64,000 bases of DNA from Bacteroidales bacterium (GTDB lineage: Bacteria > Bacteroidota > Bacteroidia > Bacteroidales > JAGOPY01): assembly GCA_017991835.1 (NCBI GenBank), contig JAGOPY010000009.1, forward strand, positions 62,001 through 126,000. The letters are read 5' to 3'. Below, one piece after another: positions 1 through 64,000 of the stretch. Position 1 is the first letter of the stretch. Each line of letters opens with the position of its first letter. The translations under genes were made by a program, and so were the position numbers. The notes under the pieces were generated by a model that did not search any database, had not been told where the DNA came from, and saw only the letters and a program-made list of their open reading frames with translations.

Positions 1-277
1 CTCCTTTTAACACGCGGACCGGCAGATCGGCCGCAATAAAATAGGTACGCGGCGCCACCTGGTCCCCGTTTTCTTTGCCAAATCCCGTCCACTGCATCCG
101 GTTTGCTGCTGTGATATTCACTGCGGGTTCCGTTCCGGCAAATGCGGGGTTCAGGTTCAGGCCATAAAACATGTATTGTGAAAAATTCGGTTCCTGCTGG
201 CTGTGTGCCGGAAAGGCAAGCCACAGAAAAACAAGTACTGGCAGAACATTCAGTTTAGCAATCTTGCTAAAATTCAT
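1..277 (-). CDS. PorP/SprF family type IX secretion outer-membrane protein (N-terminal fragment)
   Basis: This reading frame runs off the left edge, so only about 92 N-terminal residues are visible. It starts at the ATG at 277-275 with a clear signal peptide (basic start, hydrophobic core, cut near AHS-QQ). The mature start contains NFSQYMFYGLNLNPAFAG, the typical opening of PorP/SprF proteins, where the consensus is close to PQFSQYMFN..NPAYAG. These are outer-membrane beta-barrel proteins linked to type IX secretion and gliding and often occur in many copies per genome, so the exact substrate or partner cannot be named. The rest of the barrel lies outside the window. It is divergent from the YitT gene to its right. 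Family call is firm; the specific paralogue is unknown. Confidence 0.85.
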   Translation of the reverse strand, partial: MNFSKIAKLNVLPVLVFLWLAFPAHSQQEPNFSQYMFYGLNLNPAFAGTEPAVNITAANRMQWTGFGKENGDQVAPRTYFIAADLPVRVLKG

Positions 278-440
278 CTTCAGGAAACGGGTTAGTAAAA
301 TAAAACGCTAAATTAAGAAAATTTTTCACCGAAGTCTTAAACGGTGATATTTTACGAATATTTTACAAAGTGATATCCGGGTAACAAAATCGAGGAATGA
401 TTATCCCTATTTTTGGCCATCGGATATAAATCTAAATGAT

Positions 441-1337
441 ATGTCGTTTGTTACCAAAGAAAAACTATTCAGCAAAAAATGGTTCATAGCCTACTCGCTG
501 ATCGCCCTGGGGGCTTTTGTCATGGCTGCCGGGTTTGTTTTGTTTATCACTCCTTACAAGATTGTGCCGGGAGGGGTTTATGGTATCTCCATCATCCTGC
601 ACCACCTGTTTGATTTCCCGGTCGGGTTGACGGCCATTTGCCTCGATATTCCGATTACAATCATCGGGACACGGATCCTGGGGCCGAGATTCGGGGTTAA
701 AACGGTCGTCGGGTTCACACTGACAGCCGTCTTTGTCGATACACTGACTTATTTCTGGGGTGACCTGCCCCTGGTGCAGGACAACGGCCTGCTTTCCTCC
801 ATTTATGGCGGAGTGCTGGTCGGGATTGGCCTGGGTTTGATTTTTAAAGCGCGGGCCACCTCCGGCGGATCGGACGTCATCGCCATGATCATCTCAAAAT
901 TCAACAAGATGCCTCCCGGGCAAATGATCATCCTGGTCGATTCGATTGTCGTGATTGCCGGTCTTTTCTCTTTTATGGACTGGGTTATCCCCCTGTATTC
1001 GCTGCTGACCATTTTCATTACGGGCAGGGTGATGGATGTCATACTGCAAGGGATCAGCTATGATAAAACCCTGTTCATCATATCAGACAAGCATGAATTG
1101 ATCCGGGATAAGATCATTAACGATATCAACCGGGGAGGGACTTACATCCAGGGCCACGGAATGTTCGGGGGCCAGGAAAAGACCATAATATTCACCAATG
1201 TTAACCGCCGGGAGATGGCAATCCTCCAGGAATACATCCATCATATCGATCCTATGGCCTTTATGACCGTTATCAATGCCAATGAGGTTCTCGGGGAGGG
1301 ATTCCGGTCGCTGAAAGAGAAGATCAGTTCGGATTAG
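441..1337 (+). CDS. YitT family membrane protein (YitT_membrane + DUF2179)
   Basis: A 298-residue integral membrane protein. About five hydrophobic segments fill residues 15-190, and a soluble C-terminal domain follows at roughly 215-290 with the pattern GGTYIQGHGMFGG, typical of the DUF2179 part of YitT proteins. Length and order (membrane half, then DUF2179) match the family. The biochemical role of YitT proteins is not established; transport is usually assumed. The start at 441 (ATG) gives a proper short cytosolic N-terminus. The gene stands alone, divergent from the PorP/SprF fragment, and is followed by two short tandem arrays before the convergent rseP gene. Confidence 0.88.
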   Translation: MSFVTKEKLFSKKWFIAYSLIALGAFVMAAGFVLFITPYKIVPGGVYGISIILHHLFDFPVGLTAICLDIPITIIGTRILGPRFGVKTVVGFTLTAVFVDTLTYFWGDLPLVQDNGLLSSIYGGVLVGIGLGLIFKARATSGGSDVIAMIISKFNKMPPGQMIILVDSIVVIAGLFSFMDWVIPLYSLLTIFITGRVMDVILQGISYDKTLFIISDKHELIRDKIINDINRGGTYIQGHGMFGGQEKTIIFTNVNRREMAILQEYIHHIDPMAFMTVINANEVLGEGFRSLKEKISSD

Positions 1338-1345
1338 AAATTAAA

Positions 1346-1389
1346 TTCCGGGTTCCGGGTTCCGGGTTCCAGGTTCCGGGTTCCGGGTT
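1346..1389. repeat. Tandem heptamer array, unit GGTTCCG
   Basis: About six copies of a 7-bp unit read ttccggg, with one variant copy (ttccagg). The array begins about 10 bases after the YitT stop codon and leads into a second, unrelated heptamer array at 1401. Confidence 0.9.
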
Positions 1390-1400
1390 TTGATTTCTGG

Positions 1401-1510
1401 TTCACCGTTCACCCTTCACCGTTCACCCTTCACCGTTCACCCTTCACCGTTCACCCTTCACCGTTCACCCTTCACTGTTCACCCTTCACCCTTCACCCTT
1501 CACCGTTCAC
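1401..1510. repeat. Tandem heptamer array, alternating TTCACCG / TTCACCC
   Basis: About fifteen copies of a 7-bp unit, mostly alternating ttcaccg and ttcaccc (so also readable as a 14-bp unit), with one ttcactg variant. The array reaches exactly to the end of rseP: the last base of the rseP stop codon (position 1510) is part of the final repeat copy. Confidence 0.93.
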
Positions 1511-2832
1511 TATTTAAAGAGCCGGAGCACGTCGTTCAGGTTGGCGAATATCAGCAATCCGAAAAGTAATACCATACCGACAATCTGGGCATATTCCATG
1601 AATTTGTCGCTGGGTTTTCGTCCGCTGACGATTTCGTATACCAGGAACATGACGTGGCCGCCGTCGAGGGCGGGAATGGGCAAAAGGTTGAGGATGGCCA
1701 GCATGATGGAAAGGAATGCGGTAAGCCGCCAGAAAGCCTGCCAATCCCATGTAGCCGGGAAAATGCTTCCGATGGAGATAAACCCGCCGACAGATTCATA
1801 CGCTTTGATTTCCGGCGAGAACAACAACTTTAATTGTTTCAGGTAATTAGCTATTCCGTCGATGGTTTTCACAAAACCGGCAGGAATAGCCTGAAGAATA
1901 GTATAATCTTTCTTTTCGGTCGTGAAAAACTTAGCCGGGTTGGTGGAAATGCCAACCATACCCTCTGCGGATACCTGTACCCGGAAAGTGAGCGTATCGG
2001 TACCGCGGACTACCACTGCTTCGACCATTTCGCCTTTCCGGGATTTGACAGCTTTTACAAACTGGTCGTAATAAATCGTCGGGTCGCCGTTGACCGTAAT
2101 AATCCGGTCGCCGGCCTGAATGCCTGCGTCGGCAGCAGCTGAAGGTGTGGCAAAACCTTCTATTTCAAGCGGGAAACGCGGCGTCAGGAGTGTCGGGTCT
2201 TTTTGTTTTACCAATTTACCCAGAACGCCTTCGGGGACCAAAATATCCATCCTTTGCCCTTCCCTCTCCACCTGGATGGTCTGTGCTTCTTCCAGAATGA
2301 GTACGACAGGGATTTTATTGAAATCCGCTACATATTTTCCGTCAACGGCCAGGATCTTATCACCATCCTGCAATCCCATATCCCGGGCGATGGAATCGGT
2401 AACGATACCATATTTATTTACTTCGGAGGTGGGAAGGTATTCTTCGCCCCACACTGCCAGTATGCCGATATAGATAACAAAAGCGAGGATAACATTCACC
2501 GTTACACCTCCGATCATGATGATCAGTCTCTGCCAGGCCGGCTTGGTGCGGAATTCCCAGGGCTGGGGCGGTTGTTTCATGGCTTCTTTATCCATCGACT
2601 CGTCGATCATTCCGGAGATTTTGACATATCCCCCCAGCGGGAGCCATCCCAGTCCGTATTCTGTTTCCCTGAACTTTATTTTAAACAGGGAGAACCATGG
2701 ATTAAAGAAAAGGTAAAACTTTTCAACCCGGGTCCTGAAAATCTTAGCCGCGATAAAATGGCCGAATTCGTGCACAACGACCAATATTGACAGGCTGAGC
2801 AGCAACTGGGAGATCTTGATAAAAATATCCAT
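1510..2832 (-). CDS. rseP: RIP metalloprotease RseP (site-2 protease family)
   Basis: A 440-residue membrane zinc protease that cuts transmembrane substrates within the bilayer, in the known case anti-sigma factors in envelope stress signalling. The zinc motif HEFGH is at residues 21-25 in the first membrane helix, and the third ligand lies in PIPALDGGH (LDGGH at 389-393) near the C-terminus. Two PDZ-like domains lie between them, at about 125-205 and 215-295 (motifs GLQDGDKILAVDG and GIQAGDRIITVNG). Length fits the family. It is 18 bases downstream of the M23 peptidase gene on the same strand, so the two probably share a transcript. Its stop codon touches a heptamer repeat array. Confidence 0.95.
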   Translation of the reverse strand: MDIFIKISQLLLSLSILVVVHEFGHFIAAKIFRTRVEKFYLFFNPWFSLFKIKFRETEYGLGWLPLGGYVKISGMIDESMDKEAMKQPPQPWEFRTKPAWQRLIIMIGGVTVNVILAFVIYIGILAVWGEEYLPTSEVNKYGIVTDSIARDMGLQDGDKILAVDGKYVADFNKIPVVLILEEAQTIQVEREGQRMDILVPEGVLGKLVKQKDPTLLTPRFPLEIEGFATPSAAADAGIQAGDRIITVNGDPTIYYDQFVKAVKSRKGEMVEAVVVRGTDTLTFRVQVSAEGMVGISTNPAKFFTTEKKDYTILQAIPAGFVKTIDGIANYLKQLKLLFSPEIKAYESVGGFISIGSIFPATWDWQAFWRLTAFLSIMLAILNLLPIPALDGGHVMFLVYEIVSGRKPSDKFMEYAQIVGMVLLFGLLIFANLNDVLRLFK

Positions 2833-2850
2833 GAATGATTTGGTTTGCAG

Positions 2851-3741
2851 TTAAAATTTGATGAAGTCGGTCGGGTTGACCGGCACACCGTTATACCATA
2901 GTTCAAAATGAAGGTGTGGACCGGTAGTATACTCTCCCGTGCTGCCAATAATGGCGATGGCATCACCGGCTTTGACAAAACTTCCCTGGTCTTTCAACAG
3001 GGCAGAATTATGTTTATATACTGAAACAAGGTCGTTTTCATGCTGGATGCTGATGGTGTATCCCGTTTCAATAGTCCAGCCGGTAAAGATCACCACTCCG
3101 TCGAGCGTGGCTTTAATGGCTTCATTTTGTACTGAAACAATATCCACCCCATAATGTTTAGCGGTCGGATTAAATTTATTGGTCACGATCCCTCTCAAAG
3201 GGGTAAAAAAAGTAAAGCTGCTGATATCGGACCGGTTGCCCTGGCGGTTTCGACCGGTCGACTTCACCGGATCACTTGTACCATAAACCAGCTGGGATTC
3301 AAATTCCTCCCTGAATTCCGAATCAGCCTCGGAGGGCTGTCCGGAAATATTCTGATAAGTATTGGCGGTATCGACTTTGAGCGGGGTTTTAATGGTAGTA
3401 TCCTTTCCGGAGAGCACAAGTTTCAGGTTTTCCAGGTAGAGAGATTTCTGCCGCGCATCGTTGTGGAGCGAATCGGTCAGTTTTTCAATGGCATATAGCT
3501 GCTCATACAGCGATACATCGGTATATCCCGGAATATATTCGCGCAGCGGGGTAAAAGCGATGATGATGGTGGTGATGATAATGAGCAGGACGGCCAGGGT
3601 GCCGGTAGCCACGAAAACATTCAGCCGGCTGAGCTTGAACGACAGCTTTTCTTCATAGGTTTCATCGTTCAGGATTACCAGCTTATACTTGTTCCTGAGC
3701 TTGTGATACCATTTGTCCCGTTTCTTAACTTCTTCAGCCAT
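2851..3741 (-). CDS. M23 family metallopeptidase, membrane anchored
   Basis: A 296-residue cell-wall peptidase. A cytosolic basic N-terminus is followed by one membrane helix at about 40-63, a linker with coiled-coil character at about 75-125, and a LytM/M23 domain from about 175. The zinc and catalytic residues are present: H196 and D200 in HYGVD, and H276/H278 in GPHLHFELW. With all metal ligands present it should be active, unlike degenerate LytM activators such as EnvC. Family members cut peptide cross-links of peptidoglycan or of other proteins. It lies just upstream of rseP in a likely two-gene operon, divergent from sprE. The natural substrate is not known. Confidence 0.9.
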   Translation of the reverse strand: MAEEVKKRDKWYHKLRNKYKLVILNDETYEEKLSFKLSRLNVFVATGTLAVLLIIITTIIIAFTPLREYIPGYTDVSLYEQLYAIEKLTDSLHNDARQKSLYLENLKLVLSGKDTTIKTPLKVDTANTYQNISGQPSEADSEFREEFESQLVYGTSDPVKSTGRNRQGNRSDISSFTFFTPLRGIVTNKFNPTAKHYGVDIVSVQNEAIKATLDGVVIFTGWTIETGYTISIQHENDLVSVYKHNSALLKDQGSFVKAGDAIAIIGSTGEYTTGPHLHFELWYNGVPVNPTDFIKF

Positions 3742-3797
3742 TCTGCTGTTGTTCAGCCGGCAAATATCGGAATTTTTCGCCGAAAGGGAATATTTTT

Positions 3798-3805
3798 TAC
3801 TTTTG
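3798..3805 (+). promoter_or_regulatory. Candidate -7 element TACTTTTG upstream of sprE
   Basis: Perfect match to the Bacteroidota -7 word TAnnTTTG, in the spacer between the divergent M23 and sprE genes. It would leave a leader of about 130 bases before the sprE start, which is long, so a second promoter cannot be excluded. Confidence 0.45.
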
Positions 3806-3940
3806 CACGGCTGTAGTATATTATAAGTTAATCGTCTGCATATAATAATTCTTTAAAAACTCAGTTATTAATCCGGGTATTGCATCACCCGGAAAATTTT
3901 TAAAAATCAGCTTTAAAAGCAACCGATACTATACAGGAAA

Positions 3941-6610
3941 GTGCCAGGCCGAATTTCATACCAAAGGATCATCTTTGCGACCGGAGCGTTGATTCTTCTG
4001 ATTTCCCTATTTTCATGTTCTACCAAGAAGAACACATTCAGCCGCCGTGTTTACCATAATTTAACAGCGCGGTACAATGTCTATTTTAACGGCAAGGAGA
4101 GCCTGAACGAAGGATCCATCCAGTTGATGAAAGGGGTGAAAGATAATTATACCAAGGTTTTACCGGTATTCAATTTCGGCACCAAACAGGAGGCTGCTCA
4201 ACTGAACCAGGGCATGGACCGGGCGATTCAGAAAGCATCGCTGACCATACAGCGGCATTCCATGGAATTCGACGGGGGTGAAAAAGTCAGGTGGATCGAC
4301 GATGCCTATATGATGATCGGTAAGGCTTATTTTTACAAGCAGGAGTATTTCGGCGCCCGGAGGACCTTCAATTTTGTCATCCAGGAGTACGGGTACAACG
4401 ATATCAAATACACGGCCATGATCTGGCTTGCGCTGACCTACAACATGACGGAGGAATATGAGAAAGCCGAACCTTTGCTGAACCTGGTGACGACTGATGT
4501 CAGCAAGGGAATAGTGCCTTACGATGTCGTGAAGATCCTGCCGCAGGTATATGCCGATCTTTACATCCGGAAGGCTGACTATGATAAGGCGATCGACTAT
4601 ATCGAGGAGGCTATTTTTTACAATCCCAAAAGGCAGTTAAAGACCCGGATGATGTTCATCCTGGCGCAGATCTACCAGGCGAAAGGGGATTATTTCCAGG
4701 CTTCGGAGTGGTACACGAAAGTGATCAAACGGAATCCCGATTACGACCTGGCGTTCCAGGCCAAGATCAACCTGGCCAAGTCGTACGACACCAACAGCGG
4801 CGACCGGAAACAGGTGACCAAGATCCTTACCAGGATGCTGAAGGACGATAAGAACAAGGATTACAAAGACCAGATTTATTATGCCCTGGCCGATGTGGCC
4901 ATGCGTTCGGCCGATACGGCGGCAGGTGTCGACTACCTGCGGTTGTCGGTTTCATCATCCACCACTAACAATTACCAGAAGTCGACTTCCTCATTACGGC
5001 TTGCCGATCTGTATTTCAACATGCCTAAATATGAAAATGCGCAGGCATATTACGATACGGCGATGATGGCCCTGCCGACCGATTACCCCAATTATGAGGA
5101 AATCGACCGAAAGACAAAAATCCTGACCGACCTGGTAAAGAGCCTGATTGTCATTCAGCACCAGGACAGTCTGCAGCGTTTGGTAAATATGAGCGAAGCC
5201 GATCGCAATGCGGTGATCGACAATATTATCGCAGCCTACCAGGAGGAACAGAAACGGCTGGCCGAGCAGGCACAACTCGACCAGGCGCTGAAGGTGCAGG
5301 AGCAGGCCATTTCGTTCAGCGGACCAGCCGGGTCACAGGGATTACCTGCAGGCGGCAAGTGGTATTTCTACAACCAGCAGACCAAAGATATCGGGTATGC
5401 CGAGTTCGTCAAAAAGTGGGGCAAAAGAAAGTTTGAAGACCTCTGGCGGATCAGCGACAAGCAACTGGTCACGTTCATGGAAGACGAGGAGATGGAGGTC
5501 GATTCGCTTAAATCCGACTCGCTGGTAGCGGCTGAGAACAACCCGATAGCCAGGCAATACTATCTTAAAAATCTTCCTTTTTCGGAAGAGCAACTGGCAG
5601 CATCCGACAGCCTGATCCTGGAGGCATATTTCAAATGCGGGACTGTATACAAAGACGGATTGAAAGATAACGAAGCATCCCGGAAAGCTCTTTTGAAGAT
5701 GATGGAGCGGTTTCCGGCCAACAAGCACGAACTCATCTCTTATTATTACTTATATAAAACATACCTGGACGACGGTTTCCTGACGGAGGCCGATTTTTAC
5801 AAGGACCAGATCATTTATAAATATCCTGAAAGCGATTATGCCAGGGTGCTGTCTGATCCGGAGTATTACGCCCGGATCGAGGCAGAGAAAAACAAAGTCA
5901 ACCTGCTGTATGCCGAGACTTTCCGGGATTACAAAGCCGGACAATACTTCCAGGTGATCGCCAAGAGCGATCTGGCCTTTACCCTTTACGGCGATACCAT
6001 GGAACTGGCTCCGAATTTCGCTTACCTGAAAGCGATCTCGGTCGGAAAGATCGATGTGCTCGACTCGCTGATCCTGCATATGAAAAAGATCATCCGGAAG
6101 TATCCCAAGAGCGAAGTAAAAACGCTGGCACAGAATGTTCTGGCAACCCTGGCGGAAGATAATCCGGAGATCAAGGCAGAGACCAGGGAGTTTCTGCCGG
6201 ACGAGAAAAAACCGGAAGAAACCTTGCCAGAAAAGGCATCGCCATATAAAGTCAATCCGACCGGGCAGCATATGTTCATGATCGTTGCCGACTCAAAAGA
6301 GATGCGGCTCAACCCGTTCAAGGTAAAACTATCGGACTTCAACACCAAGTATTTCAGCATCGAAGATCTGAAGATCAACAGCCTGGTGCTTGACAATGAG
6401 CATTATGTGGTCACTGTAGGTAATTTCAGCAATGCACAGAAAGCCCGTGATTATTTTGACCTGATCGTTATAAATGAGTATGTATATGCCGACCTGAAAG
6501 CGGGAACTTTTTTTAACTTTGTTATTTCGACTGAGAACTACTCCTTGTTTTTCAAAGAGAAAGACATCGGAGGATACTCCACATTCTTTGAAAAAAACTA
6601 CAACCAGTAA
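3941..6610 (+). CDS. sprE: SprE/PorW-type TPR lipoprotein of the type IX secretion system
   Basis: An 889-residue lipoprotein. The N-terminus has a hydrophobic segment ending in SLFSC, with the lipid-bearing cysteine at residue 26. Right after it comes RRVYHNLTARYNVYFNGKES, a hallmark start of SprE/PorW. Tetratricopeptide repeats fill residues 100-400 and 560-720, and a domain with beta-strand character ends the protein. SprE/PorW proteins are periplasmic-side lipoproteins needed for type IX secretion and gliding. The start is a GTG at 3941, chosen because it gives a correct lipoprotein signal and no in-frame ATG lies nearby. It is followed within 25 bases by bactofilin, a neighbour order also common in other Bacteroidota. 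Confidence 0.88.
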   Translation: MPGRISYQRIIFATGALILLISLFSCSTKKNTFSRRVYHNLTARYNVYFNGKESLNEGSIQLMKGVKDNYTKVLPVFNFGTKQEAAQLNQGMDRAIQKASLTIQRHSMEFDGGEKVRWIDDAYMMIGKAYFYKQEYFGARRTFNFVIQEYGYNDIKYTAMIWLALTYNMTEEYEKAEPLLNLVTTDVSKGIVPYDVVKILPQVYADLYIRKADYDKAIDYIEEAIFYNPKRQLKTRMMFILAQIYQAKGDYFQASEWYTKVIKRNPDYDLAFQAKINLAKSYDTNSGDRKQVTKILTRMLKDDKNKDYKDQIYYALADVAMRSADTAAGVDYLRLSVSSSTTNNYQKSTSSLRLADLYFNMPKYENAQAYYDTAMMALPTDYPNYEEIDRKTKILTDLVKSLIVIQHQDSLQRLVNMSEADRNAVIDNIIAAYQEEQKRLAEQAQLDQALKVQEQAISFSGPAGSQGLPAGGKWYFYNQQTKDIGYAEFVKKWGKRKFEDLWRISDKQLVTFMEDEEMEVDSLKSDSLVAAENNPIARQYYLKNLPFSEEQLAASDSLILEAYFKCGTVYKDGLKDNEASRKALLKMMERFPANKHELISYYYLYKTYLDDGFLTEADFYKDQIIYKYPESDYARVLSDPEYYARIEAEKNKVNLLYAETFRDYKAGQYFQVIAKSDLAFTLYGDTMELAPNFAYLKAISVGKIDVLDSLILHMKKIIRKYPKSEVKTLAQNVLATLAEDNPEIKAETREFLPDEKKPEETLPEKASPYKVNPTGQHMFMIVADSKEMRLNPFKVKLSDFNTKYFSIEDLKINSLVLDNEHYVVTVGNFSNAQKARDYFDLIVINEYVYADLKAGTFFNFVISTENYSLFFKEKDIGGYSTFFEKNYNQ

Positions 6611-6635
6611 GCATCTGATTTAAATTTACGTTAAA

Positions 6636-7052
6636 ATGGCAAAAACGATTATCAGCGAAAGCCCTGCCGTCAATATGATAGGCAAAGGGACCAGCATCAA
6701 GGGCGATATCCGTTCCGACGGCGACTTCCGGGTGGATGGGATCCTGCAGGGCTCCATCCATTCGACCGGAAAGATCGTGGTCGGGGTTTCGGGAAGCATC
6801 GAAGGGGATATCACCTGCCAGAATGCTGATTTTTCAGGCCAGGTCAAAGCGGTTATTCACGTGAAGGAGTTGCTGTCGCTTAAATCGACTTCCAAAGTAA
6901 TAGGCGAGGTCCATACCAGTAAGCTGGCCATTGAACCCGGCGCGAAATTTTCCGGTACATGCAACATGGAAGACGAACCAGAGGTCAAGGTTCAGAAAGA
7001 AATAACTCAGAATGAACCTGTTACCAGGGAAAAAGAAAAAATTACTGGATAA
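6636..7052 (+). CDS. Bactofilin family polymer-forming cytoskeletal protein
   Basis: A 138-residue protein with a central right-handed beta-helix type core at about residues 17-110, visible as repeated short strands spaced by glycines (SIKGDIRSDGDFRVDG, SGSIEGDITCQNADF, KVIGEVHTSKLAIEPGA). This is the bactofilin (formerly DUF583) domain. The N-terminal tail is short and the C-terminal tail is charged. Bactofilins self-assemble into filaments at the inner membrane and act in cell shape or localisation. It sits between sprE and an AtpZ-like gene; the last 41 bases overlap the AtpZ-like gene in another frame, pointing to one co-transcribed unit. Confidence 0.92.
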   Translation: MAKTIISESPAVNMIGKGTSIKGDIRSDGDFRVDGILQGSIHSTGKIVVGVSGSIEGDITCQNADFSGQVKAVIHVKELLSLKSTSKVIGEVHTSKLAIEPGAKFSGTCNMEDEPEVKVQKEITQNEPVTREKEKITG

Positions 7053-7269
7053 TTACGCCCGGTATTCCAGTATTGCATTCCAGATGCTGGTTATCATCCT
7101 GGTAGGGGTTTTCGGGGGGATAAAACTGGATGACTGGCTGGATATGAAAATACCGGTATTCACGATCGTTTTTTCACTTTTATCGGTTATCCTGGCAATT
7201 TACACCGTGACCAAAGACCTGATCAGGAGCGGGAAAAAGGAAGATGGAAAGGATTCCAGAAGAACATGA
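7012..7269 (+). CDS. AtpZ/AtpI family small membrane protein
   Basis: An 85-residue protein with two membrane helices at about 19-39 and 47-66. The first carries the GVFGGIKLDDWL pattern typical of AtpZ/AtpI, which are accessory proteins encoded at the head of F-type ATP synthase operons and implicated in magnesium supply or c-ring assembly. Its start overlaps bactofilin by 41 bases and its end overlaps the next gene by four bases (ATGA), so translation is probably coupled. The ATP synthase genes normally following this pair in Bacteroidota are absent here; folE comes instead. Confidence 0.85.
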   Translation: MNLLPGKKKKLLDNYARYSSIAFQMLVIILVGVFGGIKLDDWLDMKIPVFTIVFSLLSVILAIYTVTKDLIRSGKKEDGKDSRRT

Positions 7270-7658
7270 ATAAAAAGTACGCAAGATTTATCGTTCGCCT
7301 GTGGCTCCTTACCGCAGCCATGGCTGCCTTCATCGCCGGAGTAAATGTTCTGACCACCCCGCCCCTGTTTCCACCTGTGCTTTACCTGTTCCTTCTGCTG
7401 TTTTTTATTGTCCACTCGGCCGTCCATTATGTCCTGTTAAAAATCACCTCACTTAATCCCAGGAAGTTTGTCAGTTATTTTATGCTGTCGACCACACTGA
7501 AACTTTTCCTTTACCTGATTGTTCTTATCTTTTACGTGATCAATACGCAGCAAACGATCATGGTTCCTGTGATCGCTTTCTTCATTATGTACATTATCTT
7601 TACGGTATTTGAAGTAATTTCGATAATAAATCAAACCAGGGAAGATCGTTCCTCTTAA
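7266..7658 (+). CDS. Small four-helix membrane protein, AtpI-like
   Basis: A 130-residue protein with four predicted membrane helices (about 8-28, 35-58, 72-92, 98-120) and little else. By size, topology and position directly after an AtpZ-like gene it corresponds to the poorly conserved AtpI-type gene found before atpB in many Bacteroidota. Sequence alone does not prove this, since the family is defined mostly by topology. It starts with a four-base ATGA overlap with the upstream gene and ends 10 bases before folE. A role in ATP synthase assembly is an inference from context only. Confidence 0.7.
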
Positions 7659-7668
7659 TCCGAATAAA

Positions 7669-8316
7669 ATGAAAAAAAATATTTTGAAAGAGATGGCCGA
7701 AGTCAATATGATGGATGATTACGGCTACAAAAAGACCGACAATTATAATTACAAGAAGGTGAATGCCATGGCGCGGCATTACAAGGAAGTACTGCGCCAC
7801 ATCGGAGAAGACCCGGAGCGGGAGGGATTGCTTGATACCCCGGTCAGGGTAGCCAAATCGATGCAGTTCCTGACGCACGGATACATGCTGAACCCGGAGG
7901 AGATACTCCGTTCGGCCATGTTTAAGGAAGATTACCGTGAGATGGTTATTGTAAAGAACATTGAAATTTATTCGCTTTGTGAGCACCACATGATACCATT
8001 CTTCGGAAAGGCGCATGTCGCTTATATTCCCAATGGATACATAGTAGGTTTGAGTAAAATACCGCGGGTTGTGGATGCATATGCCAGGCGTTTGCAGGTA
8101 CAGGAGCGGCTTACCACGCAGATCAAGGATTGCATACAGGACACGCTGAAACCTCTTGGAGTTGCCGTTGTGATTGAAGCCCTGCACATGTGCATGGCCA
8201 TGAGGGGCATCCAGAAACAAAATTCCATCACGACCACTTCCGATTTTACGGGAGCTTTCCTGAAGGAGCCAACACGGGCAGAATTCATACACCTGATCGG
8301 ATCCGACCTCCATTAA
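7669..8316 (+). CDS. folE: GTP cyclohydrolase I (FolE)
   Basis: A 215-residue enzyme converting GTP to dihydroneopterin triphosphate, the first step of folate and pterin synthesis. Zinc ligands are C104 and H107 in [12 protein letters not shown] and C175 in [10 protein letters not shown]. Family signatures [12 protein letters not shown] and [12 protein letters not shown] are intact, and the size fits the homodecameric type IA enzyme. It is the last gene of the sprE-bactofilin-AtpZ run, 10 bases after the small membrane protein, so it may be read through from there. The N-terminal 30 residues are variable; a shorter start at the Met of residue 9 is possible. Confidence 0.95.
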
Positions 8317-8327
8317 CCAGGGGATAA

Positions 8328-8358
8328 ATTGCCGGGTGAAGAAATTTGCCTACTTTTG
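8328..8358 (+). promoter_or_regulatory. Promoter for fabD: ATTG, 19-bp spacer, TACTTTTG
   Basis: A -33-like TTG (8329-8331) lies 19 bases before a perfect -7 word TACTTTTG at 8351-8358, which fits the Bacteroidota consensus TTTG-N(17-23)-TAnnTTTG. It lies after an upstream GTG at 8336, so translation from that GTG is unlikely and the ATG at 8393 is preferred. Confidence 0.65.
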
Positions 8359-8392
8359 GCGCACTTATAAAGAGATAATTTTAGTACGACGC

Positions 8393-9286
8393 ATGAAAGC
8401 ATATGTTTTTCCAGGCCAGGGGGCCCAGTTTGTCGGGATGGGTAAGGATTTGTCGGAGGGGTCAGCGCTTGCAAGGGAGCTGTTCAGCAAAGCCAATTCC
8501 ATACTCGGATTCAATATTACCGAGATCATGTTTGAAGGGACCGATGAGGACCTTCGCCAGACCAAAGTAACACAGCCGGCCATATTTCTTCATTCGGTGA
8601 TCCTGTCGCGTGTTTTGGGCAACGAATTCAAACCCGACCTGGTAGCCGGGCATTCGCTGGGTGAATTTTCCGCTCTGGTAGCCAACAAGGTACTTTCGTT
8701 CGAAGACGGCCTCCGGCTGGTGTCAAAACGGGCTATGGCCATGCAGAAGGCCTGCGAGTTAAAACCCTCGACCATGGCGGCTGTCATCGGAATGGAAGAC
8801 ACCGACGTAGAACGGGTACTCAGCCTGATCAAGGATGAGATCGTGGTACCGGCCAACTACAATTGCCCGGGGCAGCTGGTCATTTCGGGCAGTGTGCAAG
8901 GGATTGAGACCGCGGCTCAAAAGCTGTCGGAAGCGGGCGCCAAGCGTGTCATGACGCTGAATGTCAGCGGCGCTTTCCATTCGCCGTTCATGCAGCCCGC
9001 AGCGGAAGAGCTGGCCAATGCGATCAATACGACCAAATTCAGCAAAGGCATATGCCCGATCTACCAGAATGTGACCGGCCAGGGCGTGACCGATCCGGAG
9101 ATCATCAAGAAAAACCTGATCGCGCAGCTCACCTCCCCCGTGCGTTGGTCGCAGTCGGTTAAAAATATGATTGCCAGCGGCGTCACCCATTTCACCGAAG
9201 TAGGCCCGGGAACGGTGCTCCAGGGGCTGATCAAGAAAGTAAAGAAAGACGTGGTGACTGAGAGCGCGGAGGTGAAAAGGTCGTAA
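8393..9286 (+). CDS. fabD: Malonyl-CoA:ACP transacylase (FabD)
   Basis: A 297-residue enzyme moving malonyl from CoA to acyl carrier protein, supplying the extender unit for fatty acid and KAS III reactions. Catalytic S88 is in AGHSLGE and H196 in GAFHSPFM; the opening YVFPGQGAQFVGMG is the classic FabD start. The frame stays open upstream to a GTG at 8336, but the ATG at 8393 gives the family-typical N-terminus and sits about 35 bases after the promoter word. It is a single-gene unit followed at once by a dispersed repeat and the convergent PHP phosphatase. It could serve the ACP-dependent pathway at 16-26 kb as well as general lipid synthesis. Confidence 0.95.
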   Translation: MKAYVFPGQGAQFVGMGKDLSEGSALARELFSKANSILGFNITEIMFEGTDEDLRQTKVTQPAIFLHSVILSRVLGNEFKPDLVAGHSLGEFSALVANKVLSFEDGLRLVSKRAMAMQKACELKPSTMAAVIGMEDTDVERVLSLIKDEIVVPANYNCPGQLVISGSVQGIETAAQKLSEAGAKRVMTLNVSGAFHSPFMQPAAEELANAINTTKFSKGICPIYQNVTGQGVTDPEIIKKNLIAQLTSPVRWSQSVKNMIASGVTHFTEVGPGTVLQGLIKKVKKDVVTESAEVKRS

Positions 9287-9345
9287 GCCGTTCGCTTGTC
9301 CCGAGGAGTTCGCGACGAGGGATCGTTGGTCATTAGCAGGTGCAG
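9287..9345. repeat. Dispersed intergenic repeat after fabD
   Basis: The bases right after the fabD stop contain cgcttgtcccgaggag, cgcgacgaggga and ttggtcattagc. The last word recurs in the spacer after the KAS III gene (reverse strand, near 25780-25791), marking a shared repeat family. No gene is seen here. Confidence 0.5.
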
Positions 9346-9354
9346 CAGGATATA

Positions 9355-10107
9355 TCAGAGTATACTGTTCCGGAGCTTTCCCGATTCGAGTAATTTTTTC
9401 AGTGATTTTTCCTTCAGGCTTTTCTCCAGCGCATTCATGTAATTCATGTTATGCATATCGCTGCCGGCAAAATCATACATACCTTTATCAATAAGCTTTT
9501 CAGCGAATTTTTTAACCGGGTCAGGGTAGAAACCGGTCAAGGAGACCAGGTTAAGTTGAAAAAAGATGCCCCGGTCTTTCAGATCCTCGAACTTTCCGAA
9601 ATCACTAAACCAATAGGTATAGCGCTCCGGATGCGCGAGAATCACCTTGTATCCGTCACATTGTAAATTGAATACCAGGTTTTTAAGGTTTGGATTCGGA
9701 TTAAAGTAGGATAATTCAACCAATATGTGCTTCCCGCTGAAACTTAGCAAATCGCCATTCTCAGCGAGCGTTTCGAAACCATCATCCAGGAGGTACTCAG
9801 CAGCCGCTTCAATTTCAACGGGGATGTTCTCTGACCGGATGGCATTTCTGACGGTATCCAGTCCATTGAGGATGATCTCCCGGGTATTGCGGTAAAAATC
9901 GTGCTGAATGTGTGGCGTGGTGATGAGTTTTTTAAAACCCAGGCCGGCCATGCTCCGGATGAGATTGACGGAATCATCCAGTGTCCGTGCGCCGTCATCG
10001 ATACCGGGAATCAGGTGGGAGTGCATATCGGTGCCAAGAGCAGAGAAGCCGGCCAGAGAAGATCTTGCTGATGAAAAAATATTACCGAACACCATACTGA
10101 TTCTCAT
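9355..10107 (-). CDS. PHP-domain tyrosine-protein phosphatase, CpsB/YwqE family
   Basis: A 250-residue metal-dependent phosphatase of the PHP superfamily. The first metal motif is H29-x-H31 in GTDMHSHLIPGIDDGA; further metal-site residues are in TTPHIQHDFY, ILAHPERY and GSDMHNMNY. CpsB/YwqE proteins remove phosphate from tyrosine kinases that control polysaccharide export (Wzc-like). No such kinase lies in this window. The start overlaps the rfbB end by 26 bases, so it is probably the second gene of galE-rfbB-phosphatase, all on this strand. A role in capsule or exopolysaccharide control is inferred from family and neighbours. Confidence 0.88.
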   Translation of the reverse strand: MRISMVFGNIFSSARSSLAGFSALGTDMHSHLIPGIDDGARTLDDSVNLIRSMAGLGFKKLITTPHIQHDFYRNTREIILNGLDTVRNAIRSENIPVEIEAAAEYLLDDGFETLAENGDLLSFSGKHILVELSYFNPNPNLKNLVFNLQCDGYKVILAHPERYTYWFSDFGKFEDLKDRGIFFQLNLVSLTGFYPDPVKKFAEKLIDKGMYDFAGSDMHNMNYMNALEKSLKEKSLKKLLESGKLRNSIL

Positions 10108-11149
10108 AATATTTCAGATAATCGCCTGAAGAAACATGATCGAGCCATTGCTGGTTGGCAAGGTACCAGTCGACTGTTCGGGCGAGGCCCTGCTCGAATG
10201 TAACCGAGGGTTTCCAACCCAATTCATTTTGCAGTTTACCCGAGTCGATGGCATAGCGCAGGTCATGGCCGGCACGGTCTTTCACGAAAGCTATCAGCTT
10301 TTCCGATGTACCTGGCGGGCGGTCCAGCCGGTCGTCCATCAGCTTGCAAAGCAGGCGGATCAGGTCGATATTTTTCCATTCGTTATTCCCGCCGATGTTA
10401 TAGGTCTCTCCATCCCTTCCCCGGTGAAAGATCAGGTCGATAGCCGCGGCATGGTCTTCAACATAAAGCCAGTCGCGGACATTATCCCCTTTACCATAAA
10501 CGGGTAGCGGTTTATTCTGCCGGATATTATTAATGAAAAGAGGAAGCAGTTTTTCCGGGAACTGGTTGGGCCCGTAGTTATTGGAACAGTTGGAGATCAC
10601 TGCCGGCAGGCCAAAAGTGTGATGATAGGCCCTGACCAGGTGGTCGCTGCTGGCTTTGGAGGCAGAATAGGGACTTTTCGGATCGTAGGGAGTGGATTCG
10701 GTAAAAAAACCGGTGTCGCCCAGCGAGCCGTAAACCTCATCCGTTGATATATGGTAAAACCTTTTCCCTTCCGGATTGTCCTTCCATATCTCCCGTGCGG
10801 CATTCAGCAGGTTAACCGTTCCGACAATATTCGTAAAAACAAATTCTGTCGGATTGGAGATCGACCGGTCGACATGCGATTCGGCGGCCAGGTGAATAAT
10901 GCCACCGGGATGAAACTGACGGATTACTTGCCTGACCTCTGCTTCGTTTGAAATATCAGCCCTGACAAAAGTATAATTCGGTTTGCCTTCCACGTCGCGG
11001 AGGTTTTCCAGGTTACCGGCATACGTCAGGGCATCGAGGTTGATGATCCTGTATTCCGGATATTTGTTTACAAACAGTCGAACCACATGCGATCCGATGA
11101 ATCCGGCACCTCCGGTGATGATGATGGTTCGATGCAACTTGTTTGTCAT
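10082..11149 (-). CDS. rfbB: dTDP-glucose 4,6-dehydratase (RfbB/RmlB)
   Basis: A 355-residue extended short-chain dehydrogenase making dTDP-4-keto-6-deoxyglucose from dTDP-glucose. The NAD-binding motif GGAGFIGSH is at residues 13-21, the dehydratase signature STDEVYGSLG is present, and the catalytic Tyr-x3-Lys is in PYSASKASSDH. Length is right for the family. The other rhamnose genes (rmlA, rmlC, rmlD) are absent from the window. The keto-sugar product is the natural substrate of the RffA/WecE-like aminotransferase at 33.3-34.5 kb, which suggests an amino-sugar branch. It overlaps the PHP phosphatase gene downstream and follows galE after a 77-base repeat-bearing gap. Confidence 0.95.
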   Translation of the reverse strand: MTNKLHRTIIITGGAGFIGSHVVRLFVNKYPEYRIINLDALTYAGNLENLRDVEGKPNYTFVRADISNEAEVRQVIRQFHPGGIIHLAAESHVDRSISNPTEFVFTNIVGTVNLLNAAREIWKDNPEGKRFYHISTDEVYGSLGDTGFFTESTPYDPKSPYSASKASSDHLVRAYHHTFGLPAVISNCSNNYGPNQFPEKLLPLFINNIRQNKPLPVYGKGDNVRDWLYVEDHAAAIDLIFHRGRDGETYNIGGNNEWKNIDLIRLLCKLMDDRLDRPPGTSEKLIAFVKDRAGHDLRYAIDSGKLQNELGWKPSVTFEQGLARTVDWYLANQQWLDHVSSGDYLKYYENQYGVR

Positions 11150-11161
11150 TGTAGTTAAGGT

Positions 11162-11226
11162 TTGTTTATAATTGTCATAAGCTCACTTCGCTCGCGTCAG
11201 TGGCTCGCTGCGCTCGCGTCAGTGGT
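11162..11226. repeat. Dispersed repeat with doubled CGCTCGCGTCAGTGG word
   Basis: Two copies of cgctcgcgtcagtgg lie 26 bases apart, preceded by gtcataagctcacttcg. The repeat ends exactly at the galE stop codon (11227). A related copy in reverse orientation lies in the 3' end of the KAS III gene (gacgcgagcgaagcgcgc near 25763-25780). Confidence 0.75.
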
Positions 11227-12234
11227 TTATTTTGCTTTCTGCCAGTTCCAGGCCGAGAGCAGCATTTCATCGAGTGTCTTTTCGGCTTTCCAGCCGAGTT
11301 CCGTGTTAGCGAGCGTCGGATCGGCCCAGATCTGTTCGACATCTCCGGGCCGGCGTGCGACCACCTTATAATTGAGCTTCATTTCAGCCACTTTTTCAAA
11401 GGAACTGATAATATCCATTACGGAATATCCTTTCCCGGTTCCGAGATTGAAAACCTCGAATTTCTCTTTCATTTTACCTTCATTCATTCGGTTCAATGCC
11501 GCCAGATGGGCTTTGGCCAGGTCAGTAACATGGAGGTAATCCCTTACCGGCGTTCCGTCGGGGGTATTGTAATCGTTGCCGAAAACCCTGAGATAGGGCC
11601 GTTTGCCGGTGGCTGTCTGCGTGATATAGGGCACCAGGTTATCTGGAATATCCGAAGGCGCCTCACCGATCAGGGCAGATTCATGGGCGCCGATCGGGTT
11701 GAAATACCGTAGAGCAATTGCGTGAATATCTTTAGCTTTGGTCACATCAAAAATGATGTCTTCCATCACTTTTTTCGTATTCCCGTAGGGTGATTCAGCT
11801 TTTTTCAGCGGAGTCTGTTCAGTGACCGGGAGCGAATCCGGCTGACCATAGACCGTACATGATGAGGAAAAAACAATCCTGCCGATCTCATATTTTGTCA
11901 TCATTTTCAGCAGGTTAAGGGTTGATATTACGTTATTGCGATAATATTTCAGCGGAGACTGAACAGATTCCCCGACCGATTTCAGGGCCGCAAAATGGAT
12001 GACCGCATCGAAATTGAAATTTTCACGGAATACTTTTTCCGTTTTCGCTTCATCCGTCAAATCGACAGTATAAAGAGTGGGTTTTTCGCCGGTTATTTTA
12101 CCGATCCGGTTCACCACACCGGCCGAACTGTTGGAGAGATTATCGATGATCACCGCTTCATGTCCGAGAAGCTGCAACTCCACCACCGTATGAGAGCCGA
12201 TGTATCCGGTACCGCCTGTAACAAGGATTTTCAT
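11227..12234 (-). CDS. galE: UDP-glucose 4-epimerase (GalE)
   Basis: A 335-residue epimerase interconverting UDP-glucose and UDP-galactose (or the N-acetyl forms). It opens with MKILVTGGTGYIGSHTVVE, the NAD site, and carries SSSCTVYG and the catalytic Tyr-x3-Lys in SPYGNTKKV. The frame extends to 12258, but a promoter word (TATCTTTG, reverse strand 12263-12256) lies inside that extension, so the ATG at 12234 is preferred. It is the first gene of galE-rfbB-PHP phosphatase. It supplies galactose-type precursors for cell-surface glycans. Its stop codon abuts a dispersed repeat. Confidence 0.94.
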   Translation of the reverse strand: MKILVTGGTGYIGSHTVVELQLLGHEAVIIDNLSNSSAGVVNRIGKITGEKPTLYTVDLTDEAKTEKVFRENFNFDAVIHFAALKSVGESVQSPLKYYRNNVISTLNLLKMMTKYEIGRIVFSSSCTVYGQPDSLPVTEQTPLKKAESPYGNTKKVMEDIIFDVTKAKDIHAIALRYFNPIGAHESALIGEAPSDIPDNLVPYITQTATGKRPYLRVFGNDYNTPDGTPVRDYLHVTDLAKAHLAALNRMNEGKMKEKFEVFNLGTGKGYSVMDIISSFEKVAEMKLNYKVVARRPGDVEQIWADPTLANTELGWKAEKTLDEMLLSAWNWQKAK

Positions 12235-12255
12235 AGTAAGAGCAGTTATGAAAGG

Positions 12256-12301
12256 CAAAGATAAGTGAATTTACAAAATATCAGATTTCCTCTTATCTTT
12301 G
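12256..12301. promoter_or_regulatory. Divergent pair of -7 elements (galE and the 12322 gene)
   Basis: TATCTTTG occurs on the minus strand at 12263-12256, facing galE, and again on the plus strand at 12294-12301, facing the unknown membrane protein. Both match TAnnTTTG perfectly. Each lies 20-22 bases before the chosen ATG, and both reduce the longest possible reading frames. Confidence 0.65.
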
Positions 12302-12321
12302 CTAAACTCAAACCAAAAACT

Positions 12322-13053
12322 ATGCAAACCAATCTGCGTGCACTTAGCAAAGAGCTTAAAAATTATTTTCTGGATTTCACCTCCGAAACCAATCTCACCT
12401 CCGTGCAAAAAGCCGAACAGGACAACGAATTAAGGAAAGTACTTAGGGGAAAGGGGATATTATTCGGAGAGCACAGGAATAAGAAGACGGATCAGGTGGA
12501 GTACTTCAATTTCAACCTGACCGATTATTTTATTGAAGACACCGGGATCATCCGCGATATTAACTCAACGGGCGACTTTCCCATCTCCTTGTATTTAAAC
12601 GATCAGATCAACGTTTCGTATGAGCCCCGGAATATCTCCAGGATCAGGGAGGATTACCGGCGCGACATATCCAATGCTGAATTGCAGCACCTTAAGATGA
12701 AGAGTGAGTTCACCTTCACCGGCGAGGTGCTGAATGCCCGGTACGATGCGGTCAGTGATAAATTCTATTACCTGGTGACCGGAAATGAAGAGAGTATTGC
12801 TGACAAGGAAAACCAGAAACTGGCCCGGAAGCAAGGTATGAAGCGCGGTGCACTGGGCGCTTTTTACGGTTTTGTCACCGGGATCATCGCCGTGGTGGGG
12901 CTATTCATTTTCGCCGGTTTATACAACATGGTGAGCAAATATGACATGAAACCGGGATTTATCGTCCCTGTTGCAGTGACCCTGGTCATAACGGCCGTAT
13001 GGGGTTATATCACCTACAGGAAGAAATATTCGGAGATCAGGAAGTGGAAGTGA
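12322..13053 (+). CDS. Unknown protein with two C-terminal membrane helices
   Basis: A 243-residue protein of no recognised family. The first 170 residues look soluble, mixed alpha/beta and charged; two membrane helices follow at about 180-205 and 212-230, then a short basic tail. There is no signal peptide, so the soluble part should be cytosolic. The reading frame extends to 12265, but the promoter word at 12294-12301 lies within that stretch, so translation most likely starts at the ATG at 12322. It is transcribed alone, divergent from galE, and its stop is two bases from the convergent radical SAM gene. No function can be assigned. Confidence 0.75.
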   Translation: MQTNLRALSKELKNYFLDFTSETNLTSVQKAEQDNELRKVLRGKGILFGEHRNKKTDQVEYFNFNLTDYFIEDTGIIRDINSTGDFPISLYLNDQINVSYEPRNISRIREDYRRDISNAELQHLKMKSEFTFTGEVLNARYDAVSDKFYYLVTGNEESIADKENQKLARKQGMKRGALGAFYGFVTGIIAVVGLFIFAGLYNMVSKYDMKPGFIVPVAVTLVITAVWGYITYRKKYSEIRKWK

Positions 13054-13055
13054 TC

Positions 13056-14540
13056 TTATTTGGGATTCAATTTTTCGGAAGATTTCTGCCAGGCGATCCG
13101 GTAGAAAAGCCAGATGACTAGGTCTGTGATTCTCAGGAAGATTGACCTTTTCTTATCGATCCACTCCAGTTTTTCATTGATTCCATCCTTATTTTTAATA
13201 AACCTCTCCAGGAACATGCGTCCGTAATTATGTCCTGTGGCATAGGTCCGGTAGGCCGTTTTAAAACTGCGGGTATTCCAGAGGGTGCGGAACATTTTTT
13301 TACGCAGGGTTTCCTTGTGGTACAGGTCCATCCAGATGCGGCGCATAGCCTGTTCAATCTCTTCCCTTTCCAGTGTCGCTGAGCGGGAGGTGGCCACCAT
13401 TCCGTCGTATTGCTGCCAGTCGGACGGGTAATCGTTCATCACGATTTTATTCTCCGCCTGCATCCGGTCGAACAGGATGGTTCCCGGCAAGGGGGTCAGA
13501 ACAGTACACTGGTAGGTGTCAATCGAACTTTTCAGGATGAAATCGCGGCGGGCATAGAGGCCATCGACCGAATCGCTGTCCATGGCAAAGATCATGGAGG
13601 CCAGGATCCCGATCCCATGCCGGTGCATTTTCTTAAAGACCTGGTCGTAATTGCCGGTCCCCAGCCGGAGGTTCAGGTTCTTCCGGACATCTTTCAGGGC
13701 CTGCGGTTTTTCTGCTTCTATCCCCATCAGAACCATATAGCAACCGCTTTTACGGGCCCAGTGAAGAACCTCGTCGTTGGCGGCGAAATTTACTGCAGCC
13801 TGGGAATACCATTCCCGGGTGAGTCCCCGGTCGACCATGGCTTTGAAAAGGTTAATTGCCCTTTCTTCAGACCCTTTTTTATTATTGACCAGGTTATCGT
13901 CGACGAAAAAAAGCAGCGGTCGCCGGGTTTTTTCCAGGTCGGCGATCACCGCGTTGATTTCGCGTTCCCGGTAGGTTTTGCCGCACATCTGTGTCACGGA
14001 GCAGAACTCGCATCCCATCGGGCAGCCGCGTGAAGTCTGGAGAAGGTCGTACACATAGGGATAACGGTCGAAGATATCCCTCCTGGGGGAGGCAATGTCG
14101 TTCACCGCAACAATCCCTCCGTCGTACCGGCTTTTAATGCGGCCGGCTTCAAAATCGTCGATCAGGGCGGGCCAGGCACCTTCCGCTTCGCCGAGGAAGA
14201 CGGTATCGACGAACCGTGCCGCTTCTTCGGGGCACATAGAGGCATGAATCCCTCCCATGACGGTATGAATGCCGGCCTGCCGGCAGATAGCGGCGATCTC
14301 ATAGGCACGATACGCAGCCGGCGTAAATCCCGTCAAGGCTACAATATCGGCAGGTTTAAGGGTGAACTCCCCGAAATATTCATCAACCAGTTCCACCTCC
14401 CAGTTTTCCGGGGTCAGGGCCGCCACGATCCCCAGGCCGAGGGGCATGGCAATAGTCCCTTCCGAATTCATAAAGCCGATCCTGACCCGGTTGACCGGAT
14501 TGACCAATATCAGCTTTCTTCGACGTTCTGCATCCATCAA
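13056..14540 (-). CDS. B12-binding-type radical SAM protein, copy 2
   Basis: A 494-residue enzyme with an N-terminal cobalamin-binding-like Rossmann domain (about 1-150; MGGIHASMCPEEAARFVD) followed by a radical SAM barrel. The [4Fe-4S] motif is C-x3-C-x2-C in RGCPMGCEFCSVT; further marks are LLFFVDDNLVNN and TVLTPLPGTILFDRM. The C-terminal 100 residues hold a conserved block (TLWNTRSFKTAYRTYATGHN). Relatives include methylases and cyclases acting on unactivated carbons of lipids and natural products; the substrate is unknown. It starts two bases after the stop of a close paralogue, giving a tandem pair. The classic DxHxxG cobalamin motif is not evident, so cobalamin use is inferred from the fold. 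Confidence 0.85.
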   Translation of the reverse strand: MMDAERRRKLILVNPVNRVRIGFMNSEGTIAMPLGLGIVAALTPENWEVELVDEYFGEFTLKPADIVALTGFTPAAYRAYEIAAICRQAGIHTVMGGIHASMCPEEAARFVDTVFLGEAEGAWPALIDDFEAGRIKSRYDGGIVAVNDIASPRRDIFDRYPYVYDLLQTSRGCPMGCEFCSVTQMCGKTYREREINAVIADLEKTRRPLLFFVDDNLVNNKKGSEERAINLFKAMVDRGLTREWYSQAAVNFAANDEVLHWARKSGCYMVLMGIEAEKPQALKDVRKNLNLRLGTGNYDQVFKKMHRHGIGILASMIFAMDSDSVDGLYARRDFILKSSIDTYQCTVLTPLPGTILFDRMQAENKIVMNDYPSDWQQYDGMVATSRSATLEREEIEQAMRRIWMDLYHKETLRKKMFRTLWNTRSFKTAYRTYATGHNYGRMFLERFIKNKDGINEKLEWIDKKRSIFLRITDLVIWLFYRIAWQKSSEKLNPK

Positions 14541-14541
14541 T

Positions 14542-16017
14542 TCATGATTTTTTACCGGAGACTCTCTTCAGGACTTTTTTCCAGGCGGTTTGATAGAAGA
14601 CCCAAAGGATAACATCGGTCAATTTCAAATACGTTGAACGTTTTTTCCCTGCCCATTCCAGTTGGGAGTTCAAGCCTTCCTTATCGGTTTGTATGAACCT
14701 TTCCAGGAACATCCGTCCGTAGTTATGGTTTGCGGCGTACGACCAGTAAGCGGTGCGAAAACTCCTGGTATTCCAGAGGGTCCTGAACATTTTCTTACGG
14801 ATGGTTTTTTTGTTATAGAGAGAAAGCCAAATCTCGTACATACTCCTGTCAATATCAGCATGATCCATAGAAGCTGTATCGATGGTTGCGGCATGGCAAT
14901 CGTACTGCTGCCAGTCGTCAGGATAATTGTTCAGCACGATCTGGTTGCGGGCTTTCACGCGTTCGAACAGTACCGTTCCGGGCAAAGGGGTCATGATCGC
15001 GCATTGGTAAGCATCCAGTGAGCTTCTCAGGATGTAATCCCTCCGGGCGAATAAATCTTCCTTTTTATCGCTCTCCATGCCGAAGATCATAAAAGCCAGG
15101 ATCCCGATCCCGTGTTTGTGGGCTTTCCGGAAGGTCTGTTCATAGGATTGAACCCCCCTTTTCAGATTCAGGTTTTTTCTGACATCTTTCAGGGCCTCTT
15201 CATTTTCCGCTTCCACCCCGACAAACACCATCATACAACCGCTTTTCCTGGCCCAATGGAGAACTTCCTCATTTTCAGCGAAATTTACAGTAGCCTGGCA
15301 CACCCAGAATTTATTCAGTTTCCGTTCGACCATTCCCCGGAAGAGGCTGATGGCGCGTTCGTGCGATCGTTTTGTATTCTGGATAAAATTATCATCCACA
15401 AAAAAAATAAGGGGACGGGTTGTTTCCTCCAGTTCGTCCAGGATGTCCTCCACTTTACGCTCGCGGTAGGTTTTCCCGCACAACTGGGTTACGGAACAGA
15501 ATTCGCATCCCAGCGGGCATCCGCGGGAAGTGCTGACCAGGTCGTAAACATAAGGATAGGTGTAGATATCCCTCCTGACATGAGGAACAGAATGGATATC
15601 GACATTTCCGCCATCATACAGTTTTTTTATTTTACCTGCCTCAAAATCAGCAATCAAACCCTGCCATGCGCCTTCCGCTTCGCCGGTAAAAACGGTATCA
15701 ACATATTCAGCGACTTCATCCGTAGCCAGGGAGGCATGGATGCCACCCATGACGGTATGGATTCCCTTTTCCCGGTAGACAGAAGCTATTTTATAGGCGC
15801 GCGGCGCATTGGCGGTAAAACCGGTAAAAGCAACCAGGTCAGCGAATCTGAAAGAAAATCGTTCATAACTCTCATCGATCAGTTCCACTTCCCAGTGATT
15901 GGGGGTAAGGGCGGCTACGATGCCCAGGCCGATCGGCATAAAACGGGTACTGTCGTCGTTTGTGAAACCCTGTCTTAACTCGTTTGCCGGGTTTATCAGG
16001 AGAAGTTTCTTGCGCAC
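14542..16017 (-). CDS. B12-binding-type radical SAM protein, copy 1
   Basis: A paralogue of the next gene with the same domain order: N-terminal B12-binding-like domain (VMGGIHASLATDEVAEYVD), radical SAM core with the cluster cysteines in RGCPLGCEFCSVT, then PLIFFVDDNFIQN, MTPLPGTVLFERV and the same C-terminal block. Large identical stretches between the two copies point to duplication. The frame is open to 16074, but the minus-strand word TATTTTTG (16056-16049) lies within that extension; the GTG at 16017, giving VRKKLLLINPANE, lines up with the start of the paralogue and is preferred. It is divergent from the stand-alone FAAL gene, 108 bases away, which suggests a joint role with the acyl-activation genes. 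Confidence 0.83.
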   Translation of the reverse strand: MRKKLLLINPANELRQGFTNDDSTRFMPIGLGIVAALTPNHWEVELIDESYERFSFRFADLVAFTGFTANAPRAYKIASVYREKGIHTVMGGIHASLATDEVAEYVDTVFTGEAEGAWQGLIADFEAGKIKKLYDGGNVDIHSVPHVRRDIYTYPYVYDLVSTSRGCPLGCEFCSVTQLCGKTYRERKVEDILDELEETTRPLIFFVDDNFIQNTKRSHERAISLFRGMVERKLNKFWVCQATVNFAENEEVLHWARKSGCMMVFVGVEAENEEALKDVRKNLNLKRGVQSYEQTFRKAHKHGIGILAFMIFGMESDKKEDLFARRDYILRSSLDAYQCAIMTPLPGTVLFERVKARNQIVLNNYPDDWQQYDCHAATIDTASMDHADIDRSMYEIWLSLYNKKTIRKKMFRTLWNTRSFRTAYWSYAANHNYGRMFLERFIQTDKEGLNSQLEWAGKKRSTYLKLTDVILWVFYQTAWKKVLKRVSGKKS

Positions 16018-16048
16018 TTTCAGATGTAAGATCGTGAATAACCAAATC

Positions 16049-16056
16049 CAAAAATA
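16049..16056 (-). promoter_or_regulatory. -7 element TATTTTTG for the radical SAM pair
   Basis: Perfect match to TAnnTTTG on the minus strand, 32 bases before the proposed GTG start at 16017. It forms a divergent pair with the word at 16098-16105. Confidence 0.6.
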
Positions 16057-16097
16057 GGGAAAAAGGGACTCCAACCCTCCCTTTTTACATTAATTGT

Positions 16098-16105
16098 TAC
16101 TTTTG
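16098..16105 (+). promoter_or_regulatory. -7 element TACTTTTG for the stand-alone FAAL
   Basis: Perfect match to TAnnTTTG, 20 bases before the ATG at 16126. An earlier ATG at 16112 is out of frame. No clear -33 TTTG was seen. Confidence 0.6.
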
Positions 16106-16125
16106 CGCCTTATGATCTCCAGGAT

Positions 16126-17841
16126 ATGATCGCGAGCATCCGAAACAGGAAAACACTGGCCGACCTGCTGATAAGTGCAGCCGGTGAATCGCCGGAAAAC
16201 GGGGTCGGATTTATCCGGGCCGACGGCAGCATTCAATTCCTGACATACCCCGGGTTGCTGGCGGAAGCGGAAACAATCGCCTCCGGAATCCGGTCGGAAG
16301 GGATAAAAGAAGGTGAATCTGTCATGATCATCATCACACGGAACGAGGTTTTGGTACCGACGCTCTGGGGGTGCATCCTGGCCGGCGTTGTTCCGACGAT
16401 CCTCCAGCCGCCGGTTTCATTCACCGAAGTCAATCCGCCCGCCTCGAAAATCGAAAACGTTTACAGCATCCTGGACAAGCCCGGGATCATCCTGTCGGAC
16501 GACCTGGCCGGGAGTTTCAATTCAACCGTCATCTCTCCCGAAAGCATTATCCCGGCAAGCGATCTGGCTGCCGGCAAAAACCCCGTCAGACAGGAATTAT
16601 CAAACGAAACGGAGAACCTGGCATTTATCCAGTTTTCTTCGGGAAGCACCGGCGATCCCAAAGGGATCATGCTGACTCACCGGAATATCCTTGTAAATAT
16701 TGCCGCAATTTGTGTCGGGCTCGATATTCACAAAAGCGATGTCATGTGCAACTGGATGCCGCTATACCACGACATGGGATTGTTCGGATTTCACATATGC
16801 CCGGTATTTGCCCAGAGCAACCACTACCTGATCGATCCGGTCGAATTCATCAAAAAACCTACCTTATGGCTTGACGTTATTGAACATTCGGGGAGCACGA
16901 TCACCGGTTGTCCGAATTTCGGCCAGGCCTTGTTGCTCAGGTATTTGAAAAACAGGCAGGAAAGCGGACGGAACCTTTCTTCATTAAAAGCAATAGTGAA
17001 CGGTGCGGAACCCATCTCCAACCGGATCATGTCGGAATTTACAGGCAAACTTTCGGTATCCGGGTTACGCAAAGAGGTCATGATGCCGGCTTATGGCATG
17101 GCTGAGAACACGCTGGCGATCACCTTTGCCGACCTGTGGAGCGAACCGCTCGTCATGAATTTCAACCGGACTTTGCTCCAGGCTCAGGGGATAGCCGTGA
17201 GGGAGGAAAAAAAATCAGGGGATACAGTCGAACTGGTGAGTGTCGGTAAAGCGCTGAATGATGTGGAAATAAAAATAGCGGATGATGATGGAAATGGGCT
17301 GGCAGAAGGGATGGAAGGGCACATCCGGATTCGGGGCAAAAGCGTAACATCGGGCTATATCAATAATCCGGAGGCCACGGCCGAAGCGTTCGAAGACGGA
17401 TGGCTGAAAACAGGCGACAAGGGATTTTTCTATGACGGACAGCTCTATATCACCGGCAGGATCAAGGATATCATTTTTGTGCACGGCCAGAACCTGTATG
17501 CCCATGACCTGGAGAACCTGGCCTCGAAACATGCCGACATCCCCTACGGTAAAGTCATCATCGGCGGCTCTTTCGATCCGAAAAAAGGAAAAGACCAGGT
17601 GATCCTGTTCCTGGTCGGATCGGCAAACCAGGCCCTTTGTGATCTGTTCCTGGAACTGAAAGGATTTTTCAGGGACACCTACGGAGTACATATTGATGTA
17701 TTTGTGCCGGTGCGGTCGAACCAGGTGCCGAAAACAAGCAGCGGGAAAATTCAAAGGTATAAGCTGCTGGAAGATTACCGCGACGGGGTTTTTGATGAGG
17801 CGATCGCAGAAATCAAGAAACTGGTACGGGAGCGGGAATAG
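16126..17841 (+). CDS. Stand-alone fatty acyl-AMP ligase (FAAL-like adenylating enzyme)
   Basis: A 571-residue member of the acyl-adenylate-forming family that activates a carboxylic acid as acyl-AMP and passes it to an ACP. Motifs in order: P-loop FSSGSTGDPKGIMLTH, NWMPLYHDMGL (FAAL/FAAL-like A4 region), MMPAYGMAENTL (A5), WLKTGDKGFF (A7), ITGRIKDIIFVHG (A8) and the catalytic lysine in KTSSGKIQRYK (A10). The HDMGL element and the AMP-ligase spacing favour FAAL over acyl-CoA synthetase. It lacks the C-terminal ACP of the three tandem genes at 18-24.6 kb; a discrete ACP lies 226 bases downstream and is its likely acceptor. Substrate acid is unknown. Confidence 0.88.
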   Translation: MIASIRNRKTLADLLISAAGESPENGVGFIRADGSIQFLTYPGLLAEAETIASGIRSEGIKEGESVMIIITRNEVLVPTLWGCILAGVVPTILQPPVSFTEVNPPASKIENVYSILDKPGIILSDDLAGSFNSTVISPESIIPASDLAAGKNPVRQELSNETENLAFIQFSSGSTGDPKGIMLTHRNILVNIAAICVGLDIHKSDVMCNWMPLYHDMGLFGFHICPVFAQSNHYLIDPVEFIKKPTLWLDVIEHSGSTITGCPNFGQALLLRYLKNRQESGRNLSSLKAIVNGAEPISNRIMSEFTGKLSVSGLRKEVMMPAYGMAENTLAITFADLWSEPLVMNFNRTLLQAQGIAVREEKKSGDTVELVSVGKALNDVEIKIADDDGNGLAEGMEGHIRIRGKSVTSGYINNPEATAEAFEDGWLKTGDKGFFYDGQLYITGRIKDIIFVHGQNLYAHDLENLASKHADIPYGKVIIGGSFDPKKGKDQVILFLVGSANQALCDLFLELKGFFRDTYGVHIDVFVPVRSNQVPKTSSGKIQRYKLLEDYRDGVFDEAIAEIKKLVRERE

Positions 17842-17857
17842 CCTTTTTTCCTTGCGG

Positions 17858-17945
17858 AGAATAATTCGCGTGAATTCGTAGCATTCGCGCATATTCGTGT
17901 TCAATTAATAGTACACGAATAACGCGAATTTATACGAATGATCAC
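17858..17945. repeat. Dispersed ATTCGCG/ATTCGTG-word repeat with hairpin
   Basis: The gap between FAAL and ACP contains many copies of attcgcg and attcgtg. An imperfect hairpin forms between 17883-17900 (attcgcgcatattcgtgt) and 17913-17929 (acacgaataacgcgaat). The same words recur near 38080-38140. A terminator role is possible, but no clear T-tract follows. Confidence 0.6.
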
Positions 17946-18039
17946 GGATCTTTTCACGGTCTATGATATAGTCCAATCTTATCAATGTTCTGAACCCGTG
18001 CCTAATATCTGTGAAAGCTGTGAGAAATAAAAAATAGAA

Positions 18040-18047
18040 TACCTTTG
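18040..18047 (+). promoter_or_regulatory. -7 element TACCTTTG for the ACP gene
   Basis: Perfect match to TAnnTTTG, 20 bases before the ACP ATG. It gives the ACP its own promoter in addition to any read-through from the FAAL gene. Confidence 0.6.
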
Positions 18048-18067
18048 CCGCTTCAAATTTATTAGAA

Positions 18068-18304
18068 ATGACCATCGAAGATTTTATTGCCAGGATTGAA
18101 GAGGAGTTTGACGACCTGGAACCCGGCAAGCTCAGGCCGGAATCGAATTTCAGGGAGGTGTTTGAGTGGAACTCGATCAACGCATTGATCCTTATCGCCC
18201 TGGTAAAAACCAATTACGATGTGGCCATCAATGCCGAAGACATCACCAAATCCAAAACGGTGAATGATCTGTATAAGATCGTAAAGGAACGAATAGCTTC
18301 ATAA
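18068..18304 (+). CDS. Acyl carrier protein, discrete
   Basis: A 78-residue acidic ACP. The phosphopantetheine serine is S36 in FEWNSINALIL, replacing the usual D-S-L-D/M motif with W-N-S-I-N; this departs from primary-metabolism ACPs and from the ACP domains fused to the nearby FAALs (GLTSMKA). It belongs to the specialised ACPs found in amino-sugar acylation and secondary lipid clusters. It has its own promoter word and lies between the stand-alone FAAL and a convergent broken FAAL-ACP gene, whose end is only two bases away. Likely partners are the FAAL, the KAS III at 24.7 kb and the reductase at 25.8 kb. Confidence 0.88.
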   Translation: MTIEDFIARIEEEFDDLEPGKLRPESNFREVFEWNSINALILIALVKTNYDVAINAEDITKSKTVNDLYKIVKERIAS

Positions 18305-18306
18305 AG

Positions 18307-20364
18307 TTATTTTTCAGATTCCTTTATCAACCGGAAAGCTCTTTCTGACAGTTCATTCAGCGATATTCTTTCAAAAAACAGGTAAGGAGGAAAGTTCACC
18401 TGGAAATTCTCCAGGAAATCCTGCTGGAGTTGTACGGCTTTCATGGAATTCAGCCCGTAAACGGTTATAGGTTTGGATAAATCAATCTTCTCCAGCCTGA
18501 TCTTTAATTTGAGATGGATCCATGTCATCAGCCATGCCCGGATAGACACCAGGTCGGGTGGTGACAGGGATTCCTCATTATCTTCTTTATAATCAGTCAG
18601 AAAGGACTCTCCGACAACTTCCAGGGAGTGGCTTAAGAAAGCCTTCTGACAAGCTTTTCGCTGAATTTTTCCACTTGATGTTTTCATAATGGTAGCTGTA
18701 CGGATAAGCTGAATACCATAGACGGCCAGTTCCATTTCAGCGGCAATTTTTGTCCGGATGGCATTGACAACCTCCTCCACGTTCAGATCCTTCATCGCTG
18801 TGCGTTCCACCTCAGCGATAATTATCAATCTTTCTGTATCATCAATTATAACCGAAAATGCCGCGCTGGAATTTGCTCTGATAGCTTTATGGCTGCTTTC
18901 GGTAAGATATTCAATATCCTGAGGGTAATAATTACTCCCCCGGATTATGATTAAATCTTTTAATCTGCCGGAGATAAAGAGCTTTCCTTCGTGAAAAAAG
19001 CCAAGGTCGCCGGTTCTGAGAAATGGCCCTCTGCCGTTGCTGGCTGTATATGCATTAAAAATGTTCCGGGTTTCCTCATCATTTTCCCAATATCCTTTTG
19101 TGACAATCGAGCCCGATACCCAAAGCTCACCCACTACGTCGCCGGGGCAGGGTTCCAATGTGTCAGGATTAACAATGGTGATGGAAGTATCAATCCAGGG
19201 ATTTCCTACCGAAACGAGGCTATAGGCATTTTCATTTTCTTCGGCAACAATACGGATCCGGTTTTTTTCAAGCTCGGTCTTATCTACATAAACTACAACG
19301 GGTTTATCGCACACCTTGCCTCCCGAGAGTATGAGCGTTGCCTCTGCCATTCCATACGTCGGATAAAACATCTCCTCACGGAATCCAAACGGACCGAATT
19401 TTCCGGTAAATGCTTTCATGGTGGAGGCTCTTACCGGTTCAGCCCCGTTATACAGTGATTTTAGACTACTCAGGTCCAGGTCTTTGCATTCGTCTTCCGA
19501 AATATCCGCAACACAAAGATCGTATGCGAAATTAGGCGCGCCGGCCAGTGTTGCTTTATACCTGGATATGGCTTTCAGCCATCTCGACGGTTTCTGGATG
19601 AATGAAACCGGCGGCATAAGAATACCAGTATATCCTGTGTAAATGGATTCCAGGACACCAAAAACCAGGCCCATATCGTGAAAAACCGGCAGCCAGTGTA
19701 CGGAAATAGAATCCGGTGTAAGCTCAACAGCTTGTCTCAGAAATTCAAGGTTCCTCATCAGGTTATGATGGGTCACCATAACGCCTTTGGGTTTACCTGT
19801 AGAGCCGGAGGTGTACTGGAGCAGGGCGATTTGGGGATTTGGGGATTTGGGGATTTAGAGATTGGAGGATTGGATTTGTGATTTTGAGATGGGATGGGTT
19901 GAGAGCCAGGTCAATTTTTGAAGTTCGATGGTGTCTGAAAATGATCGTTGGCTGGTTTGCCTGATGTCGTCCGTTGAAAGCACAATGCTGGCGCCGGAAT
20001 CGCTTGCCAGGGCCCTGAGCCGCTCAAGCGAACGGTTTTTCCTGGGAGGGTATGCCGGGACTGCAATGACTCCTGCGTAAAAACAACCAAAGAGAGCTTT
20101 GATAAATTCAAGTCCGGCAGGATAGAACATAAGGGCGCGGTCGCCGGGCCGGGTGGCTTCAGTTAATTCCCGGGAAATGGCTAACGCTGAATTATAAAGC
20201 TGTCCGTATGTGATTCTTTCTTCATCGTTCTCCCCGTCGCGTAAAAATATAAACGCACACCGGTCAGGTGTGCAGGCAGCCCTCTTATTCAACAGGTCAG
20301 CGAGCGTTAACAGGCCTGTGCCTTCGTCTGAAGCCTGTTCAATAGTAATATCAGAGCGTCTCAT
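18307..20364 (-). pseudogene. FAAL-ACP didomain gene interrupted by one in-frame TAA
   Basis: The frame from the ATG at 20364 to the stop at 18307 is continuous, 685 codons, except for a single TAA at 19857-19855. Before it lies the N-terminal adenylation part (170 codons including the stop); after it, still in the same frame, come the P-loop YTSGSTGKPKGVMVTHH, HDMGLVFG, FYPTYGMAEATL, LRTGDLGFF, KTSSGKIQRK and the ACP domain with its serine in GLNSMKAV. The stop aligns with a CAA (Gln) codon of the intact neighbour, so a C-to-T change in CTCCAAATC is enough. It lies inside a short-period repeat tract. The intact neighbour has the same overall length. It may be recently inactivated, variable in the population, or a sequencing error. 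A shorter product could start at the ATG of 19779 but would lack the P-loop. Confidence 0.88.
19828..19890. repeat. In-gene octamer tract, unit GGGGATTT, carrying the stop codon
   Basis: About four 8-bp copies (ggggattt) decay into gattgga/gattttg variants. On the coding (minus) strand they read ccccaaat and encode the linker between the N-terminal subdomain and the P-loop. The variant copy ggatttagag supplies the in-frame TAA. Since 8 is not a multiple of 3, gain or loss of one unit would shift the frame. Confidence 0.85.
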
Positions 20365-20377
20365 GAGGTAAAGAAAA

Positions 20378-20385
20378 CAAATATA
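20378..20385 (-). promoter_or_regulatory. -7 element TATATTTG for the interrupted FAAL-ACP gene
   Basis: Perfect match to TAnnTTTG on the minus strand, 13 bases before the ATG. A promoter still in place fits a gene that lost its frame only recently. Confidence 0.55.
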
Positions 20386-20408
20386 CTATAAAAACTTTTA
20401 TAGTTCCT

Positions 20409-22466
20409 CTAGTTTTCTTTAATAATTTTTATTGCTTTCTCACAAAGTTCTCTTAATGAAGATTTTTCAAAAAACAGATAAGGGGGAAAACTGACGCCAT
20501 ATCTTTCCAGGAAGTCCTGCTGCAGGGCCACTGCTTTCATTGAGGTAAGTCCATAAGCGGTTATAGGCCTTGCCAGGTCGATACGGTTAAGGGGAATTTT
20601 CAGTTTTTCATGGATCCAGGTCATCAGCCAGGCTTCCAGATTTACAATATCGACCGATGTTGGTTCGGGCTGATCTTCATGGAACTGCGTCTCAAGAACG
20701 GATTCCCCGAGTGAATCCAGTTTATTTTGCAGGAATGCCTCCCGGCACGCTTTGCGCTGAATTTTACCACTGGAAGTTTTCAGGATGGAAGCCGTTCGAA
20801 GCAACTGGATAGCATGCACGGAAAGTTCCGTTTCCATGACGATATTCTCCCGGATCCTGTCGCAAACCCCATCCACATCCAGGTCACGTATTGCTGTGCG
20901 TTCCACTTCAGCTACAACGACCAGCTTTTCTTCACCGCTGATATCCACAGGAAATGCAGCGCTGGCATTTTTCCTGATCGATGGATGTGAATTTTCGGTA
21001 AGGAATTCGATATCCTGAGGGTAAATATTTCGTCCATTAATAATGATGAGGTCTTTATATCTTCCGGAGATAAATAGCTCACCATCATGAAAAAAGCCAA
21101 GGTCACCGGTCCGCAGATATTTTTCACCCGGATCACCGGCTATTTCAGCAGCAAAAACTTCTTTCGATGCGTCAGGTTTTCCCCAATACCCGGCTGTAAC
21201 GATAGAGCCGGAAACCCAGATTTCGCCCACCTCATCGTCGTTCAATAACCGGCAGGTCTCCGGATCGACAATTTTCACCCGTGTATCAATCCAGGGATAA
21301 CCAACGCCGACGAGGTGCCTGGCATCAGGATGCTGATCACTGACAGGAACGATCCTGTTTTTTTCAAGTTCGCCGGCCGAAAGGCAAAGATAAACCGGTC
21401 CTCTTCCGGCATGCGGGCCGGTGATAATGAGGGTGGTTTCAGCCATTCCGTAGCAAGGATAAAGTTTTTCGTGTGAAAAACCATATTCCCGGAAGGATGA
21501 AACAAACCGTTCGAAGGTCGATTTACGGATAGGTTCTGCACCGCAGTACAGCGTTTCCATAGATGAAAGGTCCAGGCTTATTTTTTCTTCTTCAGCGATG
21601 CCCTCTGCGCAAAGATCGAAGGCGAAATTCGGACCGCCGCCGTGTGTGCCCCTGTACTTTGTGATCGCTTTCAGCCAGCGAACGGGTTTCTGCAGAAAAC
21701 TAACGGGCGGCAGAATTACGCCGGGGAAACCCGTATAAACCGGAACCAGTACGCCATCTATCAATCCCATGTCATGAAAACTGGGAAGCCAGGTAACGGA
21801 AACGCTTTTCGGCGAAAGCGCAAAACTTTGCCGGATATATTCGGCATTCCGGATAATATTCCGGTGGGTGACCATGACTCCTTTGGGATGACCGGTCGAG
21901 CCGGAGGTGTACTGAAGCAGGGCGATGTCTGGATTTGGGGATTTGGAGATTTGGAGATTGGAGATTTGGAGATTGGAGGATTGGGGGATTGGGGGATTGG
22001 GGGTGATCCATGGTATCCCCTGAAGTTCAGTTACATCAGCGAAAGAGCGTTCGGCTGATTGGCGGATATCGTCGGTTGAGAGGACGAGGCTTGAACCGGA
22101 GTCATTCACCAGGAGGCGCAGCCGTTCAAGCGACCGGTTCTTCCGTGGGGGATAGGCCGGTACGGCGATCACACCGGCGTAAAAGCATCCAAACAATGCT
22201 TTGATAAAATCAAGGCCGGGAGGAAAAAGCATCAGGGCCCGATCGCCCGGTTTTGCTATTTCAAGCAGAGAATGAGATAAGTCAATTGCTGCCTGGTGCA
22301 GCTCCCGGTATGTAATATGTTCCTCCGATTCATCACCATCCTGAATAAAAATAAATGCGGTCTGGTCAGGATTTGAAACAGCCCTGCCATGCAGGATATG
22401 CATCAGCGAAGGATCCTTGATAACCCCTGCAGGTAAGAACTCATCGTTAAAAAAATTGTCTTCCAT
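20409..22466 (-). CDS. FAAL-ACP didomain protein, intact with repeat-coded linker
   Basis: A 685-residue fusion of a fatty acyl-AMP ligase (about 1-590) and an acyl carrier domain (about 605-685). Motifs: YPPRKNRSLERLR, P-loop YTSGSTGHPKGVMVTH, WLPSFHDMGLI, LYPCYGMAETTL, LRTGDLGFF, FISGRYKDLIIINGR and the catalytic lysine in LKTSSGKIQRKAC; the phosphopantetheine serine is about S642 in AYGLTSMKAV. Such didomains usually load an acyl chain onto their own ACP for a downstream condensing enzyme, and no large polyketide synthase is present here. A tract around residue 160 reads NLQISNLQISKSPNP and is encoded by a 7/8-bp repeat. It is the middle of three tandem paralogues. Confidence 0.9.
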   Translation of the reverse strand: MEDNFFNDEFLPAGVIKDPSLMHILHGRAVSNPDQTAFIFIQDGDESEEHITYRELHQAAIDLSHSLLEIAKPGDRALMLFPPGLDFIKALFGCFYAGVIAVPAYPPRKNRSLERLRLLVNDSGSSLVLSTDDIRQSAERSFADVTELQGIPWITPNPPIPQSSNLQISNLQISKSPNPDIALLQYTSGSTGHPKGVMVTHRNIIRNAEYIRQSFALSPKSVSVTWLPSFHDMGLIDGVLVPVYTGFPGVILPPVSFLQKPVRWLKAITKYRGTHGGGPNFAFDLCAEGIAEEEKISLDLSSMETLYCGAEPIRKSTFERFVSSFREYGFSHEKLYPCYGMAETTLIITGPHAGRGPVYLCLSAGELEKNRIVPVSDQHPDARHLVGVGYPWIDTRVKIVDPETCRLLNDDEVGEIWVSGSIVTAGYWGKPDASKEVFAAEIAGDPGEKYLRTGDLGFFHDGELFISGRYKDLIIINGRNIYPQDIEFLTENSHPSIRKNASAAFPVDISGEEKLVVVAEVERTAIRDLDVDGVCDRIRENIVMETELSVHAIQLLRTASILKTSSGKIQRKACREAFLQNKLDSLGESVLETQFHEDQPEPTSVDIVNLEAWLMTWIHEKLKIPLNRIDLARPITAYGLTSMKAVALQQDFLERYGVSFPPYLFFEKSSLRELCEKAIKIIKEN
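21931..22003. repeat. In-gene 7/8-bp repeat tract in the FAAL-ACP linker
   Basis: The plus strand reads about nine units of gatttgga, gattgga and gattggg in mixed 7- and 8-bp lengths. It encodes the low-complexity linker just before the P-loop. It matches in place and wording the tract that carries the stop codon in the neighbouring paralogue, while the third paralogue lacks it. Confidence 0.85.
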
Positions 22467-22479
22467 TTTTCCGGTGCCG

Positions 22480-22487
22480 CTAAAGTA
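22480..22487 (-). promoter_or_regulatory. Near-consensus -7 element TACTTTAG
   Basis: One mismatch to TAnnTTTG on the minus strand, 13 bases before the ATG of the middle FAAL-ACP gene. It suggests that the tandem copies are transcribed separately. Confidence 0.45.
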
Positions 22488-22508
22488 CTAAAAAATCAGC
22501 GCATCGGT

Positions 22509-24593
22509 TCAGGCTTCTTCAATAACCTTCAGCGCTTTTTCACAGAGTTGCTTCAGCGAATTCTTCTCAAAGAACAGATAGGGAGGAAAACTGACCCCAA
22601 ATTTTTCCATGAAATCCTGTTGAAGAACGATTGCTTTCATGGAGGTCAATCCATAGGCTGTAATGGGCCGGGAGGCATCGATCCGGTTCAGCGGCACCTT
22701 GAGCTTTTCATGTATCCAGCTCATAAGCCATGCTTCCAACCTGACAATGTCGACGGTAGTATCATCCGGTTCATCGGTATGATATTGAGACTCAAGATAA
22801 GATTCTCCAACCACGTCAAGGGTTTTGTTAAGAAATGCTTCCATGCAGGCCCTGCGCTGGATTTTACCACTGGAAGTCTTCAGAATGGAAGCTGTTCTGA
22901 GCAACTGGATGGCATGAACTGCAAGCTCCGTTTCCAGGGCGACATTTTCCCGGATGCTGTCACATACTGCATCGACATCCAGCCCTATGATAGCGGAACG
23001 CTCTACCACGGCCACGATGACCAGTTTTTCTTCACCATTAACCTCGACAGAAAATGCTGCGCTGGAATTTTGGCGGAGGGCCGGGTGGGAATTCTCCGCA
23101 ATGAACTCAATATCCTGGGGATAGATATTCCTTCCGTAGATGATGATCATATCTTTCAACCGGCCTGATACATAAAGTTCTCCTTCATGCAAAAAGCCCA
23201 GGTCACCGCTTCGCAGGTAATTCGTACCCGGATCATCATCGAGCCTGGCCTGGAAAACTTCCCGGTTGATCTCAGCTTTGTTCCAATATCCCGGCGATAC
23301 GCTGGAGCCGCTTATCCAGATCTCACCCACTTCATCCGCCATACAGGGTGTAAGGGTTTCCGGGTCTACAATCCGGATTTTCATGTCGAGCCAGGGAAAA
23401 CCCACGCTTACCAGGAATTTTACTTCGCTTTCACTATTCCGGGGGAGCCTGACTTTATTCTTTTTCAATGACTCGCCGTCTACAGCAAGGTATATAGGCC
23501 TTCTGCCAGCCGGAGGCCCTGTGGTTATGAGCGTAGTCTCGGCCATCCCATAGCAGGGATAAAGCATCTCTTCCCTCAAACCGTGAGCCTTGTATGCATT
23601 GAAAAAATTATCGAACGTCGATTTTCGGATGGGTTCAGCACCACAATAGATTGTTTTGAGCGAAGAAAGATCCAGTTCCTGCTTTTCCCCGGCTGTGACG
23701 CTCTCTGTCAGCAGGTCGTAAGCAAAATTAGGCGCACCGCCCATCGTGCCCCTGTACTTTGTAATGGCCCGAAGCCATCTGACAGGCTTCTGGAAAAATG
23801 CTACCGGCGACATCAGCACACTGGGAAAGCCGGTGTAAACAGGTTCAAAAACCTGGCCGACAAGTCCCATATCGTGAAACGTAGGGAGCCAGGAAACGGC
23901 TACTGTTTTCCGGGAGAACCCGAAGCTGTTCCGGATGAATTCGCAGTTCCGCATAATGTTCCGGTGGGTAATCATCACTCCTTTGGGATTACCGGTTGAA
24001 CCGGAAGTGTATTGAAGGAGAGCGACCGAATCGGGATCAGGGAAAGAAGACGAATGAGGGTCAACCTGACGTGTTTTCTTCGGAATATAGGATTCGAGAT
24101 TCTCATGAAGGTCGGGATTATCTCTAAAAACGATCCATTCCAGGCTGCGGAGTTCCTTTAAATCTGAAAAGGACCGGTTGAACGACTGATAAATCTCGGT
24201 GGTGGTAATTACAGTGGTAGCTTCGGAGTCCGTTACAATCTTCATGATCCGGTCAAGCGAACGGTTTTTTCTCGGGGGATAAGCCGGAACAGCAATAACC
24301 GAAGCATAAAAACAAGCCATAAGAGATTTGATGAATTCCAGCCCGGGAGGAAAAAGCAGTAATGCCCGTTTGCCGGCCATATTCATTTCCATCATCCGCC
24401 GGGCCAGCCCGGATGCTGAGCTCCCCAATTCCCGGTAGGTGATCCTCTCCTCATCACTCTCCCCGTCTTTCAGGTAAATAAATGCGATCTCGTCCGGCGT
24501 ATTACTGACGCGGTAATTCAGCACATCCAGCAAAGAAAAAGTATTGGTATCAGCTTCGGTGATACGGTCATAAAGGAAGTTCTCAAGGCCCAT
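22509..24593 (-). CDS. FAAL-ACP didomain protein, copy without repeat tract
   Basis: A 694-residue paralogue of the two genes downstream. The adenylation part carries YPPRKNRSLDRIM, P-loop YTSGSTGNPKGVMITH, WLPTFHDMGLVG, LYPCYGMAETTL, LRSGDLGFL, YVSGRLKDMIIIYGR and the A10 lysine in LKTSSGKIQRRAC. The C-terminal ACP has its serine at about S651 in AYGLTSMKAI. The linker before the P-loop is an ordinary charged sequence (PKKTRQVDPHSSS), so the repeat tracts in the other two copies are likely later insertions. It is divergent from the KAS III gene, with a back-to-back promoter pair between them. The acid that it activates cannot be read from sequence. Confidence 0.92.
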   Translation of the reverse strand: MGLENFLYDRITEADTNTFSLLDVLNYRVSNTPDEIAFIYLKDGESDEERITYRELGSSASGLARRMMEMNMAGKRALLLFPPGLEFIKSLMACFYASVIAVPAYPPRKNRSLDRIMKIVTDSEATTVITTTEIYQSFNRSFSDLKELRSLEWIVFRDNPDLHENLESYIPKKTRQVDPHSSSFPDPDSVALLQYTSGSTGNPKGVMITHRNIMRNCEFIRNSFGFSRKTVAVSWLPTFHDMGLVGQVFEPVYTGFPSVLMSPVAFFQKPVRWLRAITKYRGTMGGAPNFAYDLLTESVTAGEKQELDLSSLKTIYCGAEPIRKSTFDNFFNAYKAHGLREEMLYPCYGMAETTLITTGPPAGRRPIYLAVDGESLKKNKVRLPRNSESEVKFLVSVGFPWLDMKIRIVDPETLTPCMADEVGEIWISGSSVSPGYWNKAEINREVFQARLDDDPGTNYLRSGDLGFLHEGELYVSGRLKDMIIIYGRNIYPQDIEFIAENSHPALRQNSSAAFSVEVNGEEKLVIVAVVERSAIIGLDVDAVCDSIRENVALETELAVHAIQLLRTASILKTSSGKIQRRACMEAFLNKTLDVVGESYLESQYHTDEPDDTTVDIVRLEAWLMSWIHEKLKVPLNRIDASRPITAYGLTSMKAIVLQQDFMEKFGVSFPPYLFFEKNSLKQLCEKALKVIEEA

Positions 24594-24624
24594 AGATAAA
24601 ACCCGGCTTAATTAAAAATCTTTA

Positions 24625-24671
24625 CAAAATTAGAAAAGGAATCGTAACATATCTAATTAAAATTAACTTTG
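24625..24671. promoter_or_regulatory. Divergent -7 elements for FAAL-ACP and KAS III
   Basis: TAATTTTG on the minus strand (24632-24625) faces the FAAL-ACP gene and TAACTTTG on the plus strand (24664-24671) faces KAS III. Both are perfect matches and are 31 bases apart, so the two units could be regulated together. The plus-strand word leaves a very short leader before the ATG at 24678. Confidence 0.62.
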
Positions 24672-24677
24672 TCTGAT

Positions 24678-25793
24678 ATGGCAATCTTCACCGTACCAAA
24701 TATCCGCATAGCCGGCATGGCAGCCGCCGTTCCGCAGAAAGAGGTTTCCAACCTTGACTACCGCTGGATCTCCGAAAAAGAAAGGCAGCAGGTGGTTAAA
24801 ACCATTGGCGTCGAAAAAAGGCACATTGCGGAAAAGGGGCAGACAACATCGGATCTTTGCTTTGCAGCCGCTACCCGGTTGCTGAACGACCTGAAATGGA
24901 ACCGCGAAGATATCTCAGCGCTCGTATTCGTTTCCCAATCGATGGATTACATTATCCCGGCCACATCTCCCATCATGCAGAACAGGCTGGGGCTTCCCAA
25001 AACCTGCATGGCATTCGATATCGGCCTGGGCTGTTCGGGGTTTGTTTACGGATTGTCTGTCATCGCCAGCCTGATGAACCAGTCGGGGATGAAAAAAACG
25101 CTCCTGATGGCCGGCGATCTATCGAATGTGACCTCATCTTATCGCGACAAATCGACCTACCCGTTATTTGGTGATGCCGGGACGGTGACAGCGCTGGAAT
25201 TCGATCCATCCGCTTCACCGATGATCTTCAACCTCCAGACCGACGGCGCCGGGCACCAGGCCATTATGATCCGCGACGGAGGGGTAAGAAACCTGATGAG
25301 TAAAAAATCATTCACCTTTAAAAAACACGGAGATGGAATTTACCGGTCGAACCTGCATATTTCACTCAACGGCATAGAGGTATTTAATTTTTCGCTGCGC
25401 GAAGTGGTGCCCAATATCAAAGCTACATTGGAATATGCCGGGACAACCCTGGCGGATTACGATTATTACGTCTTCCACCAGGCCAACCGGCTGATCAACG
25501 AAACGATCCGCAAGATGCTCCGGGTGGAGAAAGAGAAGGTCCCCTACTCCATCCATAAATACGGCAATACCAGCAGCGCTTCGGTCCCGCTGACGATGAT
25601 ATCGGAACTGCAGGAAGAACTCACGACACAGAAGCTCAGGTTCCTGCTCTCTGCCTTCGGCATCGGTCTTTCGTGGGGAACGGTGCTTTTGGAAACGGAT
25701 TCGATCGTATGCAGCGGCGTGGTGACAGAGGGCAGTCGGCAGTCGGCAGTCGGACAACCAATGACGCGAGCGAAGCGCGCTAATGACCAATAA
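24678..25793 (+). CDS. Beta-ketoacyl-ACP synthase III family (KAS III)
   Basis: A 371-residue condensing enzyme of the FabH type, expected to join a starter acyl group to malonyl-ACP. The full catalytic triad is present: C119 in IGLGCSGFVYG, H267 in YYVFHQANRLI and N297 in HKYGNTSSAS. Start: the ATG at 24678 rather than the TTG at 24669, which falls within the promoter word. The last 18 or so residues (GSRQSAVGQPMTRAKRANDQ) are low-quality protein encoded by a heptamer array and a dispersed repeat, so the original C-terminus was probably near residue 350. It is followed by the SDR gene eight bases later. In known amino-sugar clusters such enzymes make 3-oxobutyryl-ACP for sugar N-acylation. 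Confidence 0.9.
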   Translation: MAIFTVPNIRIAGMAAAVPQKEVSNLDYRWISEKERQQVVKTIGVEKRHIAEKGQTTSDLCFAAATRLLNDLKWNREDISALVFVSQSMDYIIPATSPIMQNRLGLPKTCMAFDIGLGCSGFVYGLSVIASLMNQSGMKKTLLMAGDLSNVTSSYRDKSTYPLFGDAGTVTALEFDPSASPMIFNLQTDGAGHQAIMIRDGGVRNLMSKKSFTFKKHGDGIYRSNLHISLNGIEVFNFSLREVVPNIKATLEYAGTTLADYDYYVFHQANRLINETIRKMLRVEKEKVPYSIHKYGNTSSASVPLTMISELQEELTTQKLRFLLSAFGIGLSWGTVLLETDSIVCSGVVTEGSRQSAVGQPMTRAKRANDQ

Positions 25794-25795
25794 CT
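25731..25795. repeat. Heptamer array GGCAGTC plus dispersed repeat inside the KAS III 3' end
   Basis: Three copies of ggcagtc are followed by gacgcgagcgaagcgcgc and taatgacca, which match (reverse strand) the repeat next to galE at 11185-11225 and part of the one after fabD. The stop codon of KAS III lies within this repeat. Confidence 0.82.
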
Positions 25796-25801
25796 CAAAT
25801 C

Positions 25802-26536
25802 ATGACCCCATTCGAACTAACCGGTAAAACGATTTTAGTCACAGGAGCTTCCTCAGGGTTGGGGAAACAGTGTGCCATTACGGCAAGTGAGCAGGGCGCA
25901 ACGGTAATAATTACCGGGCGCAATACCGAACGACTTCTGGAGACATTTGAAAAGCTCTCCGGCACCGGGCATCAGATGTTCGGTGCCGACCTGACTGTTC
26001 AGGCCGATATTTCGGCTCTTGTAGCCCGACTCCCGGAGCTCAACGGGGTCGTATACAGCACCGGCATCTCCGACCTGGCGCCGGCCCGGTTTGTCACGCA
26101 GCAGGAAATCGATAAAACCTTTTCCATCAGCTTTAACGCATCCGTATTGCTGACCGGCGAGCTGCTGGCAAAGAAAAAACTGGCGAAAGGGGCCTGTTCA
26201 CTGGTCTTCATCTCCACCATCTCCACGAAGTACCCCTTTGTCGGCGGAACGATGTACATCAGCGCCAAAGCGGCCCTGGAATCCTATGCAAAGGTGCTTG
26301 CGCTGGAGCTGGCGCCCAAAGGGATCCGTTCCAACAGCATTTCGCCGGCCTTTGTCAAAACCCCTATGCTCGACCATACGGCTGAAAAGTATTCGGATGA
26401 AGCGGTCCGTAAGATCGAGGCGCAGCAATTGCTGGGCCTGGGCGAACCGGAAGATGTGGCGAATGTTGTGGTATTCTTCCTGTCGGATGCTTCCCGGTGG
26501 ATCACAGCGAGTAATTTGATTTTAGGCGGGGGATAA
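25802..26536 (+). CDS. Short-chain dehydrogenase/reductase, FabG-like
   Basis: A 244-residue NAD(P)-dependent reductase. The cofactor loop TGASSGLGKQ is at 14-23, and the catalytic Ser-Tyr-Lys are in the ISTISTKY region, with Y152 and K156 in MYISAKAALES. The usual NNAG motif is replaced by YSTG. Length and fold match 3-oxoacyl-ACP reductases. Placed directly after KAS III (eight bases), it most likely reduces the 3-oxoacyl-ACP product to a 3-hydroxyacyl-ACP. It is followed by a GNAT acyltransferase after a repeat-rich gap. Other SDR substrates cannot be excluded. Confidence 0.88.
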   Translation: MTPFELTGKTILVTGASSGLGKQCAITASEQGATVIITGRNTERLLETFEKLSGTGHQMFGADLTVQADISALVARLPELNGVVYSTGISDLAPARFVTQQEIDKTFSISFNASVLLTGELLAKKKLAKGACSLVFISTISTKYPFVGGTMYISAKAALESYAKVLALELAPKGIRSNSISPAFVKTPMLDHTAEKYSDEAVRKIEAQQLLGLGEPEDVANVVVFFLSDASRWITASNLILGGG

Positions 26537-26540
26537 AAGC

Positions 26541-26571
26541 AGTTCAAAGTTCAAAGTTCAAAGTTCAAAGT
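26541..26571. repeat. Tandem heptamer array, unit GTTCAAA
   Basis: Four copies of gttcaaa begin five bases after the stop codon of the reductase gene. Confidence 0.9.
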
Positions 26572-26600
26572 TTTAAGGTCAAACTTATTGATTACCAGTA

Positions 26601-26650
26601 TTATTCTTTGTGTTCCTTTGTGAAACCCTTTGTGCGCCTTTGTGGTTAAA
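26601..26650. repeat. CTTTGTG-word repeat
   Basis: Four copies of ctttgtg spaced by three to four bases, ending in gcgcctttgtggttaaa. This end matches both arms of the long inverted repeat at 39361-39475, so it is the same dispersed family. Confidence 0.8.
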
Positions 26651-26667
26651 AAAATATTCAATTCAAC

Positions 26668-27357
26668 ATGAAACTCTCAAAATACGGTATTACCTTAAGA
26701 CGTTTGCGGGAAGGCGACACCGAGATGGTTCGGCAATGGCGGAACTCAAAGCAGATCAGCCAGTTCATGGAGTACCGGGAACAGATCACACCCGAAATGC
26801 AGGGGGAATGGTTTAAATCGGTGGATAATTTCGACAATTTTTACTATATCATTGAATACCAGGGAGAAGATATTGGCCTGATCAATTCCAGCAAGATCGA
26901 TTGGCGTGATGTGAGCTCCGAAGGGGGCATTTTTCTCTGGGACGAGAAGTATTATGAGACTTTTGTCCCGGTCTGGGCCTCGCTTTGCCTCCTGGAAACA
27001 TCATTTTTTATTCTAGGCGCTTCCCGGTCGGTCATTAAAACGTTGAAGGACAATGATCGGGCCAGGAAACTGAACCTGCACCTTGGATATGAACTGCAAC
27101 CCGGCCAGGATGAAGTTTACAACCAGGTGTATGTAATGACGGCCGAAAGTTTCAGGCGCCATGCCGTTAAGCTGATAAAAGCAGCAAGGCTGATGGCTGG
27201 CCACGATCCGGAAGACCACCGCGTTTTTTTCGATAAGGAAGACATTCAATCGGGCCTGGCCGACTTTGTTTATAGCAAGATCGATAAGGAAATGGTTGCT
27301 AGATCCCGTGAATCCGAAGAAGGCAGGTTGTATATCTTCAGGCCTACAACGGTTTGA
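26668..27357 (+). CDS. GNAT family acyltransferase, PseH-like
   Basis: A 229-residue protein with a GNAT fold over residues 5-165: an N-terminal LRRLREGDTEMVRQWRNS stretch, the pattern of sugar-amine acyltransferases such as PseH, then GEDIGLINSSKIDW and the C-terminal alpha/beta piece NDRARKLNLHLGYEL. A helical extension of about 60 residues follows. Family members acylate the amino group of nucleotide-linked amino sugars. With KAS III and the reductase just upstream, an acyl-ACP donor is a reasonable guess, and a 4-amino-4,6-dideoxyhexose a reasonable acceptor. The end overlaps the convergent sulfotransferase by 14 bases. The normal acetyl-CoA donor remains an alternative. Confidence 0.75.
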   Translation: MKLSKYGITLRRLREGDTEMVRQWRNSKQISQFMEYREQITPEMQGEWFKSVDNFDNFYYIIEYQGEDIGLINSSKIDWRDVSSEGGIFLWDEKYYETFVPVWASLCLLETSFFILGASRSVIKTLKDNDRARKLNLHLGYELQPGQDEVYNQVYVMTAESFRRHAVKLIKAARLMAGHDPEDHRVFFDKEDIQSGLADFVYSKIDKEMVARSRESEEGRLYIFRPTTV

Positions 27358-28417
27358 CCTTCCGCTTGTTAAACCTCCAGTAAAGCTTAAGGAAAATACC
27401 GAGTCTTTTATTCAGCGTATTCCTCCATTTGTAAGGAAGATGATCTCCCATCCGGATCAGCCGGTACATCAATGAGGCATAAACCAGTGTCGGGAGTATC
27501 CACAGGTATAGAAATATATTGAAGGAAGGATATTGCCTCCCGTAGCCGGCTTTTTCCGCCGTTTTGCCGGCAACCAGGTCGGCGACACGGATCTGGTGTG
27601 GCGTCATCTGCTTTTTCCAGAGCTCCATCCGGTCGGTGGAAATAGGGTTGAACAAACTTTTATGCACAATGGCTATTTCTTCCGAACCGGCATAAGACCT
27701 TTCGACTTCCTCTTTTTTCTCATAAAAACTGAGAACATGCGGATCAAAATCAAGCTCCAGGAACGCACAGGCATCTCTGAACGTCTTTTCAGGATCAGTG
27801 GCCAGATCTTCGTATTTCATCGAATAAACCTGCCCCGGATGCTGTTTCTTCAATTTTTGCATCAGCCTGTAAGCAAACTTCCACCGGTATATCACCAGCG
27901 GGACAACAGGCACTTCAAAATTCACATTGATCAGCGAAAGGTAATTGTCCCTGTAATCTCGGGTGATGTGAATGATTTTCGCATCGGGGAAGAGCCTGAG
28001 GATCCGGCCGGGATATAACGAATACGCCGGATTTTTATCCCCGATCATTCTGAGTTCTTCCTTACGGTAAACCGAACGGTAACTTAATTCCACCCGTTTT
28101 ACCATTTCCCGGAAAGTAGTCTTCCCTTTTCCCGCAAGCAGATTCTGATAAAGTACTTCTTTGTCGACCAACCATTTATCAAAATAGCGTTGCCGATAAA
28201 CATCTTCTGAAAATTCCCGGATCAGTTTTTCATCCCAGTCTATTTCTTTAAAATATTTTTTATAAAGGCTGATGATAAAAGGACATTCTGGAGGGATCAG
28301 CACGTGGGGATGCGCTTCAAAAAGAAGCCGGAGCAACGTGGTTCCGGAACGGGGCCTTCCGATAATAAAGAAGACCGGCAAGGTGGCAATGGCTTGATCT
28401 TCTATCCGCTGATCCAT
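27344..28417 (-). CDS. PAPS-dependent sulfotransferase, copy 1
   Basis: A 357-residue sulfotransferase. The 5'-phosphosulfate loop is GRPRSGTTLLRLLFEAHP (from residue 20), the 3'-phosphate part is in IIHITRDYRDNYLSLINV, and a helical C-terminal region follows. The fold transfers sulfate from PAPS to a hydroxyl or amino group of a glycan, lipid or small molecule. No membrane anchor or signal is visible, so it should act in the cytosol. Its start overlaps the flippase end by 16 bases, indicating one transcript. A clear paralogue lies at 32.2-33.2 kb. PAPS-forming genes are not in the window. The acceptor is probably part of the locus glycan, by context only. Confidence 0.88.
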   Translation of the reverse strand: MDQRIEDQAIATLPVFFIIGRPRSGTTLLRLLFEAHPHVLIPPECPFIISLYKKYFKEIDWDEKLIREFSEDVYRQRYFDKWLVDKEVLYQNLLAGKGKTTFREMVKRVELSYRSVYRKEELRMIGDKNPAYSLYPGRILRLFPDAKIIHITRDYRDNYLSLINVNFEVPVVPLVIYRWKFAYRLMQKLKKQHPGQVYSMKYEDLATDPEKTFRDACAFLELDFDPHVLSFYEKKEEVERSYAGSEEIAIVHKSLFNPISTDRMELWKKQMTPHQIRVADLVAGKTAEKAGYGRQYPSFNIFLYLWILPTLVYASLMYRLIRMGDHLPYKWRNTLNKRLGIFLKLYWRFNKRKVKPL

Positions 28418-29700
28418 TTTTTCGCTCTCTTAAGGAAGTCAAAATCACTTTTCTGGTATGCAAATATCTGCAAAACAGGCATCTTTACAATTTTTGAGTA
28501 CACAAAAATATAAACCAGCGTTCCCAGGGTATAGCTGGCATTGGTAGCCATAACCGCGCCGAATGAACCCCACAGCGGGATCCACCAGAGGTTAAGCAGA
28601 ATGTTCAGGATGAGTGCCGGGGCAAATACATAGATTGAAATCTGCGGTTTCCCGATTCCCGAGAGGCGGCTGTTCAGCACCCGGTAAATGCTGATGAAAA
28701 TGATCCCCGGGAGAATAAACTGAACTGTGGTGATACTCTGCCGGAACTTTTCCCCCCAAATCGCCGGCACGATCCAGGGAGATATTACAAAGAGCACGAC
28801 AGAGGCGAGGAAAACCGCAAGCAAAGCCACCCTGACGAGCCGGGCACTGATCCTGTTGATCATCTGCTGATCGTCGGCATTGGCCGTCCGGCTCATCAGC
28901 ACCACGCCGATAGCCAGCGGCAGTTGCCATAGCTTCTCGGCGATGGAAACGCCCAGCGAATAAAATCCAACTTCCTCCATCGTAGAGAGTTTCTGCAACA
29001 GCAAAATATCGATCCGGTAATTCAACTGGATGATACCGAAGGATGTGGCAAACAGCACGCCCATCGACAATAAGCTTTTCAACACTTCGGGATGGAATTT
29101 TAACCGGATTCCGATGTCTCTCCTGATCACAAAAAGTGCCCAGGTTGAAATAGTAGCCTGTGAGGCCAGCAGGCTTATCAGGGCGCCTTTGATGCCCCAG
29201 CCCAGAAGCCAGACAAAAACCAGGACTGCCAGCAGATTCAGGAATTCGGCGAACCAGTTGATGAAATTTGACCGGCTGATTTGCTCACGACCGAGGAATA
29301 TCCCGCCGAAATAAGCCATAGCCAGCCGGAAAGGCAGGGAGAGCAGTACGAGGATGATGTAAAGTCCTGTAAACGATTCTTCATCCATGATCAGGTAACC
29401 AAGGGCGGTTATCAGTATGCCCAGCATGGATGTCATAACCAGTATCAAAACCACACTGCCGGCTATTTCACCGGGTTCATACTGTTTTCGCCCAATATGA
29501 AAAATGGAAGAGGCCCTCATGCCCAGTTGGGCAAAGCTGACGACAACCAGCGGCAAGACCAGGATGGCCGAATAAATCCCAAAATTTTCCGGGCCCAGAT
29601 TCCTTGAAAGGACTATGCTTGACAGTAGCCCTGCCGTGATCAGGAAGATCCTTGTGGCCACTACCCCCGTGACGTCCCGCAGAAGGCTTCGTTTTGACAT
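28402..29700 (-). CDS. Oligosaccharide flippase family (Wzx-like) membrane protein
   Basis: A 432-residue membrane protein with about 12 helices. The N-terminus (TRIFLITAGLLSSIVLSRNL, then GPENFGIYSA) is the standard opening of polysaccharide transporters of the MOP superfamily. Such proteins flip undecaprenyl-linked oligosaccharides to the outer face of the inner membrane. It is translationally coupled to a sulfotransferase, so the sugar unit may be sulfated before or during export. A TACCTTTG word lies on the minus strand at 29712-29705, only five bases before the ATG. This would make the mRNA nearly leaderless or mean that the word is not its promoter. Confidence 0.88.
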   Translation of the reverse strand: MSKRSLLRDVTGVVATRIFLITAGLLSSIVLSRNLGPENFGIYSAILVLPLVVVSFAQLGMRASSIFHIGRKQYEPGEIAGSVVLILVMTSMLGILITALGYLIMDEESFTGLYIILVLLSLPFRLAMAYFGGIFLGREQISRSNFINWFAEFLNLLAVLVFVWLLGWGIKGALISLLASQATISTWALFVIRRDIGIRLKFHPEVLKSLLSMGVLFATSFGIIQLNYRIDILLLQKLSTMEEVGFYSLGVSIAEKLWQLPLAIGVVLMSRTANADDQQMINRISARLVRVALLAVFLASVVLFVISPWIVPAIWGEKFRQSITTVQFILPGIIFISIYRVLNSRLSGIGKPQISIYVFAPALILNILLNLWWIPLWGSFGAVMATNASYTLGTLVYIFVYSKIVKMPVLQIFAYQKSDFDFLKRAKKWISG

Positions 29701-29704
29701 GGCG

Positions 29705-29769
29705 CAAAGGTAATTTTTTTGAAGCTATGTTTCCCGGGCTGAATGCCTTGATGAAAATACTTACATTTG
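29705..29769. promoter_or_regulatory. Divergent -7 elements for flippase and MBOAT genes
   Basis: TACCTTTG on the minus strand (29712-29705) and TACATTTG on the plus strand (29762-29769). The plus-strand word overlaps a TTG at 29767 and supports the ATG at 29791 as the MBOAT start. Confidence 0.55.
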
Positions 29770-29790
29770 CGGCCTAATATTCAGTTGCTC

Positions 29791-31242
29791 ATGCTGTTTA
29801 ACTCGGTCGATTACCTCCTGTTCCTACCCCTGGTTACGGCATTGTACTTTGTTATTCCGGTCAAATGGCGCTGGGCCTTTTTGCTGCTTGCCAGTTACTT
29901 TTTCTACATGTGCTGGAAAGCGGAATATGCTATCCTTATTCTCTTCACTACCCTGGTCGACTATTTTGTCGCCCTGAAAATGGATTCTCTTTCAACAAGG
30001 CGGCAGAAAAAACCCTATCTCATCCTGAGCCTGGCCGCTAACCTGGGCATGCTGGCCGGTTTCAAGTACCTGAACTTCTTTTCGGAAAGCGTGAATTTTG
30101 CGATGGCGGGTTTGGACCTGCCGGGCAGGGTACCCATAATGGACATTCTGCTGCCGGTCGGTATCTCTTTTTACATCTTTCAATCGCTCAGTTATACGGT
30201 CGATGTTTACCGGGGGACGACGAAAGCCGAGAGGCATGCAGGGAAATTCGCCCTGTATGTTTCCTTTTTCCCGCAATTGGTGGCAGGACCTATCGAACGA
30301 TCCAACAATCTCCTCCCCCAGGTCAACCACCCGCAGGCTTTCAGCCAGGTGCGGCTGGTCAGCGGATTGAAGCTCATTGCCTGGGGATTCTTTAAAAAAG
30401 TGGTCATCGCCGACCGGCTGGGGGTATTTGTCAGTTATGTCTATGAAAATCCGGACGAACACAAAGGAATTACGATTCTCCTGGCTACGGTCCTTTTTGC
30501 ATTTCAACTTTATGGAGATTTTTCGGGGTATACCGACATTGCGCGCGGTTCGGCCCGGATTCTCGGTTATGACCTGATGATCAACTTCAACCGTCCAATG
30601 ATCGCCCGATCGCTCAGGGACTTCTGGAACCGCTGGCATATATCGCTCACTACCTGGTTCCGGGATTATCTCCTGTACTCCATACCGTATGTGAAAAACA
30701 AAAAAGTCATGGTTTCGCTGATGTACCGAAACCTGGTCATAACCTACCTGCTTATGGGATTATGGCATGGCGCCGCATGGACTTTCGTGATCTTTGGCCT
30801 GTTTCACGGAATCCTGCTGGTGCTGGAGAATATTACCGAAAATTACCGGCTGAGGTTCTTCCGCTGGACCGGAATTTCCCGGTTTCCGGTGGTGCAGACA
30901 ACCCTCGGAATGGTCGCTACGTTCATCCTGCTCGTCTTTTCCCTGTTCTTCTTCCGTGCCGGCAGCATCGAAAACAGCTTCTTACTGATTTCAAATGCAT
31001 TTGACTTCAGCACCTTCAAACAAACCATCGGTTACATCATCAGGAACAATGAATTGATTTTTGGGATATTGATGGTAATCATCTTATTGACCATTGAATA
31101 TTTTCATGAAAAATACAACCTGGTAAAGGTGGTGCTTTCCAGGCCAACAGTCATACGTTGGGCATTATATGCAGGATTCGTGATTTTCATCCTCTTCTTC
31201 GGTGTGCTTTACAAACAAAAATTTATCTATTTCCAGTTCTGA
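29791..31242 (+). CDS. MBOAT family O-acyltransferase (AlgI-like)
   Basis: A 483-residue membrane O-acyltransferase with about 11 helices. The likely catalytic histidine is in LLMGLWHGAAWTF, and the AlgI-type stretches GPIERSNNLLPQ, YGDFSGYTDIARG and NFNRPMIARSLRDFWNRWHI are all present. AlgI/DltB-type proteins pass acyl groups across the membrane to a partner that modifies sugars outside. The SGNH-like protein encoded six bases downstream is the probable partner. The ATG at 29791 is used because the longer frame starts within a promoter word. Acetyl is the usual group, but a longer acyl chain is conceivable at this locus. Confidence 0.92.
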   Translation: MLFNSVDYLLFLPLVTALYFVIPVKWRWAFLLLASYFFYMCWKAEYAILILFTTLVDYFVALKMDSLSTRRQKKPYLILSLAANLGMLAGFKYLNFFSESVNFAMAGLDLPGRVPIMDILLPVGISFYIFQSLSYTVDVYRGTTKAERHAGKFALYVSFFPQLVAGPIERSNNLLPQVNHPQAFSQVRLVSGLKLIAWGFFKKVVIADRLGVFVSYVYENPDEHKGITILLATVLFAFQLYGDFSGYTDIARGSARILGYDLMINFNRPMIARSLRDFWNRWHISLTTWFRDYLLYSIPYVKNKKVMVSLMYRNLVITYLLMGLWHGAAWTFVIFGLFHGILLVLENITENYRLRFFRWTGISRFPVVQTTLGMVATFILLVFSLFFFRAGSIENSFLLISNAFDFSTFKQTIGYIIRNNELIFGILMVIILLTIEYFHEKYNLVKVVLSRPTVIRWALYAGFVIFILFFGVLYKQKFIYFQF

Positions 31243-31248
31243 TAAGGC

Positions 31249-32241
31249 ATGACGAAAAAATTCACGATACGGATCCTGTTGTTCCTCGCCATCCTGGCGG
31301 GCCTGAACTTCGTCATCGATTGGGCTTTCAAATCGTTTTCCGCGCACAGATGGGTCAATCTGAAGATGGATGAGCAGTTCGGCGAATACGACGGAACACT
31401 GACGTGGCTTGCCATGGGGAATTCGCATAACTGCGTCAACACGCGTATCCTCGACAACAGTTTTAATTACGGTTCTCCCGGGGAAAATTACATCAGGACC
31501 TACTACAAGCTGAAATATATCCTCGAAAAGACAGGCCATAAGCCGGAATATCTTTTGCTCCAGGCCGATATTTCCAGTTTCGGACCAAAAATATCCAACC
31601 GTTATGAATACAATTACTACTGGATAAAGTATGTGGATTACCTTGAACTGGCAAGGATCAAAAACGACAGGGATATCATCAATTACTGGATTGAAGGGAA
31701 GTTTTTTTCGTACGCCGGCAACTACAAGGATTTCTGGTTATCGATCGTGTACCGGATCAAAATGAAGGAGGTAAACATGTTTCGCGGATACCGTGAACAC
31801 AGGGATTACCGGAATTTTGCCGATGTGCCTGATCGTCAGAAAGTAGCCTGGGACAAGGCGCAAATGATCCTGACCCGAAATGAGGCCCTGGATCCGGCCA
31901 TCCGGGTATATTTTGATATGATCATGCAGTTGTGCCGGGAGCACCAGGTGAAAGTGCTGCTGATCCGTTTTCCCGAAGCAAAAGAGTTTTACGAAGAACA
32001 AGAAAGATTGGTACCGGTCGGAAAATTGTATGAGGAGGTTACCGCAATAGCTGAAAAGTATATGGTTTTCAATGGGATTCTGGATTATCACGATATGTTT
32101 TTTGAACATCCGGAGTACTTTTTTGACCCGGACCATCTCAATGTTAAAGGATCGGACCTTTTTACCGAAAAACTGGCCGAAGACCTTAAAAAGTTAACTT
32201 CTTTTCGTCCTCTTGAATTTAGCAGCCATCCTGGCCAGTAG
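31249..32241 (+). CDS. SGNH-like periplasmic protein, partner of MBOAT
   Basis: A 330-residue protein with one N-terminal membrane anchor (about 8-26) and an extracytoplasmic domain. It shows GNSH at residues 57-60 and DPDHLN at 293-298, which fit the catalytic Ser and the Asp-x2-His of SGNH/AlgJ/AlgX-type acyltransferases. The family is divergent, and the name rests on these motifs plus the gene pairing with an AlgI-like MBOAT six bases upstream. It would accept the acyl group and place it on a glycan hydroxyl. Its last 48 bases overlap the end of the convergent sulfotransferase gene. Confidence 0.75.
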   Translation: MTKKFTIRILLFLAILAGLNFVIDWAFKSFSAHRWVNLKMDEQFGEYDGTLTWLAMGNSHNCVNTRILDNSFNYGSPGENYIRTYYKLKYILEKTGHKPEYLLLQADISSFGPKISNRYEYNYYWIKYVDYLELARIKNDRDIINYWIEGKFFSYAGNYKDFWLSIVYRIKMKEVNMFRGYREHRDYRNFADVPDRQKVAWDKAQMILTRNEALDPAIRVYFDMIMQLCREHQVKVLLIRFPEAKEFYEEQERLVPVGKLYEEVTAIAEKYMVFNGILDYHDMFFEHPEYFFDPDHLNVKGSDLFTEKLAEDLKKLTSFRPLEFSSHPGQ

Positions 32242-33243
32242 CAAAGGCCCTTTGCTCAGCACCTTTTGCCTGAAGCGGTAAGGCATACGGTCGATGATCC
32301 CTGTCATGAAATAGAGGAACCGGGCATAGCATACCCCGGGCAGGGCCTGTAAACCGGTCAGTATGCCGAACCCACGGTAATCTCTTTCATAACCCGCTTT
32401 ATCCGCATATTTTCCCGCTACCATATCGGCGATCCTCACCTGCCGCTGGCTCATCGATTGTTTCCAAAGCCCTATCCTGCTGGTATTGACCGGATTAAAA
32501 AGACTTTTATGATGCTTTTTCAGGATGACCGCAGGGTATGTTTCTTCGGCTTTGCTTTTCATCTTATAAAAATCGAAGACCTCGGGAACATACGGTAAGC
32601 CAAGAAATTCACAAACCCCGCGCAGTTGCGGCTCCGGCTCGCTGACCAGATCTTCATAGCGAAGCAGGTAGAACGATTCAGGGTATTTTTTACCGGCTTC
32701 AAGGGCTTTTTTATAAAAATATTTCCACTTATAAACGACTACTGATACGATAGGAAGCTCGAAATCGACATTTTTCACCGAATGGAAATTATCCCTGTAA
32801 TCCCGGAGAATATAAATGAATTTCGCATCCGGGAAGATCTTCTTCAACCGGTCGTAGTAAATTGAATAACCGGGATTTTTATCCCCTATCATCCTGATCT
32901 CTTCTTTAGGGTAGAAGGAGATGTGGTTCAGATAAACAACCCGGCAAACAGATGCGTAGGTGGTGGGCCCTGCACAGGCCAGCAGATCGGCCCTTAGCTT
33001 ATCATGGTCGATATGCCAGGATTTGAATTGCCATTGTTCCAGCAGCTCGGAGTAAAAATGTTCCAGGGTTTCCATGTTCCAGTGTTCCAGGGTGCCGTAC
33101 TTTGGGTATAAGTTGATCATAAACTGGCATTCCCATGGAATCTGGACATTGGGATGGGCGTCCATCAGCGACCGGAGCAGCGTGGTACCCGTCCGGGGCC
33201 GGCCCAGGATAAAGAAAAACGGAAGCTGAGATTTATTTTCCAT
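32194..33243 (-). CDS. PAPS-dependent sulfotransferase, copy 2
   Basis: A 349-residue sulfotransferase close to copy 1 at 27.3-28.4 kb. The PAPS loop GRPRTGTTLLRSLMDAHP starts at residue 14, and the second site is FIYILRDYRDNFHSVKNV. The frame is open to 33282, but the promoter word TACTTTTG on the minus strand (33268-33261) lies within that extension, so the ATG at 33243 is preferred. It is a single-gene unit, divergent from the aminotransferase gene and convergent with the MBOAT/SGNH pair. The two copies probably sulfate different positions or different acceptors. Confidence 0.88.
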   Translation of the reverse strand: MENKSQLPFFFILGRPRTGTTLLRSLMDAHPNVQIPWECQFMINLYPKYGTLEHWNMETLEHFYSELLEQWQFKSWHIDHDKLRADLLACAGPTTYASVCRVVYLNHISFYPKEEIRMIGDKNPGYSIYYDRLKKIFPDAKFIYILRDYRDNFHSVKNVDFELPIVSVVVYKWKYFYKKALEAGKKYPESFYLLRYEDLVSEPEPQLRGVCEFLGLPYVPEVFDFYKMKSKAEETYPAVILKKHHKSLFNPVNTSRIGLWKQSMSQRQVRIADMVAGKYADKAGYERDYRGFGILTGLQALPGVCYARFLYFMTGIIDRMPYRFRQKVLSKGPLLLARMAAKFKRTKRS

Positions 33244-33260
33244 CAATAAACTAAAACAGG

Positions 33261-33308
33261 CAAAAGTAACCCCTTTTCGCAAATGCTGTGCAAATATGCT
33301 TATTTTCG
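33261..33308. promoter_or_regulatory. Divergent -7 elements for sulfotransferase 2 and aminotransferase
   Basis: A perfect TACTTTTG lies on the minus strand (33268-33261), 18 bases before the sulfotransferase ATG. A one-mismatch TATTTTCG lies on the plus strand (33301-33308), 29 bases before the aminotransferase ATG. Confidence 0.5.
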
Positions 33309-33336
33309 CAACACCTTAATCCTTAAGTTGATTTCG

Positions 33337-34464
33337 ATGGAAGTTGTTTTCAATAAGCCGTTTATCACGGGGCGCGAAACGCATCATCTCGCCCGGATAG
33401 CGCTGTCGGGAAAATTATCGGGAAATGGGGCCTATACAAGGATATGCCATGATTTTTTCGAAAAACGGTTCGGTTTCCGGAAAACACTTTTGACCACTTC
33501 CTGCACGGATGCCCTGGAAATGGCCGCTATTCTTTGTGAGATCAGCCCCGGCGACGAGGTGATCATGCCGTCGTACACCTTCGTGTCGTCGGCCAACGCG
33601 TTCATTCTCAGGGGCGCCGTTATCCGTTTTGCCGATACCGGCCCCGATTATCCCAACATCAGCCCTGCTGAAATCCGGCGGCTGATCACGGAGAAGACGC
33701 GGGCCATCCTGGTGGTGCATTACGGCGGTGTGGCCTGCGAAATGGACGAGATCATGGAGATCGCCCGGGAGCGCAACCTGCTGGTCGTGGAGGATGCCGC
33801 TCATGCAGTCGACAGCTTTTACAAAGGCAAACCGCTCGGCAGTATCGGTCATTTCGGAACATTTTCTTTCCATGAAACGAAAAACATTATTTGCGGCGAG
33901 GGGGGCATGCTGGCCATCAACGACGAACGGTTCGTCCGCCGGGCCGAGATCATCTGGGAGAAAGGGACCGACCGCGCCGCTTTTTATCGCGGGGAAGTGA
34001 ACAAGTACGGATGGAAAGACATCGGGTCGTCTTTTCTGCCCAGTGAAATCACGGCCGGCATGCTCTATGCCCAGCTCGAAGCGTTCGAATCCATTCAAAA
34101 CGCCCGGAAAGCGCTCTGGTCGAAGTATTATTCGGCTTTAAAACCGCTGCACGATACAGGAAAGGTCATGCTGCCGGAGGTCCCGGAATACGCTACGATT
34201 AACGGCAATATGTTTTATATCCTGGCCGGCAGTCCTTCGGAGAGGGATGCCCTGATGGATTTCCTTAAAAGCAAAGGGATCCAGGCCGTTTTCCATTACC
34301 TCCCGCTGCATTCGAGTGATTATTACCGGGATAAACACGATGGCAGCGACCTCCCGAATACCCGCAAATTTTCCGGTTGTATTATCCGCCTTCCGTTTTT
34401 TAATGAGATGAAAGAGGAGGAGGTGAATTACGTGGTGGAAGAGATGAACAGGTTTTTCAGATAA
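33337..34464 (+). CDS. DegT/DnrJ/EryC1 aminotransferase, RffA/WecE-like
   Basis: A 375-residue PLP enzyme of the sugar aminotransferase family. The PLP lysine is K182 in FSFHETKNIICGEGG, and VVEDAAHAVDS holds the PLP-binding Asp and nearby residues. The sequence pattern (NKPFITGRE, SGKLSGNG, TTSCTDALEMAAIL, MPSYTFVSSANAF) is that of dTDP-4-amino-4,6-dideoxygalactose transaminases (RffA/WecE), which act on the product of RfbB. rfbB lies 22 kb to the left, within the same accessory stretch. The ATG at 33337 follows a weak promoter word and gives the family-typical start, MEVVFNKPF. The amino group formed would be the target for the GNAT acyltransferase. Confidence 0.9.
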   Translation: MEVVFNKPFITGRETHHLARIALSGKLSGNGAYTRICHDFFEKRFGFRKTLLTTSCTDALEMAAILCEISPGDEVIMPSYTFVSSANAFILRGAVIRFADTGPDYPNISPAEIRRLITEKTRAILVVHYGGVACEMDEIMEIARERNLLVVEDAAHAVDSFYKGKPLGSIGHFGTFSFHETKNIICGEGGMLAINDERFVRRAEIIWEKGTDRAAFYRGEVNKYGWKDIGSSFLPSEITAGMLYAQLEAFESIQNARKALWSKYYSALKPLHDTGKVMLPEVPEYATINGNMFYILAGSPSERDALMDFLKSKGIQAVFHYLPLHSSDYYRDKHDGSDLPNTRKFSGCIIRLPFFNEMKEEEVNYVVEEMNRFFR

Positions 34465-34473
34465 TCTCAAAAG

Positions 34474-35988
34474 TTATTTCAATCTCTTCAGCGCCCTGGA
34501 AGCCATCTCCCTGATCCCTTCGGTGGTATGTGAAGTTGAATAAACTCCGATACATTTCTCATACCAATCTACAGCCTTTGCAGAATCCTTGCTCTCTTCA
34601 TAGATTTTCCCCAGGTACAGCGCCGAACGGCAGGCAAAGGTATGCGGAAGCTTTGCACCCAGGTCATAGCAGGCAGTAAGTTCCCGGATCGCTTCATCCT
34701 GGCGGCCCGACAACTGCAGGATACGTCCTTTCCGGTAGAGAAACTCCAGCCGGAAAGGAGGTGTGTTCATTTCATCCGGCGTGATGGCCAGCAGCACCTG
34801 CATAGCTTCATTAAAATAACCGCCGTCGCACAGCAGCCGGGCCCTGAGCAAACCGGGGTGCGGGTCGCAACCGGTGCGGCTCTCCAGCACGGCTTCCTGG
34901 TCGCGGTCACGCAGCTCCTGCCCCACCCTGCCGGTCATTTCCCTGTATTCTCTGTACCTCTCCATATCTCCGTGAACCAGGAAATGAAACGATAACCGGT
35001 TACAAACATCTTTCTTGTAATCAAGCCCCGGGAATTCATCCAGGTATTTCTGCAGGTAAACCGCTGCGTCGGGCTCCAGGTGATTGAGTTTGCACCGGCC
35101 GGTGATGTAGTCAAGGTGATAAAAATTAACCTGCAGGTCCTCCCGGCGAATATCGGATAAAAGACTCAGTGCCAGGTCATTCCGGTAGGTGTAGGTAGCG
35201 GCGCTGGCATAAAGGTATTTCACCAGCGTTTTCGATTGCATGGATTCCGGCTGGCCCGCCAGGAAAGCAAAGCCTTCCGGCTCCCCCCAGGTCAGCTTGT
35301 AACCCAGCGCGGCCATCATTACCCCTTCCTCGGCAAAACCGGGAGTGGCCGCGGCATCGTCGCAATACTGCCTGAGCTGGAAAAGCCCGAGCTCTGCATT
35401 GCCCGAATAACCGAACATGTCGGCAGCCCAACGCATAAATGGCGGAATATAATCGAGAATGATATTGAAAATACCCGTCAGCTTCCGGTTCTGCCAAAAA
35501 TCGGGATATTTCTGGCGGTGCTCCCTGGTCTTCCGGTAGGAACTCATCAGCTTGGTTGCCCCTCCAAAACGGGAACCGTATTTGATCTGGGCCAGCCCGG
35601 TGTGAAAAAGGATCTCGGCCTGCAGCCACCTGTTATCCGGGGAACCGTCGTCCAGTTTATTCATCCGGTCCATCCGGTCTTCAAAATTATCTATCAGCCG
35701 CTCATACAGTTCTTCTTCTTCCGTGACGATCAGTTCGATCGCATCGGCATAATGTTCAAGGAAAATAGCATAGCCATTATCAGGATGAACCGTCTTTTCA
35801 TTGGCGATAAAAACCCTTGCATCCCTGAACTTAAGATCCAGGATAGACTGCATAGCCTGCCGGCAATTGGAATTATAATCATAGCGGGCAAAAGCCTGAA
35901 AAGATATAAGCAGGAATGCGACCGAAAGAAGGTATGTAACAATTGACAGGTTCCGGGAAAAAATGAAATTATTCAGACCCATAGTCAT
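34474..35988 (-). CDS. Secreted TPR-like protein of unknown role
   Basis: A 504-residue protein with an N-terminal signal or anchor (hydrophobic stretch about 14-33, possible cut after AFA) and a long all-helical body with tetratricopeptide-like repeats, clearest at about 400-490 (RLEFLYRKGRILQLSGRQDE, then AIRELTACYDLG). Similar exported TPR proteins are common in Bacteroidota, but this one has no assigned function. It lies 42 bases downstream of the TMTC-like gene, so the pair may work together at the inner membrane or in the periplasm. It is convergent with the aminotransferase gene (nine bases between stops). Confidence 0.75.
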   Translation of the reverse strand: MTMGLNNFIFSRNLSIVTYLLSVAFLLISFQAFARYDYNSNCRQAMQSILDLKFRDARVFIANEKTVHPDNGYAIFLEHYADAIELIVTEEEELYERLIDNFEDRMDRMNKLDDGSPDNRWLQAEILFHTGLAQIKYGSRFGGATKLMSSYRKTREHRQKYPDFWQNRKLTGIFNIILDYIPPFMRWAADMFGYSGNAELGLFQLRQYCDDAAATPGFAEEGVMMAALGYKLTWGEPEGFAFLAGQPESMQSKTLVKYLYASAATYTYRNDLALSLLSDIRREDLQVNFYHLDYITGRCKLNHLEPDAAVYLQKYLDEFPGLDYKKDVCNRLSFHFLVHGDMERYREYREMTGRVGQELRDRDQEAVLESRTGCDPHPGLLRARLLCDGGYFNEAMQVLLAITPDEMNTPPFRLEFLYRKGRILQLSGRQDEAIRELTACYDLGAKLPHTFACRSALYLGKIYEESKDSAKAVDWYEKCIGVYSTSHTTEGIREMASRALKRLK

Positions 35989-36030
35989 TGTATATAGTTC
36001 ATTTCCCGAAACTTAAAATCAAAGCCAGAA

Positions 36031-38028
36031 TTATTGAGCGTTCTTCCTGCTTATTTCATCCGCTTTCCGGCTGTAATAGTTCATCTTTTCGGTATTACCT
36101 TTCAGCCGGTAATATTTGGCCAGGAAAACCGATGCGTCGGCCGGGGCACCCAGTTCAACGGCCCTTTCGTAGTATTTTATCCCGTTCAGGGTATCTTTCT
36201 GAAAAATGTAATAATTGCCGATATTCACGTAAGGGAGCGATTCATCCGGGTCGATACTCATGATCTCCTGGTTCAGGCGGATGGCTTCCCTGAACTCTCC
36301 CAGCCCGTAATAAATATTGGCCAGGCGGGAGCGGGCATTAATGGCCGCCGAATCGATCTGAATGCTTTTCTTCAGGTTCTCCAGCGCTTTACCGTAATCT
36401 TTCATCCCTTCATAGGCCAATCCGAGGTTGAAATAAGTCAACGGATCATCCGGCTCCCGTTCGAGAGTTTTGTTGAAATAGACGACAGCCGTATCATATT
36501 CTTTATAGACCCGGGAGTAGATGATCCCCAGGTTCCGGTAGGGCGATGCTGCTTCCGGCAGGATCTCGATGGCCCTTTGCCAGTGGCTGATGGCCAGTTT
36601 TACCTGCGGATCGACAAATTTGAGCACATTTACCGGTTTGGCGAGCTCACGGTTTACGCTTTTCATGATTTCATTGGCATAGAGATCGTTACCTTTGAAG
36701 GAGTCGTACAGGTAAGGCATATCGGCTTTATAGAGCGTATATTCGGTACGCCATTGCTTATTCCGGATCATGGTTTTGGATCCGTAGGGTATGAGGATCA
36801 GCACTACAATAGCAATAATACCGAAGATTTTAAGCCCGGAGATCTGTTTTTTTTCAGGATGATGCAGAAAAAGATGAAATATTCCCAGCACAAGCGCCAT
36901 GATAAAAGCCAGTGAAGGAATCAGCAGGAAGCGTTCGGCGATGATGCCCGGTACAGGTTTGAAAAGGTTGGTGAACAGTACAATGGATGTCAGGTACACT
37001 AAAATAATGTAGGAAAAGATATTTTTCTGCTTCAGTTTCCAGATGGCGAAGGCAAACAATCCAAGATGGACAAGGATGGAGAGAATGACGACAATATTTC
37101 CCAGGCTGATAGCAGGAAACATGTTGAAGCCGTAGTAATAGCGCAGCGGATGGGGGAAAATGAGCAGTTTCAGGTAATAATAAAGGCTATATCCCGCATA
37201 GGCGATGTGATCCAGGAAGTTTCCTTCGACTGCAAGCGGGTTTTCGACTTTCGCCATGATGCGGTCCTGCGCTGGCAGGTAGAAAAAAGGCCCGACAGCG
37301 GCGATCAAAGCGATTATCCCGGTGATCACCGTCAGGCGGATGACTTTTTTCGTTTCCAGATCGGTGAAGAAATGGAGCGACAGGGGTATGACAAAGAAGA
37401 ACGCGGCGGCGGTCGGTTTTGATAATCCGGCCAGGAAGAAAAACAGCAATGCCCAATAGATATGTCTGTTTTTCAGTGTATCGGCATACCGGATGGCCTG
37501 CTGGAGCGACAGGAGGCCGAACAATAACATGAAAAGTTCGTCGCGGTTCTTCAGGCTGGCGACCACTTCCGTATGGATCGGATGGGCTGCGAATAACAGC
37601 GTGATCAGGAACGGGAAAAGGTAGTGGTAATCGCGCAGCAGACGCCGAAGCACCACGTAGAGCAGAAGAATAACGGCCAGGTAAAAGACGACATTGATAA
37701 AATGGCTGATATGCGGGTTTTTACCGAAGAATTCGTATTCGATGGCGAAAGATGCCCGGATCAGCGGGCGGTAACCGTAGCTTTTGCCATCCCTGGAGGA
37801 GTATTGTGTGACAAATATCTTCGGGATCGATTTTATCCCCTGCTCAAAGTCAGGGTTATTCCTTGCAATGTGAAAATCGTCGAGGCTGTAGTAATTCCTG
37901 ACCGTATTGATATTCAGGCCGAGCGTTACGACGGTCAGGATCAGCATTAATAAAAGAAACCGGAAGGATTCAGAAGTTCCTTTCTTCACCATTAATTCCT
38001 GCGGTAATCTCTGCTTATTGATACCCAT
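36031..38028 (-). CDS. TMTC-like membrane glycosyltransferase with C-terminal TPR repeats
   Basis: A 665-residue protein. The N-terminal 440 residues hold about ten membrane helices; the first outer loop contains YYSLDDFHIARNNP, with the acidic pair typical of GT-C enzymes, followed by SYGYRPLIRASFAIEY. From about residue 480 at least four TPR repeats follow (AVVYFNKTLEREPDDPLTYF, ALENLKKSIQIDSAAINARS, AIRLNQEIMSIDPDESLPYV). This layout is that of TMTC/protein O-mannosyltransferase-like proteins, which use a lipid-linked sugar to glycosylate protein. Bacterial members are poorly studied. Its promoter region holds only a weak TACTTTG word. An alternative start is the Met at residue 13. Confidence 0.82.
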   Translation of the reverse strand: MGINKQRLPQELMVKKGTSESFRFLLLMLILTVVTLGLNINTVRNYYSLDDFHIARNNPDFEQGIKSIPKIFVTQYSSRDGKSYGYRPLIRASFAIEYEFFGKNPHISHFINVVFYLAVILLLYVVLRRLLRDYHYLFPFLITLLFAAHPIHTEVVASLKNRDELFMLLFGLLSLQQAIRYADTLKNRHIYWALLFFFLAGLSKPTAAAFFFVIPLSLHFFTDLETKKVIRLTVITGIIALIAAVGPFFYLPAQDRIMAKVENPLAVEGNFLDHIAYAGYSLYYYLKLLIFPHPLRYYYGFNMFPAISLGNIVVILSILVHLGLFAFAIWKLKQKNIFSYIILVYLTSIVLFTNLFKPVPGIIAERFLLIPSLAFIMALVLGIFHLFLHHPEKKQISGLKIFGIIAIVVLILIPYGSKTMIRNKQWRTEYTLYKADMPYLYDSFKGNDLYANEIMKSVNRELAKPVNVLKFVDPQVKLAISHWQRAIEILPEAASPYRNLGIIYSRVYKEYDTAVVYFNKTLEREPDDPLTYFNLGLAYEGMKDYGKALENLKKSIQIDSAAINARSRLANIYYGLGEFREAIRLNQEIMSIDPDESLPYVNIGNYYIFQKDTLNGIKYYERAVELGAPADASVFLAKYYRLKGNTEKMNYYSRKADEISRKNAQ

Positions 38029-38059
38029 ACTTAAATGATTTTACTGCAAAGTAAAGCAA

Positions 38060-38150
38060 AATTCGTTTGACCCGTGTTATCCGTGTTCCTCTAATAAGAA
38101 CACAAATAGACACGGATGTGACGAATATTCACGAATAAGAATTAGAGGAA
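38060..38150. repeat. Dispersed repeat with ATCCGTG/ATTCGTG words and inverted arms
   Basis: Arms ttcctctaat (38086-38095) and attagaggaa (38141-38150) flank words such as cacggatgtgac, acgaatattcacgaata. The right part lies within the last codons of the hydrolase gene and provides its TGA stop. Confidence 0.7.
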
Positions 38151-38911
38151 AGAACTCTTTGTGCGAATCCTTGCAAGGCATCGAAGGTTTTTGCGGAGGC
38201 TTCTATAAATCCCATATGGCCGACATTATCGAGGAGCATCGTTTCGCTGTGAGCCGGCAGCAGCGTTTGCGGAATGATCGTGGACAACGGGATCCGGGAG
38301 TCGTTTTTACCGATGATGAATAACACCGGTACCCGGCTGTTCATGAGAACATGTTGGCGGTCGGGACGGTTTTTCATCCCGCGGATGGCGGCAATAACCC
38401 CCTCTTTAGGGGTCTTTTCGGTAAGATCCTTTAAAAGTGCTATCTCCCGGGAATATTTCTTAAGGTTGGCGGGATAGAAGAGATCGGGGACAAAATTTTT
38501 GATAAATCCAAGCCGGTCTTTTTCGACCAATGCGATGGTCCTTTCGCGGTTTGCAGCAGTTTCCGGGCTATCGGCAGCGGCATGGGAATGAAAGAGGGCC
38601 AGGCCCTTCAGCATTCTCGGATATTTCTCCGCAAACGCAAGAGTGACGTAACCGCCCATGGAATGTCCGGCCATCAGGCATTTTTTAACACCAAGGCTTT
38701 TCAGGGCGAAATGCACACTTTCGGCCATACTATCCATGGTGTGTTCCTCCCCGATGCATCCTGAGGATCCGTGGCCGGGCAAATCGATCAGGATCACCCT
38801 GAACGATTTGCTCAGCTTTCGGGCAAAATTTTTCCAGATCTCCGATGATTCCAGGAATCCGTGAAGGAGGACAATAACGGGGCCGTTTCCGGTGACCCTG
38901 AAATGAAGCAT
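38129..38911 (-). CDS. Alpha/beta hydrolase
   Basis: A 260-residue hydrolase of the alpha/beta fold. It shows VIVLLHGFLES (oxyanion region), the nucleophile serine in MAGHSMGGYV, an aspartate in IIGKNDSRIPL and the histidine in NVGHMGFIEA. The frame extends to 38941, but those ten codons are made of a dispersed repeat word (gacacggatgcccgcgg), so the ATG at 38911, giving MLHFRVTGNGPVIV, is the family-like start. The C-terminal NSYS and the stop are again repeat sequence. Substrate unknown; esterase or lipase type by family. It lies downstream of a small unknown gene on the same strand. Confidence 0.88.
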   Translation of the reverse strand: MLHFRVTGNGPVIVLLHGFLESSEIWKNFARKLSKSFRVILIDLPGHGSSGCIGEEHTMDSMAESVHFALKSLGVKKCLMAGHSMGGYVTLAFAEKYPRMLKGLALFHSHAAADSPETAANRERTIALVEKDRLGFIKNFVPDLFYPANLKKYSREIALLKDLTEKTPKEGVIAAIRGMKNRPDRQHVLMNSRVPVLFIIGKNDSRIPLSTIIPQTLLPAHSETMLLDNVGHMGFIEASAKTFDALQGFAQRVLSSNSYS

Positions 38912-38956
38912 TGTGGCATTATCCGCGGGCATCCGTGTCATCCGCGTACCGTAGGC

Positions 38957-39235
38957 TTACAGGCTGGTTTCGTAATTGCGGATAGCGCTGTCGAGCCCGT
39001 CGATCATCTTTTTAGCAACCTTTCTGGGGTTCTTTTCCTTGAAGCGGTTAAGCTCTTTCAGTGCCATTCCGCCGAATTCGCTCAGGCCGGAAGGGTTTTT
39101 ATCAAAGTCATAGCTACCGATGCACCATGCCAGTTTGGCCTGTAATTCAGTAGTTTCGGGGATATTCAGTTTCTGAAGGGCTTCCAGTGCATTCTGGCAC
39201 TCGTTTCTTAACTTATCGTTGATTGCATTTGCCAT
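38957..39235 (-). CDS. Small unknown helical protein
   Basis: A 92-residue soluble, helix-rich protein with no recognised domain (notable stretch LAWCIGSYDFDKNPSGL). The frame extends to 39283, but a perfect promoter word TACTTTTG on the minus strand (39278-39271) lies within the extension, and the ATG at 39235 begins a regular helix (MANAINDKLRNEC). The hydrolase gene follows closely downstream. The clean promoter and start make it a likely real gene. No function can be given. Confidence 0.72.
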   Translation of the reverse strand: MANAINDKLRNECQNALEALQKLNIPETTELQAKLAWCIGSYDFDKNPSGLSEFGGMALKELNRFKEKNPRKVAKKMIDGLDSAIRNYETSL

Positions 39236-39270
39236 TTTAATGAGGATTAAAGGATTATTAAAAAAGAGTG

Positions 39271-39278
39271 CAAAAGTA
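39271..39278 (-). promoter_or_regulatory. -7 element TACTTTTG for the small unknown gene
   Basis: Perfect TAnnTTTG match on the minus strand, 35 bases before the ATG at 39235. Confidence 0.6.
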
Positions 39279-39360
39279 ACCATTTTATTTAGAATAATTC
39301 TTTGATCGAGAGAGAAAATATATTGTGAGGGTGATGGTAAGAAGAGGTTGCCTTAAAAGT

Positions 39361-39475
39361 GTTTAACCACAAAGGCGCACGAAGGATTACACTAAGGAGC
39401 ACAAAGGTTTCCCACTGTTAATCAATTACTTGGTGTGCCTTTGTGAAGGCCCTTCGTGCGCCTTTGTGGTTTAAC
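39361..39475. repeat. Long inverted repeat of the CTTTGTG family
   Basis: Arms 39361-39385 and 39451-39475 are 25 bases each and match at 24 positions when one is reversed. The arms read accacaaaggcgcacgaagg and its complement. The 65-base loop holds further acaaagg/cctttgtg words. One arm also matches the end of the repeat at 26601-26650. It lies between two same-strand genes and could form a strong RNA hairpin. Confidence 0.88.
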
Positions 39476-39508
39476 AAAAGACTTTTAATACAACCTGTTC
39501 TGACCCCA

Positions 39509-40897
39509 CTAAAACCCGCAAAGCTTTTCCACCTCATCAACCGTCTTCGGAATCGGTTTGCCCAGCACCCGGTTCCCGTCGGCAGTTACCAGCACATTGT
39601 CTTCGATCCTGATCCCGCCAAAGTCTTTGTAAGTTTCGACTTTGTCGTAGTTGATGAATTCGGTAAACCTGCCTTCGGCTCTCCACTGGTCGATCAGGGC
39701 GGGTATGAAGTAGCATCCGGGCTCGTTGGTCAGGACAAATCCCGGCTCGAGCTTCCGGCCGAACCGGAGGAAAGCCAGGCCGAACTGGTTGCTGCGGGCG
39801 ATGGTGCTGTCGTAGCCGACGAAATTCTCGCCTAGGCCTTCCATATCGTGGACATCGAGGCCGAGCATATGGCCGAGGCCGTGGGGGAAGAAAAGGGCGT
39901 GGGCACCCTGTGACACGGCTTCATCCACGTCGCCTTTCATCAGCCCGAGCTCTTTCAGGCCGGTGGCGATTGTTTTGGCTGCCAGGAGGTGCATCTCTTT
40001 GTAATAAATCCCGGGCCGTGTGGCTTTGATGGTTTCCATATTGGCTTTAAGCACGATTTCATAGATCTCTTTCTGCCGCTGGTTGAACTGGCCGCCAACC
40101 GGGACGGTGCGGGTGATGTCGCTGGCATAATGCAGCGCCGATTCGCATCCGGCGTCGATCACCATCATCCGTCCTTCTTTAAGGATGTTTCCATGATAGT
40201 GGTTATGCAGCGTCTGGCCGTCGATGCTGAGGATGACGGGAAACGATACAGGTCCGCCGTGCGACAGGGCGATCCCTTCGATCACCCCGGCGATCTCCTG
40301 CTCAACCACACCGGGCTTTGCCATTTTCATCCCCGTTGTGTGCATGATATAAGCTACATCCACAGCTCTTTCAATCTCTTTGATCTCGATATCCTCTTTG
40401 ACTGAACGCATGGTAACAATAGCCCTGATCAGTTCTTCCGATACGAAGTCTTTCACCTGCGAATGGTGCACGCCCAGCAGGCTCTCCAGCCATATCAGAA
40501 CTTTCCCGCGGTATGGCTTTACGATATGGATTTTGCGGCCTTTGGCCAGGGCATCTTTGATGAAAGTCTCCAGGCCGGTCATCGGTTCGGTGTTGTCTAC
40601 GCCGGCTCTGGCGGCCTGTTCCTTCACCGAGGGTTGGAAACCCATCCAGATTATATCATCCATATCGATATCATTCCCGAAAATGATATCCTTGTTATTA
40701 TCCACATCGATAACACCGGCAAACCCGTCGTGATCGAGGCCGAAATAATACAGGAAGTTGCTGTCCTGGCGGTAGTGGTAAGTATTTGCCGCATAATTCA
40801 TGGCGGCTTCGGGATTTCCGGGGAACAGGATAATCCCTGATGAAACAAGTGAGCGGAGCCTGTTGCGGCGGGCAAGATAGACATTTGATGAAAACAT
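39509..40897 (-). CDS. M24B aminopeptidase P family, copy 1
   Basis: A 462-residue creatinase-fold peptidase removing N-terminal residues before proline. Metal ligands are in VIDAGCESALHYASDITRT (two Asp), HGLGHMLGLDVHD (His), LTNEPGCYF (Glu) and GGIRIEDNVLV (Glu). The N-terminal domain (about 1-170) is of the creatinase/prolidase type (NTYHYRQDSNFLYYFGLD). A related gene lies upstream on the same strand, separated by a nested inverted repeat. Both are probably cytosolic peptide recyclers. A near-consensus promoter word lies at 40930-40923. Confidence 0.92.
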   Translation of the reverse strand: MFSSNVYLARRNRLRSLVSSGIILFPGNPEAAMNYAANTYHYRQDSNFLYYFGLDHDGFAGVIDVDNNKDIIFGNDIDMDDIIWMGFQPSVKEQAARAGVDNTEPMTGLETFIKDALAKGRKIHIVKPYRGKVLIWLESLLGVHHSQVKDFVSEELIRAIVTMRSVKEDIEIKEIERAVDVAYIMHTTGMKMAKPGVVEQEIAGVIEGIALSHGGPVSFPVILSIDGQTLHNHYHGNILKEGRMMVIDAGCESALHYASDITRTVPVGGQFNQRQKEIYEIVLKANMETIKATRPGIYYKEMHLLAAKTIATGLKELGLMKGDVDEAVSQGAHALFFPHGLGHMLGLDVHDMEGLGENFVGYDSTIARSNQFGLAFLRFGRKLEPGFVLTNEPGCYFIPALIDQWRAEGRFTEFINYDKVETYKDFGGIRIEDNVLVTADGNRVLGKPIPKTVDEVEKLCGF

Positions 40898-40922
40898 ACG
40901 ATTTGTGTTTAGATTGAGGAAG

Positions 40923-40930
40923 CTAAATTA
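40923..40930 (-). promoter_or_regulatory. Near-consensus -7 element TAATTTAG
   Basis: One mismatch to TAnnTTTG on the minus strand, 26 bases before the ATG of the first M24 gene. Confidence 0.4.
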
Positions 40931-40954
40931 GGAATAATTATCCGAATAATCTTA

Positions 40955-41150
40955 AACCCCTACAGGGTATGAAAATGGTTGGTGCTGTTTGCTACCATAG
41001 TGGATGCCCTACGGGCAAGGCTATTATCCGGTTTCACCTTATCGAACCAAACGCTGATAATGCACCTGGTTTGCACATTGCCCGTAGGGCATCCGGTCTG
41101 GTAGCAATGCCGAGACAAAGTTCAATCTACCCCGTAGGGGTTGCACTCAT
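40955..41150. repeat. Nested inverted repeat (MITE/REP-like) between the two M24 genes
   Basis: Inner arms 40991-41018 and 41078-41105 match at 24 of 28 positions when one is reversed and share the core gatgccctacgggcaa. Outer arms aacccctacaggg (near 40955) and ccccgtaggggtt (41130-41142) match more loosely. The right end forms the last codons and stop of the upstream M24 gene. It carries no gene of its own. Confidence 0.82.
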
Positions 41151-42428
41151 CATCCCTTCGATCTCCTCTGCTTCGACCGGAATCCCTGCTGTCAGATCCA
41201 GCGGCTCGCCTTCCGTTACGAGATAATTGTTCTCCAGGCGGATGCCCAGGTTTTCTTCACGGATATAGAGCCCCGGTTCGAAAGTAAAGACCATGCCGGG
41301 ACGAAAAGGCTCGAACTTCGAGCCGACATCATGCACGTCGAGCCCGAGAAAATGGCTGACGCCATGCATGAAATACTTCGTATAGAGCGGCTTTTCCGGA
41401 TCCTGCTGAGCGGCCTGTTCCCGGCTGAAAAGCCCCAGCCCGGTCATCTCTCCTTCCATCAGCCTGTTCGCCTCTTTGTTCACTTTATCGATCGTGTTGC
41501 CGGGGACAAGGAGACGGGAAGCCTGCCTTAAAACGCGTAAAACGGCATCGTAACAGGCTTTTTGCCGTTCCGTGAATTTGCCGCTGACCGGGATGGTACG
41601 GGTCAGGTCGGCTGCGTAATGGCCATACTCGGCGCCGAAATCCATCAGCAACAGTTCTCCTTCCTTACAGACTGAACTGTTTTCGATGTAATGCAGCGTG
41701 CAGGCATTCGCACCGCTGGCTATTATTGGATGATAAGCCGAACCGGAAGCGCCTTCGTAAAGGAACTCATGCGTGATCTCCGCCTCAACCTGGTATTCGG
41801 TCACGCCGGGCCGCACAAACTTCAATACCCGTTCAAAAGCCTTTCCCGTAAGGTTTATCGCCTCCCTGATCAACCGGATCTCTTCATCCGACTTGATCGT
41901 CCTTAAAGAATAAACCAGCGGAGCCGAACGCCTGTAAGTATGGTTCGGATACTTTTCCCTGATCTCCCGGGCAAACCGCAGATCGCTGTAAGGCACAGAT
42001 GTTGAAAATTTCGCATACTCAATGGCATTCAGATAGACGTTTTCGGCAAATGACATGACTTCTGTCAGAACCGTATCGAACTGGCCGGTCCATCTCACTT
42101 TTTCGATACCGGAAATGCCCTGCGCCTCTTTCCTGGAATACTTGTGCCCTTCCCAGGTGGCCAGCGATTCGGTCGGTTCGGTAATAAACAGGACCTCTCT
42201 CAGATCAGGATTCGGACAATCGGGATAAAGCAGCAGAATCGTATTTTCCTGTGCAATGCCTGAGAGATAGAACAAATCGGACTGTTGCCGGAATTTAAAT
42301 GTCTGATCGCCATTTCTCGGAAAAATGTCGTTGGAATGAAATATGGCCAGGCTGTCGGGAAGAAGCCTCTCCGTGAAATTCCTCCTGTTGATCGTAAATA
42401 AATCTTTATCGATGGTGATCGTCTTCAT
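41127..42428 (-). CDS. M24B aminopeptidase P family, copy 2
   Basis: A 433-residue peptidase of the same fold as its neighbour. Metal ligands appear in LMDFGAEYGHYAADLTRT, HGVSHFLGLDVHDV, FTFEPGLYI and LGIRLENNYLV. The N-terminal domain has NDIFPRNGDQTFKFRQQSDL, as in true aminopeptidase P. The last residues, MSATPTG, and the stop codon are encoded by the outer arm of a nested inverted repeat, so the original C-terminus was probably lost or extended. It is divergent from the succinate dehydrogenase operon. Confidence 0.92.
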   Translation of the reverse strand: MKTITIDKDLFTINRRNFTERLLPDSLAIFHSNDIFPRNGDQTFKFRQQSDLFYLSGIAQENTILLLYPDCPNPDLREVLFITEPTESLATWEGHKYSRKEAQGISGIEKVRWTGQFDTVLTEVMSFAENVYLNAIEYAKFSTSVPYSDLRFAREIREKYPNHTYRRSAPLVYSLRTIKSDEEIRLIREAINLTGKAFERVLKFVRPGVTEYQVEAEITHEFLYEGASGSAYHPIIASGANACTLHYIENSSVCKEGELLLMDFGAEYGHYAADLTRTIPVSGKFTERQKACYDAVLRVLRQASRLLVPGNTIDKVNKEANRLMEGEMTGLGLFSREQAAQQDPEKPLYTKYFMHGVSHFLGLDVHDVGSKFEPFRPGMVFTFEPGLYIREENLGIRLENNYLVTEGEPLDLTAGIPVEAEEIEGMMSATPTG

Positions 42429-42521
42429 ATTAACTTATATTAATTACTCTGGTTTTGAAATTGGATTCAATATAAATTAGCCGATTTCATCCCTCAAAAA
42501 TACCATATTTAATAATTTCAT

Positions 42522-42542
42522 TAAATTTGTTAATCGATTAAC
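42522..42542 (+). promoter_or_regulatory. sdh promoter word with a 14-bp palindrome
   Basis: A perfect -7 word TAAATTTG (42522-42529) is directly followed by GTTAATCGATTAAC (42529-42542), a perfect 14-bp palindrome at the expected transcription start. This is a good operator candidate for the sdhCAB operon. The leader to the ATG at 42601 is about 65 bases. Confidence 0.6.
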
Positions 42543-42600
42543 ATTCTTTTGCTATACACTTGTTTAACAATATTTTAAGATAATTTCAAATTATTTTGAT

Positions 42601-43281
42601 ATGAGTAAATTTCTACGGTATTCTTCATTGACCAAAAAATTCATCATGGCTTTTGCCGGGGCATTCCTGATGGTTTTCCTGGTCGTACACCTGGGGATAA
42701 ACCTGTTTATTATTCCCATTACACCCAATCATAAGGAAATCTTCCGGGAAGCGGTCCATTTCATGACATCCAACCCTTTGGTCAAGATCATGGAAATATT
42801 CCTGTTCGGAGGATTTATCCTTCACATGATATTAGGAGTGATTTTACAGATTCAAAACTGGAGGTCGAGGCCGGTCAGGTATAAGGTCGAAGGATGGTCG
42901 CACACCTCATTCTTCTCCAAATTCATGATCCATACAGGGGTCATCATCGGCATCTTCCTGGTCATTCACCTGATGAACTTTTACCTGGTCAAAGCGGGGA
43001 TCACCAGCGCTCCGGAAGGGCCGGTCAGGGTTACCGACGACCATGACTTCTACAGCATGGCGGTCAACCTGTTCTCCAACAATACCTACTCGGTCATCTA
43101 CATCATTCTGATCATCCTGCTGGGATTCCACCTGAATCATGCCTTCCAGTCGGCTTTCCAGTCGCTGGGCCTGGACCATTCAAAATATACGCCGTTCATC
43201 AAAGCGGTTGGCGATCTCTATTCGATCGTCATCCCGCTCGGCTTCTGCATAATCCCGTTGTATTTTCTTGTATATCATTAA
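42601..43281 (+). CDS. sdhC: Succinate dehydrogenase/fumarate reductase cytochrome b subunit
   Basis: A 226-residue membrane anchor of complex II with five helices, of the b558 type common in Bacteroidota and Bacillus. Likely haem-ligand histidines lie in MVFLVVHLGINLF, GGFILHMILGV, HTGVIIGIFLVIHLMNF and LGFHLNHAFQSA. It passes electrons between quinone and the iron-sulfur subunit in the inner membrane. It is the first gene of sdhC-A-B; the next gene starts 26 bases later. Whether the enzyme runs mainly as succinate dehydrogenase or as fumarate reductase cannot be decided from sequence. Confidence 0.93.
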   Translation: MSKFLRYSSLTKKFIMAFAGAFLMVFLVVHLGINLFIIPITPNHKEIFREAVHFMTSNPLVKIMEIFLFGGFILHMILGVILQIQNWRSRPVRYKVEGWSHTSFFSKFMIHTGVIIGIFLVIHLMNFYLVKAGITSAPEGPVRVTDDHDFYSMAVNLFSNNTYSVIYIILIILLGFHLNHAFQSAFQSLGLDHSKYTPFIKAVGDLYSIVIPLGFCIIPLYFLVYH

Positions 43282-43307
43282 TTTATAAAGATTAATTGAC
43301 CCGCATT

Positions 43308-45248
43308 ATGACTCAACTGAATTCAAAGATACCTTCAGGCCCACTGGCCGATAAATGGAGAACCTATAAAGCGACGCAAAACCTCGTCAATCCGGCCAAC
43401 AAGCGCAAGATCGACATCATTGTGGTGGGTTCGGGGCTGGCAGGAGCCGCCGCCGCCGCCAGCCTGGGCGAGCTCGGTTTTAAAGTGAAGTGTTTTACTT
43501 ACCACGACAGTCCGCGCCGCGCACACAGCATTGCAGCCCAGGGAGGGATCAATGCGGCGAAGAATTACCGTAACGACGGCGACAGTGTTTACCGCCTGTT
43601 CATGGATACGATCAAAGGCGGCGACTACCGTTCGAGGGAAGCCAACGTGTACCGGCTTGCCGAGGTCAGTAACGGTATCATCGACCAGTGCGTAGCCCAG
43701 GGCGTTCCGTTCGCCCGCGAGTATGGCGGGTTACTCGACAACCGCTCCTTCGGCGGCGCGCTCGTTTCCCGCACCTTTTATGCCCGCGGCCAGACCGGGC
43801 AGCAGCTACTGCTCGGCGCATACGGCGCCCTCAGCAAAGAGATCGAGAAAGGCTCGGTGACCATGTACACGCGTCGTGATATGCTCGACCTGGTCGTGAT
43901 CGACGGCAGGGCGCGCGGCATCATCGTCCGCAACAATGTTACCGGCGAGATCGAGCGTCATTCGGGCCATGCCGTGATCCTGGCCACCGGCGGATACGGC
44001 AATGTCTTCTTCCTCTCTACCATGGCCATGCACTCCAACGGCAGTGCGGCCTGGTCGGCGTACAAACGGGGCGCCTTCTTCGGCAATCCCTGCTTCACAC
44101 AGATCCACCCGACCTGCATCCCGGTCCATGGCGATTACCAGTCGAAACTGACCCTGATGAGCGAAAGCCTCCGCAACGACGGCCGCATCTGGGTGCCGAA
44201 AAAGAAAGAAGACGCCGAAAAGATCCGCAAGGGTGAATTGAAACCGGGCGACATTCCGGAAGAAGACCGCGATTATTACCTCGAAAGAAGATATCCGGCT
44301 TACGGCAACCTCAGCCCCAGGGATATCTCCTCGCGGGCTGCCAAGGAACGGTGCGATGCCGGTTATGGCGTCGGCTCGACCGGTCTGGCCGTTTACCTCG
44401 ATTTTGCCGATGCCATCCAGCGGCTGGGCAAAGGGGTGATCGAAGCCCGCTACGGCAACCTGTTCCAGATGTACGAAAAGATCGTCGACCAGAACCCCTA
44501 TGAAACCCCGATGATGATCTACCCGGCGGTGCATTACACTATGGGTGGCCTGTGGGTCGATTATGAACTGCAAACCACGATTCCCGGCCTGTTCGTCGGC
44601 GGCGAAGCCAACTTCTCCGACCACGGCGCCAACCGGCTGGGCGCTTCGGCCCTGATGCAGGGCCTGAGCGACGGCTACTTCGTACTGCCCTACACGGTCC
44701 AGAATTACCTGGCCGACCAGTTCAAGGTACCCCGGTTCTCAACCGATCTGCCGGAATTCCTGGCAGCGGAAAAAGAGGTGAGAGACAATATAAACCGCCT
44801 GCTGGGCATCAAAGGAAAGAAATCGGTAGATACTTTCCATCGTGAGCTGGGCCGGATCATGTGGGAGAATGTCGGGATGGGAAGAAACAAGGAAGGATTG
44901 GAAAAAGCCCTGAAACTGATCCCGGAGCTGAGAGAAGAGTTCTGGAAAGATGTCCGTATACCCGGTACGAACGATGAGCTCAATCCCGAACTGCAGAAAG
45001 CCACCCGGCTGGCCGATTACCTGGAACTGGGCGAACTGATGGCGCTCGACGCCCTGAACCGCGAGGAGAGCTGCGGCGGCCATTTCCGTGAGGAATACCA
45101 GACCCCTGACGGCGAAGCGCTTCGCAACGACAAGGATTTTGCCTACGTAGCGGCCTGGGAATACAAAGGCACGGAAAATAAAGCGGAATTGCACAAGGAA
45201 CCGCTCAATTACGAATTTGTTGAACTGAAACAAAGAAACTACAAATAA
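43308..45248 (+). CDS. sdhA: Succinate dehydrogenase/fumarate reductase flavoprotein subunit
   Basis: A 646-residue FAD-carrying catalytic subunit. The FAD site is [18 protein letters not shown], the covalent FAD histidine is in [17 protein letters not shown], and active-site residues lie in [12 protein letters not shown] and [14 protein letters not shown]. The ATG at 43308 is used rather than the TTG at 43296. It converts succinate and fumarate in the cytosol, docked on the FeS subunit. The C-terminal part contains [14 protein letters not shown], as in other members. sdhB starts one base after its stop. Confidence 0.95.
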
Positions 45249-45249
45249 T

Positions 45250-46026
45250 ATGGACTTCACGTTAAAAATATGGCGGCAGGAAAACGCCAAAGCGAAAGGC
45301 CGCTTTGTGACATACCAGGTAACCGATATTTCTCCCGATTGTTCTTTCCTTGAGATGCTTGATATTCTGAATGAAAGCCTCGTTGACAAGTTCGAGATGC
45401 CGATCGGGTTCGAGCATGATTGCAGGGAAGGCATTTGCGGCACATGTGCATTATATATCAACGGCCGGCCACACGGCCCCGACAAAGGCATTACAGTTTG
45501 CCAGATGCATATGCGCCGGTTCAAGAGCGGGACGACTATTGTGATCGAGCCCTGGCGGTCGAGAGCCTTCCCGGTGCTGCGCGACCTGATGATCGACCGG
45601 TCGGCATTCGATAAGATCATCCAGGCCGGGGGCTATATTTCCATCGCCACGGGCAATGCCCCGGATGCACATGCACTTCCGGTCGAAAAGCTGAATTCGG
45701 ACCTGGCCATGGACGCGGCAGCCTGCATCGGTTGCGGCGCTTGCGTTGCTGCGTGCAAGAATGCTTCGGCCATGCTCTTTGTGTCGGCCAAAGTGTCGCA
45801 GCTTGCCTTGCTGCCACAGGGCAGGCCGGAAGCCCGGAAGCGCGTCCAGGCCATGGTGGCCAAGATGGACGAGCTGGGATTCGGCAACTGCACCAACACG
45901 TATGCCTGTGAGGCGGAATGCCCGAAACTGATCAAGATAACCAATATTGCCCGGATGAACCGCGAATTTTTTGCAGCAAAGGTTTGCGGCGCGAAAGAGG
46001 TGGCCACGACCGGAGGGGCAGGATAG
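45250..46026 (+). CDS. sdhB: Succinate dehydrogenase/fumarate reductase iron-sulfur subunit
   Basis: A 258-residue electron-transfer subunit. The [2Fe-2S] cysteines are in [16 protein letters not shown] plus a further Cys downstream, and the C-terminal ferredoxin domain has [11 protein letters not shown] and the last cysteines in [11 protein letters not shown]. It links the flavoprotein to the membrane cytochrome b. The gene starts one base after sdhA and ends one base before holB, so the operon probably continues into DNA replication genes. Confidence 0.95.
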
Positions 46027-46027
46027 G

Positions 46028-47206
46028 ATGCTTTTCAGAGATATTACCGGCCAGGAAGAGATCAAGCGCCGGCTTATTCAGACCGTTAAAGATAACAGGG
46101 TCAGCCATGCACAGTTGTTCCACGGCCCGGAAGGGTCGCGTAAACTGGCCATGGCTATCGCTTATGCCCGGTTTATCAATTGCCCCAACCGGTCATTCGG
46201 AACGAAGGATGGTACGATGGGCGATGCGTGCGGAGTATGCCCATCCTGTATTAAATTCTCCAAACTCATCCACCCCGATCTGCATTTTATATTTCCGGTA
46301 GCAACGACAAAAGAGATTGAAAAAGATCCTATCAGCAAAGACTTCCTGAAGACCTGGAGGGAAATACTACTGGAATCAAACTTCCGGCTCAGCCTGAACG
46401 ATTGGTACAAAGCCGCCAATTTTGAAAAAAAACAGGGGATCATCAATGCCGATGATTGCAGTGAAATTTTGAAAACACTCAGTTACAAGAGCTACGAGTC
46501 GGAATTCAAAGTCATGATCATCTGGATGGCCGACCGGCTGTACCATTCCGCCGCCCCAAAAATCCTGAAAATTCTGGAGGAACCGCCCGACAAATCACTT
46601 TTCATCCTCATCACGGAAAATCCGGAAAAGATCATCAATACGATCCTTTCGAGGACCCAGGCCATAAAATTCCCACGGCTGGCCGATGATGACCTGGTGT
46701 GGGAACTGACGCAAAAATATGGTTATCCACCCGGAGAAGCGGCGCGGGTCATCCCGGTAGCCGACGGAAATCTCACGCGTGCGGTTAAAATTCTCAAAAA
46801 TGACGAAGATGAGTCATTTTACACTAAGACTTTTGTTGAATGGATGCGGCTATGCTATAAACATGAAATGAAGCACACCATGGATTTTGTAGCCGACATC
46901 GCAAAAATCGGACGCGAAAAACAAAAGAATTTTTTATTGTATGCCGAAAGGGTTATCCGGGGGGCTTTTCTTTCGAACTTCGACCATCCGGCCCTGGGCC
47001 GGCTGAATGATGAGGAGAAAGAATTCCTGATCAAATTCGGGAAATTCATCAACCATTCGAATATTGTGAAGTTCAGCGAAGAGCTTGAGAAAGCACAGGT
47101 CCACATCGACCGGAACGCCAACCCGTCGATATTATTCATGGACCTGTCGATGACCGTGACGATTTTACTGCTGACCGGCAAGAAAGCGGCAGAAAGCAGT
47201 CAATGA
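46028..47206 (+). CDS. holB: DNA polymerase III delta-prime subunit (HolB-like)
   Basis: A 392-residue AAA+ clamp-loader subunit. The opening DITGQEEIKRRLIQTV and RVSHAQLFHGPEG are typical; a zinc ribbon is formed by the Cys in FINCPN and by ACGVCPSCIKF. The Walker A loop is degenerate (GPEGSRKL instead of GPEGSGKT), as expected for a delta-prime subunit that need not hydrolyse ATP. The sensor-type SRTQAIKFPRL is present. The ATG at 46028 follows sdhB by one base; longer frames into sdhB are not needed. It is followed by ricT with its own promoter word. Confidence 0.88.
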   Translation: MLFRDITGQEEIKRRLIQTVKDNRVSHAQLFHGPEGSRKLAMAIAYARFINCPNRSFGTKDGTMGDACGVCPSCIKFSKLIHPDLHFIFPVATTKEIEKDPISKDFLKTWREILLESNFRLSLNDWYKAANFEKKQGIINADDCSEILKTLSYKSYESEFKVMIIWMADRLYHSAAPKILKILEEPPDKSLFILITENPEKIINTILSRTQAIKFPRLADDDLVWELTQKYGYPPGEAARVIPVADGNLTRAVKILKNDEDESFYTKTFVEWMRLCYKHEMKHTMDFVADIAKIGREKQKNFLLYAERVIRGAFLSNFDHPALGRLNDEEKEFLIKFGKFINHSNIVKFSEELEKAQVHIDRNANPSILFMDLSMTVTILLLTGKKAAESSQ

Positions 47207-47216
47207 TCATTATTTG

Positions 47217-47224
47217 TATTTTTG
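47217..47224 (+). promoter_or_regulatory. -7 element TATTTTTG for ricT-gldH-PBP1A
   Basis: Perfect TAnnTTTG match, 16 bases before the ATG at 47241, and inside the longer reading frame from 47214. It gives the ricT operon its own promoter. Confidence 0.6.
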
Positions 47225-47240
47225 TCGAAAATTGATCCTG

Positions 47241-48356
47241 ATGGAAGAGGATAAAAAATATAGCTGCGGGGATGCGTTTTTGTCGAGAGGATGCGTTTGC
47301 TTTCCGAAAATGTACGACAACAACAAGCATACCTTTAAGCCGGGCTGTTCGAAGCTCGACAGTTCCGACTGGCTGAAGGACATCGACCTGCCACCCGGCC
47401 AGAAGCCGTTCGATTGTGTGGAGATCCGATTCAAGAACAGCCGGAAGGAATTTTTCAGGATCAACACCGATTACGACATACGGCAGGGGGATATTGTAGC
47501 GGTGGAGTCATCACCGGGGCACGACATCGGCATAGTTACCCTCGCTGGCGAGGCATGCCGCATCCAGATGAAGAAAAAGAATGTCGATCCCACGCTCGAT
47601 ACCATCAAAAAAGTTTATCGTAAAGCCAGGGCAACAGATATCGAAAAATGGATATCCTGTGTGGAAATCGAAGACGATACGATGTTCAAATCAAGGCAGG
47701 CGGCCACCGACCTGGACCTGGATATGAAGATCAGCGATGTGGAATACCAGGGTGATGGCACGAAAGCCATTTTTTATTACACTGCCGATGAGCGGATTGA
47801 TTTCAGGCAACTGATCAAGACCCTGGCGGAGATGTTCAGGGTAAGGATCGAGATGCGCCAGATCGGCGTCAGGCAGGAGGCCAGCCGCCTGGGAGGTATT
47901 GGCTCATGCGGCCGGGAATTGTGCTGTTCCACCTGGCTTTCCCGCTTCCGGTCGGTGACCACACAGGCAGCGCGTGTGCAGCAACTGGCCCTGAATCCGC
48001 AGAAACTGGCCGGCCAGTGCAGCAAGCTGAAATGCTGCCTGAATTATGAATACGATGTTTATGTCGATACGGCAAGGGAATTCCCCGATACCCGAATCTT
48101 CCTGAAAACAAAAAAAGGCATTTGTATCCACCAAAAAACGGAAGTATTCAGAAGGATCATGTGGTATTCATACGAAGGCGCCCCTGAAACCCTGATCCCG
48201 CTGCCGCTGGATGTCGTAAAGGAGATCATCGGCATGAATAATAAAGGAAAAATTCCGGATAAAATTGAAGACTTTATTCTGAATAAGGAGACCAAAACAC
48301 TGCCTCAGGATGGCTCCGACCAGTTCGAACTTCACCGATTTGATAAAAAGAAATGA
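47241..48356 (+). CDS. ricT: RicT/YaaT-like PSP1-domain protein
   Basis: A 371-residue protein of the PSP1/YaaT family; in Bacillus RicT is part of an iron-sulfur regulatory complex that affects RNA processing. The PSP1 domain covers about 60-210. Its cysteines are in GSCGRELCCSTWL and GQCSKLKCCLNYE, which fit cluster binding. A cysteine-containing N-terminal stretch (SCGDAFLSRGCVCFPK) comes before it. The ATG at 47241 is chosen because the longer frame begins before the promoter word. The gene overlaps gldH by four bases (ATGA). In Bacteroidota it is regularly found beside gldH, but the link is not understood. Confidence 0.9.
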   Translation: MEEDKKYSCGDAFLSRGCVCFPKMYDNNKHTFKPGCSKLDSSDWLKDIDLPPGQKPFDCVEIRFKNSRKEFFRINTDYDIRQGDIVAVESSPGHDIGIVTLAGEACRIQMKKKNVDPTLDTIKKVYRKARATDIEKWISCVEIEDDTMFKSRQAATDLDLDMKISDVEYQGDGTKAIFYYTADERIDFRQLIKTLAEMFRVRIEMRQIGVRQEASRLGGIGSCGRELCCSTWLSRFRSVTTQAARVQQLALNPQKLAGQCSKLKCCLNYEYDVYVDTAREFPDTRIFLKTKKGICIHQKTEVFRRIMWYSYEGAPETLIPLPLDVVKEIIGMNNKGKIPDKIEDFILNKETKTLPQDGSDQFELHRFDKKK

Positions 48357-48871
48357 AGATGACTGCAGGCCTGCTCACCGGCATAAAAGAAACGGCAAGG
48401 GCTTTCAGCAGGATGATGATGCCGGCGGCGGTATTCTCATTGCTGGTCGTCACGCAGGGTTGTGGCCGACCGCCATTGTTTGATCAAAATAAATCCTTTG
48501 AAAATCACGTTTGGAGATCGGATGATATTATCCGGTTCGATGTAAATGTAACCGATACGGTACATATCCATAAATACTTTCTGAATGTGAGACATTCGAC
48601 CGATTATCGTTACGCCAACCTGTATGTGTTCATCAACAGTACTTTTCCGGATGGCAGGCAAGCCCGCGACACTGTCGAATGCATCCTCGCCGAACCATCG
48701 GGTAAATGGCTCGGGAAAGGGATCAGCACCGTCCGCGACAACCAGATCCTGCTTCGGCGAGGGCTGCGTTTTCCAAAAACCGGAAACTATATCTTCGAAA
48801 TAGAACAGGCGATGAGGGAAGAAGAGCTACATGGGATCATGGACATCGGCATCCGTATTGAAAGAGAATAA
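48353..48871 (+). CDS. gldH: Gliding motility lipoprotein GldH
   Basis: A 172-residue lipoprotein. The lipid cysteine is C37 in VVTQGCGRPPLFDQNK, and the body is a beta-rich domain with HKYFLNVRHSTDYRYANLYV, the most recognisable GldH stretch. GldH is needed for gliding in Flavobacterium and belongs to the gliding/type IX secretion gene set, but it is also kept in non-gliding species. Its start overlaps the ricT stop by four bases, and PBP1A follows 15 bases later. With SprE and the PorP/SprF fragment it shows that the organism carries much of the type IX machinery. Confidence 0.87.
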   Translation: MKMTAGLLTGIKETARAFSRMMMPAAVFSLLVVTQGCGRPPLFDQNKSFENHVWRSDDIIRFDVNVTDTVHIHKYFLNVRHSTDYRYANLYVFINSTFPDGRQARDTVECILAEPSGKWLGKGISTVRDNQILLRRGLRFPKTGNYIFEIEQAMREEELHGIMDIGIRIERE

Positions 48872-48886
48872 CTTAACCAGAATGAC

Positions 48887-51160
48887 ATGCAATCCGGAAG
48901 GAACAAGACATCGGGCAAAAAAGGCAGTAATACTTACCTGAGAAGGTTCTGGATCATCTATGTGCTTTCTATGGTACTGATTGTACTTTTTTTTACAGGG
49001 ATCGCCAACAATCTCTTCGGCCCCCTGCCCTCTTTCGAAGAGCTGGAGAATCCTAAAACCAGCCTGGCTACCGAGATTTATTCCTCTGACCAGAAACTGA
49101 TCGGAACGTATTATATCGAAAACCGGTCGAACGCCGAATACATTGAACTGCCGCAACACCTGGTTCAGGCTTTGCTGGCCACGGAGGATATCCGTTTCGA
49201 GAAGCACGCGGGCGTCGACCTGAAAGCTTTGTTCCGCGTGGCTTTCGGAGTGATCACCGGGAACAGCAAAGGAGGGGGAAGTACACTGACTCAGCAATTA
49301 GCCAAGAACTTATTCCCGCGGGAACGCGACCTGTCGAAACCCCAACTGGTCATGCGTAAATTCAAGGAATGGATCACCGCTATCCGGCTGGAACGAAATT
49401 ATTCCAAACAGGAAATCCTGGCGATGTATCTCAACACGGTCGACTTCGGAAGCCAGTCGTGGGGAATAAAAATCGCTTCAAAGACCTTTTTCAGCAAACC
49501 GGTTGATTCGCTGAACCTCCAGGAATCGGCCCTGCTGATCGGTGTGATCAATGCGCCGACCTGGTACAGCCCGGTGCGGAACCCGGAACGGTCGTTCGAA
49601 CGCAGAAATCTGGTACTGAGGCAGATGGAGCGCTATAAATTTATCACCAAAGAAGTTTGCGATTCGGTCTCCAACATCCCGCTCGACATGACGGCATTCG
49701 GTCTCCGGGGCCACTCAACAGGGCTGGCCACCTACTTCAGGGAAATCCTGCGCATGGAACTCAAAGACTGGTGCAGCAAGCATTATAAATCAGACGGGAC
49801 TCCATATGATCTGTATAAAGACGGACTGAAGATCTATACGACGATCGACTCACGTTTGCAGCGTTACGCCGAGGAAGCGATGACCGAACACCTTAAAAAC
49901 GATCTGCAACCCTCTTTCTTTGCCCACTGGCGCCGGCATGTCAATGCACCATTCGTATTTGAGCCTGACGTGGCGGCCGTGGAGATCAAGAACCTGCTGG
50001 AACAGTCGATGAAGCGTTCAGACCGGTACCGTCAGCTCAAAGAGGAAGGGGTACCGCTCGATTCCATCCGGATGATCTTCAACACACCGGTCAAAATGCG
50101 TGTCTTTTCGTGGAAAGGGCCGGTTGACACCGTTATGACGCCATTGGACTCGATCCGTTACAGCAAATATTTCCTGCAGGCCGGCCTGATGTCGATGGAT
50201 CCTCATTCCGGTTACGTCCTGGCGTATGTCGGCGGAATCGACTACCGTTATTTTCAGTACGATCATGTCAAACTGAGCAAAAGGCAGGTCGGGTCGACGT
50301 TCAAGCCCTTCCTGTATTCCCTGGCGATGCAGGAGGGTGAGTTTACGCCGTGCAGCAAGATCGCCAACGTGCAGTACACGGTAGATCTGCCGGATGGCAC
50401 GGTTTGGGCGCCTAAAAACACCAATAAAAAGAGAAGAGGCGAAGAGGTGACTCTTAAGTGGGCACTTGCCAACTCAAACAACTGGATATCAGCCTATCTT
50501 ATTAAACGGTATTCCCCTCAATCGGTCATAACAATGGCCAGAAAGATGGGCGTTACCGCCGATCTCGACCCGGTTCCGTCGCTGGCTTTAGGTTCGTCTG
50601 ATATCTCACTTTACGAAATGACCGGCGCCTTCAACACCTTCGCCAACAAGGGCGTTCACATCAAACCCATCATGATCGTCAGGATCGAAGACAAATACGG
50701 CAATGTGATCGAGTCGTTCGTGCCCGAGAAACAGGAAGCGATGAGCGAAGAGACCGCCTACCTGATGCTGGAGCTGATGAAAGGGGTTGTACAGAGCGGT
50801 ACGGGTATCCGGTTGCGGACGAAATACAATTTCACCAATCCGATTGCGGGAAAAACCGGTACGACACAGAACCAGTCAGACGGGTGGTTCATCGGCATTA
50901 CGCCGGAACTCACCACCGGGGTTTGGGTCGGGGCGGAAGACCGCAGCGTCCACTTCCGGACGCTTGGACTGGGAGCAGGCGCCAATACAGCGCTGCCGAT
51001 CTGGGCGCTGTATATGAAAAAAGCCTATGCCGATCATTCGCTCCGGATCAGCCAGGGTGATTTCGAGAGGCCTTCGCAACCCTTATCCGTTTCCCTTGAT
51101 TGCGATAAATATGAAAAGGAGCAGGACAACCGGCTTGAAGATGAAATAATTGAATTCTGA
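48887..51160 (+). CDS. Penicillin-binding protein 1A, bifunctional
   Basis: A 757-residue peptidoglycan synthase. One membrane anchor lies at about 21-43. The glycosyltransferase domain has the catalytic glutamate E100 in LATEDIRFEKH and STLTQQLAKNLF. The transpeptidase domain has S470-x2-K473 (SxxK) in VGSTFKPF, SNN around 530 and the KTG motif at 656-658. Both activities look intact. It polymerises lipid II and cross-links the chains outside the inner membrane. It is the third gene of ricT-gldH-PBP1A. A charged tail after the KTG motif ends the protein. Confidence 0.93.
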   Translation: MQSGRNKTSGKKGSNTYLRRFWIIYVLSMVLIVLFFTGIANNLFGPLPSFEELENPKTSLATEIYSSDQKLIGTYYIENRSNAEYIELPQHLVQALLATEDIRFEKHAGVDLKALFRVAFGVITGNSKGGGSTLTQQLAKNLFPRERDLSKPQLVMRKFKEWITAIRLERNYSKQEILAMYLNTVDFGSQSWGIKIASKTFFSKPVDSLNLQESALLIGVINAPTWYSPVRNPERSFERRNLVLRQMERYKFITKEVCDSVSNIPLDMTAFGLRGHSTGLATYFREILRMELKDWCSKHYKSDGTPYDLYKDGLKIYTTIDSRLQRYAEEAMTEHLKNDLQPSFFAHWRRHVNAPFVFEPDVAAVEIKNLLEQSMKRSDRYRQLKEEGVPLDSIRMIFNTPVKMRVFSWKGPVDTVMTPLDSIRYSKYFLQAGLMSMDPHSGYVLAYVGGIDYRYFQYDHVKLSKRQVGSTFKPFLYSLAMQEGEFTPCSKIANVQYTVDLPDGTVWAPKNTNKKRRGEEVTLKWALANSNNWISAYLIKRYSPQSVITMARKMGVTADLDPVPSLALGSSDISLYEMTGAFNTFANKGVHIKPIMIVRIEDKYGNVIESFVPEKQEAMSEETAYLMLELMKGVVQSGTGIRLRTKYNFTNPIAGKTGTTQNQSDGWFIGITPELTTGVWVGAEDRSVHFRTLGLGAGANTALPIWALYMKKAYADHSLRISQGDFERPSQPLSVSLDCDKYEKEQDNRLEDEIIEF

Positions 51161-51229
51161 TACTTCCACCGGATCTGATTTTTCCGGAGTGTAAATACCC
51201 TGAATTGGCCAAATACACGATCATTTGAA

Positions 51230-52633
51230 ATGAATAAACTGTTTAGAACTCTCGGGATACATAAAATAAGGCTTGATTACCTGGCCCTTCTCATTATCCT
51301 TTCCGGGCTGGTTTATACCAATTTATATTACAAATTCTGGAAACAACCCGGCAGGATTATTGCCCATGATGTCATCCTGTATTACCAGTATCTGCCTGCC
51401 GCTGTTATATATAAAGACCTGAGTCTGAAGTTCACATCTGAAAATCCGGACTTTTTTAAGGACAAGATCTGGAAAATTCACACCGAATCGGGGAATGGGG
51501 TAAGCAAAATGACGATGGGACTGGCTGTTCTGTATTCCCCGTTTTTCCTGGCAGCTCACGCATTTGCCGGAAAATTGGGATATCCTGCCGACGGCTACTC
51601 TGATCCTTACCGTTTCATGCTGATCCTTTCCAGCCTGGTATATGCCGCATTCGGATTTATTTTTCTGATAAAGCTACTGAATAAATATTTTGCCCGAAGC
51701 ACGGTAGCTCTTACCATCCTGGCGATCGGCCTGGGTACCAACCTCTATTTTTATACGACGATTGAGCCAACCATGTCTCATTCCTATAGCTTCTTCCTTT
51801 TTGCCGCTTTCCTTTTCCTGGTGGATGCGTGGATACAGAAGCAGTCATGGGTTAACACGGTCTTCCTCGGGATTGTCGGGGGATTGATCATCCTGGTCAG
51901 GCCTACAAACGGTATTGTTTTTATCCTCCTTTTATTATGGAAAATCGATAGCTGGAGAGGACTGGTTGACAGAATAAGATTATTTCTGAGCCTTTACCTG
52001 AAAACCGGTGCAATCGCTTTCCTGGTCATTTTATTATTTCTTCCTCAGGTCATCTACTGGAAAATCCTTACGGGCGATTTTTTCTTTTACAGCTACAGGG
52101 ATGAAAAGTTTTTCTTCAATGATCCCGCTTTTTTACACGGCATGTTTTCGTACCGGAAAGGATGGCTGGTTTACACCCCGATGATGATTTTTTCGATACT
52201 GGGGATGATCGTCATGTATTTCAAACATAAGAGATTATTCTGGCCTGTTTTGACCTTCACTTTTCTGAACCTTTACATTATTTTCTCCTGGTGGTGCTGG
52301 TGGTATGGCGGGGGATTCGGCCAACGGGCCCTGATCGAATCTTATGCCGTGCTGGCCGTTCCTTTTGCCGCTTTTACGGATTTTATCCTGAACAGAAAAC
52401 TGGTATTGAAAATCATATTTTTAACCCTGGTAACCGGTTTTATTGCACTGAACATATTCCAGACCCGGCAGTACTATAAAGGTGTAATTCACTGGGATGC
52501 AATGAGTAAGTACACATACTGGGATTCCTTCTTCCGGACGAAAGTCGCCCCGAATTTTTATAATCAGGTTGAAAAGCCCGATTATAAGGCGGCCATGAAA
52601 GGTGACCGGTATGAAATTATGAAACAAAACTAA
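51230..52633 (+). CDS. Multi-pass membrane protein, probable GT-C type glycosyltransferase
   Basis: A 467-residue protein with about ten membrane helices. The first outer loop contains RIIAHDVILYYQYLPA, with an acidic residue in the position usual for GT-C enzymes, and FSWWCWWYGGGFGQRALIES occurs late in the protein. It resembles the dolichyl-phosphate-mannose-type GT-C fold by topology, but no named family can be assigned. The GT2 gene that follows (six bases) probably makes the lipid-linked sugar donor that it uses. It heads a six-gene run on this strand. Confidence 0.65.
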   Translation: MNKLFRTLGIHKIRLDYLALLIILSGLVYTNLYYKFWKQPGRIIAHDVILYYQYLPAAVIYKDLSLKFTSENPDFFKDKIWKIHTESGNGVSKMTMGLAVLYSPFFLAAHAFAGKLGYPADGYSDPYRFMLILSSLVYAAFGFIFLIKLLNKYFARSTVALTILAIGLGTNLYFYTTIEPTMSHSYSFFLFAAFLFLVDAWIQKQSWVNTVFLGIVGGLIILVRPTNGIVFILLLLWKIDSWRGLVDRIRLFLSLYLKTGAIAFLVILLFLPQVIYWKILTGDFFFYSYRDEKFFFNDPAFLHGMFSYRKGWLVYTPMMIFSILGMIVMYFKHKRLFWPVLTFTFLNLYIIFSWWCWWYGGGFGQRALIESYAVLAVPFAAFTDFILNRKLVLKIIFLTLVTGFIALNIFQTRQYYKGVIHWDAMSKYTYWDSFFRTKVAPNFYNQVEKPDYKAAMKGDRYEIMKQN

Positions 52634-52639
52634 ACTCCA

Positions 52640-53506
52640 ATGCTAAACAATCCCGATATAACGGCTTCCATCATCATCCCTGTCTATAACGAGGACAAGG
52701 GGATCGGCATCCTTCTGGAAAAGATGACCGGCATGAAGCTCCACGAAACCTTTGAGATCATCGTTGTCAATGATGGCTCTACCGACAATTCGTTGGAGGT
52801 GATCCGGCAATATCCGGTCAAAGTTTACACCCATACCGTTAACAAGGGTTATGGCGCAGCGTTGAAAACCGGCATCCGGAAAGCCGGCGGCGCCAAGGTC
52901 ATCATCCTTGACAGCGACGGGCAGCACGATCCGGCCCAGATCCGGGAAATTGCCGGCATGCTGGATGAGCATGAAATGGTGATCGGAACGCGGAACAAAG
53001 ATTCCTTCCAGGTGAAAACGCGGCAGGTGGGGAAAAAAGTGATCCGCTGGGTCGGCGAATACCTGGTCGAACAAAAGCTGCCGGACTACAATTCGGGATA
53101 CCGGGGATTTCAAAGAGAGCTGATCCACAGCATGCTCCACATGATGCCGAACGGATTTTCCTTTTCAACCACATCTACACTCGCATTTCTGAAGGAAGGG
53201 TATTCCATCGGAACGATCCCAATTAAGGTGGAAGAGCGTGTCGGCCGGTCGAGCAATGTCAAATTCTTTAAAGATGGCGCTAAGACCATGATGCTCATCC
53301 TCCGGATCATCATGTTGTTCAATCCGCTGAAAATATTTTTCCCGGCAAGCTTTATATTCACAACAATGGGCGTGTTGTACGGAATTTACGGGTATATCAT
53401 CGCCGAGCGTTTCTCTAACGGGGCCATTGTCATGGTCATCCTGGGGATGTTCCTGTTTTTTATCGGCCTGGTGGCCGACCAGATATCGATCATGAATCGC
53501 CGATGA
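52640..53506 (+). CDS. Glycosyltransferase family 2, polyprenyl-phosphate type
   Basis: A 288-residue enzyme with a GT2 catalytic domain at about 8-215 and two membrane helices at about 235-260 and 265-285. Visible motifs are SIIIPVYNEDKG, IVVNDGSTDNS, ILDSDGQHDP (metal-binding DxD) and YNSGYRGFQ. This layout is that of dolichol/undecaprenyl-phosphate sugar transferases, which load one sugar on the lipid carrier at the cytosolic face. It overlaps the methyltransferase start by four bases. It is the likely donor source for the GT-C-like protein upstream. Confidence 0.88.
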   Translation: MLNNPDITASIIIPVYNEDKGIGILLEKMTGMKLHETFEIIVVNDGSTDNSLEVIRQYPVKVYTHTVNKGYGAALKTGIRKAGGAKVIILDSDGQHDPAQIREIAGMLDEHEMVIGTRNKDSFQVKTRQVGKKVIRWVGEYLVEQKLPDYNSGYRGFQRELIHSMLHMMPNGFSFSTTSTLAFLKEGYSIGTIPIKVEERVGRSSNVKFFKDGAKTMMLILRIIMLFNPLKIFFPASFIFTTMGVLYGIYGYIIAERFSNGAIVMVILGMFLFFIGLVADQISIMNRR

Positions 53507-54222
53507 TCAGGAAGAATACATGGACCGACAAAGAAGTTGAAGCGCATTGGGACAATGTGGCTGATATCTATGTTGCTGAAAATAATAAAGTTAAAGATAC
53601 GCACGATCAGCGTTTCCGCGAAACGGTCCATCATCTCCGCCTGGAACCGGGGATGAAAGTTTTGAATATCACCAGCCGCGATGCGGAGGCCGATGATTAC
53701 ATCCGGCGGGCAAACCGCGATGTGGAAGTGATTAACGCCGAGATCTCGAGCGGCCTCATCGATGTGGCTGCGAAAATCAGACCGGCAGTCAAGCAGGTTA
53801 AAATCGGCAACTACTCCATCTTACCTTTTCAGGATGCTGAGTTCGATCGCGTTATCAGCCTGGAAACGCTGGAACACGTGGCAGAGCCGCTCCGTTTCCT
53901 GTCGGAGCTTCACCGGGTTTCCAACCCCGATGCACGATTGGTATTAAGCTGCCCGCCGGCTACGAGCGAACTGCCATACAGGATCTATACAGCGCTGTTC
54001 GGCGGGCACGGCGAAGGCCCGCACCGCTTTCTGCCATCGAAAGAAGTAAAAGAGATGTTCGCGGAAACAAAATGGAAGCCGGTGCTCCATAAAGGCACCA
54101 TCCTGATTCCGGTCGGCCCGTCGTGGCTGCGAAATTTCGGTGAGAATATCATCGGCAGGTTCCAGGGTACTTTCATTGCCGAGTTGGGAATAAGACAGTT
54201 TTTTGTGTGTGAAAAAGCCTGA
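53503..54222 (+). CDS. SAM-dependent class I methyltransferase
   Basis: A 239-residue protein with a methyltransferase fold at about 40-150. The SAM-binding loop is replaced by MKVLNITSRDAEADDYIRRA, where a Gly-rich GCG is normally expected, but the later motifs FQDAEFDRVISLETLEHVA and VLSCPPATSEL are clear. The loss of the Gly-rich motif means that activity is likely but not certain. The start overlaps the GT2 gene by four bases and the end overlaps the FrhB-like gene. It probably methylates a glycan, lipid or quinone-type acceptor made by the operon. Confidence 0.78.
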   Translation: MIRKNTWTDKEVEAHWDNVADIYVAENNKVKDTHDQRFRETVHHLRLEPGMKVLNITSRDAEADDYIRRANRDVEVINAEISSGLIDVAAKIRPAVKQVKIGNYSILPFQDAEFDRVISLETLEHVAEPLRFLSELHRVSNPDARLVLSCPPATSELPYRIYTALFGGHGEGPHRFLPSKEVKEMFAETKWKPVLHKGTILIPVGPSWLRNFGENIIGRFQGTFIAELGIRQFFVCEKA

Positions 54223-55522
54223 AAACATACAGGATGTAATACGCCACGACCTGTGCAACCGGTGTGGCTCCTGCGTGGGATTATCAGGCGGGAAGATCGT
54301 TTTTGAAAACCGGACAGGAAGTTATTTGCCGGTTATTAAAGAAAAACCGGATAAAGCGACGGAAGAACTGATCTGGCAGGCCTGTCCGGGGAAAGGGTTC
54401 GATTTCCCGGAACAAAGGAATGCGATTTACGGAGAGCAGGAAGCGCATCCCTACATCGGCCATTACCGGGAAATCTACATCGGTTTTGCTGCCGATCCGG
54501 AAACCCGGCTTAGCGCGGCCAGCGGCGGGATCATCTCCGCCATCCTGATCTGGCTGCTTGAAACCGGCAGGATCAAAGGCGCCGTCGTGCTGGCCATGTC
54601 GGAGCAGGAGCCCTGGCTGACCAAACCGGTCATTGCCACAACCAAAGAACAAATCCTCGAAGCTGCGCAAAGCAAATATATCATCAGTTCGGTCAACGAA
54701 ATTCTCCCCGAAATGGAAAGATTCGACGGTCCGCTGGCCTATGTCGGCCTGCCGGGACAGGTGCAATCGATCCGTCTTCTCCGGCAGATCAGCCATCCGT
54801 CGGTCAGGAACATCCGGTACATTTTCGGACCGTTCTACGGTAATACACTCCACTTCTCCTCGGTAAAAAGTTTTCTTCGATCTTTTAAGGTGAAGGATCA
54901 TACTTTGATTCGCAAGCTCTACTTCAGGCACGGCGAATGGCCCGGGAAGATGAGGGTGGAACTCAGCGACGGAAGGGCCTTTGAGTTGCCGAAATTTCAC
55001 GCCAACTACCTGATACCTTTTCATATTCTGAAAAACAGCCTGTTATGCACCGATCTGACCAATGAATATACCGATATATCGGGAGGAGACGCCTGGGCGC
55101 CGGTCTATGAAGAGCGGGGCAAAGGGTTTTCGATGGTGATCAGCCGGTCGGAAGAAGGGGGAAAGATCCTCAGGGAGATGGCAGATGCCGGCCGGCTCGA
55201 GCTCAGCCCGATCACAGAAAAGGAGGCGGTCGACATGCACTCTCATGGCTACGACCTGAAGAAAAGAGGTACGTTTATCCGGATGAAATACCGTTCCATC
55301 CTGGGAAAACCGAATCCCGATTACGGCTACATCATCAAAGGTTTTTCGGTCAGCCGTTACCTGATGGAGTTCATTATCAATGTATTGTTTCTGATGGCAG
55401 GAACACGTTTTGCCCGGTGGACCGTCGAGCGGATTCCTCCGGAGACCATTGGGAAGATCTTTGAAAAAGCAAGGAAGTTCTGGAAGAAATCCACGCATAA
55501 TATTAAACGGGAGAAGTTGTGA
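54209..55522 (+). CDS. Coenzyme F420 hydrogenase/dehydrogenase beta-subunit (FrhB) family protein
   Basis: A 437-residue iron-sulfur flavoprotein of the FrhB family. The N-terminus has C-x2-C-x2-C in HDLCNRCGSCVGL and a further Cys-Pro in WQACPGKGF, fitting one [4Fe-4S] cluster; the FrhB part follows with ETRLSAASGGIISAILIWLL and FDGPLAYVGLPGQVQS. No hydrogenase subunits are nearby, so this is one of the FrhB proteins found in exopolysaccharide and natural-product operons, with unknown substrate. The start is GTG at 54209 (or TTG at 54203); both overlap the methyltransferase end. Confidence 0.83.
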   Translation: MKKPENIQDVIRHDLCNRCGSCVGLSGGKIVFENRTGSYLPVIKEKPDKATEELIWQACPGKGFDFPEQRNAIYGEQEAHPYIGHYREIYIGFAADPETRLSAASGGIISAILIWLLETGRIKGAVVLAMSEQEPWLTKPVIATTKEQILEAAQSKYIISSVNEILPEMERFDGPLAYVGLPGQVQSIRLLRQISHPSVRNIRYIFGPFYGNTLHFSSVKSFLRSFKVKDHTLIRKLYFRHGEWPGKMRVELSDGRAFELPKFHANYLIPFHILKNSLLCTDLTNEYTDISGGDAWAPVYEERGKGFSMVISRSEEGGKILREMADAGRLELSPITEKEAVDMHSHGYDLKKRGTFIRMKYRSILGKPNPDYGYIIKGFSVSRYLMEFIINVLFLMAGTRFARWTVERIPPETIGKIFEKARKFWKKSTHNIKREKL

Positions 55523-55525
55523 GCG

Positions 55526-56464
55526 ATGGCTGTTAAAAAATTCAACTGGTTTACCATTCTCCGCCTGGCGGGTGTGGCCCTTTTTATCGTCGTCCTGGCC
55601 AGGACCGACCTGGGTGAATTATGGAGCTGGATCAGGACGGTTGATGGAACAAGTCTGTTTCTTGCTATACTTTTTCAATTGCTGGTTCTGCTGATCAAAG
55701 CCTGGCGATGGTACAACCTGAACGAGGCAGGGTTTGATGCCCATCGCCTGGGAAGGAGATCGGGGGAATTTTTTGAAGGCTATGCCATGGGGGTGATCAC
55801 GCCCGGTAGGATGGGAGAGCTGATGAAAGCCGGACATGCCGGAACACGGACCGGGATACTTGGCACCGGTTTACGCGTTATTGCCGAAAGGGGGATGGAT
55901 CTCAGCATATTCATCGTCGTTGCCGGAATTGCGATGTCGCAGGGCGCCCTGCCCGGGGTCAGTAATTTGTGGGGCTGGCTGGTGCTCGCGGCCGGAATCC
56001 TCGGCATGAGCCTGTCGCTGATCATTCTCATTTCCCCGGGAATGGTACTTTTTGCTGAATATACCATGAAAATGGTCCGGATGCTGCCAAAAGATAAAAC
56101 GCTGGAGTTTGTCAGCAGAACGCCCTGGAATTCTGCAGGATTTGTAGCCTGGTCGCTGATGAGCAACCTGAGTTTCTTTGTATGCTGTTATTTCCTGGCT
56201 GCCGGAGTAGGGATCGGCCTCGACATTATCCATGTTTCAGGGGGAGTTGCCGTGGCAGGCGTGTTGAATTCCATACCGGTCACCGTTATGGGGCTGGGAA
56301 CCAGGGAGGTAACCTTTCTGTATGTGTTTTCAGCTTTTCCGCGGGCCCAGGTCATGGCCTTCTCCGGCCTGGTCTTCCTGGTAGCCCAGATTGGCGGCGG
56401 TATCATCTCACTGGTGATGGGACAAATCCTCCTGTTCAAATATAAGGCAAATCAAGTCCAGTGA
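55526..56464 (+). CDS. Flippase-like / lysylphosphatidylglycerol synthase TM-region family (UPF0104)
   Basis: A 312-residue membrane protein with about eight helices and a conserved loop AMGVITPGRMGELMKAGH, which is typical of the UPF0104/AglD-MprF-TM family. A second mark is the loop with SIPVTVMGLGTREVTFLYV. Members are thought to move lipids or lipid-linked sugars across the membrane, but direct evidence is thin. It lies three bases after the FrhB-like gene. In this operon it may flip the product made by GT2, methyltransferase and FrhB. A heptamer array begins at its stop codon. Confidence 0.82.
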   Translation: MAVKKFNWFTILRLAGVALFIVVLARTDLGELWSWIRTVDGTSLFLAILFQLLVLLIKAWRWYNLNEAGFDAHRLGRRSGEFFEGYAMGVITPGRMGELMKAGHAGTRTGILGTGLRVIAERGMDLSIFIVVAGIAMSQGALPGVSNLWGWLVLAAGILGMSLSLIILISPGMVLFAEYTMKMVRMLPKDKTLEFVSRTPWNSAGFVAWSLMSNLSFFVCCYFLAAGVGIGLDIIHVSGGVAVAGVLNSIPVTVMGLGTREVTFLYVFSAFPRAQVMAFSGLVFLVAQIGGGIISLVMGQILLFKYKANQVQ

Positions 56465-56520
56465 ATAACGAATAACGAATAATCTTTTAAAGCCGGACAT
56501 AAATTAACGACTAACGACTT
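56461..56520. repeat. Two heptamer arrays, GAATAAC and TAACGAC
   Basis: Three copies of gaataac (the third ends in t) begin at the stop codon of the upstream gene, and two copies of taacgac end just before the ATG of the next gene. The words ttatgac and taacgac overlap at the start codon. The 57-base gap is almost fully made of these arrays. Confidence 0.85.
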
Positions 56521-57489
56521 ATGACTACCTACACCCTCGTTACGGGAGCCAACGGATACCTGGGAAGCTACATATGCAGGGAACTGATCAGCAGGGGAAT
56601 GCCCGTCATCGCGCTGCGGTTCGATCATTATGCTTCGGTCATCCTGGAGCATCCGCTGATCGAATATGTTTATTGCGACATTACCCAACCGATACTCCCC
56701 CAGCTTGAATCTGCCATCAAAGGAAAAAAAATAAATACAATCATCAATGCGGCCGCATTGCTGGGGAGTTCAGATTATGAAAAGAACCGGAAGGTGAATG
56801 CCGGAGGTGTGATGAATCTCATCGAATTCGCGAAATCGCAGGGGATCAAAAGGTTTATCCAGATCAGCAGCGTGGTCGTGATAAAAACATTCAAAGGGCC
56901 TTATGGCGAAACCAAGCTGATCGGTCAGCAATACGTTGAGCAATCAGGACTTGATTACACGGTATTCATTCCCGCTATGATCCTCGGGCCGGAAGGGCTG
57001 GGCATCAACCGGATCCTTAAGAACGTATTCCGCTTTCCTTTATTCGTCCCGTTGATCGGAAGCGGTAAACAAACGCAGCACCCGATCTTCGTCAGGGATT
57101 TTGCAAAATATATCGTACTCGCCATCGATAACCCCTCTGCCATCGGAAAAACATACCAGATTGCCAGCGACAGGGTCATCTCTTTCCGCGATCTGATCCG
57201 GCTTGTACTGAAAATCAAGGGGAAAAGAAGGATATTTGTCAGCTTCCCTGCTCCTTTTGCCAGGTTGTTGGGTAAATTCTTCCAGAAAACGCAAAAGGTT
57301 CCCCTGTTCACCGCAGAACATGTCAAAGGGGTTCTCCAGGACTCCAACCTCGACACCTCCCTTATCCGCCAGGATCTTGGGGATCATTTCACCCGCCTGG
57401 AAGATGCAATGAAATACACCCTGGATGAAATAGGCGGGAATTGGGATTTCTACCTGAAAACCAGGAGCGAAAAAGTAGTGAAGCTATAA
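56521..57489 (+). CDS. NAD-dependent epimerase/dehydratase (extended SDR)
   Basis: A 322-residue extended short-chain dehydrogenase. The cofactor loop TGANGYLGSYIC is at the N-terminus, and the catalytic Tyr-x3-Lys is in PYGETKLIGQQY with a serine in IQISSVVVI. A substrate domain follows. The family includes nucleotide-sugar epimerases and lipid or sterol dehydrogenases; the sequence does not select one. It ends the run begun at 51230 and is separated from the previous gene only by the heptamer arrays. It is convergent with the next membrane protein gene. Confidence 0.85.
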   Translation: MTTYTLVTGANGYLGSYICRELISRGMPVIALRFDHYASVILEHPLIEYVYCDITQPILPQLESAIKGKKINTIINAAALLGSSDYEKNRKVNAGGVMNLIEFAKSQGIKRFIQISSVVVIKTFKGPYGETKLIGQQYVEQSGLDYTVFIPAMILGPEGLGINRILKNVFRFPLFVPLIGSGKQTQHPIFVRDFAKYIVLAIDNPSAIGKTYQIASDRVISFRDLIRLVLKIKGKRRIFVSFPAPFARLLGKFFQKTQKVPLFTAEHVKGVLQDSNLDTSLIRQDLGDHFTRLEDAMKYTLDEIGGNWDFYLKTRSEKVVKL

Positions 57490-57499
57490 TCTGGTCAGC

Positions 57500-58969
57500 T
57501 TATTCTTCCCGTGCCTTATCGGCAGAGTCTGCATATAATGCGCTGTATTCTCGGTAAACCAGCATGATGACAAAGAATGGCAAGAGCCATATAAAGCGGC
57601 CCAGGAACCTTTCCGAAACAACAGCGACAAAAGCGGTGAGCAGGGCATTTCCAAGCCAGGTGAGGACCAGGATGCTCATAAGTATCAGGTAAGGGGAACG
57701 ACGATCCAGGATTCTCCGGTTCCGGATTATCAGAAAAGCTGCCAGAGCCAGCGAAATCCATACAACAACATGTATGATCCTGTTCATATCGCGGAATACC
57801 ATTGTCCCGGCATACTGCCGTGAATTCTTAAAGGATTTGTAATCATTCGTGTAATAACGCTTTAAAGGATAATCGATATGCGATCCCTCCCGGAATGAAA
57901 CATATCCCGTAAGCCCGAAAGCATGCAAAGCCAGTTGAAAATCATCCCATACAGCCTTGAGATAAATATTCCGGCTTGGCGGATGATCCAGAATTGCTGA
58001 ATTTATTTCGCCAAATTCCTGGTTACGCACCCTCCAGCAATAGTCCCAGGTTTTCTCGCGACAGGGGTGGTCGTAAAGAAAACTGGTATCGGGCCATAAA
58101 AACTTATCCAGCCGGTCATATGTGTCAATCTGATCCTTGTATTCGCACAGGTAATACTCCGGTTCCTTTTCACAACGGTCTTTGATGTATTTCTGCGCTG
58201 CCCCTGCCTGCAACAACCGGGAGAAAAAAACGATATTCCCGCTGTTCGACGTCCTGAACCCTTCGCCATAAATCGTACTGATCAGCGGATTCGTAAGCCA
58301 TGAAATAACCAGAATGCCTGCAATAATATACACTGACAATTGCTTTACCGGCTTGATCGATTTCTCCAGTATTATTTTTAAAATGATGATTGCAAACGCC
58401 AGCCCTGTCAATACCGGAAGATTAGACATATGTACAATCAATGATAACCAGACGATTAGCCCAAGGAACAGCCATGTGTACCAGGGCATCCTTTCCCTGA
58501 CGACCAGGATAAACAAACCCAGCAGGGCTACCGGCATGAAAATATCGGTCATGATCTGGCTGACATAGAAGGAAATTCCAGTCGTGACACTCAAAAGGGC
58601 AACGGTAATGAAAGGGAGCCAGGCGATCTTTTTCTTGCCTGCCAGCGTATTTACAGCCAGCCAGATGGTCCAGTATGCAATGATGGCCTGCGTGACGACA
58701 ACAGACCAGATTGAAAAGATCCTGGAAGTAAACCTGACGAACAGGCAGTATGAAAGCGGGCGGCTGACGGGGATCTTGGTCCCAAATCCTTCCAGGAGGT
58801 AGGTACCCGAGTCGGCATGAAGTATCGGGAATCCGTTCTGAATGGCCGGTCCGATCAGGAGCAAAATACCGGCTATAAAGAGGGCTGAATTGATCAGGAA
58901 CAGGATGGATTGCTGACCGGTCATACGGTCCCGGATTCCGGTCAAGTAGTTATTGAATTGTCTGGCCAT
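57500..58969 (-). CDS. Multi-pass membrane protein, probable GT-C-like
   Basis: A 489-residue protein with about ten membrane helices. The first outer loop has FPILHADSGTYLLEGFGTK, and a large outer loop at about 265-345 carries many charged residues (AAQKYIKDRCEKEPEYYLCE). The layout resembles GT-C glycosyltransferases, but no family signature is certain. The ATG at 58969 is preferred over the TTG at 58975. It lies 33 bases downstream of a GT2 gene on the same strand, repeating the pairing of the GT-C-like and GT2 genes at 51.2-53.5 kb. Confidence 0.62.
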   Translation of the reverse strand: MARQFNNYLTGIRDRMTGQQSILFLINSALFIAGILLLIGPAIQNGFPILHADSGTYLLEGFGTKIPVSRPLSYCLFVRFTSRIFSIWSVVVTQAIIAYWTIWLAVNTLAGKKKIAWLPFITVALLSVTTGISFYVSQIMTDIFMPVALLGLFILVVRERMPWYTWLFLGLIVWLSLIVHMSNLPVLTGLAFAIIILKIILEKSIKPVKQLSVYIIAGILVISWLTNPLISTIYGEGFRTSNSGNIVFFSRLLQAGAAQKYIKDRCEKEPEYYLCEYKDQIDTYDRLDKFLWPDTSFLYDHPCREKTWDYCWRVRNQEFGEINSAILDHPPSRNIYLKAVWDDFQLALHAFGLTGYVSFREGSHIDYPLKRYYTNDYKSFKNSRQYAGTMVFRDMNRIIHVVVWISLALAAFLIIRNRRILDRRSPYLILMSILVLTWLGNALLTAFVAVVSERFLGRFIWLLPFFVIMLVYREYSALYADSADKAREE

Positions 58970-59002
58970 GAGCAACTTCTGTTGAAAATATCCGGAACTT
59001 CT

Positions 59003-59737
59003 TTACTTCAGGTATCTCTTACTGAACAAATTATATTTAAGGATGCACCAAATAGCCCGGAAACCGTCACGGGCTCCTATTTTCTTTCCCTCTTCATAGG
59101 TCCTGCCATAATAAGAGATGCCGACCTCATAAATCCTGATCTTTGGAAAGCGGGAAATCTTGGCTGTAACTTCAGGTTCAAATCCGAACCGGTTTTCTTT
59201 AAAATAGATCTTCTTGATATAATCAGATTTGAAAAGCTTATAACAAGTTTCCATATCTGTAAGATTAAGATTAGTGAACATGTTGGAGATGAAGGTGAGG
59301 AATTTATTACCGATGGTATGCCAGAAAAACAGGATGCGGTGGGGCTTGCTCCCCATGAACCTGGAGCCGTAAACCACATCGGCAAATCCATTCACAACAG
59401 GCTTAAGCAGGTCGTTGTACTCTTCCGGATCATATTCCAGGTCGGCATCCTGGATGATCAGGTACTCACCAGACGCTTCCTGAATGCCCCGGTGAAGCGC
59501 TGCCCCTTTTCCCATATTGACGGGCTGGTTGAATAACCTGACATTGGCCTGTTTATGCTCTACAATATATTGGTTTACAACCTTCTCCGTTTCATCTTTC
59601 GAACAATCATTCACAATGATGATCTCCTTTTCAATATCATTGATAAGCCTGACGGCGAGAACCTTGTCAAGGATCAGGTGAATGGTCCGGGCTTCATTGT
59701 AAGCAGGGACGATAATCGATAATCTTTTGATTTCCAT
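59003..59737 (-). CDS. Glycosyltransferase family 2, DPM1-like
   Basis: A 244-residue soluble GT2 enzyme. Motifs are [40 protein letters not shown] (metal-binding) and VVYGSRFMG. Without C-terminal membrane helices it matches the single-domain dolichyl-phosphate mannose synthase type, moving a sugar onto a polyprenyl phosphate. The start at 59737 ([14 protein letters not shown]) fits the family better than the upstream ATG at 59755. The neighbouring GT-C-like gene would use its product. It is read in the same direction as murF-alr, 76 bases upstream. Confidence 0.88.
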
Positions 59738-59812
59738 GGATGATCTTATGAGCATAATACCGAATCTTCATCAAAAGAAATAAAAATTCCGTTTGATGGG
59801 AAATAAAATGCG

Positions 59813-62299
59813 CTATTCATGATAATAAACCCGTTTCACCCGTCTCGACAGACCGGCCAGCACCTCATACGGGATGGTGCCCATCTCCTTTGCCAGCTCC
59901 TGCAGCGGCCGTTCCGGGCCGAAAATGATCACCTCATCTCCCTCTTCCGCTTCGATCCCGGTGATATCCAGCATGCACATGTCCATGCACACCCGGCCGA
60001 TAACCGGCACCCGTTTGCCGCCAACCATCAGGTGCCCCTTTCCGTTGCTCAGCGCCAGGCTTAGCCCGTCGGCATAACCGATCGGGACGATTGCCATCCG
60101 GATCTGCTTTTTTGCCCGGAAAGCACGGTTGTAGCCGATGCTTTCCCCGGCCGCCACCGTTTTAATCTGCGAAATAGCCGATTTCAGCCTGCCCACGGGT
60201 TGCAGCCGGGGTTGCTCCTCCTCCAGCGTGGCAATCCCGTACAGGCTGATCCCCAGCCGTACCATGTCGAACTGCGCTTCGGGGTAACAGGTGATCCCCG
60301 CGGAATTCAGGATGTGCATCATCACCGGGTGCCCCGCCTGGTCGGTTATCTTCGAAGCCATCCTCCGGAAATTCTCAATCTGGTAGCGGGTAAAGTCGGT
60401 TTCCTTCTTGTCTTCGCTGGCCGCGAGATGCGAGAATACCGACTGGACATAGATCATCCGGTTGGCTTTCAGCTTGTCGATCAGCCGGTCGAGGTCCTCT
60501 TCCAGGAATCCCAGCCGGTGCATGCCCGTATCGAGTTTAATATGGATCTTAACCGGCTTGTTCTTTGGCAGGATGTTCTTTTTTATGGCATTCTCCAGCT
60601 TGTCAAAAATCCGGTGGCTGTATATTTCGGGTTCCAGGCTGTGCTGTATGATGGCGTCGAAGCTCTCCTCATCCGGGTTCATCACCATGATTGGCACGTT
60701 GATCCCGGCTTTCCGGAGTTCCACCCCTTCGTCGGCATAGGCCACGGCCAGGTAGTCGATCCGGTGGAACTGCAGCGCATTGGCCACCTCAAAACTGCCG
60801 ATCCCGTAGGAAAATGCTTTTACCATCGCCATGATCTTCGTCCCCGGCCGGATCACCGAACGGTAATAGTTCAGGTTGTGCTCCAGGGCGTTGAGATTGA
60901 TCTCCAGCACCGTCTCGTGGGTCTTCTGCTGCAGGGCCAGGCTGATCTGCTCGAATTCGAAGACGCGGGCCCCTTTGAGCAGGATCACCTCGTTGTTGAA
61001 AGCGGCAAAGGAGAACCGCTGGAGGAAATCGGCCGTATTCTGGAAAAATGACTTCTCGAGGCTGAATTTGTCGGCCTGCCGTGAGATTGCCGGTCCTATG
61101 CCGATCAGCCGGTCGATGTTTTTATTGCGGATGATGGCGGCAATTTCGCCGTACAGTTCATCTTCATCCTTCCCGCTCTGAAGAATATCGGAGATTATGA
61201 TCGTCTTTTTCTTCTGGCTGGCCTGCTGCCGGAGAAAATCGATCGCAATGCTGAGCGAGTTGATATCGGAGTTGTAGCTGTCGTTGATAACCGTGCAATG
61301 ATTGATGCCCGCTTTCAACTCGAGGCGCATGGCAATCGGCTGGAGCGCTTCAAAAAGGCCTGTGAGCGATTCCGCCTCGTAACCGAGCAACAGCATCACC
61401 GACCAGCAATGAATGGCATTTTCGACCGAGGCGTTGTCGGAGAACGGGATGGTGATGCTGATCTCCCGGCCCCTGAAAACGGCGCGGATATTCGTTTTAT
61501 GCGCATTGTCCGGCCTCACCTCCCGGATACGGAGGTCGGCCTCCTGCTTATGGCTCCAGGTGAAGGTTTTGATATTCTTGCTGATTCCCGACCGGATAAT
61601 GACCTCCCGCACCTCGGGATGGTCAAGACAATAAATCAGCGTTTCGACATGGGTAAAAAGAAAAAGCTTCTCCCCAACCTTCTGCTGCAGGCTCATGAAG
61701 TTCTCCCCGTGGGCTTCGCCGATATTGGTAAAAACGCCGATCGTCGGCTGAATGATCGTCTCCAGCCGGATCATCTCATCGGGTTCCGAAATCCCGGCTT
61801 CAAAGATAGCCATCTCGTAAGGTGTATCCATTTGCCATACCGACAGGGGCACCCCGATCTGGGAATTGTAGCTTTTCGGGCTCCGTACCGTTTTCCGGCT
61901 CTTGCTCAGCAACTGGTAGAGCCACTCTTTAACGATGGTCTTTCCGTTGCTGCCGGTAATCCCGACGACGGGTATCCGGAATTTCTCGCGGTGTTTCCTG
62001 GCCAGCGCCTGAAGGGCATGCAGCGTATTTTTGACAAGAATGAAGTTGGCTTCAGGATAAGCTTCCGGATCGGCCGGAAGACGGCTGACGACAAAGTCGC
62101 GGATCCCTTTCCCGTAAAGCTCCGGGATATAATGATGACCGTCGTTCCGTTTGCTTTTGAGGGCGAAAAAAAGGCATTGTTCGGGCGCTATCAGCTTTCG
62201 GCTGTCGATCAGGATATCCCGGATATTCCTTTCTATAAAGGGGGAAGAGGAAGGATTGCCATTGACAATGCTGACGATTTCGGAAATACTGTACTCCAT
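59813..62299 (-). CDS. MurF-alanine racemase fusion
   Basis: An 828-residue bifunctional protein. The N-terminal MurF part (about 1-455) has the ATP loop GITGSNGKT at 113-121 and NDSYNSD, and adds D-Ala-D-Ala to UDP-MurNAc-tripeptide. The C-terminal alanine racemase (about 460-828) carries the PLP lysine in AMVKAFSYG and the catalytic tyrosine in SIGYNRAFRA. The fusion, in which the racemase supplies D-Ala for the ligase pathway, is known from many Bacteroidota, so it supports the taxonomic call. Ddl is not in the window. It is in line with pdxA upstream (24-base gap). Confidence 0.94.
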   Translation of the reverse strand: MEYSISEIVSIVNGNPSSSPFIERNIRDILIDSRKLIAPEQCLFFALKSKRNDGHHYIPELYGKGIRDFVVSRLPADPEAYPEANFILVKNTLHALQALARKHREKFRIPVVGITGSNGKTIVKEWLYQLLSKSRKTVRSPKSYNSQIGVPLSVWQMDTPYEMAIFEAGISEPDEMIRLETIIQPTIGVFTNIGEAHGENFMSLQQKVGEKLFLFTHVETLIYCLDHPEVREVIIRSGISKNIKTFTWSHKQEADLRIREVRPDNAHKTNIRAVFRGREISITIPFSDNASVENAIHCWSVMLLLGYEAESLTGLFEALQPIAMRLELKAGINHCTVINDSYNSDINSLSIAIDFLRQQASQKKKTIIISDILQSGKDEDELYGEIAAIIRNKNIDRLIGIGPAISRQADKFSLEKSFFQNTADFLQRFSFAAFNNEVILLKGARVFEFEQISLALQQKTHETVLEINLNALEHNLNYYRSVIRPGTKIMAMVKAFSYGIGSFEVANALQFHRIDYLAVAYADEGVELRKAGINVPIMVMNPDEESFDAIIQHSLEPEIYSHRIFDKLENAIKKNILPKNKPVKIHIKLDTGMHRLGFLEEDLDRLIDKLKANRMIYVQSVFSHLAASEDKKETDFTRYQIENFRRMASKITDQAGHPVMMHILNSAGITCYPEAQFDMVRLGISLYGIATLEEEQPRLQPVGRLKSAISQIKTVAAGESIGYNRAFRAKKQIRMAIVPIGYADGLSLALSNGKGHLMVGGKRVPVIGRVCMDMCMLDITGIEAEEGDEVIIFGPERPLQELAKEMGTIPYEVLAGLSRRVKRVYYHE

Positions 62300-62323
62300 A
62301 AAAGGGTAAGAAGATAGATAGTT

Positions 62324-63484
62324 TTACTGGCCTGCCACCAGGCCGCCATTGGCTGCTTCGTCGGCAGCCCCGGGGATCTCTTTTTCGATGACTGCGTCGG
62401 AATTCGATTCAATGTCTTTGAGAAAATTCTGCAGCGGTTTGTTGTTCAGCTCATCGAATTCTTTACGGTTATTGAAAATGTCGATAGCCAGGTAAACCGC
62501 TTCGCGGAACGAAACGTGGGAGGCCAGGTTTTTGCCGGCGATATCGTAGGCTGTGCCATGGGCCGGTGATGTCCGGATGAATGGCAGCCCGGCTGTAAAA
62601 TTGACGCCGCGGTCGAACGACAATGTTTTGAACGGGATCATCCCCTGGTCGTGATACATGGCCAGGATGCCGTCGAATTTCACATAGCTGTTGGAACCGA
62701 AGAAACCATCAGCGGAATAAGGACCGTAAACGATGATATTTTTATTCCAGGCTTGCTCAACGGCAGGTGCAATAACTTTCTGGTCTTCCTCCCCGATCAC
62801 TCCCAGGTCGCCGGCGTGAGGGTTCAGCCCCAGCAGCGCGATCTTCGGCTTGCGGATGCCGAAATCGCGTATCAGGCTCCGGTGCAATAGTTCGATCTTG
62901 CGCAGGATCAGCTCGGTAGTCAATGCTTTCGGGACATCCTTCAGGGGAATATGGCCGGTAATGACACCAACCCGGAGCTTATCGCAGACCATCAGCATCA
63001 GGTGTTCCTTTCCGCCGGCTTTATCCGACAAATATTCGCTGTGGCCCGGGAATCTGAAGTTGGCTGTCTGCATGTTTTTCTTATTGATCGGGGCGGTAAC
63101 CAGGACATCAATATGGCGTTGCAGCAGATCCTGCGTGGCCGTTTCCAGCGCTTTAAAAGCCAGTTGTCCGGCTATCTCCGTCGATTTCCCCAGGTCGATC
63201 TTCACCTCATCGTAGATCACGTTGACGATGTTCATCCTCCGGTGAATGGCCGAAGCGGCATTCTTGACAAGGTTGAAGTTTATCTCACTGATATTTAACG
63301 ACTTCCTATGGTAGGAGGCTACTTTCGACGAGCCATAAACGACCGGCGTGATCGATTCGAGCATTCTTTGGTCGTGGAAAGTTTTCATGATGATCTCGTA
63401 GCCGATGCCGTTCATGTCGCCATGAGTGATCCCGACCTTAACGCGGTCGGTATCATGCCTGTGTCTTTCGTCGGTATATTCCAT
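62324..63484 (-). CDS. pdxA: 4-hydroxythreonine-4-phosphate dehydrogenase (PdxA)
   Basis: A 386-residue enzyme of vitamin B6 synthesis. Metal-binding histidines are in FPGHSEYL, LNPHAGDLG and MYHDQGMIPF, and the opening is VGITHGDMNGIGYEI, a variant of the usual GDPxGIG. The C-terminal 40 residues form an acidic tail absent in shorter members. PLP made by this pathway is the cofactor of the alanine racemase encoded next door, a loose functional link. It has its own promoter word 17 bases before the start. The leucyl aminopeptidase gene lies upstream on the same strand. Confidence 0.93.
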   Translation of the reverse strand: MEYTDERHRHDTDRVKVGITHGDMNGIGYEIIMKTFHDQRMLESITPVVYGSSKVASYHRKSLNISEINFNLVKNAASAIHRRMNIVNVIYDEVKIDLGKSTEIAGQLAFKALETATQDLLQRHIDVLVTAPINKKNMQTANFRFPGHSEYLSDKAGGKEHLMLMVCDKLRVGVITGHIPLKDVPKALTTELILRKIELLHRSLIRDFGIRKPKIALLGLNPHAGDLGVIGEEDQKVIAPAVEQAWNKNIIVYGPYSADGFFGSNSYVKFDGILAMYHDQGMIPFKTLSFDRGVNFTAGLPFIRTSPAHGTAYDIAGKNLASHVSFREAVYLAIDIFNNRKEFDELNNKPLQNFLKDIESNSDAVIEKEIPGAADEAANGGLVAGQ

Positions 63485-63500
63485 CCCTGAAAAATTTAAG

Positions 63501-63508
63501 CAAATGTA
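63501..63508 (-). promoter_or_regulatory. -7 element TACATTTG for pdxA-murF-alr
   Basis: Perfect TAnnTTTG match on the minus strand, 17 bases before the pdxA ATG. Confidence 0.58.
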
Positions 63509-63512
63509 ATTT

Positions 63513-64000
63513 TTATTTGCTCACTTTGTTTTCTAAAAACTCAACCAGCAGCCTGACACCGAATCCTGTTCCGCCGGAGGTCCGGTAGCTGTCTTTTTTC
63601 TCGATCCAGGCCGGGCCGGCAATATCGAGATGGATGAAAGGATAGTCGGTGAAATGGGCCAGGAATTTGCCTGCGGTGATCATGCCGGCATCGATTCCGC
63701 CGATGTTTTTGATATCGGCCACATCCGATTTGATCAGTTCGCCGTATTCGTCCCAGAAAGGAAATTCCGCCACCCGTTCATAAACCTGGTCACCGCTGGC
63801 TTTGAGTTTCGTCATCTCTTCTGTGGCCTCCTTCTCCATGGCCACCACGCCATACCGGCCGATAGCACGGCTGGCGGCCCCGGTGAGGGTAGCGGCGGTA
63901 ATCACCAGCCCCGGTTTGTACATGCGGGCATAGCTCAGCGCGTCGCCCAGGATCAGGCGCCCTTCGGCATCGGTGTTAAGCACCTCGACGGTTGTTCCGT
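63513..64000 (-). CDS. Leucyl aminopeptidase (M17 family), C-terminal part
   Basis: The frame runs off the right edge, leaving about 161 C-terminal residues. It holds NTDAEGRL, the signature of M17 aminopeptidases with the catalytic Asp and Glu, plus ATLTGAASRAIGRYG and HLDIAGPAWIEKK, the end of the family core. These hexameric zinc or manganese enzymes release N-terminal residues from peptides in the cytosol. Only the active-site half is visible; the N-terminal domain lies outside the window. It is the upstream neighbour of pdxA on the same strand. Confidence 0.92.
   Translation of the reverse strand, partial: GTTVEVLNTDAEGRLILGDALSYARMYKPGLVITAATLTGAASRAIGRYGVVAMEKEATEEMTKLKASGDQVYERVAEFPFWDEYGELIKSDVADIKNIGGIDAGMITAGKFLAHFTDYPFIHLDIAGPAWIEKKDSYRTSGGTGFGVRLLVEFLENKVSK

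Follow-up and report, generated by a model that had tools for sequence, protein, structure and literature searches.

Within a 64,000-nucleotide stretch of the genome of an environmental Bacteroidales bacterium (here called the window), gene A, which encodes a didomain FAAL-ACP, is best read as a nonsense pseudogene that arose recently and is peculiar to its strain or species, with two paralogues, genes B and C, probably covering for it, and with the repeat array that surrounds its stop codon as tolerated filler rather than a switch (probability roughly 0.72 for this reading). Gene A spans 18,307–20,364 on the minus strand (ORF reading and Pfam; 686 codons) and contains one internal TAA besides its terminal TAA; the internal stop is codon 170 (19,857–19,855, minus strand), the lone stop in 685 codons, with no frameshifts. 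Minus-strand reading together with Tandem Repeats Finder confirmed the claim of an earlier, sequence-only reading that a single TAA, placed within an 8-bp repeat, interrupts an otherwise continuous frame. The parts that it had described as intact were likewise all seen in the sequence: the adenylation motifs, the ACP serine (YGLNSMKAV) and, 5′ of the gene at 20,378–20,385 (minus strand), a TAnnTTTG-like candidate promoter word (TATATTTG), found by inspection.

The interrupted gene and its intact neighbours

Genes B (20,409–22,466; ORF reading, Pfam and AlphaFold) and C (22,509–24,593; tree and profile matches), both on the minus strand, are intact FAAL-ACPs. Gene B has 686 codons, no internal stops and, in the loop that holds the array of gene A, an array that is longer, and gene C, the sister of gene B, encodes 694 amino acids and is free of the array. 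Protein alignment placed a CAA (Gln) codon of gene B opposite the TAA of gene A, as had been claimed for the intact neighbour. The equal total length reported for genes A and B also stands, at 686 codons each, but the equality looks coincidental, because Bacteroidota homologues vary from about 678 to 697 amino acids.

Pfam assigned AMP-binding, DIP2-like AMP and PP-binding domains to gene B (PF00501, PF23024 and PF00550, respectively), and the same three domains are divided over the two open frames of gene A. An AMP-binding fold with an A3 motif is followed by a C-terminal PP-binding domain with its serine, which lies in a YGLTSM/YGLNSM context in genes A and B. The solved chains closest to genes A–C are FAALs rather than acyl-CoA ligases (3KXW and 7R7E-G are solved FAALs among the closest known systems), and the top NCBIfam models are FAAL-type, yet every score falls below the curated cut-off. 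Judged by these matches, genes A, B and C are didomain FAAL-ACPs, an arrangement already described, with HapA, NocH and AmbG as examples (review PMC11837247). They share with these an adenylation domain with a fused ACP behind it, and differ in lying three in tandem in a lipid-type cluster of a Bacteroidales genome, in the repeat array carried by the loop of two of them and in the stop carried by one.

The P-loop is situated between the internal stop of gene A and the in-frame ATG that follows that stop (19,779); neither product has the P-loop YTSGSTGKPKG, from which loss of the adenylation function is to be expected. In the mechanism that we favour, a point change would have produced the TAA in an array unit that reads CAA elsewhere, the ribosome would halt short of the ATP-binding motif, having added 169 residues, and no adenylating enzyme would be made from gene A; genes B and C, although members of another clade, may take over the function and leave gene A dispensable. 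That the two halves are instead translated separately and reassemble, or that the stop is read through, would accord with the conserved sequence kept in both open parts. The P-loop motif is in neither part, and neighbouring genes terminate with TAA, which gives no hint of an altered code; we give next to no credence to a split working gene.

Age and ancestry of gene A

Conservation points to a recent loss. Gene A keeps 85 of the 86 columns that are invariant in 18 other homologues (the sole change being Ile to Leu), its downstream/upstream identity ratio is 1.11 (1.04–1.14 in intact genes), and its neutral divergence since the loss does not exceed about 5% (95% upper bound from an equal-rates model with one stop). 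The best relatives of gene A among 393 genomes of the order (G179, at 63%, G076 and G270) are all intact. Together with the single stop and the absence of frameshifts, these observations support the suggestion of the sequence-only reading that the loss is very recent. Recent nonsense pseudogenes are a known kind in bacterial genomes, and gene A fits their pattern of one disabling change in a frame that is otherwise conserved, with intact orthologues and with paralogues close by; it differs from them in nothing essential, its stop merely happening to fall in a repeat array. The chance that a nonsense mutation arising at random lands in that array is only about 1%; calculated post hoc, this value is not in itself proof of a special process, though it allows for some connection between the array and the stop. 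In favour of an old, decaying pseudogene, gene A has a nonsense codon and two paralogues that might replace it; the invariant columns, the identity ratio and the lack of frameshifts largely refute old decay, and we consider it scarcely credible.

The same conservation, with one stop and no frameshift, indicates either that the loss is recent or that the stop reflects a variant within the population or a consensus error. The latter, in which an error of sequencing or consensus calling, or else a minor allele in the metagenome assembly, would conceal a gene that is intact in the population, is an unlikely reading that nevertheless deserves some weight: the assembly is a draft of 26 contigs with 76% completeness, and gene A otherwise shows the full conservation of an intact gene. 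General considerations weigh the other way: consensus substitution errors are infrequent per gene, and the 44-bp array fits within one read.

As to closer genomes for comparison, the single FAAL-ACP of a same-genus genome is distant (44%), and a scan of the collection brought up none nearer. In a tree computed without the loop columns, gene A groups with the G179 clade (83/89) and gene B with gene C (99/98), the latter pair adjoining G125, G365 and G007, and a topology comparison rejected a clade of A and B (p 0.0002). By region, codons 186–676 of gene A are G179-type (99/98; A+B rejected there, p 1.7e-9), and codons 22–150 group with gene B (84/75; G179 grouping rejected, p 0.013). Old gene conversion is the simplest reading of a B-like front joined to a G179-type main part. 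An exchange with gene B of the front part of gene A, up to the array in the repeat-bearing loop, is moderately supported by this regional test, which was run after the pattern had been seen and rests on 128 columns. Inheritance of the array from a common ancestor of A and B was rejected as the straightforward account, with gene B the sister of the array-less gene C, the A+B clade rejected and the regional results modestly favouring conversion.

The octamer array in the gene and across the genome

The array in gene A (CCAAATCN; 19,828–19,871, minus strand) has a period of 8, 5.5 copies and 83% matches over 44 bp (Tandem Repeats Finder) and encodes the loop before the ATP-binding motif; its clean section is short, about three perfect units, mostly downstream of the TAA. 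The array in gene B, of octamer/heptamer units, lies at 21,931–22,003 (minus strand; Tandem Repeats Finder). Homologues align poorly in the loop that runs from a conserved Trp to LLQYTSG, and in them 30–48 residues separate the Trp from YTSG. This stretch measures 35 residues in gene A and 37 in gene B, the array occupying the loop with its length little altered, and in an AlphaFold model of gene B (15 homologues; mean pLDDT 81) residues 158–172 and 174–179 have pLDDT values below 50. Located in a low-confidence, variable loop of little-changed length, the array is most likely tolerated filler of a floppy segment just before the ATP-binding motif, one copy of a repeat family that is genome-wide and mostly intergenic. 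In the FAAL-ACP of G007 (L180), a different, CT-rich low-complexity stretch occupies the same loop, which seems to accept repeats on more than one occasion.

The earlier suggestion that slippage could make the site a switch found no support. Such a switch, toggling gene A off and on reversibly, draws on the facts that a copy-number change of an 8-bp unit shifts the frame and that repeats of this type slip in other bacteria. What disables gene A is a substitution, however, not a frameshift. Gain or loss of one unit cannot yield a full-length product either, because 8 bp do not make up whole codons and the two alternative frames end at gene offsets 570 and 590, no more than about 30 codons beyond the array. 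If it occurred upstream of the TAA, such a change would bypass that codon but run into another stop within about 30 codons. The frame would be kept only by a net three-unit change that removed the stop-bearing unit, an event far less likely than one-unit slippage, and the clean units lie mostly downstream of the TAA. In addition, gene B is intact with a longer array, and most arrays of the genome are intergenic. Gene A does not behave as a contingency locus, in which unit changes alternate between a full-length and a closed frame, and we judge a reversible switch very improbable.

The sequence-only reading had also taken the tract for a repeat of gene A's own. This proved wrong: the array is one of about 30 or more octamer arrays (NGATTTGG/CCAAATCN) across the genome, with intact gene B and other genes also carrying one. 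When at most one mismatch is allowed, the pattern CCAAATCNCCAAATCNCCAAATC occurs 91 times in this genome, against no occurrence of its reversed control; the survey of arrays draws on these matches and on about 30 sequence stretches with rough gene calls around arrays. A pattern search found no octamers in the same-genus genome, and in a sample of relatives the pattern occurs in 11 of the 99 genomes, this one included, and is numerous in two of the 11. A perfect four-unit run is confined to this genome among 296 drawn from the phylum. Heptamer arrays with differing units are also present in the window (1,346–1,389, 1,401–1,510, 25,731–25,753, 26,541–26,583, 56,463–56,482 and 56,505–56,527), and the genome is rich in 7–8-bp repeats of several kinds.

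In the stretches examined, the octamer arrays are mostly intergenic, with a strict orientation at gene ends. Fifteen of them (L061, L062, L063, L070–L073, L078–L082, L084, L086 and L087) begin at the stop codon of a gene or no more than about 20 bases from it, and some of them overlap that codon. The GATTTGG sense was found at all of these (15/15) and at the stop-adjacent arrays of G070, a genome of another family (6/6; L191, L192, L194, L199 and L200), the G-rich strand of (NGATTTGG)n being the coding strand at every one. The few intragenic arrays that are in frame all have the CCAAATC sense, whose consensus is stop-free in three frames; besides those of genes A and B, they lie in a BD-FAE-type hydrolase (L077, 1,987–2,034), in an alpha-L-fucosidase (L089, about 1,990–2,110) and in an unclassified protein, within its N-terminal region (L083, 2,033–2,080). 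One intragenic array, in L067, has the opposite (GATTTGG) sense.

A search of the literature on octamer repeats in Bacteroidetes returned none matching, the nearest parallel being the G-rich GGGNATC heptamers of Xanthomonas and Nostoc (Rehm et al. 2015, PMC4692102), which are dispersed, mostly intergenic and rare in coding regions; on the coding strand they lie near stop codons or overlap them, and on the other strand they lie upstream of genes. The octamer resembles these in its many arrays, mostly intergenic location and strand-specific placement at gene ends, and differs in its unit, NGATTTGG, which has mainly GG runs and is not a GGGNATC-type heptamer; in distribution and orientation it behaves like this class of G-rich simple sequence repeats, without being the same repeat. 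The TAACTGA heptamers of Beggiatoaceae, Cyanobacteria and some Bacteroidetes (PMC4679880) offer a second comparison, being likewise short, patchily distributed, intergenic and preferentially placed, whereas their unit is another one and in Beggiatoaceae they lie mostly immediately upstream of start codons. A more far-reaching proposal would make the octamer an actively spreading repeat that overwrites loops and gene ends, moves between paralogues by conversion, raises the local mutation rate and repeatedly inactivates genes such as gene A, thereby acting as a repeat-driven diversifier of the cluster; we regard this as improbable.

The lipid-type cluster and the meaning of the probable loss

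Gene A occupies the site at which relatives of another family keep their only FAAL-ACP, in the same lipid-type cluster. In G179 and G270, a single FAAL-ACP is enclosed by the same pair of genes, for an ACP and a KASIII, which in the window are a free-standing ACP beside gene A (PF00550; 18,068–18,304, plus strand) and a KASIII-like synthase that, together with an SDR reductase, flanks gene C (24,669–26,536, plus strand), in an order kept in both relatives. Further neighbours that G179 and G270 share with the window are genes for a FAAL, a reductase, a GNAT protein, a sulfotransferase, a flippase and an MBOAT protein, and the cluster in the window includes a free-standing FAAL-like adenylating enzyme (16,126–17,841, plus strand). 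These syntenic relatives have one intact FAAL-ACP at the place of gene A, and the repeat is absent from it. The whole cluster (13,056–32,241), which is partly syntenic with other Bacteroidales, comprises two B12-binding radical SAM proteins, four FAAL-type enzymes, an ACP, a KASIII, a reductase, a GNAT protein, a sulfotransferase, a flippase and an MBOAT protein, and its product is probably an exported or cell-surface lipid. Besides the positional copy, the genome holds two FAAL-ACPs of another clade, genes B and C.

As a gene loss, gene A is ordinary. Its value is that of a snapshot, in which the positional copy of a lipid-cluster enzyme appears to have been lost and two copies of another clade retained, and in which a short repeat that is normally intergenic appears to be tolerated in frame within an enzyme loop. 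For annotation of the cluster, two working FAAL-ACPs are predicted and should be counted, not three.
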